DNA of 64,000 nt, taken from NCBI GenBank assembly GCA_000611775.1, contig KK106983.1:2104808-2168807 (forward strand). Direction: 5' to 3'. This stretch comes from Umbilicaria muhlenbergii (lineage: Eukaryota > Ascomycota > Lecanoromycetes > Umbilicariales > Umbilicariaceae). The position numbers and the translations under genes were made by a program. Numbering within the stretch: position 1 is the first letter of the stretch; each line of letters starts with the position of its first letter. The notes under the pieces were generated by a model. The model was not told the DNA's origin and did not search any database. It saw nothing but the letters and a program-made list of their open reading frames with translations. This document shows positions 1 through 64,000 of this stretch, one piece after another.

Positions 1-1783
1 CAATAATGAGAACATTCGATGGGATATGCTTGTTCAGGCCGCGAAAAACCCGTCCTTGGAGCGGAACACGGAGGAGGCCGTGCCTGTAGCCAGTAACTTC
101 AACTCTAAGGCGAAACCTTGGGCAAAGATACTCAAAGAGAAGGGTTTTGAACTGGTTGAGTATCTTTTTCCAGACCGAGGCCCTCCTGTTCTACCTGACG
201 TGCTCCGTGACTCAGAGCCAAGACCCTTCGACGAATTTCGACTGCGAAAGGCATTGACAGAGTTGAGTCAGAGGTCGTTGATTATTCACAACGACGCTAC
301 TGACAGCTACTTTATGCATCCCATTGTACATACGTGGGTTCGAGAAAGGCCTGAAATGATGCGGGAAAGATTTAGTATGGCACAGAGGAGATCTGAGTTG
401 GTGGAAGAGATACCGGAGATGACGCGAGCGCAGCCGGAAATGAGGACGGGACGGCAAGCGCTTTGGTGTCAAGCCGCAGCGACCCTCTTAGCTCAAGCTA
501 TCCTACTGCCACCACTGGGCATGCAAGCGGCTGATGAAGACCTTCGAAGAGATCTTCTGCCTCATGTCGAACATGTGCAGAAGCGCCAAGCAGAGATCAC
601 AGACCGTATCAGCATCAAGCAGAGGTCGAAATGGCTCTGGCCCGTGCAACCACAGCTCTCCAGGAGAGAAGCCCTACACATGGCAAAATACAGCTTGGTC
701 TTCATGCAGGCTGGACTTTGGAAAGAAGCCGAGGGTCTCCAGACAAGGGTCAGGGATTTTGTCTGCGCTGTACGGGGCTTGGATCATCCGGTTTCCATCA
801 GAATTCAGCTCGCCTTATCAGAGAATTACTGGCAGCAGGGCCGGGGTTTTGAGGCTGCGGACCTGCAAGAGAAGGTCTTGGAAGCCTGCCTCATGTCGCT
901 GGGCCCTGAAGACCAAAAGACACTCCAGGTGATGAATGCTTTGGCCGCCAGCTACTGGTTGCAAGGGCGTTACAAAGCAGCCCTAAAGCTTTTGGAGACA
1001 GCACTCACCGCATATGTTAGGACAGTAGGGGCTGATCACGAGGATACACTCAGGACTTACGATAACCTCGGTCGCATACATCTCAAATACTGGCGATACG
1101 ATAAAGCCAAAGAGCTGCACGCCAGGGCACTGGAAGGCATGAAGAAATCCAAAGCGCTGGGCCCCAAACACCGGGATACATTGATTGCTATGGATAATCT
1201 CGCTATGACCTACTTCGCGATCGGAGGCAGCCTCTTAGAACCAGCAGAAGCCATGATTAATGAAGTTATCAAGCAACGCACAGAAAGGCTCGGACACGAG
1301 CATCCTTATACTCTATGGGCTCGTTTGAACCATGCCAGGATCCGAAGCGCCCGCGGTTACTTCGGCGAAGCCGAGGAAGAAATACGCGCTGGATTGGAAG
1401 TGGCAGAGAGGAACCTCGGTTGTGAACACATTGGTACCCTCTACGCAAGAGCCCGTCTAGGGCAATTGCTTGTCCGCCGAAGAAAATGGACCGAAGCAGA
1501 AGAGGTACTCCACGATGTCATTGAAAAGCTGAAACGTCTACCTTCAGCAAGAAACGGGGAACATCCTGACCGCTTGCTAGCTGAGTTCTACCTTGTGCAT
1601 TGCTACGGGCTTCAGGACAAGGTCAGGGATGCAGCGATTCTTTGCGCCAGGATAATCGAAGGGCTCACTTACATTGGGGGCGAGAACCACCCTTTTATGA
1701 CACATTTGGTGCAAACGCAAGAAGCACTACAACATCCCGAGAAGATGACAGGGTCACTGAGGACAACCTGGATGGTGTTATGA
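1..1783 (+). CDS. NLR (NB-ARC/TPR) protein, 3' part only
   Basis: C-terminal part of a STAND/NLR receptor; the gene begins left of the window. The frame is open from base 2, and the residues before the first visible ATG (base 26) already align with the complete paralogue at 7148-10602 (NIRWDMLVQAAKNP against NIRVDFFTRAALNP), so that ATG is internal. After the end of the NB-ARC winged-helix region (motif YFMHPIVHTWVRERP) comes a long array of about 42-residue TPR units of the kinesin-light-chain-like type (for example DTLIAMDNLAMTY and HPYTLWARLNHARI). By eye it is roughly half identical to the paralogue over the TPRs. In fungi such proteins sense non-self or damage through the repeats and signal through an N-terminal effector domain, which is not visible here. 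It stops at TGA 1781-1783. Confidence 0.88.
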   Translation, partial: NNENIRWDMLVQAAKNPSLERNTEEAVPVASNFNSKAKPWAKILKEKGFELVEYLFPDRGPPVLPDVLRDSEPRPFDEFRLRKALTELSQRSLIIHNDATDSYFMHPIVHTWVRERPEMMRERFSMAQRRSELVEEIPEMTRAQPEMRTGRQALWCQAAATLLAQAILLPPLGMQAADEDLRRDLLPHVEHVQKRQAEITDRISIKQRSKWLWPVQPQLSRREALHMAKYSLVFMQAGLWKEAEGLQTRVRDFVCAVRGLDHPVSIRIQLALSENYWQQGRGFEAADLQEKVLEACLMSLGPEDQKTLQVMNALAASYWLQGRYKAALKLLETALTAYVRTVGADHEDTLRTYDNLGRIHLKYWRYDKAKELHARALEGMKKSKALGPKHRDTLIAMDNLAMTYFAIGGSLLEPAEAMINEVIKQRTERLGHEHPYTLWARLNHARIRSARGYFGEAEEEIRAGLEVAERNLGCEHIGTLYARARLGQLLVRRRKWTEAEEVLHDVIEKLKRLPSARNGEHPDRLLAEFYLVHCYGLQDKVRDAAILCARIIEGLTYIGGENHPFMTHLVQTQEALQHPEKMTGSLRTTWMVL

Positions 1784-2554
1784 GAACCTAGATATTACGT
1801 GATAAGCAACCTAAGACATTACAACTAGTAAGCGCCTTACGAAACAGCTTTCACCACCAGAGTGTCTCACAGCTCGTCGTCAATCAAGGGAATTGAAACT
1901 AGTCACGAACCACCCACGACCGAACCGATGAAGACGTTACCTGCAGGGAGGCTCCCTCAGGGTCTTCCAATGGCTCAGGGCACAAGAGTAATCGCACAGA
2001 AGGGACCAAAGCCAGGGCATGACAGTAAAATGACCTTATGCGGCTCCATTTTCATCGCAGGGATTGGGACTCCGTGTAGACAGGTTTTGGAAAGAAGCGC
2101 CGGAGAGAGTCGAAAGAATGCATGAATGTGAGGGCAGACTGAACAAGAAGCAGCAAGGAGCTCGGAATTCAGGAAGCCAACAACCGAGGAGACAATGACC
2201 ACGATATGACAGCCACAACCACTAAGGTGGATGATACAAATCTGTGCATTAGGAGAGTCAATGAATATATCCGCACACGTGTAGATTCCATATGAAAGTA
2301 GAGACAAATTCTGCGAAGCCGACCACCTTCAGGAGGCAATGCTTAAGGAGGACTTAGACAAACCAGGCACGTGCCAGGGTTTGTTCGTCCCATATTACAT
2401 AAGCTCATGCTCAATCCATCTATAGCATAAATTCACACCATAGCCGTCGCTCCATCCCTTCGTGGCTTCTCGCCCGAGCACTCCTTCTTTAAGATACCTA
2501 ACCCATTCCTTTAAGATGGCCTAACCACCGTCGCCCATTCCACCTCAATCCACA
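1784..2554. other. intergenic, no gene seen
   Basis: Only short unsupported frames on either strand. It ends in a pyrimidine-rich stretch just before the SRR1-like start, probably that gene's promoter and 5' leader. Confidence 0.6.
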
Positions 2555-3419
2555 ATGCCGCACACAACCCGCCGCAGGCCCAAACCCACTTTCAAGCACC
2601 AACACCTCACCACCCCCGACGGCTGGACCCACATCTTTCGAGGCACATCCACACAAAAACACGCCCCCAACCCACCACCCATAACTGTGCTCTCGCCCAG
2701 CGAAATTCCGAATGGCGTCACCCTAGCCAAAGTGCAGGAGACGCATACGAAATACACGCGACAATGGCGGGAGAGCGAGTGGTGTGCGGAACTTGTGAGG
2801 GTGTTAGGGAGGGAGGTACTGCCTGGAGTTGTCAGGGAGGGAGAAGGTTTGGAAGGGAGGAGTATGAACAACTGTGTGGTATTGGGACTAGGGAGTTTGT
2901 CGGGTGGAGATGGAAGGGAGCATTCATGGTGGCAGCTTGTTGCGCTACAAACGATACTCGAGGTGCTACGTAGGTCTATCTCTGTGATGGGGACACACAA
3001 GAGGTGGGCTGACGCAGGCGACTATAGGGTCCCATCACGCCATCACCGACATAACATTCCAAGATCCGCGCTTCAACCGCCTCGATGAGGAATTCCTCTC
3101 CTCCCTCTCCTTCACCACCGTCCAAGACCCCAACGCCTTTTCTTCCATCGGCCGAGCCACCTTCGTCTACATTCCGCACGGAGAACTAGAAGTCACGGGA
3201 AGGGCGCTCGAGGGGAAAGAGCCGGCGTTGTATATCGGGAATGATTTGGATATGTGGATCGAGAATCCTACGGTTGATGAGGCAAAGAAGGGAATGGTGA
3301 AAGAGTGGAGGGAGAGGAGCGTTTCGGTGGGAATGCCACGGGCGGAGGGAAGTGCTTGGTGCAATAATACTAGGATTTATTGGAAGAAGCAAGATGCGAA
3401 TGGAGGCGTGGGAGAGTAG
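2555..3419 (+). CDS. SRR1-like domain protein
   Basis: Two exons, 2555-2969 and 3028-3419, giving 268 residues. The 58-nt intron (GTAGGT...CTATAG, branch CTGAC) restores a frame that reads straight through the domain. Visible hallmarks of the SRR1 family (plant SENSITIVITY TO RED LIGHT REDUCED 1, yeast Ber1) are the GLGSLSGG loop, the SWWQLVALQTILE helix, the ITFQDPRFNRLDEEFL block, the PHGELEV strand and the C-terminal AWCNNTRIYWK. Family members are linked to the circadian clock and light input in plants and to microtubule stability in yeast; the biochemical activity is not firmly known. The start is the first ATG in frame, with a low-complexity basic N-terminus. It lies between an NLR and a P450 with no obvious functional link. 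Confidence 0.85.
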
Positions 3420-4679
3420 AAGAATAGGAATCACGCACACTGGAGGGCCTATACCTATCGAAGCGATGCGGATCAAATATGGCTTGACTTATACGTCGCG
3501 CCATGTGCGATCTCGAGATCTCGGATGGCTTCGATAAACGACTGCATTGCAAGAATCAGTACCGGTATGTATTTCTCGAGATGACCTTGCCACTACGGCA
3601 ACGTCCGCTTATACCTGATTGTAGGATTGGATCACAAGCTTTCGATTCCCGACGTCCGTTTGAGGAGCGCCGCATCTGTCTGGGCTCTTTTTTGGAATGC
3701 CATCCTGAAGGGCACACTTCCGCTCGCCTCGGCAGTGCAGACGACGGCGGATGAACGTGGAAGAGCCTGTAATGGTCGTCAAACTCTCGGCGCGGTGTCG
3801 TCGGGAAAGCGAAGCAAGAATCAAAGGGCAGGAAGGTCGAAAACACTCGAGCCTTGTTGCAACACACTCTGCGTTAGCCACTAGCCTGTGCGGCCATCTG
3901 CTAGGTTTGACCGAGGTCTGGAGGAGCGAGTAAAGCCAAGAGGTCAGTCTCGTTGTGCTTCGGAGTAGCATCGATGCCGCCATTCCTTGTCGACATCATG
4001 CAAAATCCTAGGGCCCCAATAGGTCTCGGTCATCGTACTTTTGGTTGTGAATAAAGGTAGAAGCCTAGAAGGCTGTCTTTGGCGTATCTGAAGATGGGAT
4101 GGACGCCAGGGGTGCGGCTACAAAAATGCATAGATGTAATAGAATCTGGATCCTTGTTATCGGGCTGGACTTGCACATTTTACGATATTTCCCAATGATC
4201 TGATATTTTTGTTCTCCGATTCCGGCTTTTAAGTCTGCGATGAAACCACCAGGTAGGAAATCATTGTCTGTGACTCGTTTTCAGAGGCTACCTTCATTCG
4301 TTATGAGAATCATTCGCCTCAGTTGTTCCCTCCATGCTCGGGTATACCCTAGCGGTAGCAAAGATTTACCAATCTAAACTGCTTCCTGCTCCACATTCGC
4401 TCTCACCTCTGAGAGTTCTGGCTTGCAGCATTAGAGGTAAGAATCAGGGGACGAGGGTAGCGAGTAGTTATCGATTTAAGGTAGTGATATATACACACAT
4501 ATATATTCGCAACGTTGGGACGCCTATAGAAGACATTGACATGCTCGTTCTATGAGGACATCCTCAAATGGCTCTGTGAGCAGCCACAATAATGACATCT
4601 TCCCCACCCATGTCTTGCCCGTGAGGTAACCAACCCATCAGAACACCTCCATGCACTTTCCACAACATGCTTGCCGAGT
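3420..4679. other. intergenic, no gene seen
   Basis: Overlapping short frames on both strands near 3500-3980 share no domain I recognise and have no consistent splice signals. The rest is moderately AT-rich. It lies between the 3' ends of the SRR1-like gene and the P450. Confidence 0.55.
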
Positions 4680-5244
4680 TCAATACAGCTGCACTTTACA
4701 GCCATTGGCGATCGAAACCGTAAGCGTCAAATACTGCCTCTCCATCCCAATTTCCTCCCGCTCAACCCCCGGCGGCAGCTTCATATGTGGAAACGTCTGC
4801 AGAATCCTGACAACACCATACGAAGCCTCCATGATCGAAAAATCCTCTTCACAAGCAACCAACATCAGCAAAGCCCCACCCAGCCCCCTAACTCGAAGAC
4901 TTCAAAACAGTGAGCAGACAACTTACTCCCAAGACACGTCCTCGGCCCCCCGTTGTAGGGCAAGTAGCCCCATCCGATATTCGCCAGCTTCGACCCTTCC
5001 CACCTCTCTGGGCGAAAGACCGCGGCGTCTTCGCCGTAAAGGTCGCGGCGTCGGTGCATGTGGTAGACGGAGTAGCCGATGCCCATGCCGCGGCGGATGA
5101 GGACGGGGGAGAGGCCGTCGGGGCCGCCGCCGCGAGGGAAGACGGTGGGTTTTAGGGAGGTGCGGATGTTTATTGGGGCGGAGGGGAAAAGGCGGAGGGC
5201 TGGGTTAAGGAGGGGGGGGTTGGTTAGTTGTGGGTTGGGAAGAA

Positions 5245-5276
<32 letters not shown>

Positions 5277-6542
5277 GTGATTTACTGACTTTCATCAAGA
5301 ACACATTTGAGGTATGGCATCTTTCGAACATGGGCCCGGCTCAAGTTTTGTTCGTCTCCCACAACAGAAATTATTTCTCTGCGGACACGCTCTAAGACAT
5401 GGGGATGGCGAAGCAGAAGATGGCTGTGGTTAACTTTGGATTAACATTCGCAATAGAATCCAGATATGAGTGAAACCAGAAGAACGTACAAGGTCCAAGA
5501 CATGAGACAAGCTGTACTATCTCTTCCAGCCATCAAAACATTGACAAGCTGATCGCGTACTAATGCAGGATCATTCAGCTCGTCATACAACTCTTTAATA
5601 AACACATAACGGGTAGATGTAGCGTCATTTCCATGGCCATTGACTTCTTCCAATGCCTGATTGACGTAGTCATCGGTATGTTTCTTTATTACCTTACACG
5701 CCTTCAAGTACCTTGACGGGCTATAAGCCCAGTAAAAATCCGAGAGTCGCACACGCATGGAGCTGATCAACGAAGCTTCATTGAAGCTACTCCCAAAAGC
5801 ATCAAGCACATCGCTTTTGAGGCTTCCTATGGATTGGCCGAACATGAAAGCCGTGGTGGTATCGAGAGTGAAGCGGAAGAAAAGCGGCTGTAGATCAACA
5901 ATGCCGTCGCCGCTTGATGATAGACAGGCGAGAAGATTATCAACATGTTCAGTGAAACCTTCCAGATTTTGGTACTGCGCCCGGATGAACTGGTGACGGA
6001 GCAGCTCTCGGGAACGGTGGGCAGGGCTTCCATCTTGAGTGAGGATGCCTTCGCCAAGAAAGGGCATAAAAGCGTGGCGGCGGGAGCCTAAGCCAAAATC
6101 TGCCGAGAACGTAAACAAGCAAGCGAAATATCCTTGGTGAGCATCATACCTTGGAAGTTGGTAGAGAGAAGGGTTTCGATGTTTTCAGGGTCGATCGTCA
6201 CATAGCCGATGCCACCGAGCAGCTTTTGCTCCAAGTTAGGCCCCAGATTGTCGAAGAATTGTTGGTAAAAGGCGAGCAGGCGCTGGTCAGCATTGGCATC
6301 CCATGTCTGCTTTACCAAGTCAAGAGAGAAAGGCCATTTGAATGGGATTTTTGCTTTCATGGGCAAGCAGCCATGTTGTTCGCCAAACGCTGTCTCGACC
6401 TGCGCAATGAGAATTAAGTTTAGGGCAAAACAGTCAAAACAGTCAAAAAGGATTAACGTACCCTATACTGAATCCGGTTTTGAACATATCGGTAGAAGAA
6501 GTATGCCAGCACAAGTGCGAGCACTGTGAGTCGGACACTCAT
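4680..6542 (-). CDS. Cytochrome P450, CYP52-like (alkane/fatty-acid hydroxylase type)
   Basis: Six exons on the minus strand: 6542-6462, 6399-6150, 6099-5490, 5423-5290, 5199-4927 and 4846-4680. The total of 1515 nt gives 504 residues, the normal length. A hydrophobic N-terminal anchor (TVLALVLAYFFYRY) places it in the ER membrane. I-helix AGRDSTA is at about 301-307, K-helix ETLR at 358-361 (the E-T junction spans intron 4) and the haem loop YNGGPRTCLG has the thiolate ligand at Cys447. The PFLGEGILTQDG and FRPERW blocks resemble CYP52 terminal hydroxylases, so a long-chain alkane or fatty-acid substrate is likely but not proven. Intron 4 starts with the less common GTCAGT; the intact ExxR motif supports it. 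An upstream in-frame ATG at 6611 would add 23 residues and cannot be excluded. It is divergent from the NLR gene at 7148. Confidence 0.9.
5244..5268. repeat. (AG)n microsatellite in P450 intron 4
   Basis: An uninterrupted GA/AG run inside the 90-nt intron 5289-5200. On the coding strand it reads as a CT-rich polypyrimidine tract upstream of the acceptor. Confidence 0.85.
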
Positions 6543-7147
6543 CGCACCCGCGCGGGGGGGAGGTCCTTGAGGAACCTTAGCTGCAAGCGAGACGACAACG
6601 GAATTCGACATGGTCAAATTGTCGCCGGAAAATCCTCCGTCTTTCTCCACGGCAGCCCACTGCGCAAATATACAAAGAACATATCAAAAGGGGGGTTGGA
6701 CGACCAGTCTTCCAACATGTTCGGCAGTTAGACGACGCCGGTCTTCCCCTGTGCCGATGCCTCAGCCTTGATCACGACCTTGTCGTCTTTGGGGGCCAGA
6801 TTCAGCCGGCCACGTGGGCCTGCGCATCTGGCCAATCGCACGGCAGCACGATGACTGCACAGCTGCCCCTCAACGCCAATAATTCGTCATCCTCGACGAG
6901 AAGGGTCCTCGCCTGGAGGCTGCATTTAGCGGCCGATTGGCCGCGGAAGAAAAAGCGTGCCGACCCCCCGGGGGTGGTGCGCCACGGCAAGGATGATTGG
7001 CGACGCTTCGATGCGCGGCATCATGGAAAAAGTGCACAGTACAGGACCAAGAAAGAACCGTATCTCTGCATCATGGGCGCACACAGCTCAAATCCTTTCA
7101 ACATTGTTAACCGTTCATAATTTTCCATTACGACGGATTTGTGGGAC
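6543..7147. other. divergent promoter region (P450 / NLR)
   Basis: About 0.6 kb separates the two starts and must hold both promoters. I see no gene or clear repeated element in it. Confidence 0.5.
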
Positions 7148-10100
7148 ATGGATCCGTTTTCGATCATTGTTGGTACCACCAGCTTAATCGATATCTGCGT
7201 CCGCCTTGTCAAATATCTCAAAGATTTCCATGAGGCGGCGGCTAAGGTCGAGGCCCAAATATCAGCCCTACAGCATGAGATCGAGGCACTAATCGCGGTC
7301 AACAAGTCGATCCGTACTCTTTTCCAGGAAGAGCTGGAAAAGGCCAGGTTGAAGCCAGAGGAGCTGAAAGGTTCTTTGAAAGTGCTGGTAGAGGAAATAG
7401 ATCCCGTCCAGAATATTTGGCGGGACATTGGGAGGAATCTGAAAGACTGCGAAGCCGTGGTGAAGAAGTTGGAGGAAATTGTCGAAGAGATCGTCGGAAA
7501 GGAAAGGGTGGCAAAGGAAAGCCCAAAGATCGTTCAGAAATTCGAGGGTTACAGGAAGTCAAAGCGAAAGGAATCGAGAGATGGCGAGTTTAGGCAACTT
7601 CGAGATCAGCTTACCACCTTCCAACGCGCTCTTCAGATGCTGATGACAGCAATTACAACGTGAGCGCAACATCAATACCAGGTCTATGAGCAGTGTTAAT
7701 GTCGCTATAGATCCTATACACGCGGAATTCAGTCCACAGCAAACAAAACCAACCGATCCATTGATGAACTGTCCGGTAACGTACGGGCGCTTGATCTGAG
7801 CCTTCAAAATCAGATCGAATCTCTGAAACCCTTGATACAAGCCCCAGATGTCTATCATGTGAGTAAGTAGGAGTTCGACCTCTTGATGAATGCTGATTGT
7901 CAAAAGCTTCGTGCCTCTGTTCAGTCTGCAGCGGTAATAGCATCATTAACCTCTCCAAATAAGCACTTTGACATCCCGCAGACGGTCAGTAGTATATTCA
8001 CTGGTAGGGAATCATCATTGAAGGAATTGAAAAACACCCTCATCACTCCGCGGTCCCCAGGCCAAAGTCAAACACAGAAGCGTTTCATCATTTACGGGTT
8101 GGGGGGATCAGGGAAGACGCAATTCTGCTGTAAATTCGCTCAAGAGAACCGAATGAAGTGAGTTGACGTACTTCACAATGAGTTTGAAATTCGCGGTGTC
8201 TAATGACCGATGATAGCTTTTGGGCTATCTTTTGGATCGACGGAAGCTCTGAGGCGCAGGCAACGCAGACGTTCTCCAAAATCGCAAAGATCGGTGGAGT
8301 AGAACCTAACAAGGCCGCAGCGAAGAATTGGCTGTCAAACCTTGAAAGTCCGTGGCTGTTAATTATTGACAATGCAGACGATCCTCGTACGCCAATCGAT
8401 AGTTATTTCCCTGAAGGCGAAAGGGGCCATATCCTTGTGACAACACGAAACCCGGCCCTTCAGTTGCATGGAACAGTCGGGCAACGATCATTCCACTTTG
8501 AGCAATTGAAAGATGAAGAAGCCAACAACCTTCTTCTAAAAGCAGCCAACAAGCCTAGCCCGTGGGACGTGCGTACCCAAGAATTGGCAAGCGTCATCAC
8601 GAAGACGTTGGGATTCTTGCCTTTGGCTCTAGTTCATGCCGGCAGGGCTATCATGAACGGCTTTTGCACGCTAGGCACGTATATCGCCTCTTATGATATG
8701 AACTGGCAAAGGGTTCGCCGGTCTCGAGGATCCTTTAACCTTCACGAAGATGAGGAAAATATGTATCTGAACATCTATTCAAGCTACGAGGTAATTTACT
8801 TAGGGCTGGAGGGCAAAGATACCCAGGCGGCCAGGGATGCAATCGAGCTTTTGAAGACATTTTCTTTCTTTCACCGCGAGAACATCCGGGTTGATTTCTT
8901 CACGAGAGCTGCGTTGAATCCGGCAGCGGAACGAGAAGAAGAGGAGAAACAGAAACAGAAACAGAAAGACGCCAAAAGCAAAAGTATTCAGACGTTCAAA
9001 ACTTGGGCGCAAACTTTCGAGGAGATCAAACTCGCGCTACTGATCTTTCTGCTCAAGGATCGAAGTCCTTTGGTTCTGCCAAAAGTACTGCGCGATACAG
9101 AAGAGTTGGGATATTTCGACGACCATCGGCTGAGGATGGCATTGAAGGAGCTGACGCAGATGTCATTAATCACTTACAGTTATTCCACGGACAGTTATTC
9201 CATGCACCCACTCGTCCACACTTGGGTACGAGAGAGACCTAAAATGAGTACGCCCGAGCAAGCCATCTGGTGTCAAGCAGCAGCCACTGTCTTAGGGCAG
9301 TCTATTTTACTACCGCCACTTGGTTCATCCGAAGCCGACGAAGATCTGCGACGGGACCTTCTGCCGCACGTTGAGCACGTGCAGAGATGCCAAAAAGCCG
9401 TCTCAGAACAGATCATCGAGAAACGGAAGCAGCGTAAGAGGCCATGGCCCGTACTTGGCCCCAGATTCGGCCGGCCGGAAGCCCTTCGTTTGGCCAAATT
9501 CAGTCTGGTTTATGCGCAATGCGGCCACTGGGACGTGGCCGAGCAACTCCAACTCCAAGTAAAAGACTTCGTCTGCACCATGCTAGGACCCGAGCACCCC
9601 CGCGCCATGGACATCATGCTCGCCCTATCCGGCACCTACTGGCAGCTAGGCCGCGGCAACGAAGCCGCCGACTTACAAGCCAAAGTCTTGGCCATCTGCA
9701 AGAAGTCCCTCGGGGAAGACGACCCGAAGACCTTCCGAGTCATGGACACGCTGGGAGTCAGTCGCTGGCAACAAGGCCGCTTCACCGACGCGCTCGCCCT
9801 GCACGAACGCGCCATCGAAGGCCTCACCGCCCTGCTCGGCCCCTCCCACGAAGACACCCTCAAAGCGACCGCCCACCTCGGCCGCGTCCTCGACAAATTT
9901 TTCCGCTTCGACGCCGCCAAATCCCTCCACCTCGCCGCCGTCGCCGGCATGAAAACCACCCTCGGCCCCACCCACCTCGAAACCCTCATCGCAATGGACA
10001 ACCTCGCCATGACCTACCTCTCCCTCGGCGGCGACTACCTCCTCCCCGCCCAGGACCTCCTCCTGGAAGTCCTCGCCCAGCGCAAGAAGAAACTCGGAAA

Positions 10101-10602
10101 GGAACACCCCTACACCCTCTGGGCGATGTGCAACCTCGCGCGCGTCGAGACCGCCCTCGGGGATCTCGAACAGGCCGAAGACCGCATGCGCGCGGGGCTG
10201 GCCGTCGCCGAGCGGAATCTCGGCCCGGACCACATCGGCACGCTGTACGGGCAGGTGTATCTGGCGCAAGTGCTCGTGGCGCGCGAACACTACGAGGAGG
10301 CGGAGGCGATGTTTTTGCATGTGATGGAGCGGCATAAATACATGGCCGCCGCGAGTAATAGCCAGCATCCGGATCGGTTGAGCGCGATGTGGTATCTGCT
10401 GCAGTGTTATCGGGCGCAGAATCGGGTTGAGGAGGCGCTGAGGCTGTGTGCGGAGATTGCGGAGGGGTTGGTGGTGCTGGGTGCGGGGGATCATCCGTTG
10501 GCTAGGCAGGTGGAGGAGGTGCGGAAGGAGTTGGTGGGGTCGTCGGTCCGTCGGAGGGTTCCTGCCGTTGCGGTTTCTGATGCCGAGAGTATGCCGGCTT
10601 GA
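7148..10602 (+). CDS. NLR: HeLo-like N-domain, NB-ARC, TPR array
   Basis: Four exons, 7148-7659, 7711-7858, 7907-8157 and 8217-10602, give 1098 residues with all phases consistent. The N-terminus (MDPFSIIVGTTSLIDICVRL, then a long coiled coil) fits the fungal STAND N-terminal domain of the HeLo-like/PigL_N class, associated with membrane-targeting cell-death effectors. The NB-ARC module has P-loop GLGGSGKTQ (about 284-292), FWAIFWIDGS, Walker B PWLLIIDNADD (about 349-359), sensor ILVTTRN and a GLPL-like LGFLPLAL (about 445). TPR units fill about residues 735-1080. Its nearest relative in the window is the truncated NLR at 1-1783. The codon style changes inside exon 4: mixed third positions before about 9540, then almost entirely C-ending, then G-ending near the 3' end. 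The likely role is allorecognition or damage-triggered cell death, by family inference. Confidence 0.9.
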
Positions 10603-11561
10603 TCGTTGGGAGGGGATGGGTGATAGAGAGTCCTCCCAATCGACTGAAAAGCAGGATGCTGAACAGATGGTAGTGGCAGGGGGTGATTATGGGCTGAAAT
10701 ATGTGAATAATAGGTATCCTATAAACCATATAATAAGAACAAAAAAGAAGATAGAACTCTCACAGATCCAGGGCTTCCATGTATGCATAAACCTCAATTT
10801 CTCACGGCTGTCTGCTCATGAGACTCGGTCACTGAAGGCATATAGCGCAGGTGCCGTGCGGGTATAGGTCGTGGGACTCACGAAGTTCACTTCACTGATG
10901 ACAGGGGAAATGAGTGATGTTTCATCACCATTTTGTTGATTCTTCATCATGTCTCATTCTGCTTTAAAAGTTTGATGTAATTGATTTCAAGTCTGCATCT
11001 TATCTCAGATTATCACTCTTTGAAAGATAAAATTATTAAAACTGTGAGATTATAACATCCCTTATTTAAAAGGGAAGTATAATCAAGGTATGTGACAGCA
11101 TGAGATATAAATATGGGCATAAAGATTATATGGTTCTAATTATATAAAACTAATAAGTAAGGAGTGAAAGGAGAAGTGATGCAGAGTTTTATTATATGCA
11201 TTATCAAGTCACTTAAGAAGTGCGCATACCCAATGGCGGAAAGCTCTGAACAATCATTGTACCATCTAGATTCGGCTCTGCCCGATACCACTAGCATCCA
11301 GGTCCTCGACCGTTGCACCGCGCGGTCAACCTCCGGAGGCTGCCGGCCTTACATGCTAGTCCTTGGGAAATCTTGGGCATTGCTAGCTGGCCTGGGAATC
11401 TGGTTCTGAGCCAAACATGACAGCTATACTCCCTCAGGCCCGGCCGCTGAGCAAAGCGAACGGTAGATATAGTCGCTGTTCGAACACAGAAATATTCTGC
11501 TTCGGAGAGCTTGGCTCTGGAGGTAGATGAGATAGGTGTGCTGAAGCTTCGAGAATAAGTC
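10603..11561. other. convergent intergenic, AT-rich core
   Basis: Lies between the 3' ends of two NLR genes. About 10900-11160 is clearly AT-rich compared with its flanks. No coding signal; probably 3' UTRs and terminators. Confidence 0.55.
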
Positions 11562-14530
11562 TCACTCATTGTGAACCGGAAATGGAAGCCTATTACCAAT
11601 CCAGGAAAAGATCATCGACTCGCATAGTATAATGAATAGGATAACGAGACCTACGACGACCTCGTTCATCGCTCGGTGCCAATATCGCCGAAGAGACGTA
11701 CACGCCACGAACCAGTACATGTCCACGAGTTCGACAAAGATATTCTTGTTGTGTCTTCGCGGATCAGGAACCCCGGCGAGATTGGCTAGTATAGAAAACT
11801 GTTTTGGAGACAGTGTCATCCAAAAGGCCCTTGGGCTGGCGCAGGTCCGCCAGTTGAGATCCACATCCGTTGTGTGCTCCATCATACGCAAATGTTGTGC
11901 TCGGATTGCTACTGGAACGGGGTGGAACCATCCATAGGACATCTGGCCCCGGGCAAGGCAATCCAGGTAATGTATTGAAGCCAGATCATATTCTTGAAGA
12001 CCATGGTAGAGGAAAGCAAGAGAGTATAGTGCCTTGATCACGAGAGTTTGATCGGGTGGGAGCTCTTGTTTTCGCATTTGGACAAGTCCCTTTGAATGGT
12101 ACAGAGCTTCCTCGTGGCGGCCCTGATCCCGCAGCGTTAACGAAAGCGTCTCCGTACTATACGCGACCCACCTGTTCCCCGGCCCATAGATTGCCGGTCT
12201 ATTCTTGAGACACCGCCTGACCAATGACTCTGCCTCTTCCGACTTCCCTCTTTTCTGGAGAATAAAACCTAACCTGATCTCCGCTAGGTACAGGCCAGTG
12301 TGATATACCGGAAGGATTCTCTGCATACCTTCGACCGCGCGCTTATTCACCTCCTCGCTTTCTTCGAGCTTACCGAGCCACTCCAGCGCGGATCCCAAGT
12401 AGCTTAAGCTCTTCAAGGTGTCCCAATGTTCTTCACCGAGAATCGCTTTTCTGCTGGTGTAAACACGACGGTATATTCGCTCCGCGGGCGCAAACTTCCC
12501 TTTAGACAAGAGATTCTCTGCAAGTTGAGCTAAGTGCTTCATCGTGTCTAGATCTTGCGGTCCATGCAGTTTCTCTATCCCCCTGGTAGCAATCCTAAGA
12601 AGTCGCTCACCCTTCGTAGGATCCCCGTGGTAGGTAAGAGTTAGACCCATATCGCTCATATTGTTGAGCGTCTCAAGATGGCGAGATCCACACTCCATCT
12701 CAAACACCTCAGCCGCCTCTTCATGCCTTTTCATAGCCAAATCGTACTGATCTTGTGCTCGTAGATAGTTCGCCATTTTCTGCTTAAGCCTTGCTTTCTG
12801 CAATGACATACTTGCAGATGAAGTATCGAATTGCTCTACGACGACGGCGTGCGGATAGATCTTCTTGCACTGGTCCCACTGTTGGCTCTCCCCGAATGGA
12901 AACGTGTCCGCCACCACCTGCAGGGCGACTTGTTCGTATGTGGCTCTCTGGCCACGGCTTTCAAGCCATTCCTGCGTTGCTAGGTGCACTAGGTCATGCA
13001 TTCTGTAATTCGTCTCTCGATCATCAGCATCTATCAGGGAGAATGCTTTCAGTATTCCAATAGCCTTGGTGAAGTCGAGTAATGATTCTCCGTCTTCGCG
13101 TAAAAGAGCACTGGGAACCGCGCCTGGACTCAACACTGCCATTGTGGATAAAAATGCTGCGGCGCGAGGTGACTGGTGCGCCAATTGTTCAAAGGAGATC
13201 TTCCAAGTTTCCAACACTGAATTCCTGCTTTCAACATCTCTCCGAGGGTCGGTAAGATCTTCCCCCAAGACGGCCCCCGTCCTTGAATTAGTACACCTGA
13301 ATATCTCATTATAGATGGACACCGATGTCTGGTTTTCACCGATGAAAGCTGCTGCCTGCGTGATTGCGAGCGGCAAGAACCCAAGCATGCTTACCAGAGC
13401 TTGTGCGTCGACTTCTGTCGAGCTAGATCCAGCACCCCGAGCTCGCAGGAGTTGTTTTGCGTCTTCATCACCCATTAGGGGGACCTCGATGGGTTGGGAT
13501 CCATTCAATAGCCGTCTTCCAAGCCTCTTGTCGCGTGTTGTAATAATAAGGGAGCCATGGGAAGTATGTGCAATCCGACGGAGCAAGATGGTAATCGGCT
13601 GGGGCTTCGTGCCTGGGATATCCGACTGAGATCCAAAGAAGACGCTCATATTGTCGGCACTGTCGACCACCAAGAGCCATGGCCCATGGTCCACGCTGAG
13701 GAGCCACTGACCCACAATCTGGTAAATGTCTGTAGACGGCTCGCTCCAGCCAGGCAAGGAAAGAGCCCGAGCGATGTTTCTGTATCCTTCATCTATTCGA
13801 GCGGTTGAACCTGCGTGAATCCAGAAGATATGGCGTTGAGGATGTTGAGCTTGGTATGAGTAACAATAGTGGATTGCTACTTGAGACTTTCTAAAGCACG
13901 ACGTCAAATGTTGATTCGTGGCGATGATGGGAGAATTGAGACTGACCCGACGCCTCCAATACCAGCAAGTGCCACGTTGCTTTCGTCATGGAACCGTTCT
14001 TGAATCGCCTTGAGTACGCCTGTACGTCCGATAAAGTTCGAGTCCTTCGGGAATGGAACCATAAACAATGCCTTTGAGGGCAGTCCAGCAGGCAATGCTG
14101 ACGAACTCGCCTGATGACATGTCAAGACCTGCAAGAATCTCTGCAAGGCGGATGCTATCACTTCTATTTTCTTCTCCTTCAAGACGCTTGAGACGGCCTT
14201 GGTGGTCTTTTTGAAGGGAGTGTCCGATGCTTGTGGCAGGAGGCCGGCCAGGATGTCCTCTAGCCGCTGTACCTCCTGGGTGCAGCCCTCTAGTAACGGT
14301 TGAAGGGCAACCTGCGTTTCGTGGTTGACTTCACCGAAATCGATCTGCTGTCGGGTTCTTCTTAGGATATCGAGGATCAAGGGTAGTGTTATCTGCACAT
14401 TTCTAAAGGCGGACGGGAGACTCTCCACGCTTGAGCTGAAGTGTTTCAATCGCTTGGCTATCCTGGAGCCATAATCAATAAGCTGTATGATAGAACTGGC
14501 CAAGCCGACGGAAAGCACAGCTTCTGCCAT
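11562..14530 (-). CDS. NLR: SesA-type N-domain, NB-ARC, TPR, C-terminal membrane segment
   Basis: Two exons, 14530-13947 and 13890-11562, give 970 residues. The 56-nt intron (GTCAGT...TTTAG) splits the P-loop codon and restores GIGGVGKSQ (about 190-198). The N-terminus (MAEAVLSVGLASSIIQLIDY) matches the SesA/NACHT_N class of fungal STAND N-domains, distinct from the N-domain of the NLR at 7148. Walker B is PWLLVVDSAD (about 265-274), followed by SLIITTRDKR and LGFLPLAITQ. TPR units span about 580-890. The last 40 residues hold a strongly hydrophobic stretch (VVVGLVILFIILCE, about 934-956) that looks like a transmembrane helix, which is unusual for an NLR. It is convergent with the previous NLR. 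Role: putative incompatibility or innate-immunity receptor. Confidence 0.88.
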
Positions 14531-15623
14531 ATCTCGAGAAGAAACAGACAGGGTGAACTAGATACGTGAGGAACGACGCGGAGAGTGGACAGGCAGAATG
14601 TTTCGGGTCCGCGGACGCGTAAATGCGGCGTGTCCGCCAGTTTAGCACGTTAGCCTATCGATATCAATTGGCTCCCGGGCATCAGCTCCTGGGTACCTGG
14701 ATGTGAGGTACCGGTAAGGCAACCCGCGAAGCCTCGTCCAGCCCCGAGCATGATTATCGACCGAGCTCAATACTTGAATGCACTCATGCTCAGACGACTA
14801 TCGCGTGCAGAGAGCTTTTGTTTCAATGAACATGGTCCTCACAATTGACCTGGCAGATGAGGCATAGAAATTCAAAAAACTAGCCCCAGTCATCGAACGT
14901 TGAGCTCAAATCTCCAAGTTGTCCCAGCGTCCCTGAAAGCGACGGGCAGAGCACCAAGTGCAGCATTCGAATACGCTCGAGTATTCTCAGTCAGTCATAA
15001 TTTTGATCGTTGTAACATTATGATCTGGCTCCCAACCGACGATCCTTGCGGATACGGGCTACATTCCGGAAGAGAAAAGCTCGAGGACGAATGTACAAAG
15101 CCGCACCCATATGCAGATCCATCGATAGTCTGATTCCAGGTCGAACCAGACACTTCAAACCCTAAGGCCTAAAACTCAAGATTTGGGTACGGTAGGTAGG
15201 CACTGTAGGTAGACACTCACGACACTGTAGGTAGGTAGGTAGGTAGGTACTCTCAAGTAGTGACGATCTGCTGTCCCTTGCAAACCCCCGATCCTTTAGC
15301 CCGCGCTGGCGCCTGCATCATCCCGCCCACTACCGACGCTACCTTAGTCCATTCCGCCCCGCAGACCCTGACCGTTCAACCTCCCCTGCCCCGCCGCACA
15401 GTACAGCAATACACAACCCCTTCACCTCATTGGACATAAACCCATCATCCCTCCCACCTCAAAATCCCCCACCTACGTCCTCCAGCCGGTTCCCTAAACC
15501 CATCCACCAGCACCGCAATCCCCCATAACCATCCAACCATCCCCCCATCCTCCAAAACCCCACCTCCTACAACAGCAATCCCCCACCCCATCCCCCATCC
15601 CCCCCTCTTCCCCAAACGCAAAG
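14531..15623. other. divergent intergenic with a TAGG microsatellite
   Basis: Promoters of the NLR (minus) and the isochorismatase-family gene (plus). A (GTAG)n tract lies at about 15227-15250 with degenerate copies from 15190. The last 300 bases are C-rich, a common leader composition in fungi. No gene seen. Confidence 0.55.
15227..15250. repeat. (GTAG)n microsatellite
   Basis: Perfect tetranucleotide run preceded by scattered GTAGGTAG copies. Confidence 0.85.
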
Positions 15624-16530
15624 ATGTCCCCCAAATCCTTCCGCGATCTGATCGGCCTCCCCCCCTCCACCGCCACCCCCACCAACAGCGCCCTCATAAT
15701 CATCGACGCCCAAAACGAATACGCCACCGGCCTCCTCGCCACCACCAACGTATCCTCGACGCGCGGCGCGATAAAGTCGCTGTTGGACAAATACCGCGAG
15801 GCGGGCGGCGACGTGGTGCATGTGTTGCATCAGACGCCGCAGGGGGCGCCGGTGTTTACGACCGGGGAAGCGGTGGCGGAGGAGATGGAGGAGTTGAGGG
15901 CGGTGGGGGGGGAGAAGGTGAGATGGGGCGTTTTGTATCGTGTTGGGTGTGTTTGATGTTGGGCGAAGAGGGGGAAAGGAGGGGAGGAGAAGCGAGGGTG
16001 GGAAAGGGGGAGTGGGGGATTGTTGGATAATTAAGCTGACGTGTATGGGGGTCCAGACGATTCAGAAAAACTTCCCCAGCTCGTTCGCGGGCACGGATTT
16101 GCACGAGTATCTGGAGAAGGCGGGGAAGAAGAAGGTGGTTTTGACGGGGTATATGGTGTGTTCACCTATTGTCCTCCCTCTCCTCTCCCTGTCCCTCTGT
16201 TATCTCAGCAAACTGTCAACCACGAATGTGGTGCTCTGTTTCCGATATGCATTACTCCCGCTAATGGCGTGTTGACTAGGCACATGTCTGCGTCTCCACC
16301 ACCGCGAGACAGGCTGCGGAATTGGGGTATGATGTCATCCTCGCCGAGGACGCTATTGGCGATAGGGATATCCCTGGGCTGAGTGGAGAAGAGGTTACCA
16401 AGGTATGTTTTCCTGTGCATTGATACATTATCAGATAGGGAATGGGAACATAGCTGACTGGGGTCAGGCTGCGCTTTTGGAGCTTGGAGACGCTTTTGGG
16501 ACCGTAGTCAAGAGCAGCGAGATCAAATGA
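15624..16530 (+). CDS. Isochorismatase-family cysteine hydrolase
   Basis: Four exons, 15624-15917, 16057-16155, 16280-16402 and 16468-16530, give 192 residues, typical of the compact fungal members. The active-site layout of the family is visible: the Asp in [11 protein letters not shown], a Lys-rich KKVVLTGYM strand, and the nucleophile Cys in [12 protein letters not shown] just after intron 2. [15 protein letters not shown] follows as expected. The family hydrolyses isochorismate, nicotinamide or related amides and enol ethers; the exact substrate cannot be read from the sequence. Some fungal homologues act as secreted or cytosolic effectors that remove salicylate precursors, but no signal peptide is seen here. 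It is convergent with the beta-glucanase gene 228 nt downstream. Confidence 0.9.
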
Positions 16531-16757
16531 GTGTGTTGGAGGTATATATAGAAGAGAAAATACCTAACCATTGTATTGGAGACTCGAAGTTCCATTGTGC
16601 TCCAAGCCATGACAAAAACGCCAGAACAACTAACCCCTAAAGATATACATGACATACTCCCTAAAATGCTCCCCGTCCGCTTTTGCCCTATTAATAACCC
16701 CACCCAGCAAATAGTGTATCATGCCATCATCCTAACCTATCCCCGTCAAACTCCCGA

Positions 16758-18989
16758 TCAAGACACCGTCTTCCCCCCGCAATCCGGAATAAGCAACCCC
16801 GGCTTCAATTCACGCCCCGAATCCATCAACCCCCATTTATCCTCCCACTCCTTGCCCTGCTCATTGAACCGAATCTTCCACGGCTCATCGAACGCCTCGA
16901 ACCAGAAATACGCCGTGCCGTTCGCCAAAGCCTGGCATACAAAAGTGTCCATGAAGGTGTTCATCTCGTCGATGCCCGCAATACTCCCCTGCGTGTTGTT
17001 CGTACAAGTGGATGCCCCACAGTCGTTGCCACCGGTACTCGGCCAGCCGGTCTCGGATATCAGATTCTTCTTCCCAGTGCCCTGTGTGAGGACCACATCG
17101 TGCGTTTGCCAGAAATCCCACGTCCAAGCCGCAGCGTCAGCGGCTGCCACGCCGGCGAAGAAAGGATGGATATTGGACATGACGATGTCGACGTTTTCGG
17201 CAAGACTTGCGATCCAGTCATCTCCTAAATCTGATGTGGCGAGAGGCAGGTCAATCTTTTTGGCCGTAAGGTTCGATTTTACGTCGCCTAAGAGAGTCCC
17301 TAGGGCTTCCACGGTCAAATCTTTCCGAAAGAGAACTTCATTGCCGACGATGACACCAGCAAATGGTGCAGCCCCGTTCTTGTCAAGAAGGTCGTTCATA
17401 GCGCTGAGCTGGCGGTTGCTGGTTGTAGAGTTATTGTCGACCCATACGCCCAACCAGACCTTCATGTCGGTCAGGCCGAGGGCGTTGATAGCTTGCAAAA
17501 CCATTTCGGTCTGATTGCAATCAGTCCCATATAAGCGTACCGCATTGGTAAGCTGTGATAGGACCGCCATGTCGCGCGTAATATTGTTTTGACTCGGTGG
17601 GTTCGTGAGACATTCGGGGTATTGGGCGTTGAACGGGGTGTAATCAATTCCAGGAAAGACTTTGTGCAAGTCCTTATTTCCCATCAGTGCCTTGATCTCC
17701 GCCGAGTCTTTGTTCAACGGTGTGGCATCGTCTTGCGCTGCTGATTGTCCAGACCCGCCGGAAGAACTGCCACCATCGCTATCGCTACTCTTTGCTCCTC
17801 GAATACCACCGATGACTCCACCGACAATAGCAGCTATCACAACGAGAGCCATTATGATGCCAACTATCCACCTCAGTTTTCGTCTCCCAGAGGTCTGTTT
17901 GGTAAGCCAGCCGCTTTTCTCCACCCCGCCATCGCCGAAACCTTGGCCAGATACTGGTCCGTAGTTACCACTGGGACGGGCCCTCGGTCCCTGGCCAGCG
18001 ACCGACTTGCGGCCGATCAAACCTCCTATACCGCCGAGTAGGCCTCCTGCTGCCGCGCCACCAGCCGCAGCACCCCCCAAGCCACTATGATCCGAAGAAA
18101 TCCCGTGATTCAAACCAGATCTACTTCTTTGCATATCATGTGGGGTTAATCCATCATCTCCGTCGTCTTCGATATCATTTGGATCGATATCTCCTACCCT
18201 AGAGTCCCACGCGGTCGAATACCGTTTATATGGGCTGTCTGAATATGTCCTTTGAGCTCCCATGTATCTCTCTGGCGAGGGATAGTCTGCCAGTGGTATA
18301 TTTTCATCAGATGGGAGGGCTCGAGGCGTCTGTTGTCCAGGCGTCGCTGCCGCCGTTCCTAAGGCTGTCGTCGACGAGTATGATTCTCGATGCTGCATGC
18401 CCCTTGTACCCAGTGGTGGGGCAGGTATATATGGTGTATCCGAGCCTACGGAGTCGTATTCCCTCTCCAATGGAATGCCCGCCCGGTTGTACCGTATTGT
18501 CCCTAGACCATCGACGTCGCTGGGTCCTTCGTTCTCACTGGCAACTCCTAATGCTATACCCGCTATGCCACCCCCAGCGGCTGTCAGGCCTAAATTGTCC
18601 ATTCCAGGCGTCGTGGTAGACGTAGTTCGGTTCGATCCCGAATAGCCTAGACCTCGCCCCCTGTAACCACCGTTACCAGAAAGTGGTTTCCTTTGCGTTG
18701 ATGCGTGAGGTGGAGGAGGAGGAGGCTGTGAGTCGGAGGAGTCGGTTGGTTGAGGAAGTTGCGGATAGTCTAAGGGGAGATATCGAGACCCTGGTGGCGA
18801 TGGAGGAGAGACAGCGTATTCTCTAGGTGGAGGCGAGCCATATGTTTGGAGTGGAGACACCTGGTTGTCTCGGGAAGGGGCATCTCTGTAGAGTTGCGCA
18901 TAGTGGTCAGAGTACTCCTGCCTGTCGGAGCTCAAGGGGATTTCATCGCCATTGTCGAAAGAGAAAGTGCGGTTCTGTGATCGAGCCAT
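16758..18989 (-). CDS. btgC: Membrane-anchored endo-1,3-beta-glucanase, GH17 (btgC type)
   Basis: A single exon of 743 residues. The long, Ser/Pro/Gly-rich cytoplasmic N-terminus (about 1-370) leads to one transmembrane helix (RWIVGIIMALVVIAAIVGGV), so this is a type II membrane protein with an extracellular catalytic domain. The GH17 fold is recognisable: GIDYTPFNAQYPECL, AVRLYGTDCNQ, acid/base Glu in VGNEVLF (about residue 551), DIVMSNIHPFF and nucleophile Glu in ISETGWPST (about 646). It cleaves cell-wall beta-1,3-glucan during wall remodelling. The architecture matches Aspergillus BtgC. Start ATG 18989 is the first in frame and begins with a basic, hydrophilic segment. The repetitive glycine/alanine block before the membrane helix is low complexity. 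Confidence 0.93.
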   Translation of the reverse strand: MARSQNRTFSFDNGDEIPLSSDRQEYSDHYAQLYRDAPSRDNQVSPLQTYGSPPPREYAVSPPSPPGSRYLPLDYPQLPQPTDSSDSQPPPPPPHASTQRKPLSGNGGYRGRGLGYSGSNRTTSTTTPGMDNLGLTAAGGGIAGIALGVASENEGPSDVDGLGTIRYNRAGIPLEREYDSVGSDTPYIPAPPLGTRGMQHRESYSSTTALGTAAATPGQQTPRALPSDENIPLADYPSPERYMGAQRTYSDSPYKRYSTAWDSRVGDIDPNDIEDDGDDGLTPHDMQRSRSGLNHGISSDHSGLGGAAAGGAAAGGLLGGIGGLIGRKSVAGQGPRARPSGNYGPVSGQGFGDGGVEKSGWLTKQTSGRRKLRWIVGIIMALVVIAAIVGGVIGGIRGAKSSDSDGGSSSGGSGQSAAQDDATPLNKDSAEIKALMGNKDLHKVFPGIDYTPFNAQYPECLTNPPSQNNITRDMAVLSQLTNAVRLYGTDCNQTEMVLQAINALGLTDMKVWLGVWVDNNSTTSNRQLSAMNDLLDKNGAAPFAGVIVGNEVLFRKDLTVEALGTLLGDVKSNLTAKKIDLPLATSDLGDDWIASLAENVDIVMSNIHPFFAGVAAADAAAWTWDFWQTHDVVLTQGTGKKNLISETGWPSTGGNDCGASTCTNNTQGSIAGIDEMNTFMDTFVCQALANGTAYFWFEAFDEPWKIRFNEQGKEWEDKWGLMDSGRELKPGLLIPDCGGKTVS

Positions 18990-20763
18990 GGTAGATGTCG
19001 ACTTTTCAGAGAATAGGAGAGAAGATAAAGTGTTCGAGGTAAGGGTGGCAGGCTCATCGAGGTAGACGCCGTGTGTGACGAGGTGAGACAGGTACCGGGG
19101 GGCTGTGTATCCTACACGAGGATGTTGCCGTACTGATGGAGGCTCGTAATACGACTTGCATCGACCTTCACTTTTCTATTGCCACGTTTCTGTTTTCTGG
19201 ATGTGTTGAGACTAGACGTACAGCTATGGCTCGACTACATTTCCAGCGCGGTCCTGCTTCCTCCTCAGGCGAGGTCCTCGCTGTTCGCCTGCTGCTTCGG
19301 CTTGTTTGGATGGGGCAGGCGCACCACAGCAACCATGAAAGAAGCCTATATATAGAACACCAGGATTTTCAATCTCTCTCCACCACACCATTGTTCCCTG
19401 CGGCTGGGCGGCGCGCTTACTCCGCCTGAACCGGCGTGGCGGTACCAGTAGACATCTGTCAATTCCAAGCCTCGTTTGTTGTCTTTAGCACAACCTCTAC
19501 CATCCATTTCCATTTCAACATCCAATTCAACATCATATCCGGTGGAATTGGAGCGAACCGGAGAGGATCGCCAGGCGTGCCATTTAATCTACTGGCGATC
19601 TGAAACAGAACCATCAGGGACATCCTCGGCAGCCCACCAATGGCGAAAAGTGCATTATCAGTGGATACCATTCAGAATTGCATTGATAGAATGCAGTCTT
19701 TTCCACTTCTAGTACCTACATACTTGATCTTCTCCAATGCTTTCTTCTCCCTTTCGGGGTGTTGAGTGCGCCTCCTTGTCCGAGGATTGTCTGATTGTGC
19801 GTCTACCGCTGACCTTATTTGCGCAATTACTACCTCTGACTCGAACTGCTTGCTGCTGCTTGACTGCTTATCGCCTGGAAGGAAAACCTTCGCGCTCTTC
19901 GATAGCCACAGCCAGGACCCCAGCGGCTTCGTCATATCACCCGTTGTGCCCAAGGTAAGGCCTATGGCGTGGTCTGGAGCAGATATGCGAGGATAGGTCT
20001 GAATGCTACCGTACATTCTCTTGGACAGGATTAGCATCTATATAGACGCCGGAAACTGGTTGTTCTTAGACAGGACCGCCCCAGCATCATAGTACGCGCT
20101 TGCTATAGTGTCCATTTCACGACCAGTCAGATTGGCGCCGTGGGAAAAGCTGTGGGAAAAGCTGTGGTGCAGATGCCCAAGTAGACAGCCACGAAGAGCG
20201 TACTCCCGAAAAAGTCCTGTTCGCTATGATATCATTTATTGAGCGGGAAGTGGCTCCCCTCTACCTAGTCGGAGAGCCCGCATGATATAAGTGTGAACAG
20301 CTAACCAAGGCAATTGCCACTGACAAGAAGTGGATACATTAGGACCCTCATGCAAGCTCAATGGCAAGTTCGATGCAAGGCGTCCACTTGTGGCAGATAT
20401 CATGGTTACAAGGAACAGCAATCAAAACACAGCAGGATATCCTACCTTGTATAGCCTATAGGTGATGGATAGAGGTCCAAGAAGCCGAGATCGTCTGATC
20501 CGCATCTTCCAACGAGCCATTGCGAAGTTAGTGAACTCAAGCCTATGGCTGCACTGGGTGAATTCTGGACTTCTGGCAGCATTAGCCATAATCTTACCTG
20601 TGTAGCAACGGTTGGGAGCCCCTACACCAAGCCGAGGACGATTGTCTTCACATGGAGTGCGGGACTAGCTCAGCATGAATTAACATTATATTGACAGATA
20701 AGCTCGAGTAGGCATACACGCATGCTTGCAGTCAATCAAAAGGAACTCTCAAGACGCCCCTCC
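18990..20763. other. intergenic, no gene seen
   Basis: Promoter side of btgC. Frames on both strands are short, mostly without an ATG start, and match nothing I know. A direct repeat of GGGAAAAGCTGTGG near 20150 is the only local structure noted. Confidence 0.5.
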
Positions 20764-21538
20764 TCAAAGCCCAGTGACCCCAGCTTCCTCCAGTAGCGCT
20801 GCCTGGGTCTCCAACGCGGTATGAACAACAGCGTGAAACAACCTCATTCGCTCATAGACCTCTACGGCGCTTTGAGGTGCTATGAGAGCCTGCTTCTTCT
20901 GGTCTTCATCGCTCAGGTGTGCATTCAAATCCAGCTCGGTGTAGCTATCACCACGTCTCTCCCAGCCCTCGTGTCTTCCCGCTATCCCCCTGCGTATAAT
21001 ATACCATATAAGCTGCTTCAAAGATTTTATGTCGTTGGTGGCGAAGGACTGGTATGTAAGCGAGAACAGGCCCCACAGATCGTCGGAACCTATCCCCCAC
21101 CAGAACTCGGGCGAATCCCAGACTGAGGTATTCCACAAGCCGGCCCGCAAGGCAGCTTCCTCGAGTTCGCTTTTGAGGCTATTCTCGGAACTCAGGCACG
21201 AAAGGCAACAGTCGGAGACGTATGTCTCTTGATCGAGCACTGCCAAATGTGAGCTGTTGGCCATTGTGTTTTGCTGTTTGATGAAGGTTCTTACAATTCA
21301 AGCGCGACATATCCAGCAGGGCTTTATAAATGATAGTCCTCGCTGTCATGATAGACTGGTTGTACGCTTCGACTTCTTTCTCGAGTTTCTTATCGTCGTC
21401 GAAGACTGCCTGCTTCTCTGGGGTTGTATTGAGCTTGCAACCTCGTACCTCACTCAGAACGAGAAAACCTAAGCGTCGATCAACTGACTGCGGAGACGAC
21501 CCCACCGGTGCAGGAGCACTACGCTTGTTGGACGCCAT
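20764..21538 (-). CDS. Unknown two-exon protein, paralogue A
   Basis: Exons 21538-21295 and 21239-20764 give 239 residues with a 55-nt intron (GTAAGA...GGCAG, phase 1). I do not recognise a domain. After a Ser/Pro-rich start there is a charged, probably helical stretch (KKLEKEVEAYNQSIM), then Cys-rich DCCLSCLSS and Trp-rich WWGIGSDDLWGLF, ending in a helix (YERMRLFHAVVHTALE). The gene at 22064-22807 on the same strand has the same exon layout, the same intron phase, matching sequence at the acceptor (TGCTC...GATACGTACG-like) and a related C-terminal helix (LLERMRMFQAAVGKAL). Two independent copies sharing splice architecture is the main evidence that both are or were genes. No membrane or secretion signal is seen. 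Confidence 0.6.
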
Positions 21539-22063
21539 ATCTTTGAAGAATCTTGTTGGAGCTGGAAGTGAGAGTCTTGGAGAGGTGGATCGATGATGCG
21601 AGTGGATATGGAAGAGCAGATAGTTGCACCTACTTTGAAATTTTATAGACACAGGAAAGAAATTCACAATCGCCGTCTCACAGTCATCAAAACAGTCATC
21701 ATCTACACGAAGCTCATATGACTCTTCCTGCCCGTCGAAGTCGTGACTCCCCAGAAGACTTCACTTGGCCACCTTTTCTTTGCAGTGACTCGCCGCTGGC
21801 TAGAGGCATTATCAGCCGACTGCAATCGGGTACCGGCGTTTGGGTCAGGATTTTGGAATGTAGGTACTTACCGTGGGGCCTTAGAGTTAGGTCATCCCTA
21901 TTATTTCTAGCATGACAGTCGTTGCTTCTCAAATTTCTAAGTACTTGCAACTGTCTGGACCGCATGAAATGGAATAGACCAGCGAACAAAAGCTCCAAGG
22001 CATATTAAATTGCTATGATCGCTACGGGATTTGCAGTTGATGCACCAATACAGATCAACAGGT

Positions 22064-22807
22064 CTACTCCTGCGAATTCAAGGATCTCTCAAACGCATCT
22101 GTTGCCTCCCGAGTCACCGGCGGCAACTGGCCCAGAAAGTAAACGGGTTCATCTCCATAAGAGTTCACCAGGTCTGCCAAAGCCTTCCCAACAGCCGCCT
22201 GGAACATTCTCATCCGCTCAAGGAGCTCTACATCATTCTTCGGTGACATGATAGCATACTCACTCAGCTCTAGGCTCTCGAAACTGACTCCCCAGTTCAA
22301 CCATTGAAAGCCGTTGCGCATGATACCTGTGTCATGGCTCTGTCTCACAAGTTCACCCAAGCGCCGCACGCTGTGGAGTTGCTCTTTGAAAACAGCACCC
22401 CATACAGCGAGCATTTCATCGTTCATTCTCAGGATCCAGTATTTTGGTAATTTTCATCTTGCATCGATGGCGGTGCTGGCGATCTTGTAGTTGTTGGTTT
22501 CGTACGTATCGCGGTTGAGCACTGCGTTATCGTTAGCTGCTTTGCGAAGCATTCAACGTTGATTTATCTTCTTACGGTTCATATAAGCCATATTCCAGAC
22601 TTGGTCGCGCAGCTGTGATTGCCTTCCCGATATGACCTCCTTGAACTCCTTCATTCTTTTCTCGTATAGTTCCTCTCGGGCTGGACTTGGAAGGTCATAG
22701 GGGCTAACAGGGGGCTCGCCGGTCGATTCCTCTGCCGAAGCTTCGTACTCTGGTGGCTTATTAGCCTTCGATTTATCCTGGGGTTGCGACTGTACGTTTG
22801 GTTCCAT
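22064..22807 (-). pseudogene. Unknown two-exon protein, paralogue B (in-frame stop)
   Basis: Exons 22807-22576 and 22521-22064, with a 54-nt phase-1 intron in the same place as paralogue A. Read this way there are 229 codons with one internal TGA at 22456-22454; both sides of it stay in the same frame. A CGA to TGA change would explain it. Alternatively, a second intron from GTACGA to CTGAG inside exon 2 is exactly 78 nt, would remove the stop and would keep the frame, though the equivalent region is coding in paralogue A. The protein starts MEPNVQSQPQDKSK, is acidic and Pro-rich, then helical, and ends in a helix like that of A. Function unknown. Confidence 0.5.
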
Positions 22808-23369
22808 CTTGGCGGCCTTGGAGATGCACGCAACAGGAAAGTAGCTAGATGCTGGTGGATAGGAATGAGAAAACAGGCTCGTATACACCAACGATCATAG
22901 ACATAGGAAACGCATTCTAATGATCTTCCGCAGTGATGATGCCTGGCATCATCACCTATGTGAATAGGCTTATGACATGTTCTGGCCGTCCAGATAATGG
23001 ATCCCTCATGTCTTTTCACTTAGCCAAGCAATCTTGATTCCTTCGCAGCACCAACGGCGATACCTCCGAGAATCCGGCCATCGCAGCACCAATCTTCTGC
23101 TACCTAGCCAAGCCTATTCCCCATCCGCATGAAACATAACAAGCACTTTAAACTCACGTGACAAAGCCTTCTCGAAACCTTCTAGAACCCTGTTTCTCCA
23201 AACTCAATCTAACCGAAACCAAACCAAACCTGCGCTTCCCCCTTTCGGGCAGTATATCGTCGTGTACCAATCCCTAACAGGAGAAATCACAACGCTCGAT
23301 CCTCGGGGGACCTCTTGTCTTGCCAAGTAATGAGAGAACGCAACTTCGTATCTCACACCGTTTGAGAAG

Positions 23370-23860
23370 TTAGACATGCTCAGAGGACCCTCCGAACCGT
23401 AACATGTGCGAAGTGAAATCGTGGGTGGTAAGTAAATATTGGAGTACGTACTGACCTCCTATGCGTATTGCGGACCGCCCGAGGACCTCGTAACCTGTAA
23501 AAGTAGATCATGACTATGAGCTTGCTATTGGGCAGAGAATGTAGTATCCAATGCCCAGAGGACCTCCGGACCAAAAGTGCCTGGACTAGAAACGCTAATG
23601 AACAAAACACTCTCTGCGCTACCGACTTCCCTCCGATGCTTGCCATACGGAAGGCCCTCCAAGTCCCTCCTACCCATAGAACGTAAATCATGGCACACCC
23701 CCTATGTACTTTCCCCAATCGGGACGTATCCCATACCCGGAGGCCCCCCCAAGCCCCAAAACCCTCGACTAGAAATCCCGCAAAAAGGGCCAAAGAGTAG
23801 ACGTCAAGGTACTCAACTTGCTCAATGATGTAGGTCTGAGGGCCTCCGTGAGGTCCTTGG
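23370..23860. repeat. degenerate tandem repeat, about 182-bp period
   Basis: GTAGATCATG at 23503 recurs as GTAAATCATG at 23683, and GGACTAGAAA at 23583 recurs as CGACTAGAAA at 23766. AGG(A/G/C)CC(T/C)CC boxes recur every 80-100 bp (about 23382, 23480, 23560, 23651, 23740, 23839). Old and diverged, not coding. Confidence 0.6.
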
Positions 23861-23949
23861 CATGGCTATAAAAACCGGAGCATGCCCCAGGGGAAATTGA
23901 TCTTTAGAAAAACATTCATTCGAGAAGAGCGCCTGGTGGTTATATCGAA

Positions 23950-23989
23950 CACACATACATACATACACACACACACACATACACACACA

Positions 23990-24032
<43 letters not shown>
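23950..24032. repeat. (CA)n microsatellite with CATA interruptions
   Basis: About 80 bp of nearly pure ACACAC with a few ATAC units. Confidence 0.95.
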
Positions 24033-24034
<2 letters not shown>

Positions 24035-24187
24035 TTGCTACACTTGGGCTACGAAGCACTCCAGGTATGTACCTATTGCTTTCTACTCTACCTACTGCAC
24101 TTTCTTCCCGGCGCGCCCCCCGTCCAACATGACTAACCCCTCGCAGACTACCAACCCACCACCACCACCAAAACCACCACCAAAACC

Positions 24188-24484
24188 ATGCCATCCACCA
24201 CCTCTCCCCGCGCCTCCGCCTCCGCCTCCCGGCGCTCCTCCTTCTTCTCCACCACCACCACCACCTCCTTCTCCACCATCCGCACCGCCATCCGCCACCT
24301 CCTCCAGCGCCCCTCGAGACACGCGAAGAAGGTCAGTAAACCCGAGGCCCTCCCCCCCCCCTGGTCCACGTCACCAAAACACCCTCGCTAACACTCGCCA
24401 CAACAGGAGACCAAACCCAAAAACCAGCACTCGCGAAACATCTACGACGGCACGAGTTGGGGGCTGGAGTGGTTGGCGTATTGA
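24188..24484 (+). CDS. Small Ser/Thr-rich protein, 73 residues
   Basis: Exons 24188-24331 and 24407-24484 with a 75-nt intron (GTCAGT, CTAAC branch, ACAACAG) give 73 residues. The N-terminal half is Ser/Thr/Ala-rich and basic (MPSTTSPRASASASRR), followed by a short amphipathic basic helix (TIRTAIRHLLQRPSRHAKK). The second exon ends in the distinctive SRNIYDGTSWGLEWLAY just before TGA. That compact ending, reached only by using the intron, is why I prefer this frame to the longer proline-rich frame starting at 24129. No function is recognised; the N-terminus could be a mitochondrial presequence, but that is speculation. Confidence 0.5.
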
Positions 24485-25204
24485 CTTTTCTTTTCGTTTC
24501 TTTTGTTCGGCGTTGGGGGAGTTGGAGGAGTTGGTGGAGTTCGAACCGGGGGGGGGGGAGCCTGGTGGTGCGATTAGTTAGATAGAACAAGAATGGAAAG
24601 CTGGTTTTTTGTTTCCAATCGGTGTGCCAAGATCTGCATGCCTGGGGGTAGTAGTAGTCGTGCGAGGCGCCCCTGGAGTGGTGATGTGCACGTATGAAAT
24701 AAAAAGCAGTAGAGAATGAGCCCTTGACGTTACCGTACGAGGCGCCTCCAATGAGGACATGCAGACGAGAGACGTATGCAAGATAAGCAGTAGAGAAAAA
24801 GCCTGTCCCTCCCACCCCACCTACAGTTTTAGGGGCTAATCGTAAAACGAGGCGCCTCAGGGAAAGACATTGCAAGTAGAAGTGTGGAAAGTTGAGGTGT
24901 ACAGAGTTTCAATTTAATTCTCCTCCGCTGCCTGAACACGCAGTCACTATCCGTCTTCTCCTTTGGTAATCTAAGTAATTAACAGTGAAGATTCTCCCGC
25001 CCTTGAATGTAGTCTTGTCGAGCCAAAAGCAAGATCCAACACTGACTGATGACGCCCAGATGCTCAAGCCCCAATCCAACATCATCCAAATTCCTCCACA
25101 TGCTCCATCAATCTCCGAAATGCGCCAACACAAGGCTCAGGTTCCGTGTGACTAATGACTGTCAGCAAATTCTCTTCTCTTCTCACCGAGTTTCCTCACC
25201 ATTT
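24485..25204. other. convergent 3' region with palindromic repeats
   Basis: Between the small gene and hex1. It contains the GAGGCGCCTC repeat listed next. Nothing else coding seen. Confidence 0.5.
24664..24858. repeat. GAGGCGCCTC palindrome repeats
   Basis: The 10-bp palindrome occurs perfectly at 24739 and 24849 and as GAGGCGCCCC at 24664. Between them AAGCAGTAGAGAA occurs twice about 80 bp apart, so this is a diverged tandem duplication of a unit of about 75-80 bp. Confidence 0.6.
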
Positions 25205-25858
25205 TTAGAGCCTGGATCCATGGATGACCTTGTAATCGACAGCCAGCTCACGCCCACCATCATTGATAACCAAGACACGAACGCTGCCTCTGCCATTGGC
25301 AAAAGATTCATTGAGTCTCGACCACAGTCTACCTTGATCAATGACTGGCAGACCCTGCTTGACCTCACCCGACTCGGTCATAGCGACAACACGACCATCG
25401 TCACGGATATCCAGAACACGGTACTGCTTGAAGACCGGGCCGAGCATGTTCTGGACGATCACAGAAGGTTGAGGGTTAGATACGAAGCTCGACTCTTCAT
25501 GAAGCTGCTTGGTGAAAAGGTCGACGCCAAGATAGCGGTGCTGACCAGTCTGCGCTGAGGTAGTGATACGGATGACCTGGCACGGGCGACCCTGAAGGAC
25601 CAAGAGATCGCCGACGCGGATGTGGTGGCAAGGGATAGTGATGGTATTGGGAGTAACACCACGCTCAACGAAGCGGACGCTCTCACGCACACCATCGCGG
25701 ATGCGGGTTGGGCCACGGTCTTCCTCGCGATCGATGATGATTTCTTCACGGTCGGTGTGGTGATGGTGGGGGTGGAAGGGATGCATAACACGGTCGGCGG
25801 CGCGCTCAAGGCCGCGACGGAAGGAGTGGTAGTGACCTTCGTCGTCGTAGTAACCCAT
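25205..25858 (-). CDS. hex1: HEX-1, Woronin-body core protein
   Basis: Single coding exon from ATG 25858 to TAA 25205, 217 residues. It begins MGYYDDEGHYHSFRRG, with a His-rich linker. The eIF5A-like core follows: TPNTITIPCHHIRVGD, LVLQGRPCQVIR, TSAQTGQHRYLGVDLFTKQL, MLGPVFKQYRVLDIRDDGRV. It ends in the peroxisomal targeting signal SRL. The protein self-assembles into the crystalline core of Woronin bodies, peroxisome-derived organelles that plug septal pores after wounding; it is diagnostic of Pezizomycotina. This ATG is the conserved start in the family and the first ATG on this strand for more than 1.2 kb. The frame stays open upstream and is spliced (next entry), so an N-terminally extended isoform is possible. 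Confidence 0.96.
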   Translation of the reverse strand: MGYYDDEGHYHSFRRGLERAADRVMHPFHPHHHHTDREEIIIDREEDRGPTRIRDGVRESVRFVERGVTPNTITIPCHHIRVGDLLVLQGRPCQVIRITTSAQTGQHRYLGVDLFTKQLHEESSFVSNPQPSVIVQNMLGPVFKQYRVLDIRDDGRVVAMTESGEVKQGLPVIDQGRLWSRLNESFANGRGSVRVLVINDGGRELAVDYKVIHGSRL

Positions 25859-27078
25859 GTCTCGTTTCGGGGGGTCGACGGTTGTTTCTGATTCGATTCT
25901 TACTTGATCACGAGGGCCGGTGCGGACACGCTCGTATTCGACGTCGTAGGTAGGTTGGAAACGTTGACGGTAGTCACGTTCGGCGGAGTCGATTCCTGCG
26001 GTTTGACGATCGACCTCGATGTCAACCTTGGTTTCTGGGTAACGTTGGTAGGGTTCTCGGTATCTGCGATGCAAGAATCGTGTTAGTTGATGACCGGATC
26101 GATTTCGAAAGTAGAGATCTGCTACTGAAGGCAAGGGAGGACGGATTTTAGGTGAATTGCTTTCGGGGTGCAAATGAAAGTGTTGTGTTGGAGGAGTGTT
26201 TTGCCAGTGCAGGGACTAGCGAACGGATCACTGACCGTTCTCTGGAAAGCTCAACCTCTGCGAAGCGTTCTGGGCGTTCTTCTTCGTAGACTGTAACGTC
26301 TTCCCTGCGGCGCGGACGGTTGGTACGGTCGCCTTCGCGGATGTTGATCTCTTCCTCGTCGTAGCGAATTTGATCTCGACGACGGCCGGGAAGAGTGGCG
26401 GAGAACGAAGAGAAGCGAGTTTCGTGACCTTCCCGTCCGACGCGCGAAGCTCCTGAAGGAAGGTTGACCTCTCCTTCTACTCGGGTGCGAGTAGTCTCGA
26501 TGGCAGCGTCGCTCCGGTACGACGACGGGAAGACGCTGAAGGGGATCGGGACTTTGCCGTCAAAGTCCAGATTGACGACCTTGAAGGCGTCTCTTCTCGA
26601 ATGCCTTTCGAACCGTTAAGCTAACAATTCGAAAGGAAGACAAGAAAAGACTTCTTGCTTCTAGGGGTTTGGAGAGGGGTGTGGGGAAAAGGGTGAGAGA
26701 AGCAGGCGAAGATTGACGAGTTGGCAGGAACACGCTCTCTAAGTAGGTATCTTGAAGCTCCGGCGTTTCAGTTGGGTAATGGGTACCTTAACGGTCTTCG
26801 ATGGATGTCAATGCAGAGGCTGTGCGGGGTTTGGAAGCTTATGCAAGATGGTGGATCTTAGGTTGGCTGCGGATAATGTTCGACGATGGGAATGGAAGGA
26901 GAGACGGAGGAGAGTTGAGGAATGTGGAGGTGACTGGCCAAGCGAGTGTGAAGGGGAAGATTAATAAATCGCGTTGTGTACGAGCTAGCGACCCCGGCGG
27001 AAAAAGGAGGTGTCCAGGGCAACGTAGCGCCAAGCGATGATTCGTCCTGGACGCAACAGTTCGTCTTCGAATGCGAGC
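25859..27078 (-). other. ATG-free hex1 leader with in-frame upstream coding extension
   Basis: On the minus strand there is no ATG in any frame from 27078 to 25859, where about 19 would be expected by chance. Within it an intron (26235-26064, GTCAGT...CGCAG, CTAAC branch) joins two open blocks, about 26605-26236 and 26063-25859, in frame with HEX-1. The encoded stretch is charged and Tyr/Arg/Glu-rich (VTVYEEERPERFAEVEL, YREPYQRYPETKVDIEV), has protein-like codon bias and contains no Met. A further acceptor lies just after the branch-like CTTAAC near 26615, so a non-coding first exon upstream is likely. Translation of the block would need a near-cognate start or a remote ATG exon. Confidence 0.7.
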
Positions 27079-30005
27079 ATTGATGTTGGAGAGGTGATGA
27101 TTAACAGCTGTTGATGGTACCCACGGTGGACTACGGAATACGGAATACGGAATACGGAATACTGCTTTGTACTTACTCGTAGTAATCCTACCTACGGAGC
27201 GTACTGCGCATCGCATGGTCGCGATTCAAACCAATGGTCCCTTTGGGCAGCATGGAGCCAGGCTGCAATGCAAAGCTCCCTGTCTCACTCACTGTCCGGC
27301 TTTACTATGTATGCTTGCTGCAAGCCATCGAATCTTCCTGATGGCTGATGCCGTGGCCTTGAACACTTGTGGCCGACTCTTTGACCATTTTCGTGGTCCC
27401 GCGCGATTGGCGTAAGCTCTCCACTTGACGCGTCCTATCAGGAAGGGCAGACATAGCCGACCAAGTCTTGGGCCGGGCTTCAGCAGTCCCGCCGCTGCAT
27501 GAGCAAGATGCCTAGGGCAGACGTTCAGCCACCGGGAGGGCAGTTATATTTCAAAGTGGGTTATTGGCCACAGCCAACACCCCCGCTGCGTTACTTGCCT
27601 ACCGTATGTTGCGTGGCGTGCGTGGCTTTACGCAGAATGTGGGAGTCGGGCAATCACCTCGCCTGCTGGACGAATTGCAGGGCCCCGAGTCGGCAGCGTG
27701 CCGTGACTCGTGGGATCCTCTTTTGATTTCATTTCCAAAACGAGGACCTCCTCAAGCTCAGCTTCACATGTCAAGGCTCAATCGCATCACCTTGGCCGCA
27801 TGTGGAAGGCTTCCCAGCTGCCCAATCGATGCAGCCGCCTAGGGTTTGCGTTTGGCCCTATCACAAGATCTTCAACTGTCGGCAGGCGGGCCGCTCTGAC
27901 GCAATGCTACGAGTGGTCCTAAAGTACTACTAGCTTGCAATGCGCTCAATTGTATCACTTCATCTTCCACCTTCGTTTGGAAGATTGCTAGAAGAAGTTT
28001 TCCAAAGAGGCTTGAGGATGAAGGAGTACGTGGTTAGAGCCAAGGCCGAGATACTGACTGTCCGTAGAGAGGAGCCGAGCAGCATGCGCCCTTGGACTGA
28101 GGAGACTTGAAGTCTACGCTTCAGCGCCAGTGCTGTAAGCACAAACACCCTTCAAGGATGAATGCGACTCCCTCCCTCGAGGATACCTGCGAGGCGACTC
28201 TTGACGACATTCCGAGCAGGCACTACTAGCGAGGTTTCTTCGCACCTACTGTCCCAGCGACGCTCATACAGGGGACGATGTGATTGTGTCATTCAACACT
28301 CCTCGAATGGTTACACGGCTCGAAGTGAGGCCCACACTGGGGCGTAGCGGGGCGGGAGCTCTTCAGTGTTTCATCCGCCGTACAACCGTTGACGCATTGT
28401 TGCCGCAAGGCTTCGAAGGAACAGAAAACAATCACACCCGTACACGGTTGGGCAACGGTCTCAGAACTGGCGACAAAGGCCGCTCTGATGCCGAAAGAGT
28501 CTCAGTGCATGTTTGCGGCCCACGAGATACAGTATGTTAGCTCCACTATGTTCACGGCTGCAGTGGCTCCTGTACGGTGTCAAACGGGCTCCGAATAGAA
28601 ATGAGTAGTGCCCGGCCGCAGAGTGTGTTGCTTTCAAGGTCCTATTTTCGGTTGGTGCAAAGGTCGACATGAGCCCGGCAGACGATATCAGAATCTGGAA
28701 GATGGTTATGTCTTGTGGCGGCAGCTGACTTCAACGTTCCCTTAACCCCTCAAGCATGAAGCTTTGCTCTCACATATGGTAGGGTTCACAAGCTGCGATG
28801 CATACGGGGAGTTGATTGAGGACCGGCCACTTGGTCCATGTTGTATGCGTAGCGACAGTATCTGAATCATCAAGGTTGCCACCCTAGAAGCGTGGGTTTG
28901 CAGCTGGAGTCTCACATGAATCAAGCAGGACCCAGAATCCCTGCTGGCTGTGCCGGAAGCCGTGCTACCGTTGACTGTATGTGGCCCGAATGAAGGGCAG
29001 TCTGGTGAATGAGCGCGTAGGCTTCAGGATGTCGAAAGTGGCAGCGGAGATGGGGCGTACTGGACGTGCAAGGTAGCACTCCGTGATACGTTGATCTCAC
29101 TGACATGGGGGGTCGCTCCGCATTCCGTATGGTCCAGCAGATCTCATGCAGTAGAATAGGATTTCTTTAGAGTTGCGACAAGTCTACTCTACCATCATGC
29201 GCATTCACCGCCGCCATTCGCCCATCCGAGACTCCGGTGGCCAGGCCCGGGTCGATGTAGCGGCAGAGGTACAGGCAGCGGTCGATGTAGATATAGTCGA
29301 GGTCTGTCAGCACCATCAGCTCTGTAGCACGTCCACTCCGTCCACTCCGTCCCTCCGTCGTGCCTCAGTTTGGAGGTTTGCAAGAGGGGTGCATGACTAA
29401 GTGAGCACGTAAGCCTCCTCGCTCCTCAGCCCATTCGCAGCTTAGCCGTCTTGGCCTCTTCCGCCCGGTCGCACAACGTTTTTCGCTGCAAATCCGCGTC
29501 ATCCTCGTCCTCGTCCTCATCCTTATCCTCGTTCGACAACTCAGCCCCAGCACCAGCACGACGCAACCACCAATAACCAAAACCGAAAACTGAACCGGCA
29601 CCCACAACAGTGCTCCTAACTATCTGCGACTGAGCATTTTCCTTCTCGCAGGACCCACGGTGCTTGTACTTTGGCAGCCGAAAGACAACCGGCGTTCTCC
29701 GTTGCCTGGTTGCCTCAGTTCTGCTCGCATTCCTCGACCTGAGGACGAACACCACCCTCGAAGAGTGTTACATCCCACTTGGTCACGACTGAACACGCTC
29801 AGTAAACACACAGACGGCGTTGGAAAGGTAAAGAAAACTCTCGTTTTCTCAGCACGGGCGCTCCGTTGCTGACGTTGCGGCTAATTCAGCTCGTCTGTGC
29901 CGCCAGTAATCCTTCCTACCTCTCATCCATTCCACACTCCAAACATTCATACATTCGCATACACACCCTTCACAACTCCAGTTCGGACAGCGCTGCCGAA
30001 ACACA
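27079..30005. other. divergent intergenic (hex1 / DUF8035-type gene)
   Basis: About 3 kb with no gene I can support. Four tandem copies of a 7-bp unit (ACGGAAT) lie near 27132-27160 and a CCACTCCGT repeat near 29334. A minus-strand frame at 29426-29755 has an acidic tail but no ATG, so it is not called. Confidence 0.5.
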
Positions 30006-32231
30006 ATGGAGGCGCGCTACGCACGTCCTTCATCTCCGACCAGCCGTCGCCTGGCGCATGGCTCGAGTGCGAGAACGTCGACTGGTACCATTGGCTACCC
30101 CTCCAGCTACGATGGATACTACGGGCCCCGATCAAGTAGGGATGTCCTTCCTGGTCCTAGATCAAGTGGCGAGCGAGTAGTCGCACCAAGACTCGCAACC
30201 AGGAATTACGTGGATGACACTGTACCGTCCAGAGCATTCCGTGACGACTACGGGATCCGTCCGCGACGTGCCACACTCGAGACGGACCCTTTAGCAGCAA
30301 GAAGGCCTTTGACCATTAACACGAGCTCGTCGAATCGTCCACGACCTCTAGTTACGAGTGCCGTCGACAGGCCTCCAAGTCCAATGTCAAAGATTTATAG
30401 ACCGCGCGGAGACGAGGGGTATTATCTCCAACCTGCGTCCTCGTCTTCGAGGAGAGAGCATCACCGCAACTATAGCGCCGGTAATGAAGACATGGCTCGA
30501 TTGACTACTGGAGCTCCCGCGCCGAGGGACAGAACGGACCGTGGTTATATAAGAGCCGGCTCTGGTCGTGAACGACGAGGCCATAATTACGAGGCACCTC
30601 CGAGAAGTATATTAGATGATGACGACGGCGGATACGAGTATACAGACCGAAGGGAGCAGATGTACAGAGATACAGCACCGAAACCACGGCCAAGAGGTGA
30701 TAGCTACAGTGGAGGAAGGCGGCCCTTGAGTATGACTGGAATGGAAGACTATTTACCAAGGGCACCAGCCACAAGAGACGGCCGTCCTCCAGTCACGAAT
30801 CGAGGTTTTGATAAAATTGGGCAAATCGAAAGCTCACGCCAAGGGACACGATATAACGACGTGCGCGCACCGGATTACACGAGCGATCGTGGAGAAGCGT
30901 ACGAGGTGCCGCGTCATCGTCCATCTACTCGGAAAGATGTCGCTATCCACCAGGAACCAGAAGAGGCTTACAAGCCATATCGTGACGGCTACGATGATGG
31001 TTACGACAAGCGACCCCGTGAAATCCGGAAGAACGCTGTCGTCGAAGGCGACGTGGACCCCCGCGCATATAGCAAACGCGAAGAGCCGAGGAAACAAGAA
31101 TACGATGACGCTCAGACGGACCGAGTTGCCGAGGACAAGTCCAGAAGGCATCGCAAGCACCGGCATAGACATAGCGACGACGACGCGGACAAAGACCGAA
31201 AGGACCGAGGCGATCCTCCCAAAGACAAGCACGATCGGGGCGAAGAGCTACTTGCCGGCGGGTTGGCTACTGCAGGTGTCGCTGGTATTGCAGCGGAGGG
31301 TTTGAAACACAGACACCGTCATGATAGAGACCCTCGTGGTCCAGACGGTAGAGAGCCAATTTTATCAGACAGGACGGTGATCGATCGGGACAATGATCGT
31401 GGTGCACCTACAAGCCGAGATCCTGTTGACGCTCGAAACATTAACGACGATCAGAGCGAAGTAGAGAGGCGGGAACGTCGCGCGCGGCGCAGAGAGAGGC
31501 GGCGCTTGGAGCAAGAAGCTCATGATCAGGAGGAGCTGGAAGCTCGAGCGAGAAACGCCGAAAGACCTCGTGATAACCCTGAGCCTCCACGTCTCAATAT
31601 GGAACCTCCGCGTGTCAACATGGAGCCTCCCCGTATCAATATGGAACCTCCCCGGGTCAGCATGGATCCTCGGGTCAACATGGATCCTCGTGTCAACATG
31701 GAGCCTCCCCGCACCAACATGGACCCCCCACTGATGGAAAGCGCCCTCCAGAAGCAACACTCCTACGAACGCTCCAGCCCGCCCCAACCCCTCGAACCCC
31801 CACACCACCACCGCCCCCGCCAAGACCCCATGCCCGTGCGCGAGGGCGTAGCCCCGCTGAAAGACGCTGGCAAGAAGGGGATTCCGCCGAATGCGCGGTG
31901 GACGAAGATCAACCGTGAGTTGGTTAATCCGGAAGCGCTGGAGGAGGGAAATGAGAGGTTTGAGCAGAGGGTGGATTATGTGATTGTGTTGAGGGTGCTC
32001 ACGAAGGAGGAGATTCAGGAGTATGCTAGGAGGACGCAGGTGATTAGGGGGGAGAGGACGAGGGTGGGTGTGGGTGTGGGGCAAGGGCAGGTGGCTGGAG
32101 GGATGGGAGCAGTGGGGCAAGGGGGGGTGGGAGGGGCCGGGATGGGACATGGGCAGGCGCAGGGACATGGGGTTGGGGGAGTCGGACCGTTGGCATTGGG
32201 GCAGGGGGGTTTGGGGAGTGTGAGCCATTAG
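30006..32231 (+). CDS. Large disordered protein with C-terminal DUF8035-type domain
   Basis: Single exon, 741 residues, ATG to TAG. Almost entirely low complexity: Arg/Asp/Tyr-rich N-terminal half, RHRKHRHRHSDDD and KHRHRHDRD basic-acidic tracts flanking a small Gly/Ala hydrophobic patch (LLAGGLATAGVAGIAAEG), then an ERRERRARRRERRRLEQEA helix and tandem NMEPPRV repeats. The only folded-looking part is near the C-terminus (PPNARWTKINRELVNPEAL ... VDYVIVLRVLTKEEIQEYA), which I believe is the fungal domain catalogued as DUF8035; its function is unknown. A Gly/Gln-rich tail follows. Such disordered proteins often sit at septal pores or in condensates. The hex1 gene is its divergent neighbour, but a joint role is inference only. 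Confidence 0.8.
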   Translation: MEARYARPSSPTSRRLAHGSSARTSTGTIGYPSSYDGYYGPRSSRDVLPGPRSSGERVVAPRLATRNYVDDTVPSRAFRDDYGIRPRRATLETDPLAARRPLTINTSSSNRPRPLVTSAVDRPPSPMSKIYRPRGDEGYYLQPASSSSRREHHRNYSAGNEDMARLTTGAPAPRDRTDRGYIRAGSGRERRGHNYEAPPRSILDDDDGGYEYTDRREQMYRDTAPKPRPRGDSYSGGRRPLSMTGMEDYLPRAPATRDGRPPVTNRGFDKIGQIESSRQGTRYNDVRAPDYTSDRGEAYEVPRHRPSTRKDVAIHQEPEEAYKPYRDGYDDGYDKRPREIRKNAVVEGDVDPRAYSKREEPRKQEYDDAQTDRVAEDKSRRHRKHRHRHSDDDADKDRKDRGDPPKDKHDRGEELLAGGLATAGVAGIAAEGLKHRHRHDRDPRGPDGREPILSDRTVIDRDNDRGAPTSRDPVDARNINDDQSEVERRERRARRRERRRLEQEAHDQEELEARARNAERPRDNPEPPRLNMEPPRVNMEPPRINMEPPRVSMDPRVNMDPRVNMEPPRTNMDPPLMESALQKQHSYERSSPPQPLEPPHHHRPRQDPMPVREGVAPLKDAGKKGIPPNARWTKINRELVNPEALEEGNERFEQRVDYVIVLRVLTKEEIQEYARRTQVIRGERTRVGVGVGQGQVAGGMGAVGQGGVGGAGMGHGQAQGHGVGGVGPLALGQGGLGSVSH
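31588..31732 (+). repeat. coding minisatellite (PPRVNME units)
   Basis: About eight tandem 18-21-nt units encoding PPR(V/I/L/T)NME or MDPRVN inside the preceding gene. A candidate length-variable site. Confidence 0.85.
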
Positions 32232-33021
32232 GAGCGATGGGGGAGGCAGGTGATGGGCGAGGAGGAGGGGTGAAGAGTGCGGCAGTGGATTGGAATATCA
32301 GGCTTCGGAGCAGAAGAGATCTGAGTACTAGTTGATCCGTCGGTTTCTGTTGTGAGCTTGTCTTGGCTTCCCCTTATAAGATGAGGGTACTAGTCATCAG
32401 CACTGCGTAGAAGTGCAAGCTCATCGCTGATGTTCCCCCTCTTTCTGATTCCAGGCACGTCAAGCCTCTACCCTGAGTCATGAGGTTGTTCTAGGTCTTA
32501 CCTCTTGACCATGTGCTGCCCTTTTACGACCCAGGTCCAGGTCGGGAGGATGGAAGGAGGATGGAGGTTAAGTGGGGTCAGATTGATGCTGACGGTTTAC
32601 TCGTGACACGACGACATTTCCATCGGGGCCGGGAGTTTCTTGGAGGTACAGGCCGACCTGAATGCTGACCTCTGGGGCCGGCCCACGGGAGGGACATCGG
32701 CCATTCGGCTCCGCGGGAAGAAGGTAGCCTCGTCGACCCCATAATAGTCCAGATCGCTTCGGACATTATTCAGAGTGCGTCAAGTCTGCTAGAGTGAACG
32801 TACAAATACAAGAGGTGGCCAATGGCCCGCTCCTGGGTGAAGGCTATTTCCATCCGTAGATGGTTCAGACGCTTGATTTGGCCCAAATAGGGCGATGCAA
32901 AGGCCCAGGCGTGGGGATATGCCCCCGGGAAATGCCACAGAAACGCAAATCGCTGGTCAAACTCTCTACACTCATTGCATCAGTACATCATCCCCACGAA
33001 GGAGAACCCGGCCCAGTAAAG
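32232..33021. other. intergenic, no gene seen
   Basis: A G-rich stretch follows the stop codon. The rest is unremarkable; no frame with an ATG and a recognisable protein. Confidence 0.5.
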
Positions 33022-33345
33022 TTACATTTGTGCCCAGCTGCCCCAAATCCGTACAAGCTCGACGAGGTCGCCGTGCTCGCCCCTGTCGATAAGCCACATC
33101 GGTATGGCGCGATTGGTCCAGTTACCATACAAATCGTGCGTGAATCTTTGCTTGATAACCCGTAGCCGCTCCTCATAATCTGCTCTTGCTCTCTCCTGGG
33201 TCGCTTGGACGTCTTTGTGTTCTTGGTGTTGGGTGTAGAGGGCGGCGTCCCAGCCATAATCTTCGACGTACGCCATCATGAACGGGCAGGAGAGGCAACA
33301 GTGCAAAAGTAGCATTGTAACGAAAATTCTCTTGGATGATAGCAT
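33022..33345 (-). CDS. Small putative secreted/membrane protein, 107 residues
   Basis: ATG 33345 to TAA 33022. The N-terminus (MLSSKRIFVTMLLLHCCLSC) has a basic start and hydrophobic core like a signal peptide or anchor. Next come a charged helical segment (HKDVQATQERARADYEERLRV) and a C-terminal IDRGEHGDLVELVRIWGSW. I do not know the family, but a diverged fragment encoding the same helical segment lies at 40241-40312 on the plus strand, so this coding frame has been duplicated. It starts only 11 nt after the stop codon of the F-box-like gene on the same strand, so it could instead be a 3' exon of that gene. Confidence 0.5.
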   Translation of the reverse strand: MLSSKRIFVTMLLLHCCLSCPFMMAYVEDYGWDAALYTQHQEHKDVQATQERARADYEERLRVIKQRFTHDLYGNWTNRAIPMWLIDRGEHGDLVELVRIWGSWAQM

Positions 33346-33356
33346 TACTATAGTAA

Positions 33357-34649
33357 CTATAGTACACGAGGTGGGCGCGAACCGAGCAACCGCGATGGAA
33401 AGAGCGGAGACGTGTGAGTACAGCTGCCTTGAGGATCGTGTAACACTAATAGCTTCCAGTTCTGCTCCCTTCCATATCGACGATCCAAAACGCCCCAGCT
33501 CTGCAACCGGCGCTCATCCCACATGCAAAATCCAAACTGTCGAAGATAAGCAAAAGTACAAAGCCGTCCCGCTCCTCCAGCGCTGAAGAACCTCCATCCC
33601 TTATTTGCGATATTTGCGCCATAATTGTCTGCCCAGGGGCACGTGTTGCTGGAGCTCACAAACTCGCGGAGATCGGGAAAGCGGAGCCGTCCGGCCTTGA
33701 GCTCATGTATAGCGGAAGTGATGAACTGATCGAGGGGGGTCCATGCCGTTCGATCCTTCCTTTCACGAATACTCAATGGTGTTTGCTGCAAAGAACTGTA
33801 GAGGAAGCTGAGGCCCTGCGACATCATATTGGCTGTTACCCCCTGTACTTCTGCAGGAGCCTGGATTGGCAAAGAGTTATACCAAGGAGGCCCAGGCATG
33901 GCAAAAGTATCCACCATATTTCCAAAGTGATCGAGACGTGGGTCTCGGGTATCCCGCTCCAACATGTCTTCAAGGTGATTGTAAACGCAATGCAATTCCT
34001 CAATTTCCCAAGGCATGAAGTACTTCAGGTATGTCGTTAAGCGCGAAACACGGTCGACACCGCCCGACTGAGCAGCTTCTAGCTCACCTGGCAGCAAAGA
34101 GGTAGATAGTTCGCAGCAGATTTGATATCTCCACAAACCTCGTTGAATTCGATGGATCTCTGTGGATGAAAGGATTGGAGGGTCGCCATGTTGCTCCATC
34201 TGCGGCGGTTTGTTCAACGACTGGCGAATTGGCGGTTGGCATAAGCATGTCGCAAATGTCTTAGTAAAGTAGTCCACAGCCCCCTGAGTTTGTGCGATAG
34301 CTTTTAGCGCGCCTAGAGGATGCTTGATATTCGTCTTGAACCGGAAGAACTGTTGCCTTTCGTCGAAGTCGAAGCTGGAATAGAGAACACCTTCTACTTT
34401 GCGTCTTGAGAACTTACCAGCTTCTCGTATGGCCAGAAATGTGCAGATCAGTTGTTGAAGATCCCGTGGCAGAGAATTTGCCAAGACGGACGGAAGAATC
34501 GTGCTGAACGAGGATTGAAATTCGAGTTGTACCGATGGGTCAGCAGTAATGAGGTTAAGTAAGGATGGTATGTCGACGACATGCAGGACCATGCTTTTAA
34601 CTTCTAGGGGAAGATTGTTCCAGGATGTTGTCTTCATGGTCGGTGCCAT
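33357..34649 (-). CDS. F-box-like protein, 430 residues
   Basis: Single exon. ATG 34649 is chosen because the longer frame has no upstream ATG; a second ATG lies four codons in. The start is followed by an F-box-like motif (SWNNLPLEVKSMVLHVVDIPSLLNLI), the usual adaptor that bridges a substrate receptor to the SCF ubiquitin ligase through Skp1. The rest is an alpha-helical region without recognised repeats, with a conserved-looking C-terminal block (FAYLRQFGFCMWDERRLQSWGVLD). Many fungi carry large, fast-evolving families of this kind. Assignment to the F-box class is by eye and moderately sure; the substrate is unknown. Confidence 0.65.
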   Translation of the reverse strand: MAPTMKTTSWNNLPLEVKSMVLHVVDIPSLLNLITADPSVQLEFQSSFSTILPSVLANSLPRDLQQLICTFLAIREAGKFSRRKVEGVLYSSFDFDERQQFFRFKTNIKHPLGALKAIAQTQGAVDYFTKTFATCLCQPPIRQSLNKPPQMEQHGDPPILSSTEIHRIQRGLWRYQICCELSTSLLPGELEAAQSGGVDRVSRLTTYLKYFMPWEIEELHCVYNHLEDMLERDTRDPRLDHFGNMVDTFAMPGPPWYNSLPIQAPAEVQGVTANMMSQGLSFLYSSLQQTPLSIRERKDRTAWTPLDQFITSAIHELKAGRLRFPDLREFVSSSNTCPWADNYGANIANKGWRFFSAGGAGRLCTFAYLRQFGFCMWDERRLQSWGVLDRRYGREQNWKLLVLHDPQGSCTHTSPLFPSRLLGSRPPRVL

Positions 34650-35746
34650 ACTGATGATGGTCGTTGACGAAGGTGCTCGAGTAGAAAATGAAATGATTGC
34701 TTTCCTGCGTAACAGCGTCAATAAGCAGAGATTGTTGAAACTGAATCACGAGTGTCCTGAAGATCACGTCTTATGCATCACCGAGCGCTATACATGCTCA
34801 ACAACGCTGACGGATAGAACTGAAGAAATGCTTCAAATGAGTCAAATCTTTTCTCTCCGCCTGCCTGCCAAGCGACTAGGGTCCCCACAGCGAAAAGTTT
34901 AACACCTCCCCGGTGTTCTCTCAGCAGTGGTCCTCGTTATACCACTGCTTATTGCAGTGTCAGCAAATCAGCTCACCCTTCCGGGTTCAGTGTTCTGAAT
35001 AGCCTAGCCTTGCATAGACTGACAGAGTGTGTAAGGCTAGGCTTGACCAAGCAGCATTGAGTGAGACTAATACCTGAATTGATTGAATGAGACTTCACTT
35101 TAGCCATACACCTCGATCTCAAAGGCAGTCTGAGCACATAGTCAGAGTTAACTAAGCTGATTAAATCACTACCAGTTCAGTTAAGTCAGCTTAAAGCCTT
35201 AAGGACTCAGTCTTGGCTGATTTAAATAAACAGACTAGTCCGTGAGCTAGTGCAATTCCTCACCATTAAGGTAGCAAATCCGCCTGCGCAGATACTTTCC
35301 CCATCAGCTGTGGCCAAAGCAGAATCGATGTCTAGTCGTGGCGACCATGGTAGTATGCAAGAGCTTCCACCACAGAAAGCTGCGGCCACCACGCAGAGCT
35401 TGCCTGCGGAAGTAGCCTCGGTGACACGACGTACCCCTTAATCTCAGTGGCAGCTTCAGCACCGACAATATCCTTATATCTGATGGTATTACGAGCTCTT
35501 GTAATACCGTAAGGCATCTAGGTAACAACACTAGCCAAGAAATGTCCGTTATTGCGGAAACAGTGAATGAGTTGGCATTACTCACCAACCCGTAAGGTAA
35601 GGAGCCTCAGTTGTTCTTCACTCCATGATGCCCTTGAAAAGCTGGTACAATCTCTAAGTTTATTCATTAATCCTGCTTAGGGCAACTGAGCCGACAGAAG
35701 TAATACAGACGATGATTCAGAATGGCTCGCCTTGGAAGACAGCGGC
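34650..35746. other. intergenic, AT-rich with a short hairpin
   Basis: About 34880-35240 is AT-rich with decayed sequence. A perfect 11-bp inverted repeat (AGCCTAGCCTT / AAGGCTAGGCT) lies at 35001-35043. No gene seen; it may hold remains of an upstream exon of the next entry. Confidence 0.45.
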
Positions 35747-38700
35747 ATGGCTGAATCAGATCATGCTCAGCGCAATTCGTTCAGCGAAAGTGACACAGAC
35801 GACGATCTTGAGTGGCTCGAGTCGCTCAGTTTGAAAGACAGGTTAGGCAGCGGCATGACGGATCCAGCTTTTGCAGATGACTCAAGTCGATCCCCCAGCC
35901 CAAGGATGCCACTACCACCAGATCTAGATTCAGATGAAGATCTCCTGAATCCCGGAGCCTTCGAAGCAAAAGTTCTACGCATTCAAGCGTCAACGGTCGC
36001 AAATTCGGCATTTCACCTTCTTGCTGACAGGCAAAATAAAGAGGATGACAGGGCGTTGCCTTCGCTGGATCAGAAGATGCCTCGGATTCTGTTCCCTGGT
36101 CAAGGCTTCGCCAGTTACCAAACGCAAGACACTGAGATGTGGAATCCTTTGGAAACTCAACAGGTCGAGTCTGGGAACGCCGCTTATATGGCTACCCTCT
36201 GGCGCAGATATATTGGTTCCGATACTAGCATTGACGAGTCGTCAGGACCTGATGTTGTTACGGACAGCGTTGACGTCCATACCCTGCTGCGGCTTCATCA
36301 GGATCTTCTAGAAAGTCACAACCTTCTGGTCCGGATCTGCTGCAACGTCCGCGAGCTTTGCCAGTCGGGAATCTCCCAAGGGTTTATCAGCATCGTTGTC
36401 GTCACAGACTCACGGCCCGGGGTAGCTAGTCTACAGAGTGTGGACGTCGACCAAGTCTACAAGTTAACTCGACTTGTCGATTCCCTGCTTCATGCGCTAT
36501 ATTGGACACTTAGACGGAAGACCACCTTCCCTAAAGTGGAACAGGATATCAGAGGAGATGTGCAGGCGTTCATGAGTAATCTTGTGGAAATTGGAGATGT
36601 GTTCGAGGCCCAAATTTTCGCGCAGAGCAGCAGGGTCGGCCTACAAGCGATAGTGGATATATGCAGGGTGATCGGGCACGTTCTTGACATCGCACTACTG
36701 ACGTACTGTGGCGCACACGTCCGGGCGTTGGACGAAACCCTCATCGGTCGGCATAACGAGCGATTTGAGATACACTACCCGGTGCTGTTTACAGGGCCTG
36801 AAACAGAAAGCCCCGCAGTAGTGATGCGCCGTCAAGGACTGAGCTGCCTAGACAAGTTTCTTCGCGGGAGGAAGGTTTGGGTCTTTCATTACGGCTTGCT
36901 GGCTAACCAATCAAGCACATCATCAGATATGAAGTTATACTTGTCAACCTCTATTGAGGCATTTGCCGACACGTGGGGCCCGGTCTGGAAGGTATCACCG
37001 AAGATTTCGGTTGAGAATGTGGTTTTTCGTTACAATGTTGGTCTTGGCGCTATCATTCCGTGGACGAGGGTTTTGGAGAGTGAGCCTGAGGCACTCCCGG
37101 AGGAAGCTTTCTGCCACTGGACACGCTATCCCGAGGACGACAGTGATGGGAAGCCGGCACCGACCATCAATACCCACAAACACCCCCTTCTTCTGATTGG
37201 TGGAGCACCAAAAGTTATAATATCACCAAACATGGAGTGTCACGCAGACCCTAACTCGTTTTCTCGTACCTTGGATGTCAGGAGTCCTTACAGCGAAGTA
37301 GCACGACAAAGCCACACCGATACAAGGACACTGACACCGCGCAACTTCACGTAGGGCATGGAGGAGCAAGTTGGACCTCTAGACAATGGAAGCACAGCCC
37401 AGGCATGACTTGGAAGGAACATATTGTCGAGCGTTGGATGAATGCCCCTTACAGAAGAAACCCAAAATTGTTGGAACCCTGGTGCGGTGTGGAAGTTAGT
37501 CGTTGCACATTCAATTCCCGCCGACGAAGGCTGCGTTAGATATTGGGATCCAAGACTATGCGCAATCATCTCTTGAATGTTTCCTTTAGATGGGGCGATC
37601 TATAGTGTAAGAAGGCATATTGTAGTGCGCTCAATAGCGAAGACTCCCATGCGTTTTACTAATTGTAGACCTCTCGCCCAGACTGGCGGTCGGAACTTGG
37701 AGCAGCAGTCTCCTTGTACTTTGAGATGCTCCTGCACACGGGCCTTGAAAACAACCAAGACTTGAAAGCTTTTTACGCTCTAATGTCATCAAGTGGTTAG
37801 GAATGGCTAGTGGCCGTTGGTCATAAACGCCATGGCTGGGCTAGTCTGCTGAACGATTCAGTGCTGTGTGCCACCATGGCGATCGTTACGGAGACCTGTT
37901 TAGAAGTCTCTACACCGGACTGACCAGATTTTCCAGGTCAACAATGTAGACAGGGGCCCGAGTAGGGAGACAAATTTTCCGTTCTTGAGATGAAATTGCT
38001 TTGCTATAACTCCAGTGAGGTCTCGTTCATTAGATACACAATCTTCCAATTCCACGCTCTTATTTGGTTCTTCTGGCTTCCTAGAGGTATTGATTCGAGT
38101 CAAGTGTAGTGGGCTGCTTGTTCGATGGAAGCCGAGGACTCCGTTCCTCGGGAAAGCACAGGAGCTTCTCTCTGGATTGGGGCATCACTCAGAACCCATG
38201 GAAGATGAGTTCCTGAAAGCGAGATCATTTGGGTAACTCGTTGTTTCGCGGAACCGCAGCAAGCTATGGCCAGTAGCTTGTACAATCTTGCGCAGCGAAG
38301 GGGTCATGGAACAGATCCAAAACCGGACTACATTCGCCAAGTTTTTCCTGCATAAACTACATACTCTTACTTTGAATGCAATAATACCATGGGGATATTA
38401 CACTCGGCTACAGCAAGGACAGAGGTACATTCGTGGACTCAGAACAAGAGCAACAGGTGCAGATGTATGTACAACATGTGATGAAGCCTCTCTTGATCTT
38501 CTACTCATGAAGAATAGACATCCACAATATGGTCAATGGCACGATATCGACATGTCTGAAGACAAACGCAAAGGCAGGGAAGAAAGGCGATCTGAGCTCT
38601 TCCTTTGCAGTCCCGAGGCTTCTAGGAACGTATTCCAGAATCAGCAATCTACCTTCCCACCGCCATCGAACAGCTACGAAAGGCCACGTTCCAGGCATGG

Positions 38701-38866
38701 AAACGCTCATGAGATCTCTTTCGAGACGCTCTCCCTGCAAGAGCTCAACCAAGTTTTAAGCCATCCGGACAACCTTCAGAGGAGCAGCCAGGACCCTCAC
38801 AATGATAATGAAAGAAGATTCCGCAGGAGGAAACGCATTGAATTTGCAGTCAAAGAAGCGAAATGA
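35747..38866 (+). pseudogene. Decayed large fungal gene of unknown function
   Basis: A 535-residue open frame (ATG 35747 to TAG 37354) covers the N-terminal part. It has an acidic start with an internal duplication (DDSEWLALEDSG, then DDLEWLESLS), long helices, and blocks (VWVFHYGLLANQ, FADTWGPVWKV, FCHWTRYPEDD, HPLLLIGGAP) that I associate with a large unnamed Pezizomycotina family. The family pattern continues past the stop in another frame (GGASWTSRQWKHSPGMTW, RRNPKLLEPWCGVEVS, LGAAVSLYFEMLLHTG), but that part is interrupted by at least five stop codons of the kind made by C-to-T change, and further pieces continue to about 38866. I conclude one frameshift near 37300 plus nonsense decay, possibly by RIP. 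The N-terminal frame might still be expressed. Confidence 0.55.
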
Positions 38867-38939
38867 CTCTTTAGTCTTTATCTATCTCTGAAACTACTTT
38901 TGAAGATAAGGGTATGTAGCATTTGTCATTAGAATAAAG

Positions 38940-39130
38940 ATGAATCTAATAATCATTCTTCTTCTGTCCTTCTATTCTTCTTTTATCCTTCTTTTATCCT
39001 TCTTCCATCCTTCTTCTATCCATCTTCTATTCATCTTCTATCTGTCTTTTCTTTATCTTCTATCTATCTCTTATTCATCTTTTATCTATCTTCTATTTAT
39101 CTTCCGCCCTCTATCCTTCTTCAACCCTTC
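38940..39130. repeat. pyrimidine-rich minisatellite (TTCTATC-like units)
   Basis: About 190 bp of imperfect TTCTTTTATCC and CATCTTCTATC units on the plus strand, a strong purine/pyrimidine strand asymmetry just after the decayed gene. Confidence 0.8.
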
Positions 39131-40240
39131 TCCAATACTTCATGTGACTCACCGTAATTCTTGTCTCTACTCATGATTTAAGAAACACATTCTAACTTAC
39201 CTCCTCAAAAGCATCATCAGCGTAGGGAATACCTCTTCAAGAGAACTGATCTGACGAATATCAGCCTGTCTACGTCAGTCACCTCCCCCAACCACGTCAC
39301 AGTCTCACCCTGACCCAATTTCGGAAGGCTATAAGCCACGCACTCCGTCGTTGCCACACTCATTTTTAGCTGCAGAGGGATGACGCCGGTGCTTACTCAC
39401 TTACTTGGGCGTGCCACGGCTTTAGCCCGGGATTCTGTTCACCGCCTACCCGGTAAGCTTAGCGTAGTATTCTGCTTCTAGTGTTCCTACAGTAGAAGTG
39501 CAGCGCAGTATATCGGGAGGCTCCCGTGGAAAGAACCTGCCCTATGCAGGCTGTCAGCCAAGAAATTGTTGCATGTGGAAAATCGTTCGTCCGCCCCGCC
39601 CTGCAGCAGCCAATATATGCCCGTAGCAGACATCATGCCTACATGCGCTCGGCCCGACTATAGGCGCTCGGTCAATGTAGGCGAGCACCGAGAAAGCCGA
39701 TATGGGGGTTATTTAATGTGCCCTGATTTCTACGAAGACTGCTTGCTTCTACACGTTCATTTATATCAATTGGAGCGGTATTTAGGTAGATACAATACAT
39801 CTATTTGGCCTCTATATCGCTCCATTGCAACAGAAATAGCCTGTAGGCTGCGTCGGTCCGTAGCGTCATTTGGATTTCAATGGTTACGATGATTTCGCTA
39901 GTTGTTTTTTTCTTTGTTGACCCTGATTCCGAAAGTGTATTTCGCTTCTTCATCCTTTTTGATAATCACGGCGTTATGAACTTAGAGGTGCTCGTGTCAA
40001 GTCAGACGTGTCTTCTTTGTAGCACATCTGAGTCAACAACGAAATCAGTTAAGGTCCCGATTACAATGAGAACCTTTATCGACTGCACAGGCGTGTTTTT
40101 TTGGGGGCCGGGGGGGTGAACTCGCGCAATATATAGTCAAAAAGGGGTACTCCCAGAATTAAAAAAAAAAGGGGGGTACTCGGGGGATATTTGCCGATTT
40201 TTTATATGAGCTTCGCCTGCAGTGTGTCGTATTTGTACAT

Positions 40241-40312
40241 TCAACGTCAAGAACACAAAGACGCCCAAGAGGCCAAAGAGGGAGCCAGAGCAGATTATGA
40301 GAGCCGTGTCAC
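40241..40312 (+). pseudogene. fragment related to the small gene at 33022-33345
   Basis: Reads QRQEHKDAQEAKEGARADYES, against QHQEHKDVQATQERARADYEE in the 33-kb gene (complement of about 33170-33231). DNA identity is about 80 percent over some 65 bp. No start and no intact frame around it, so a relic. Confidence 0.6.
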
Positions 40313-40835
40313 CATTGAGGGCCCTCACTCTCTTGCATTGCTGCTGCCTTGGCCGTGAGCCTGAACATAATCGACATTCTTGGCTTTCGAAGATTGAGAG
40401 AGAGATAGTAACAATATCACGAGCAAAAGAGATGGCCCTAACCGGTCAGTCCAGAGCCTCGATTCTCTGATTTATTGCAGCACATTAACTGCGCCATCAG
40501 CTTGTGAAACTTCGTGTATAAGTACTGCGTCCATTGAGTTAGTGGAGCCGATAGAAGATGTTTTGTATAATCTTCCTCATCGCTGTACCTTTTATATTTT
40601 CAAAACCTACGGCAGGCTGCTTAAGGATGCGGCTTTCCCCACCCGCCGCTCTCTGTACGTGGCTGCTGTTACATATGAGACAGAGTGATCCTATCGATCT
40701 GTGACGGGACAGAGTAGAAGCATACTCAACTTAACCTGCCTTTTTATGCATAGACAACAGGAGTCTTTGTATAGGTATTCAAATTACCACTTCTCGAAAG
40801 CATGTACCCGCTCAATACATAAAGTGACAATGAGC

Positions 40836-41473
40836 AAATGCCTAAAATGACCCCCCTCAACTTGTAAATTCCCTGAATAACCCCCAAAACTTCATAATTC
40901 CTCGTTTGACCCTCAGCCTTCTATAGAGGTGCTTTCAGGCTGTATCTCATGCATTTGTTTGTATGACTCAGGTTGTTTAAACAGGGTATGAACTGACTCT
41001 GATCTACAGTCTACTTGTCACACTGAATCGCCTGCCTCTTTTCTTTGTGATGCTCTTAATAGGTTCAGTAATCGTGCCTTATCAACTAAAATTCAGCACT
41101 CTCGGTTGAGTTTTTGGCTATAAACTTAACTAAACCTTTAATCATGCCCCGCAGAGCCCGCCCACTAATAATCCTTCTAACAAGTGAACAATTATTAGTA
41201 GGCGGGCTCACGGGCAGGTGGGGCATGATTACCTACAATGAACATCATAAGTATGCAACAACACAAAAGCTTTCTACACTCACTTTTGACTCAGTCTCTG
41301 AGAAACAAGTCTTGAAAGAGAGTGAAACACTGTCATCAATTTGTCCCCTGATGTTAACTTACAGTGCAGACGTTTCTATACTTCAATATTTGTAGGGGGT
41401 TAAACGAGGAATTATGAAGTTTTGGGGGTTATTCTGGGAATTTACAAGTTGAGGGGGGTCATTTTAGGCATTT
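40836..41473. mobile_element. 638-bp inverted-repeat (MITE-like) DNA element
   Basis: Terminal inverted repeats of 77 bp (40836-40912 and 41397-41473), differing at only two positions, start AAATGCCTAAAATGACCC. The interior has no transposase-like frame, so it is non-autonomous. I could not define a clear target-site duplication. The near-identical ends suggest a fairly recent insertion or maintained ends. Confidence 0.85.
41141..41229. mobile_element. 89-bp TA-flanked palindromic element nested in the MITE
   Basis: Begins ATCATGCCCC and ends GGGGCATGAT, with longer imperfect arms (GAGCCCGCC(C/T)ACTAATAAT). It is flanked on both sides by TA, the target duplication of Tc1/mariner-type transposons. 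It would fold into a hairpin of about 35 bp with an 18-nt loop. Confidence 0.75.
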
Positions 41474-43853
41474 ACCGTTCAGGAATTGAAATTTATGCGC
41501 CTAATCAGACGTTCTAGACTGCCAAAAACTACAGTTATGTCTGCTTTCATTAAGAACCTCTTTACTAATTGTGCCATAAACTCCGCCCTTGGTCTCTGCC
41601 TCACCATCGCCGTAGTCACGCATAGAGAGAGAACTGCCGGCTCTCAGCTGAGGGGCCCCGCAACCACTCAACAATCTGGAGAGATATCTATGATCAGTCA
41701 ACACAGTGATAGTTGAAGCCGCAGATCTTTTTCACTTACATTTCAATGACTTAGATATATCGCTCTTACTGTTGTGATATCAGGAGGGGCCTCAGCTAAA
41801 GATTGTCACTTATAGCGGTACTTGAAACTTTGCAACAGCTCATTAAGAGATTTGCCTAGGAGGTCTCTCTCTATGCATGATTTATGTCTGATTCTCTTAC
41901 AACTTTTGGAGAGGTGCAGAATTGCAAAGAAGCCTCGGGAAGAGGGAGATGTAAGTGACATTTTGTAGGAGTTACGATGTTCTATACTAACTCAATCTGC
42001 ACTCCTTAACATTACCACGTTTGACGACGGCATGTGTGGCGGCGGAGGCTCTCCGCTACCTTGCCGCAGCACTTTCTAAGATCTCTTAACGCTGTAGTTG
42101 ACAGCGTGCATATAATATACTGACTTTGAGATCACTGAGGCTGGCTTGGGGCTAACACTGAGTATATCGAGGTATCTTCTATATTGTCGTCAGTAAACCC
42201 TTTTTAGGTCTATTGTGTATTAAGTCAGTCAGCTTTACACCTCTTGCATGGATTATCTCCCTCTTATATCGCCGTCACCCGCCCAGTTCCACAAATCTCA
42301 GACACTAACCGATAAGCTACTTGACCTAACCCCCGACCCAATATCAGCACCCTTCCCCTTTTTCAGCTAGCTATGGCTCAAAGCCAAACTTTTCCAACCC
42401 CAGGCATCCCTCTCCGTCCGCACCCACGGTTTTCCGAATTGTCTACATGATCAGATATTTCCCCTCATCGCCCCATTTCCGCCCAGCCATGTGCTGCCGT
42501 GCCTGCCTATCTCCCAAGCCCTGAGGCCACTAAGCACCCCAAGCGAACACTACCCCCATCCCCCGTAGCCAGACACCCCAATCCAAGCCAAAGCCCACTC
42601 ATAGTATCTCACCACGAAGCATCTACCTTTGACTCAACGACAGCGATCCCAGTTGCCCACATCGGCCTGTGCACAAATTGAGGATACTGGTGCTGTAATT
42701 TATTACACCCGAACAGGGCCAGTGGAATAATGCTGTGCCCTTTGGTAATAACAAAGCGACGAGGGACAAGTAACGGCTACTGGATCCGTAGCCATACCGT
42801 CCACTCACATAGTCAAAGAAGTGGACGACCCCCCGAACGATACATGTCGCCGCTACCGCCCAATCTACTCTTTTCCAGCGCATGGAATTCAAGCAATCGA
42901 GCAACCAAGACAAACCCCGAAAATACCCCAGCGATCCATCCCGAAGACACCGTAAATGCTTCCCTCAGCATGAGTTGAGCTGATCCCTCTGCTTCGCCGG
43001 GGATGATGCCTTCGATAACCAGTATGCATCCATTTAGGGAGGCCCCCATCCAGCTCTTTGGAGATATCACCAAAAGCATAGACACGAAAGACATGTGCTG
43101 ACATTCAGCCTTGTTGGAACACACGTTGCGAGCGGCAACAGGGGGCGTGGGGACCCGATCGCCATCGTGTGATGGGAGGCCGCTGTGCCCTAGATCCCCG
43201 ACTGAAGCATCCCAGCCATAGTATAAGCTCTCATGAGTTTCAGCCCTGAAAGACCTGGAGCCCAAACAGTCAACACACCAAAACCTAAATCCATCACAAA
43301 ACACCCATGTCAACACCCCTTATCCACAACACCATCACAATTGCGCAAGACCATCATTCTCAAACCCGGCATCACAGCCAATGTATATTTAGCCCTACCT
43401 ACCAACCTGACAACCAACCACCCAAACTCACCCTCCACCACAAAAAGAAAAGCAAAAACCAAAGTCACCACACCCACGCTTTTGCAACAGCCAAACGAAA
43501 CCACAAACCCCCTCGCCAAATATTTCCGTACCTCCGCGCATGTACTCGCGTGTATCTCCTCCAGCCCCGCCACTCTAGCCAAAGGAACAAGCAGCAGAAA
43601 ACGTGTGGGGGTATGCGAAAGCCGTGTATTCGTGAAAACTCAGGTAACGAATATGTAAAGGTCGACAAGGAAACCTTGGATATGCTTGTTATGCGTGCCG
43701 CCATGTTCTATGAAGGAAGAAAGATAGATCTGACGCCATCGTGGGGGTGCCGTTTCCGTGGAAAGGACCCGCGTACGATGGTGTTGTCGTATAGGGACAT
43801 TAACGAAGGTCCTGGAGCCAAAGAATTTAGAGGGCTTCGAAAGAATGGGTTGA
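41474..43853. other. intergenic, no supported gene
   Basis: Mixed composition, AT-rich to about 42300. A minus-strand frame from ATG 43094 (93 residues, hydrophobic stretch GWIAGVFSGFVLVARLL) and a plus-strand frame from 43307 are the best candidates, but I cannot support either. Confidence 0.45.
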
Positions 43854-46800
43854 TTACGGTGTATTGGCGCGCTTGGACTTCCGGCTTCTCTCGAGCCACT
43901 TCCGCTTCCCGACTCGGGTCTCGAAATGCGGCGCCACGGTCATGACCTCCTGCCCGCCTGCGACCATGGTGCTCCGCATCTTGTTGCGATAGGCATCCAC
44001 TAGAGAGAAGAAGGAACGAAGTCAGTCGTCATGGCCATCTCTCAATCCCAACGTACCGAAAGCATCCACATGGGAGTCCACTCACAAGCCCGTTGCAAAA
44101 ACATCGTCCGCCCGGAAAACACCCTACTCTGACTCCAACTCATCCGATACCCCAAATCATTCAACACAATCTCCTTATTCCTCTTCGCCCTCGCAATCTT
44201 CGGCACCGCTACCTCCCCCTCCGCCCCATCCAGCATCGGCACCGGCACCAGCGTCCTCCCCTTCGTCGGAACATCACCCTCATCCTTCTCGCCCTCCGGG
44301 TCCCCCTCCTCGAAGAAGCGGCTCCCCCGCGCCGAACTCTTGGGGGACTGCATCTGCATGGGGAAATAGGAGCGCGGGTAGACGGAGTTGGTTTTGCGGT
44401 ACGAGTCCGGGATCTCTTTCATTTCGACCTGGTCGAGCATGACGCGCACGCGGACGCGGGCCCCGCGGTGCGGGTCGTCGACGAGGATGAACTTCCGCCG
44501 TTTGGCCTCGGGCAAGTCGCCGAAGAGAGCGGTGTTGCGCTCTTCGTCCTCGCTTTTGGGTACGGCGGCAGCAACGGCTGTTGGGTTGGATACAGCATGA
44601 GCGCCAAGAGGGTCCATGCCATCGTGAAGGGAGGGAGGCATGGCGGAGCCTACATTGTGGCTGCTTGGATAATTCCCGTAGCCGTGATGGAAGACCTGCG
44701 CTTGCCGTGTGGGATTGGATGGGGTGCCGGGGAGGCCGTTTGGGACTTGGGAGTGATGGCTATCGTAGGTGTCACCGTTGGCTGAAGACAAAATCATTCA
44801 TATTAGCCCCTGTCTACACCAATGTATGTATTCCAAGAAAGACCCCTGCCAGTCAAGTATAATACAGAGAAGCCTTGTTACTACGTGGACATGATGCATG
44901 TGCTCCGTGTGTTTCCCCTCTCCAGCTCTTACGACAAGACTCACGCGCGCATTTACATCTGGTGAAACATACCGCTGACGTCGTCCGCACCTCCAGAAGT
45001 GCTTCCATCGGGATGAGCATGATGGTGATGCAATTGTGGTCCTCCCATAGTCATGCCTCCTTGTGGCCTCTGAGGCGGTGCTGCCATGGCGTTCGATCCT
45101 GGAGGACCTGTTGGACCAGCCATGTGGTTTGGGTGCTGTGCTTGGTGGACTGCCTTTCGGTTGTTGATTTTGGCCATTCGCCTCACCCGTCTGCTCCGTA
45201 GTCGCGCGTCTTGGTTGCTGTTTCTCCAGCTATCTACTGCCCGTTGGATCAAGCCCCGTTTTCCCCGAAGACAAGGGTTCAACTCCGCAAGTGCCCAACC
45301 CACGGTGTTGCATTCGGTCTCGTATACTAATCGATTGCCTCGATACTGTTCTTTGTTGCAACATGCGCGGGGATAAACACAATTCTCCGTCTTGAATTCT
45401 GAACTCAAACTCTCAACATTAACGGACTCCACATCGCAGCGAATGGTATACTCCATCTTCACTCGATCACGAGAGTATTCAAATGCTATCCATTGCACGC
45501 CATTATTGTCCTGACGGACTACTAGGGGCGTCGTTGCGGGAATTGGACCCGGAGCTGCGTTTGGATTGACCCCACTGCCACCTTGCTGGCCCTGGTGGAG
45601 GCCACCTCCGTTGCCTTGTGGCCCTGTGGGAGTGCTGTGCGCTGAGTTCATGGGACCCGCTGGTGGTCTCTGAAGCGCAGATGGCTCAAGTTTTGGTCGA
45701 GGGCTATTAGTCATACCCGGTGGCTGACCCTGGGGCGCTTGATGCTGCATCTGTTGCTGTTGCCCTTGCTGGTGTGACGAGATCAGAAGGGGTTGAGAAG
45801 TCATGGACGGATGTTGCTGCTGGCCAGGGTGTGGTGCGTAGGATGAGGGGTGGACCTGATTCATGGGCGGGTATTGAGGGTAGGCGTACATTCCTTGCGG
45901 GAGTTGCGGAGCTGGCTGGCCGTACATGTTGCGGCCATGTTGATCATGGCTCTGCGTAGAAGCTACAGATGCAGGCGAGTTGGATTGAGGAGTGTGGTAT
46001 ATGGGAGGGTACGGGCGGTGCATTTGTGCTGCGGCCATCAGATCCGGGGCTTCTGTAGTACTCAGTAAGCAAAGGATCCACATTGCATTGGTCATTTATG
46101 TCAGATTAGAGACCACTACCGGGAAATGCTTACCTGAGGAAGAATACTGCCCGGAGGCTGGAGTGCTATAAGGGCTTGGATGAGCGGCGTAGTAGGCAAC
46201 TTCTTGAGCTTGCTGGCCGTTAGGGGCCGGCCCGGGCTGCGCGTAAGGTGATTGATGTTGTAACGGTAGGCTGTGGCTTGACGGATGGGGTGAATTGTAA
46301 GGGCCTGGATGTTGAGGCTGGGTAGCCTGGTGCGGAGAATTAGAATTTGGCGCTTGCTGAACTATACTCGATGGACGCGGGTGCTGCAAGTGCTGTGGAG
46401 GCGGGCCTTGTTGAGGATGATGAGGATGATGCTATTGCCGCGAACAGAGAGGGGTCAGTAAAGCTCTCTATAGTTGACAAATGGTACAATCAACCATTAA
46501 CGGTGAGAACTGAAGGTAGCGTGTAACTTGAGGTAGACAGCACTAAGAGCAGGACCCTTGACAATAAAGAGGCGGCGAGTGAAAGTACCTGGCCGCAATG
46601 GATTGCTCGCCCCGGTCCTGTGATGAGGACGTTGGAGGAACCAAAAGCAAGCAGGGCCCTGTGATGCGAGCTAGAGAATTGAAGAATTGCAAGGGGTTTG
46701 AAGGAGTGGATGCCCTAAGAGCGAGCCCGACAAACAGTCCACGAGGAGTCACCCGCCAGGCAGGCTAACTAAGTGTTCGGGGTAGGGTAAGAACGGTAAA

Positions 46801-47317
46801 GATGAAGTTGGGTAATGAAGACATTCGCAGTGAAGATGAAGATAACTGACAGGGCGATAAGCAAAGGGTAGCATGGGACGTTAGAAGTCCGTGGTGTAGT
46901 ACATGGAGATCCTCAAGCGCGTTCCCAGCTCGAAGGTTCAAGTGACTGGGGAGGGCCTCGTCCTTTTTGCAAGGGGACAATGCTCGCGATACAGTAGTGT
47001 CTCGGTAGGAAAGCATACCATGTATGGCAGGCTGGGCACCAGTGGCCAACCTTATTACCAGAAGAAGTGATGGTGCGACGGGGAAGCTGCTGGCGACGGC
47101 AGGCAGCAAGACAACGCGACAGCGATTATTGGAGGAGGGTGACGATATGATATGCAAGAGTCCCTCCGGATGCAAGAACAAGAACTGGCTTCTGATGGTA
47201 CAAAAGGGTAAGGATGTAAGGATGTATGGATGCGGTACTCACAGGATCGCCCGCCACAGGCGCCGGCTCTTCCTTATAGCCTCCAGGACCGGGGCCTAAG
47301 TCTGGATGATGTGCCAT
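43854..47317 (-). CDS. Gln/Pro-rich putative transcriptional regulator, DUF8032-type
   Basis: Five exons: 47317-47243, 46431-46134, 46052-44973, 44781-44086 and 43999-43854. The total of 2295 nt gives 764 residues with all phases consistent. The first exon encodes only MAHHPDLGPGPGGYKEEPAP and five more residues, then an 811-nt intron follows, long for this genome. Exons 2-3 are Gln/Pro/His-rich low complexity, then a conserved Cys-containing domain (VQWIAFEYSRDRVKMEYTI, NCVYPRACCNKEQYRGNRL, CLRGKRGLIQRAVDSWRNS) ending in a basic RLRSRRVRRMAKINNRKAV stretch that looks like a nuclear signal. I believe it is the domain catalogued as DUF8032. A second half-domain (VMLDQVEMKEIPDSYRKTN, EIVLNDLGYRMSWSQ) and a basic C-terminus (KRKWLERSRKSKRANTP) complete it. 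Nuclear regulator by composition; function unknown. Confidence 0.82.
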
Positions 47318-47637
47318 TGCGCGCTGCCTCTTCGGTAACGTTGGCGAGCTCTTAGCAGGACGTTGCTACTTGCCAGCAGCGAAGCAGCTAAACAGGCAGA
47401 CAGGGCTTCTGAAGCAAGCGGAGGGTGTCCGTGCAACCCTCGCGACTTGCTGCGAAGAGAACGCTTGACAGCTAAATGACAGCTAACAGCGTCGAGCCGG
47501 TAGGCGTGAAAAACACCCCGGCCGTCGAGTCCCAAGTGCCCAAGTCCCTTTTCCCTTTTCGCGTTATTAATAACAGAGCTTTTTTCGATACTTTGAAACA
47601 GCCCGACGAACCACAAGTAATTGCGACAGTGAGCAGG

Positions 47638-47690
47638 TGCTGCGCTGCGTGCTGTGCTGCGAGCTGCGTGCTGCGTGCTGCGTGCACCAC
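47638..47690. repeat. GCTGCGTG-like microsatellite
   Basis: Imperfect TGCTGCG(T/A)GC units; CTCTGC(C/T)TTTGC hexamers follow at about 47753-47790. Confidence 0.7.
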
Positions 47691-48210
47691 TGCCGGATAA
47701 TCAAAACCCAAGCCCAAGTACCTAACCCAACTTGTCATTAAATGTCCCTCCTGCCTCTGCCTCTGCCTTTGCCTTTGCCTCTGCCTCCGTCTCCCTCCTC
47801 CGGCTGTGTCGGCGCGCCCTCTGCCCGGTTGAGGCTTATGTGGACGTTATCTATTAGCCTACTGTACGCCGTCGTGTTAGTGCCCAAGCCTCTTTGCTAC
47901 AAGTTTTCGCGCATGAAGATGCAAAGGGAAAGGGAAGAATAATATTAGAATGATATAGTCTTGGATTAATTTGCCGGTGATCAACATTATTGACCTAATA
48001 GCGTCCAGACCAGACTTTCAGAGGGACCCCAAAGTATGAAGGGAAGGCTCCTACGAGTAAGTTTTGCCCCTGCACGGACGGAGGGGCGATACCTATTTGT
48101 GTTCCCTACTCCGGACGGTTTTTCATTGGCAATCTAAAGTAAAACGGCGAGAACGAGAACGGCTCCCTCTCCGACACTGCGATCCAGTGATCCAACGATA
48201 CCTTGTTACC

Positions 48211-48234
48211 GACACCGATACCGATACCGATACA
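48211..48234. repeat. (ACCGAT)n microsatellite
   Basis: Four tandem ACCGAT/ACCGAC hexamers. Confidence 0.75.
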
Positions 48235-51200
48235 CGGGCTATGCCGATGATCGTAATCGTAATTATGATCCTAAATTGTGGTGTGGGAACGGTACTGCGT
48301 ACTGGAACAAAGGGCGTTCTGGTGAATAGGAAATAGGAAAAGGTACGTGTGCTTACCGTAGCCTGCAGGCGCTGCGCAGAGGGTAAAGGGTGTCAAATGT
48401 TGTCAAATGTCAACGTTGCAGAGCGCACGCGGCTGCCGAAAAACGCTGCGGTGTCAGTGTCGTCCGCCGCGCCCCACGAGGCAAGCAGGCAAGAACACGC
48501 TGTGGACACGCCGTCCGCACGCTGCGGTATGATGAAGAGGCGTTATCTGATACAACACAAGGCTGCGAAGCTGCCTAGCTCGCTCGAACGTGGCCCCGGC
48601 TGCAGAGTGCTGGAACACGGCCTATGATCGCCTTCGCTGCCTATGCTGACTCTGATTCGAGGGCCGGACGTACGACTATCATCTGCCGGGTGGGTTATTG
48701 GGGATTGGAGGGACTTTGGGTGTGTGATGTATGTGATGTGTGGTGATCTGTATGTCGTTGCGTCGAGTCCTGCAATCAAAACAAGTCCTCACGCGTTCTT
48801 GCAGTGCTACCAAAGCGTCTGCAGTGGCACAGTCAGCCACCAACCAACCCTTTTCCAGATCGGAATCGGCCCAGGCAGGAAGCGAATGACTTTCAATGAC
48901 CTTGGTACGAAGGATCAGTAGTTCAGTACCAATGCAATGACCGCATTATTACCGTGTTGAGGTAATGCCTAATGCCGTATCAAGGGATTGGATGATTTTA
49001 GGCACTTTTGGCTTTTCCTTAGCATCTTCGAGCTTGGGAATGACGCCAAGACCCGATTACGGTTGAGTTTCGAACTTTTCCACTCTGCTTGAATCGATGT
49101 TAGTCCTGAAAAGGCGTGGGAAAAGCCACCCAATGTCGGCTGCAGCCCGCTTGTCATCTGGGAGGCGTACCAACTTTCGCAACGGCGGAATACGATAGGC
49201 CACGCTGCGTCTGGATCTATGCGAAATCTGCGCCAATTAGCGACGCCCGAGTCGAGAACTAATGTGCCAAAAACACGCGCTTGGGTCCCACGAGAAACGT
49301 GGAAACGTGGCCTCCGCGAGTTACACTTGACAGCTGCTACCTTCTTGCATCGGAAAAGTGTATCTGCCTTGCCATGTTGACGAGAAGTGATATGGCGAAA
49401 CACTGCCTATCGGCCTTTTCTTCACGACCGACGACAAGGGGGGGATGCCCGTAGCACAGACATGTGAAATTCCTATTGCTCCTGCAAATCCTACGGCTGC
49501 TGCAGCCAGAGGCAGCAAAAGGGAATGGCTGGTTCAGACGTTGAGATGGACGGGGGCTATGCCTGCAAGTACAGCGACGTAGGCAGCCACCTCGGCTGGA
49601 GCCATCCAATTGTCCAATCGGCCGGGATAACAAGACTTCGAAAGCCGATGGCAAAGCAGTAATCACTAATCATGCGTCGAGGGTGGGAGGGAAGAAGCGG
49701 GGCCCTTGAAACACAAGCCGAGCAAAGCTTTAGGCAGATACGCACCGTGGATGGTATGCTGCGATTTCAGATCGCTCCTAGCATCTGAGTACCGTTAGCA
49801 ACAACCTGGGAGTCTGGGATGTTTTTGAGATCGTGCCCGTCAAACAAGCATGGGCAAAGGCACGAGCAAGGGGCGAGAGCAATGCCAGCAAAAGCCGTTG
49901 AGGCCGTGCGCAAGTGCGTGGACATGGTTCAGGGATAGAAACGAGAAACTTACTCTTAACTTGGACGTCTCTGCACTGTCACTTCTTTTCTTAACACGAG
50001 CAGCTCAGTAATGGAGGGAATGTGCTGTAGGATCGTGTCTAAACTCTTCAGCTCAGTTGTCCAGGACTTGCATATGCGACACACGTCCTTAGTCCGCCCT
50101 TCCTGCAGCTCTGTACCCGATGCGATCTCGGCCCTTCCCTCGAATTGCTTGTTTTGCCCGGAGAATGTTTCCTTTCGATGCTTCCCCTCGCGATACAGGA
50201 TTCCTGCTTTATGAGCGTTGGCTTGGTCCTTATTCTAAAGATCGGGGCTGTTGGTTGACTTGGTCGTCCTCGAGGCTTTGAACTCTTCCAGTCACTCACA
50301 AAAAACGCCGAACACTTGTCTATTGGGTTACGGTCCTCTTTTCAGTCTTCAAAGACAAAGCTAGAGACGGCCTTGAAGGGCGTGCTGTGTTACCTACCTT
50401 GAATACTGATCCGGCGGCAGAGACGACGGAAAGCTGCGTTTTCCCCACTTTGCTGCTGGAGTCGTGGAACCGCCTCTCCGGCCTGGGAGTCCGCAGTCTC
50501 CAGCAGGGCGGGCTGATGAATTCAGATTTGGTGTCGAAGTTCGGTGGTACTTGGAATTCGTCGGGAAGTGCGTAAGAGAGGCTCGGCTGGGTCGGCCTTG
50601 CCGGTTGGTGATGGTCGGAATCCACCAGGGAGGAAGTTGAGCCTATCTCTGAAGTGGAACAAGGCCAAAAATGGGTCACTCAGTCAGTCTCTCGAAGTAC
50701 TGTCGCAACAGCTGGCGTCCGAAGGACTACAATGGTTGTCCCGCGTGGGATGAAGTGTGTGTCGCAAATAATAGGGTCGACGTGGGCGTGAGATTGAGGT
50801 TGAAGGCTTCTTCCAGCTGGCGGGAGTAGCCGGGCGTGTGGGAAGTATCGTCTACATAGCCCTAGTTGAAGAACGTCCTTCATTCTATCGGGCTTCTCTT
50901 GCTACCTTACTACAAAGCCCGTAGTCATCTTTACTACTCATGACCACCCTAGGCGTAAATGAATTTGCCTCGATGTAGTCCTGACCTTATCGTGCGTATT
51001 TAAAGAAGACTACAAAAGGTCGTTCGACTACAGAGACAGGCCGCGGCGAGGCGAAGGCGAAAACAGGTTTAAGAAGCTTTCCACGCATGTAAGGGTATGG
51101 CGTACAGATGTCTACTAGGTGTCCTAGGTACAACGACTTGGCCGTCCCTATGAATTTAAGAACGTCCGTTGGTAGTGAGGTGCACCCTTTTGACCTCCCA

Positions 51201-54200
51201 ACGAACAGTTAAGGTATCGACCAGCTCATCGGGAAGGGAGGCTTTTAGCCTGGCGAACCACTACGAGGCGGGAGAGAGTGTGTGGAAAACTAGAAGTGTA
51301 GAGAAGGTTAGGGTTTCGGCACTTGCAGGCCCTGCTTTCATCAGCCGGGAGGCAATTGTGGCGGATATGAGCAGTACAGTTCTATTCGTGAGGGCAATCC
51401 GATGCATCGACGCGGTCAAACAGAGCGGACGAGGCATCTTTCTCAACTGACCAAGTAGCGGTCCTCTCGCGTCCTGAAGATAAAGAAGGGGCAAGCTCTC
51501 TCCGCATGATCATGCGATTAGAAAGCATTGTTTTATGGTCAACACGCCATGTACCGTGTTGCAGGGTGTACCGGTACATAATAAGGTCAGAAAAGGCGTC
51601 AGAAGGCTCTGTGCTTTTCCCACCGTGCATGAAACATCACGGCTAGTTTTCGCTCTAGGTTAGGAAAGCGTGGATGCTTGACAGATGCTGCGGTCATGTG
51701 GGTGGCTCTCGACGTAGAGTGTGTCAACCGCCAAAGCGAATGCCGACTGTTGGCAGCCCTCAAGGTTTTGATATCATGCGAGAGCGTCGAGATTCGAAAA
51801 TATACTCGGCATCATCGCCACACTAAGCCACAAGGAGAACGAGGCAGATACGCAAAACACTAACAGTACATGCAGTGTGACGCTCCAATAATACACTCTA
51901 ACAACAACTCGGAATGAGGTGGCGGACGATTCTCGAAGTTTTGCAGCTCCACTTAAGTGAAGTCAAACCGTCAAAGACATCAGACAGTCATCTCGTTTTG
52001 GGACGCTCAGTTCCTTGGTTCGTGCAAGCTTCAATGTTCTAAGATTTGATGGTTCCACTGTTCCACACTAATGGAACAGCATGATCGTCCAAAATTTCAA
52101 AGATCAGACCAGGCAGACTAGACTTGTTATGGCATTTCGCATTTCGCAATCTGGTGGGCTGCAAACCCACAGTATTGGCCAAACTTAATTGCAAGGTACT
52201 TTTCAGCGTTTCAGAAGATCGTTCTCCCAAGATCTTGTCCCTGCTTTTCATTGACGAACGTACAGTTGTAGATACCCTAGAATGTTCCCAAGTGGCTGCC
52301 GGGCTTGCCGGTACTCCGCACAAGCTTCGAGCGTCAGGCTCCAGGATGGGACTGTACCCCTATCACCATCAGGGGCCGGTAGAGCCCGCGCGTTCTTTCC
52401 TTGCAGCTGTCAGAATCCCCTGCTACAAGGTATGATCTTGATGAGCCGATCACGCCGATGTCATAACCGCATCTAAACTCAATCAGCCGGCAGCTTGGCG
52501 AGCTCCGCGTACAGTGTACGATCATCCTGTCCTGCTCAGCAACGAGCGAAAGATGAGATCCCGGCCATGCATCGGACTGCCGGATAACAATCCCGATCAC
52601 CCGCATCTCCATTCATGTCGCCCTGATGACCTATGGCCTGTGAGCCCCTATCCGAAAGCTCTCCGTTGCCCCTCAGCTTCCAACCAATGCAGAAGCGTTT
52701 CACACGCATAAGCGCCGACCGCATGGCCACTGGGAATCGAGAATCTTGTCAGGTGTCAGGGGCTGTAATCCATGTGCCTCTTGAGGCATGGCTGGCGTGT
52801 GCACACCCTGTCCCGAAGCCCCGACTCTTGGGGCCATGCCCATGACCATGCCCATGCTTCCCGCTGCTTTCCTTGTTTTCTCGCGGGAAAGCTCAGGGGG
52901 TTTGCGGATGCCCCAGCCTCCTTTGGCTTCGAGGAATGAAGCCGGGTCGGTTACGGATGCTTGTGGGAAAAGAACGAGAACTTTCAACCACGGAGGTACC
53001 ACCGAAAGTTTGGAAGTCACTGTGACCGTAGCGCTACATATCATTATGCGGGCGACGACGAGCTGACGATGCCTCGTTCCTGTTTGTGTAGCTTTGCGGA
53101 GTGGGAAACCCCCAACCACAAGCAGCGTCGATCTGATGGGTGCGCCTAGACCCTCTGTTTGGACCTCTGGACATGCGTAAGTCTCAGACTGTTGGGCACG
53201 GTTTTTGCTCGTTGCTGTGCGAAGTACGGATACTGCGATACGCAACATGCGAAATAGATATCTACATCCTGCCGGTACTCCAAATAAGTATAAGCTCGAC
53301 AAGGGTAGCGGAATGTTTGCAAGCCCTGCTGTGCGATGAGAGGAGCTTCATTGCGAAGCAATTTTTAGTGTGGGAAAGGCTATGGTAGTCATCAAAAAGT
53401 CAACAACACTGACAGATTAACATGCAGAGAGCAGTATCTTTTGAACATGTTTATGGTCTCTCCAGGGAACAGCCTGACCAGAGAACAGGTCGTCGCTTGG
53501 TTATGCTGCTATTGAGAAAAGCTTCTGCACGCTCATTATGAATTCTCCACTTGCTCTGGATGGCCCACATCACATGTCCTGAAGCCAGCCGCGAAGGACA
53601 CGTCGAGGAATACCCGGGAACCCAACCAACATCATGCATAACAAATTGCGGTCGGGTGGATTGGTTGCAAAGTACCCAGCCGTGCCTTTCCCACACATCC
53701 TTGGCCACTCCAAAGCCCTAAACGATTCAGCTCATGCGCCTTCTGCTTGGGGGTACACACGTGATCCACACTTTAGCTCAGCCCATGCTAGCAGCCGACG
53801 TCTTGTCATTGTTTCCTATGCAATACCATCCATGGCTTCTCGGGCGATAATATCATATGTCTACTATTCTATATGCGAGTTTGTAAATCCAAGTACCAGT
53901 ACATTTCACATGCCAAGCATCTCTTGATTTCCATAGGGAGACAGGAATTCTCTCCCTATTCTTGGGCTCCACTTTCAAGGCTGCAACGCTTGTTATCGTC
54001 CGAGATGTCGCCATCTCCAAAGCTTCCTTTATCTCCGCTTGTCTGATCTTCAAGAAGATCGGAGTCTCCATGCCTATGGGCGTCTTCATCCCTACAAGTT
54101 TCTTCAGGAACCATGTCATTCTTTGAGGGTTACGTTGACCAACCCCTTACCAATGGCATAAGCTCGAGATTGCAGCAGTATCTTCTAGGCTTCAGAAACA

Positions 54201-55273
54201 GTTCGTTGTGGCACAGCTGACGCTTTAGATCAAATATAACACTTGCTCATAGCTGATAAAATTGAATGTGGGAACTATCGTCAAGATCAAATAAGGGAGT
54301 CATCGATCCACCGGGCAACACAGAACTGGCAGGCTTCAACCCCGTTTCACGTCCCACAGAGCCAAGATAACCACGGCAAACAGATCCGAAGCGAAGGCAA
54401 TGAGCACACACGTCCACAGCAATCGGCCCACAACCGCATCCAACCCTAATCCTCGAGGCCTTCGCGACCTTAACGGCATCCCATGAGTTCAAGGATATCT
54501 ACGTCCCCTCACAGCGTCTACCCATCTCCAACATCCGAATCATCAGCCCGTTCCAAACGCGGCCCATCCCCATCTCTTCCACTGCTGTACCCCTGAGGTA
54601 TTCTCGCTATCCGCTTCCTCCCGGCCCTCGTCATTGAAACCACCATCCTTCAAACACCTCCTCACCTTCCCGACGAGGACTAGTTCCAAATCCCACAACC
54701 CACTACCACGCCCCCCAGCTCCGCAACCGCCCGAACGCCACTGTCAAATCGCTTAGGTAACCATAAGCTTGTCGTCACGGCCAGTTCTCTACATCTACAT
54801 TTCCGTTACAGGATAGGCCGCCAGCTCGACATATAATTAGCAGCGAACTGCGTCTTCAAAAAGAAGGTCAGGGTGCCACTGCTACTGCCGAACGGTGGGA
54901 GGGAGGTGTGTGTATGGTGAAAATAACGACGACGAGAAACCTCGACGTGATGGCGATGAGATTGATGGGCGAGACAAGACGAGACAAGAGGGCGGGAGAG
55001 GTTGGTTTATTAGATAGATATAGAAGAACTTAGCCTAGAGTAAAGCAAGAGCATACACTTTCATTTAAAACCACGCATAGGCACCTCCCCTGTGGCGGAT
55101 CACACGAGTCACGGTTGCTACTCGTGATGGTATATCGCAGAATCTTCGCACAGCACATACAGCACTATGGCACCCACAGTTTCATCGATGTTTCTTTATT
55201 GCTACTGCAACCTCTATCGCAACTACTACCGCTACTGCTCCAGCTACCTCCCGTCTCCCTCGTCACTACTACC

Positions 55274-55296
55274 ACTAGCTAGCTAGCTAGCTAGCT
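55274..55296. repeat. (CTAG)n self-complementary microsatellite
   Basis: Over five CTAG units in a row; the tract is its own reverse complement and can extrude as a hairpin. Confidence 0.85.
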
Positions 55297-55726
55297 CTTG
55301 AAACAATCTCATCTCTACCAAGCACCCGCACGCATATTAGAAAAGCACCAGCAAAGAGCAAGCCAAACTCTCATTGCCCAGCAATCCAGCCCCCGTCCCG
55401 TCACGCTCCACTTCCGAGTGCAGATCTCGCCAACACGAGCACACACAGATCCAGGGCCCTCAGCACCACCCCTCGAGTTCGAGTCGTGTGAAGTCCCGTT
55501 GCCAGAGTGAAGCGTAAGCAGCTCGCCAAATCTGCTAAGCTGTCGACCTTGCCGCCGGTGAACACGATTTGATCGGTGGCTCCGACATGCCTCTCGCTGT
55601 GTGAAAGATAAAGCTCGACCACTCCCTCCAAGTTCTCGGTTTGCAATTTAGTCGCGTCTCGCTGGGAGCTCAAGCAGCCAGCCATCCCTCCCCACCACCC
55701 CTCCAATCCCCCCCTAAACCCCACCT

Positions 55727-58700
55727 TTAATCCAGCAAACTGACCTCTCCACCCGCACCACGCCCCTCCTCACTCCCACTACTGTAAACCTCCGTCCACT
55801 TCTCCCTCTTACCGCCTCCATTTCCGCTCCCACTCCCACTCACACTTCCACTCCGATTCAAATCCAAGCTTGGGCAAATCATCGCCTCCACCCCATGTCC
55901 CAGACAACAATTCGTCGTTCCATCCTTAGTTCCGTCACCATCTCCATCCGCCATCCCACTTCTAATCCCACCTCCGTTCGCACTCCCACCTCCATCCCCA
56001 TTAACCCCCTTACCATCTCCATCGACATCCTCCCCAAACAACGCCCTCGCCATAGCCTCATCCGCCACCCTCTGCCGCTCCACCGCCTCCTCATCCCTTA
56101 CCAACTTATCCAGTCTCGCATCTGAATGCACGTGCCCCCCGTCCGCGAAGTGGCGGAAGAGCTCCGTCCCCCGCTCCGGCGACGGGTTGGGTGAGCGGTC
56201 GAGTTTAGTGGGAGACCGGCAGTGCGGGCTGTGGATACGGTCGGGTTTCGTGGGCGGCCAGTCGGGCGGGAGTTGGAACTGTATACCGACGTCTGGCGAG
56301 AGGGTGCGTTTCTTGGGGGAACGGTTAGGGAAGGAGTGGCCTTTGGAGTTGAGGCAGTTGCATTTGCAGGTGGGGATGTAGCAGGGTTCGGTGCATTGGT
56401 GACCGCATGCAAGGATATGGTCGCAGCGGTGGTGGCAATTTATGAGGTCGTGGGGGAAGCTGTCGGGGGCGTTAGATGTATTGGGGGTTGGGGTTCTGTG
56501 TTTGGTTTGAGGGCTTCAAAAACTTACGGATGGCAGCGGAGTTCGCAAGTGTGGCCGCAGGGGAGGATGGCTTTGCATTCGCGGTCACAGCCGCCGTTGA
56601 GGAAGGACCAGGATAATGCATCTGTTGTTTGTTAGCGCTTTATGTCTGAGATGAATCAGATGGGGGCAATAGAACATACCTTGGATGAGTGTCCTACTCT
56701 CGTGTTTCTTACATGTCACGGGCAAGCTGCTACCCACACGATTGGGGTCGGTTGACATTACGTCCAGAACGTTACGCCACAACTTGCTTGTACGATATAG
56801 CAACGGCGCATTGCCGAAGATGTAGAACCCACGTTGAGCACGAGACAGGGACACGCACACACGATTCTCGACCGAGAGGAATCCGATGGCGTTGCTACGT
56901 ACGAGTGATAGTAAGACGATGCCATTCTCCTCGCCTTGGTAGGAGTCGACGGTGACGACCTTGAAGTAGCATCCTTGCAGATTCGCATGGTTCCTTAGGC
57001 CTCTAAGTATCAACTTCCGCTGGCCATTGTAGAACGTAAGAACTGTGATGTCCTTTGCCTCCATGCCATTGTGGACGAGATAGTCAAAGAACCCAACGAT
57101 CATATCTGCCTCTGACTGATTGTACTTGGACATCTGAGTGTCACTTTGCTCGAACCCATCATGTGTGAAGAAGTAGCTATTCACGCCGCCCATGCCTGGC
57201 ACAGGGAGCCGCTCCAAGACGGATGGATGGTCTTCCAAGTTCTCATATATCGGGTTCAACAGCCTCCGGACTTCAGGAACCATGCGACGCTGCCGGGTCA
57301 ATTGCGAGAACTCGACCCCGTTCTTGATCAAGCGCTCGAACATCGACACATCAAGGTAAAATGGATAGTCTTGAAGGTCCTTGACGGAGCATTGGCCTCG
57401 AAGCTGCTGATGGTCGCCAACAAGGATAAGATGCTCAAGTGAGTCGAAGCAAGCCACGGTCACGTACGCCTCCAAGGTTTCCGCAGCTTCCTCGATTAAG
57501 ACAACCCTTGGCTTGACACTTGCGACCAGACCGCGATATTTGCTAAGACCAGTTGTGGTCATACCGATAATACGTGCCTTTCGTAGGTACAGCGAGTCTC
57601 GCTCCCAATTACCAATTTTCAAGTCCTGCAGACTGGTGGTGTAGATCTTGGCTTCTGCCCGGAACTTCTTCAGCAATGCGTTCTTGACCTTCTGTTGGAA
57701 ATATCGATAAATGGCACCTCGATAAGCCCCAGGGATTGCCCATATATCCTGCTTCTTCAGGAAGTATTCGACTTGTTTGGAAATGTCACCGCGAGTCTGA
57801 CGTCCGGTGAATGGTTCCGAGAGCGTCACACGAGGCCCTTTAAGAGTATCGGAATCATCTTCGTCGCTGGTCTTGTTCTCGGCTTCTAGCTCCTTCAACT
57901 GTTCAAACTCCAAATCGATTTCCTCGACCTCGATGCCATAATCCTCAGGCTGCGTTCGACGTCCCGCACTGACTGAATGAGACGCAAGCCACATCGCAAT
58001 GGCTCCAGTTACCTGCTCTCCCTGTTCGACCCGCACCCACTCCGAGGCACCCTTTTCGAGCGAGTCGTGTTGGGCCTGCGAGATAATCTTGAGATCGAGA
58101 AGTAGCGCGGCGGAGAACGGTTCACCGCATTCAACAAGCGGACTCAGAATTGACTTCATGATCTTAAGCGATTGCTCTCGCGCCCTGTGCGCAGGTGCCT
58201 GTAGACTGCCTGGAAGGCTTGACTGTGGCTCCTTCTTACGAATCTCGTACAAAGTCCGTGGTTTGATTACTTCGAGGTCCAAGGATCTACCTCCGAGACG
58301 GATGAAATCTGGCTCGAACGCAGCGACATGACGAAGGATTTGATCAACGGCATGGTTAGTATGAGCTGCTATGATGATCGGAGGGGACTCGTCTGTCATG
58401 TTTTGTAATAGCGCCTTGAGAGCCACCACAGATACATGAGTCTTCCCCGTGCCTGGGGGTCCTTGCACAATGGCGAGGCGTTTGGTAATGATGCGTTGCA
58501 GTGCCGCGAGCTGTGAATCGTCGAGTTCAGAAGGTGGATTCTCCGGCCATGCGTTGAGAACGTCCACATTGAGATATTCATCGGTCTGCGAAGTGAGTGC
58601 AGACGACAAATTGGTGAGAGGTTGCTGTGCCAGGTAGACAGGAGCGGACACCTCTCTCTCGACCTTCACTAGGTGCTCCGACATTGGAAAGCTTCACAGT

Positions 58701-60205
58701 TATCAGCTACTACAAGCAAGCACGTCAATGATACCAACTTACCATTCTTGTGTCATTTTCTGTAGACCCAATAGCGTATGTCTATACGCTTCGAAATATC
58801 CGGTTCGAGCTTCAACCATTACCCACTCCTGCTGAGGGTCTATTTCGATCTCTTCCGGCCCTGCAAAGAAGATATCGATCTCAGGCGGGTTTTGAGACAC
58901 TCCTGCAAGTGGCCTTGCTGCAACGACTGCAACGCGGCATACTTTTTTGAACATATCTTCGGCCGGCGTAAGTGCAACCATAGTGCCAGTGATCAAACGT
59001 TTTGACTGCTCCCACACAATACGCTTCCCCGCCCTCCGTAAAGAGAATGTAAGTCTCGCTGCAATACCAGTCGTTGCAAAAGTAAAACCTGTAATATAGA
59101 CCTAATTAAAGGTCAATAGCTGACAGGCAATGCGTAAGAGCATGACAGACCTTCTCGTATATCGCTGCACTGCTGGTGGAATCTTGCTCAATCAGATTCG
59201 GTTCATTCTTGACCTCGGCCACTGCATCTCTGAGTGGTGCCACTGCATCCTCCCTGACAAGCTCATAATGTGCTTCGAGGTATTGCTCCTTGGAGTCCCA
59301 AGGAGTGTCAATCTTGTTGACAGTCAGTCCAATCTCGTTTTCACCAGTACCGTTTCCATCATCCGGGGTAATTCCCATGATCTCAGCCGAGGACGGAATC
59401 TCGCGTTTTCCAAGCCATGACGAGGCGTCCTTGGATCGCACGAGAGCACGCATGTATTCACGAATACTTAGGTCAAGAGCCGGCTTTCTGCTTGGTATTT
59501 GTTGTCCGACGTCTTGGACTTGGGAAAGTGTTGAACGAGAGAATCGCTCAGGTATGTCTGCATTGACTATAAATAACAACTCATTAGCTGGGTTGAAGCT
59601 TATGTGGCCAAAGGGAGAACAAGGTGTAAACGATTGGAAACAGAAATAGATGAGGTTCGAGTTAGGCAGTCGCCAGCATTGTGAATGCTGGCTAGGCCGA
59701 CGTCGCTAATTCGTTCGAGCATTCACCGCTTCACGTTACAGAACCACAACAACACCAATATAATAGGCATAGAGATGTAGCGCAGAAAGACCGAGATTGT
59801 AGTCGGCAATGGCCTTGAGGACGTTCACCGACGACTCTTATGGAACAGTACAGACCTAGTCCATCATCAGTGCCCTCCATCACGTGGAAGCGATTCGTCC
59901 CCACAGACGACAAGCCTGGTGATGACTAAGTTAGTCACGTGATCGAGATGCAAATATATGAGAACGTTACCATGGGTTGTGTTCAGCATATTGAGATTCA
60001 TAGCATCGCGTCGGGAGGAAGCATTGGATATCATGGGCACCAAAGAGCTCCTAAGACTGTTCTTGTCAGAAGCTTGTTTTGCATTGGAGGACTTCCCGGG
60101 TCTGAAAGGCACGTTGTGCCACTGCGCTCGATGGTAGTTATCTATGGCCGCTGGGACAGGCCCAAACTCCATAGGCGGATGCTGGACCGAAAGAAGTTGC
60201 GCCAT
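55727..60205 (-). CDS. SF1 RNA helicase with NFX1 zinc fingers (SAD-3/Hrr1/ZNFX1-like)
   Basis: Exons 60205-59971, 59566-59151, 59101-58743, 58691-56680, 56621-56528 and 56459-55727 total 3849 nt, 1282 residues, in phase throughout. UPF1-like helicase motifs: Walker A VQGPPGTGKTH (about 414), motif II LIEEAAE, III LVGDHQQLRG, IV LTFYNGQRKL, V VVTVDSYQGEENGIVLLS, VI VSLSRAQRGFYIFGN. Then NFX1-type Cys/His clusters (CKAILPCGHTCELRCHP, CDHILACGHQCTEPC) and a Gly/Asp-rich tail. Relatives act in small-RNA pathways: Neurospora SAD-3 in meiotic silencing, fission-yeast Hrr1 in RNAi heterochromatin, animal ZNFX1 in small-RNA inheritance. The role here is by homology. The first exon is the least certain part: its join to 59566 gives a 404-nt intron, and a phase-neutral 60-nt exon (59915-59856) may lie within it. 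Confidence 0.9.
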
Positions 60206-62589
60206 TTGGATAGGTGTAATGACGCTCGTACAGGCAAGCTTCAACCCTTAAACCCCCAGTTATTGGTCTCGTGTCCAGTGCGGAGATAATGGGTTTCTTC
60301 AAGTAGCAGTTCGACCTTTGCGGGATGAAATCGGACAACACCATTCACTAGCACATGCGTGCTATAGCTTAGAACAGTGTTGTGCAATTACTGGTATGGT
60401 GAGGAGCCTTGGCTTGGGTGTGGTAACTCTAGGGGCCCAGCAACAAACGATGGTGGCACCCTTTCACTTATTATCTATCAGTGTTCCGACAATTGGCAAC
60501 TGGGGGCAAGAGCAGAAGGGCAAGGTGCGATGTAGCTGAATTACTAGGAAACACGACGACAACTTCGCCATAGGTTGGAAAACCCGAAGACGGTTACTGT
60601 TAAAGCCGAGAGCAGTGAATGTTCTCAAATTGCCTAAGAAAAGGAGACAGAGGTGTGTTATGCACATCGACGAGAAAGATGCGGACAGGTCGAGCAGTCT
60701 CTTCCATACCTTGAACCGGATCTTGGTGAAGTGTGCACCTCTCCGTGAAGTGGTTAGGGGCCGTATGGTAGGGCACCGAACGAAGTAGCCGTTGCGTAGT
60801 TTAGGGTGTTATGGACGATTAGTCGTCGGGTGCGAGGTGTCGCCGAAGTTCTTGTTGTGGTCCCGAGTGGAGCTTGGCTCGGCTTGGTCAATGTTTTGTT
60901 CCTGACGTGGTCGCGATCTTTGTGCTCTGGCTCGGCGTCGTCGCTCACAATCTAGCTGGCATGAGCGACGTGAGATCTCGAGCCTGGGCGATAGATCTCT
61001 GATACTGCCGGCTGCAATCAGATCTTCTCACGTACGACACCAAGTTTGGTCTGTGTGGTTGTCAAGTACTAACCAATGACATGGCCGAAAACGTAGCTAT
61101 GGCTCGCTGGAGGTGGGAACAATGTTGACGGGTTTTAATGTTGTGGAAGTGGTCGTTTAAGAAAGGGGAGGACGACGCAAGCAAACGAAGTGTTATGAAC
61201 GTGGATGATACGAAGTGCTTGAGTGAATGACGTCGCACCAAAAGCCAACACACCAGGCCCGCACATGTGTTCCGTACTCGTCTTCTTCAGATGAAAAGCA
61301 AACCAAATGATATGTATTGGAGGATTAATGTACACTGGGTTTGAAGACCAAAGTTCCAAAATGCTGAGAAACATCATATAGGAGCTTTTGCCTACGGCAG
61401 GCAGTCCCGGCTGGATACAGCCTTGCGCCTTGCGCCTTGGCGCCTCAGGGCAGGGCAGATGGCAGTTGGCGGCAAGTGCGATGCCAACAACGGGACTGTA
61501 AATCATCTCTGCCCTTTCCTTGCCAGGCGTGCCAGGTTAGCCAGCACAGCCAAAAAGTCTGCGATGATAGTCTGGTCCCAATCACTGCGGCTTTCTCATT
61601 CATTTGCCATGATCCGCCGGCCCAAGGCAGCACCTGACCCGCCATGGGCTGATCGAAGAGGAGAAAATTGGCGTTCACCGTCTTTCGGAACATTCATCTG
61701 GGATGAAATCGTCCTTTCATCCCATCCGTCCTTGCCCCATTGGACTGTTGAAAGATACTCCGGCCCACGTATTGAAACCTTGGAACATTTTGATAGGCCA
61801 GGGCGCATCGTTGTAATTCTCGCCGGGGTTCAGACTTGGAGATATTCTGTTGCCTCTTCACCATCTCTGTTTGTCATATAGATGATGAGGACTGAATCCA
61901 TAGGACCACAACCGAGCATCTGTGAACCCGGGAGATGCTGTCGGGCGGAGAGAATCCTCTCGGGTGCCGTCCGGGGAAGACTTGGCGACGTGCAGAAAGC
62001 GTCGTTTGTCAGACGATTGCCTGGAACAGAATTCCCGGTACCTGCAAAAGCTGCGACGGGTGATCTGTCTCGTCTGTACCATGCGACTTGGAGACGTCCA
62101 GCGCTGGACCGAAGACGAACAAGCAGGCTCGGCAGGCTTGCCGAAGGGGCAGAGATGACGTCATATATGGACAGCGATGCTCGGTATGTTCCGTTAGTGG
62201 GACCCTCCCAGCTTTCAAGCATAAGGTACCTAAGGTACATGTAGGTAGCTCTAGACTAGGACGAGGTACCTTATCGACTAACCCTCGAAGTGTACGGAGT
62301 AGGCTTCACATTCCATACGAGGCAGAGCACCTGGCGTGCCTCCCGATGGGCGCCAACTATCGCACCTACGCTTTGTCGGCTTTGGTGTCCCAAGAGTTGC
62401 AACCAGAGAGCCAAAAGGCTCTTCGATAGTCTTTCGCGTCAATTGCCTGCTACCGCAACTGGCGCTGGAGCTCTCACCCTGTCAACGCGACTCCTAGAAC
62501 AGTATTGTATTGGCCCAATCGAGCTTTCGACAGGAGGCATCAAGTCTGTAAAAAGAAGGACGCCATCATTGCATGTATGAGGAGCCGAT
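60206..62589. other. divergent intergenic (helicase / spt8)
   Basis: About 2.4 kb with no supported gene. Several GGTACC-containing inverted short repeats lie at 62220-62275 close to spt8. It must hold both promoters. Confidence 0.5.
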
Positions 62590-64000
62590 ATGCAATCCTT
62601 TGGCGCAGACGAAGAAGACCGTGACGATGCAGGTTAGCACGCGCATACCTCGATGCTGCGTTCCCTACACTGACCCTAGCACAGGTTCTCCAAACGGGAG
62701 TTCGGATAATGACGCGGATGAGCACATGGATGATATGGACGATGCTGACGCAGAGGCTGAAGCCGATCCAGACCATGATGCAGAAGGGGAAGGGGAGAAC
62801 GACGACGATGAGGATGATAACGACGACGATGACGACGAACAAAACGGAGAGGAATCGCAAGATCCCTTCCTGGACTCTCCTGCTAGGGGTCAGAACCGGC
62901 CTGTCATAGCCTCCAGGCCGGACAGAGGGTCCACTTCCAGCCAAGGCTCGACGGGCTTCGGGGGCCAAGGACAATCTGGCCCTACATCGCATCCCAATCC
63001 GGCGGTACTCTTTACGCCGGCATCTCCAACGCGTTCCTCCTCGGCGGCCAACGCTGCAGCTATCAACTCGCCCAGCGTGCGCCCCGAGGCCCTCACCGCC
63101 CCTGTCTACGATATCGTACCTACAATCGCAGCACCACATAGCACCTCGATCAACGCTATAACTGCGACGCCCGACCTGCGGTGGGTGTTTAGTGGAGGAG
63201 CTGATGGCTACATCAGGAAGTTCAACTGGGTGGAAACCGCCAATGGCAAGGTTATGCTGACTGTAGCGCAACGGCACCCTTTCGTTGATAGCGTTACTAA
63301 AGCAGGTGTCTTGATGAGCTACTGGGAGAACGAAGAATTACAATGTAAGTACTTCTTCGGATTTGTAGCTGGATGAGTATATAAGTCATGCTGACAATGT
63401 ATTGAACGTAGCGAAAGGAGACGATGGATCGTCGTTATCGTCTGTATACTCTTTGGCCGTACAGAGCGAGGGTCTCTGGCTGCTCTCTGGTTTGGAGTCT
63501 GGGGGCATAAATCTCCAGTCGGTGCGCCATGACGAGGGTAAGCGCATATCTTGTCTGCAAAAGCATACTTCCGCAGTTTCCGTCCTACATCTTGCCAAAG
63601 ACGAAAAGTCTGTATTGTCAGGCAGTTGGGATAAACGTGTACTTGACTGGGATCTAAATACTGGTCAAGTGAAACGGAGCTTCGAAGGCAGCGGAGGGCA
63701 GATCTCTGCGCTAGAAATGCGGCCATATTCGAGCTTACCAGTACCGGAGGCGTCTGGCGATATCATTATGAGCAATGGCACCTTCTCTACGGACAGCGTC
63801 GACAAACCTCGTGTTAATGGAGTACTACCCAATGGTGTCGACCACGAGACTGCGATGGAGAACGGTACAGTGGATGCGCCGGCCTCGCCAGCAGACTCGT
63901 TATTCGGGGGTAACGAAGCCGACTCGCTCTTTGGTGACGACGAAGCCGAAGCCGCAGCACCTTCAGGTGGTAATTTCGCTGACGACGACGATGATGAGTT
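62590..64000 (+). CDS. spt8: SPT8-like WD40 subunit of SAGA, 5' part
   Basis: Exons 62590-62632, 62685-63344 and 63412 onward; the gene runs off the right edge. ATG 62590 with the 52-nt first intron (GTTAGC, CTGAC branch, CACAG) gives an uninterrupted acidic start (MQSFGADEEDRDDAGSPNG); starting at 62573 instead would leave the acidic frame. A long Asp/Glu-rich segment is followed by the strongly conserved block APVYDIVPTIAAPHSTSINA, WVFSGGADGYIRKFNW and AQRHPFVDSVTKAGVL, then WD repeats (KHTSAVSVLHL, SGSWDKRVLDWDL). Spt8 links SAGA to TATA-binding protein and adjusts TBP loading at regulated promoters. The acidic insertion after the WD repeats (SLFGGNEADSLFGDDEAEA) is typical. Nuclear. Confidence 0.92.

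What the first reader, a model, noticed from the sequence alone, without database searches (positions are those of the whole stretch)
25859..27078. 1.2 kb without a single ATG upstream of hex1, on the hex1 strand, in all three frames
Direct reading finds no CAT on the plus strand from 25859 to 27078, so no ATG on the hex1 strand. At ordinary composition about 19 would be expected. The absence stops at the conserved HEX-1 start and continues through exon-like, intron-like and promoter-proximal sequence. This looks like selection to keep scanning ribosomes from starting before residue 1 of HEX-1, or for a leader translated from non-AUG codons. I do not know of a description of this.
Basis: seen in the sequence. 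Interest (0 to 1): 0.8.

Follow-up and report, generated by a model that had tools for sequence, protein, structure and literature searches.

The report
AUG-free N-terminal extension of HEX-1
The 1.2 kb without a start codon before the gene for the fungal wound-plug protein HEX-1 is real, and about half of it looks like hidden protein code joined in frame to HEX-1, perhaps read from a non-standard start codon beside a strong RNA hairpin, which could explain why HEX-1 is annotated in two very different lengths.

Summary
Observation confirmed: no ATG lies on the hex1 strand between 27077 and the HEX-1 ATG at 25858, the longest ATG-free run on either strand of the window; the opposite strand there has 19 ATGs. 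The stretch is a mosaic. Positions 26615-25859 hold a two-exon open frame of 195 codons, joined in frame to HEX-1 across a predicted 172-nt intron, with HEX-1-like codon statistics, no Met, and no out-of-frame ATG where synonymous draws predict about five. A TAA closes it upstream. Its only in-frame CTG (26570) has A-3 and G+4 and lies 13 nt behind a -34 kcal/mol hairpin that fits the published description of the fungal "hexA motif". Upstream of 26619 the absence is only marginally significant. Best reading: an AUG-less N-terminal extension started at CUG, with leaky scanning to the usual AUG, giving long and short HEX-1. Main rival: an upstream AUG exon spliced in; at least one workable model exists. 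No relatives were reachable, so conservation, transcript ends and translation are untested. The parts have precedents; nine paper searches found none that joins them.

The parts
25205..25858 (-). HEX-1 core ORF (217 aa, starts MGYYDDEG, ends in the PTS1 tripeptide SRL)
   Evidence: phmmer against PDB HEX chains from MGYY onward, 8qlu_A E 4e-103; Pfam IF5A-like_N and eIF-5a
25856..25858 (-). HEX-1 AUG, context GAC ATG G (G at -3, G at +4)
25859..26063 (-). extension exon 2 (predicted), open and in frame with the HEX-1 AUG, no ATG in any frame
26064..26235 (-). predicted 172-nt intron inside the extension: GTCAGT donor, CTAAC branch-like site, CAG acceptor
   Evidence: coding score falls off here and resumes in a new frame after it
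26236..26615 (-). extension exon 1 (predicted), open from the codon after TAA; coding score begins at about 26600
26568..26570 (-). candidate CUG start: first in-frame near-cognate (AAG and AGG not counted) and only in-frame CTG of 195 codons, A at -3 and G at +4; gives a 180-aa extension
   Evidence: 107 of 2188 CTGs in the window have this context
26545..26572 (-). small hairpin around the CUG (8-bp central stem, 4-nt loop, -12.8 kcal/mol in a 38-nt fold); seen in 3 of the 4 folds, replaced by other pairs in the longest
26584..26656 (-). long hairpin (15-bp apical stem with 3-nt loop, 4x4 and 2x2 internal loops, -33.9 kcal/mol), fits the description of the hexA motif
   Evidence: description in PMC5640933 section 11
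26616..26618 (-). in-frame TAA that closes the extension frame upstream, at the hairpin apex
26619..27077 (-). presumed leader and promoter, CT-rich, no ATG (marginal on its own), no clear coding score
27171..27176 (-). GTAAGT donor-like site after an ATG at 27216; together with GTGGGT at 27124 the anchor of the rival spliced-AUG models

Best explanation
The hex1 mRNA carries an in-frame, AUG-less N-terminal extension. Scanning ribosomes that pass the leader hairpin meet one CUG in optimal context (26570). A minority start there and make a long HEX-1 (180 + 217 aa, reading through the spliced junction 26236/26063); the majority scan on through AUG-free sequence to the usual AUG (25858) and make the short, crystal-forming HEX-1. 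AUG is kept out of all three frames because an in-frame AUG would shorten the extension and an out-of-frame AUG would divert ribosomes from the main start. Shown here: the open frame (given the predicted intron), coding statistics, no Met, no ATG at synonymous opportunities, the CUG and its context, the predicted hairpin. Inferred: that the mRNA starts upstream of 26570, that the intron is removed, that CUG is used, that two isoforms exist. The role of the long isoform is a guess: a charged, probably disordered tail that limits or tethers HEX assemblies.
For: The frame is open for 195 codons between TAA (26616-26618) and the HEX-1 AUG once a predicted 172-nt intron is removed; 12 of 1000 dinucleotide shuffles of the spliced stretch were stop-free. 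Its mean codon log-odds (0.137) is close to that of the HEX-1 core (0.159; 0.131 with the stop codon counted) and above all of 1000 shuffles. In sliding windows the predicted frame turns positive just past the hairpin, falls off in the intron and resumes in the HEX-1 frame. 0 Met in 195 codons; five other ORFs have 1.9-2.7 per 100. Synonymous draws at the usage of six window ORFs predict 5.2 ATGs; 0 seen (1 of 1000 draws); the core has 11 against 9.6. NAY codons before G end in T in 0 of 11 cases, against 8 of 12 in the core (P 0.0013) and 82 of 156 in other ORFs (P 0.0007). 107 of 2188 CTGs in the window (4.9%) have A-3 and G+4. Literature: Pezizomycotina cpc-1 has conserved non-AUG N-terminal extensions (PMC5487733, passages). 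Of 460 GenBank Hex1 proteins 235 are 405-534 aa and 64 are 145-209 aa (PMC7559983, passages); the form predicted here has 397 aa, just below the long class.
Against: No relative could be fetched, so conservation and dN/dS are untested. With the extension's own codons permuted only 1.6 ATGs are expected, P 0.11; the NAY test within the extension gives P 0.13. So part of the signal is that the extension uses few T-ending codons and little TG. The codon table does not tell strands apart: an antisense frame scores as high in exon 1 (0.139 against 0.111) and higher in the core (0.231), each with one stop; one sliding window (26465) favours another frame. Four of the eight in-frame ATC/ATT codons also have a purine at -3 and G at +4, one of them A-3/G+4 (25897), so CUG is not the only possible start. 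A -34 kcal/mol hairpin ahead of the CUG should hinder scanning if it lies in the mRNA. A spliced AUG model with a CAG acceptor exists. PMC7762394 (passages) warns that predicted Hex1 N-terminal extensions may be annotation errors. P. oryzae is annotated with 439- and 417-aa forms (PMC8475275, passages), presumably from AUG.
Confidence: 0.46

Rival explanations
1. The extension is real but starts at an ordinary AUG in an upstream exon. A long intron joins it, and the hairpin may hide or expose a splice site. The unspliced or internally started transcript, free of AUG, makes short HEX-1.
For: Of 46 single-intron models listed (ATGs 27079-28300, donor score at least 1.5 on recalled weights), 9 end in a CAG or TAG acceptor. 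The best-placed is ATG 27216, donor GTGGGT 27124, CAG acceptor at 26535 with a TTGAC branch-like site, intron 589 nt; its donor scores above that of the extension's own intron (2.37 against 1.64) and it drops only 35 nt of the frame after the CUG. A perfect GTAAGT lies at 27176. Li and Breaker noted that one arm of the hexA hairpin resembles a 3' splice site and suggested splicing control (PMC5640933 section 11); here the left arm is a pyrimidine-rich tract with TAG at the apex. 235 of 460 GenBank Hex1 models are long.
Against: The GTAAGT donor pairs in phase only with GAG or AAG acceptors, or with TAG 26476 and CAG 26452, which would discard coding-like 26570-26453. The apical TAG leads into TAA in the extension frame. 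Introns of 590-720 nt are long for these fungi (recalled), and their lack of ATG would need another reason.
Confidence: 0.29
2. The upstream frame is not translated. The long leader is simply purged of AUG so that ribosomes reach the HEX-1 AUG of an abundant protein.
For: A second upstream region of the window (46.1-51 kb, minus strand, before the ORF at 44953-46095) is also ATG-poor on the sense strand: 33 CAT against 98 ATG in 46000-51000, so leaders may be purged here. The segment 26619-27077 has no clear coding score yet no ATG.
Against: It does not explain codon-like statistics in a frame that a predicted intron restores and that runs into HEX-1. Transcript leaders in Neurospora are described as long and AUG-rich (PMC7049704, passages), so purging is not the rule in filamentous ascomycetes.
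Confidence: 0.16
3. Composition and chance: a C-rich strand poor in T, G and TG has few ATGs.
For: With local dinucleotides kept, only 5.0 ATGs are expected in the whole stretch and each segment alone is near chance.
Against: The whole is still rare (1 of 1000 shuffles), exceeds all 100 simulated windows, and part of it shows coding structure.
Confidence: 0.08

Closest known systems
Non-AUG N-terminal extension of cpc-1/CPC1 in Pezizomycotina (PMC5487733, passages)
   Same: Long upstream frame continuous with the main ORF; near-cognate codons (ACG, AUU, CUG) in optimal or near-optimal context; about 180 aa there, 180 aa here.
   Different: cpc-1 has AUG uORFs and multi-species and experimental proof; here the stretch is AUG-free, interrupted by a predicted intron, and rests on a single sequence.
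hexA motif of Li and Breaker 2017 (PMC5640933, section 11)
   Same: Long hairpin with two small internal loops in the putative 5' UTR or intron of hex genes, followed by a long unstructured tail with codon-like variation.
   Different: They proposed splicing control and in that section do not describe an AUG-less extension; the match is by description only, since figure and alignment were not seen, and Rfam 15 gives no hit.
Long Hex1 gene models in GenBank (PMC7559983; P. oryzae 439/417 aa in PMC8475275; passages)
   Same: Same gene, extension of similar size.
   Different: Those are annotations, doubted by PMC7762394; here a mechanism for a long form without AUG is proposed.
Alternative splicing of the conserved hex1 intron (V. 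dahliae 188/209 aa, PMC7762394, passages)
   Same: Two HEX isoforms that differ near the N-terminus.
   Different: There both isoforms keep the MGYYDD start; here the core is an uninterrupted ORF and the predicted intron lies upstream of the AUG.

Membership tests
HEX-1 Woronin body protein | MGYYDD start, eIF5A-like domains, PTS1 tripeptide at the C-terminus | tested here: met
non-AUG-initiated N-terminal extension (cpc-1 type) | open frame upstream, continuous with the main AUG | tested here: met
   (after removal of the predicted intron)
non-AUG-initiated N-terminal extension (cpc-1 type) | no in-frame AUG in the extension; near-cognate codon in optimal context | tested here: met
non-AUG-initiated N-terminal extension (cpc-1 type) | coding signature in the extension | tested here: met
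   on a single sequence; an antisense frame scores as high in exon 1
non-AUG-initiated N-terminal extension (cpc-1 type) | purifying selection in frame and conservation of the near-cognate codon between species | not testable with these tools
   no relative found in genome contigs (2 scans), viral contigs (2 scans), plasmids or phages
non-AUG-initiated N-terminal extension (cpc-1 type) | initiation shown by reporter, toeprint, footprints or peptides | not testable with these tools
   needs experiment or public reads
[quoted passage not shown]
   2x2 and 4x4 internal loops; 0 of 200 shuffles of 26560-26680 fold as well
hexA RNA motif | in the putative 5' UTR or intron of a hex gene, followed by a codon-like tail | tested here: met
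   same strand as hex1 (the paper reports both orientations)
hexA RNA motif | right shoulder of the hairpin resembles a 3' splice site | tested here: inconclusive
   the right arm offers AAG and GAG only; TAG behind a pyrimidine tract lies at the end of the left arm and apex
hexA RNA motif | consensus sequence and covariation | not testable with these tools
   figure and supplement not seen; no Rfam match at E up to 5

The most novel reading that the evidence does not exclude
The hexA hairpin and the AUG-free extension are one device kept across Pezizomycotina: the structure directs a share of ribosomes to start at the CUG just behind it (by pausing, or by a shunt-like landing), so that every hex1 mRNA yields a long HEX-1 in a fixed or regulated ratio to the crystal-forming short HEX-1. 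This ratio would set nucleation, size or tethering of Woronin bodies, and the long and short Hex1 classes in GenBank would be two products of one gene rather than mis-annotation.
Probability: 0.16. Interest if true: 0.82.

Novelty: new variant of a known kind. Interest (0 to 1): 0.6.

Why it matters
[quoted passage not shown] crassa and A. nidulans forms are 176 and 221 aa (PMC7559983, passages). An AUG-less extension would make both correct, would give a meaning to the codon-like tail of an orphan RNA motif (PMC5640933), and would add a structural protein to the fungal genes with long non-AUG extensions. Gene finders that demand AUG would have to add upstream exons to reach it, so the reading is directly testable with existing RNA-seq, ribosome profiling and proteomics of laboratory fungi.

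Tried and rejected
Relatives: HEX-1 core as single query and as a 3-row alignment against genome contigs and viral contigs, tblastn against plasmids and phages: no relative. The window's own genome is not held. Metagenome scans were not used, the cap being 0. Rfam and tRNA scans were empty. A bacterial promoter/terminator scan is not informative for a fungus.

Considered and downgraded: that the entire 1.2 kb is under one selection (segments upstream and in the intron are near chance); that 19-21 ATGs should be expected (5-13 under local composition); that acceptor 26452 or 26476 starts the extension (it would delete coding-like 26570-26453); that the hairpin is the strongest of the window (it is 43rd of 12,786 overlapping 76-nt windows by raw energy). 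On recheck I found a spliced model with a CAG acceptor at 26535 that my first listing (best 40 of 46 rows shown) had not displayed; I lowered the best explanation from a drafted 0.50 to 0.46, raised that rival from 0.25 to 0.29, and shifted the two smaller rivals and the novel case by 0.01 to match. Splice models with more than one intron, or with ATGs above 28300, were not tried.

Papers opened by passages without direct bearing: PMC3713238, PMC3338822, PMC2690989, PMC3640049 (a 2,225-nt assembled Hex1 transcript of B. sorghicola is listed), PMC12077801, PMC6794485, PMC9882315, PMC7289440. Searches behind "no paper joins these parts"; I saw capped listings, and the library lacks most subscription papers, among them the M. 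grisea and A. fumigatus Hex papers, so a report there may have been missed.

Full report
WHAT WAS CHECKED. The window is from a filamentous ascomycete of unknown species (Woronin bodies and Hex1 are specific to Pezizomycotina, PMC7559983 abstract as shown). The gene on the minus strand at 25858-25205 is HEX-1: it matches PDB HEX chains from the first residue (8qlu_A, E 4e-103), carries the eIF5A-like domains and ends in SRL. No ATG lies on this strand between the HEX-1 ATG and position 27078. The gap of 1222 is the longest on either strand (next 784 and 613) and exceeds the longest gap in each of 100 first-order Markov windows (maximum 704). The opposite strand of the same bases has 19 ATGs. 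How surprising it is depends on the null: 21 expected at the window rate, 13 by composition, 5.0 by local dinucleotides (1 of 1000 shuffles with none).

THE STRETCH IS A MOSAIC. Translation in three frames shows one frame open from 26615 to 26236 and another from 26063 to the HEX-1 ATG. A predicted 172-nt intron (GTCAGT, CTAAC, CAG) joins them into one frame of 195 codons that runs into MGYYDDEG. An in-frame TAA at 26618-26616 closes it upstream. In a sliding codon score (90-nt windows) values upstream lie between -0.42 and 0.14 in all frames; the predicted frame is at 0.11 to 0.47 from 26600 to 26285, falls below zero across the intron, and the HEX-1 frame is at 0.29 to 0.56 from 26060 on; one window (26465) favours another frame. 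The mean log-odds of the extension is 0.137, that of the core 0.159 (0.131 with its stop counted), and none of 1000 shuffles reached the extension's value; 12 of 1000 shuffles were stop-free. Result against: the table does not tell strands apart, since an antisense frame with one stop scores 0.139 in exon 1 (sense 0.111) and 0.231 in the core. The training set was small: five other ORFs of this window, all with Pfam matches, plus the core.

ATG IS ABSENT WITHIN THE CODE. The extension has no Met in 195 codons. Drawing synonymous codons at the usage of six window ORFs predicts 5.2 ATGs and 22.4 TGs; 0 and 8 are seen (1 and 0 of 1000 draws as low). The HEX-1 core, treated alike, has 11 ATGs for 9.6 expected, and five other ORFs have 14-27 out-of-frame ATGs against 11.7-26.3 expected, none notably depleted. 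Where a NAY codon is followed by G, T would create ATG: T is used in 0 of 11 cases in the extension, 8 of 12 in the core and 82 of 156 elsewhere (Fisher P 0.0013 and 0.0007). Results against: if the extension's own codons are merely permuted, 1.6 ATGs are expected and P is 0.11, and within the extension NAY codons before G (0 T of 11) do not differ from the others (5 T of 19) at P 0.13. The avoidance is thus partly a general shortage of T-ending codons and of TG in this stretch.

A START CANDIDATE AND A HAIRPIN. Among the 195 codons there is one in-frame CTG (26570), the first near-cognate codon (AAG and AGG not counted). The others are eight ATC/ATT, four of them with a purine at -3 and G at +4, so CUG is the leading but not the only candidate. 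Its context is A at -3 and G at +4, which 107 of 2188 CTGs in the window have. Thirteen bases upstream ends a hairpin (26656-26584) of -33.9 kcal/mol with a 15-bp apical stem and 4x4 and 2x2 internal loops (0 of 200 shuffles of 26560-26680 fold as well, z -4.6). The CUG sits at the foot of a second, small hairpin in 3 of 4 folds. [quoted passage not shown] They took this as a sign of coding and suggested splicing control, while noting that at least seven examples lay opposite to the Woronin gene. The present locus fits that description, and its tail would be the extension. Identity of the motif is by description only.

MECHANISM. I favour an AUG-less N-terminal extension started at the CUG, with leaky scanning to the HEX-1 AUG. 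Pezizomycotina cpc-1 is the precedent (PMC5487733, passages): conserved upstream frame, near-cognate ACG, AUU and CUG codons in optimal or near-optimal context, about 180 aa. The predicted long HEX-1 of 397 aa lies just below the large classes of long Hex1 entries (112 of 460 at 405-469 aa, 123 of 460 at 470-534 aa, 64 of 460 at 145-209 aa; PMC7559983, passages), whose authors left the mature length open and which PMC7762394 (passages) suspects of mis-annotation. The main rival is an upstream AUG exon. Of 46 single-intron models, 9 use a CAG or TAG acceptor. Eight of these would discard coding-like sequence downstream of the CUG (26570 to about 26477 or 26453); the ninth (ATG 27216, GTGGGT 27124, CAG before 26535, 589 nt) drops only the first 35 nt from the CUG on and cannot be excluded. 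The hairpin's left arm is a pyrimidine-rich tract with TAG at the apex, so a splice-control role of the hairpin, or a 5' UTR intron, is possible too. A stable hairpin in the mRNA should slow scanning; this is the weakest point of the favoured reading unless the hairpin is bypassed, removed or upstream of the main transcript start.

LIMITS. No homologous locus was reachable, the genome is not held, and no reads are available. Conservation, transcript ends, splicing and translation are untested. The extension's function is unknown; from the CUG it is 41% charged without Cys, Trp or Met and probably disordered (inference). Nine paper searches (capped listings) showed no description of an AUG-less HEX-1 extension, within a library that lacks most subscription papers.

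Noticed in passing
46096-51000, minus strand: A second ATG-poor region on one strand (33 CAT against 98 ATG in 46000-51000; gaps of 784, 556, 421 and 402) lies upstream of an ORF at 44953-46095 (380 aa, no Pfam match at E up to 1, rich in Gln and Pro); it may be another long leader poor in AUG.
   Followed up: partly
41141-41230: The lowest-energy 76-nt fold of the window (-49 kcal/mol), with a 24-nt inverted repeat, 88% complementary, 8-nt spacer.
   Followed up: no
27128-27162: Five head-to-tail copies of a 7-base unit (ATTCCGT on the hex1 strand) just upstream of the ATG-free stretch.
   Followed up: no
23949-24031: AC/GT array downstream of hex1, 20.8 copies of a 4-base unit.
   Followed up: no
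8188-10602 (+) and 11562-13985 (-): Two convergent ORFs of 804 and 807 codons, both rich in TPR repeats, the first with a sub-threshold DUF7779 match, recalled as a feature of fungal NLR-like proteins.
   Followed up: no
16758-19175 (-) and 56585-58693 (-): An ORF with a glycosyl hydrolase family 17 match and an ORF with AAA_11/AAA_12 matches.
   Followed up: no
31581-31723: Imperfect 18- to 42-base tandem repeats inside the 773-codon plus-strand ORF 29910-32231, which has no Pfam match at E up to 1.
   Followed up: no
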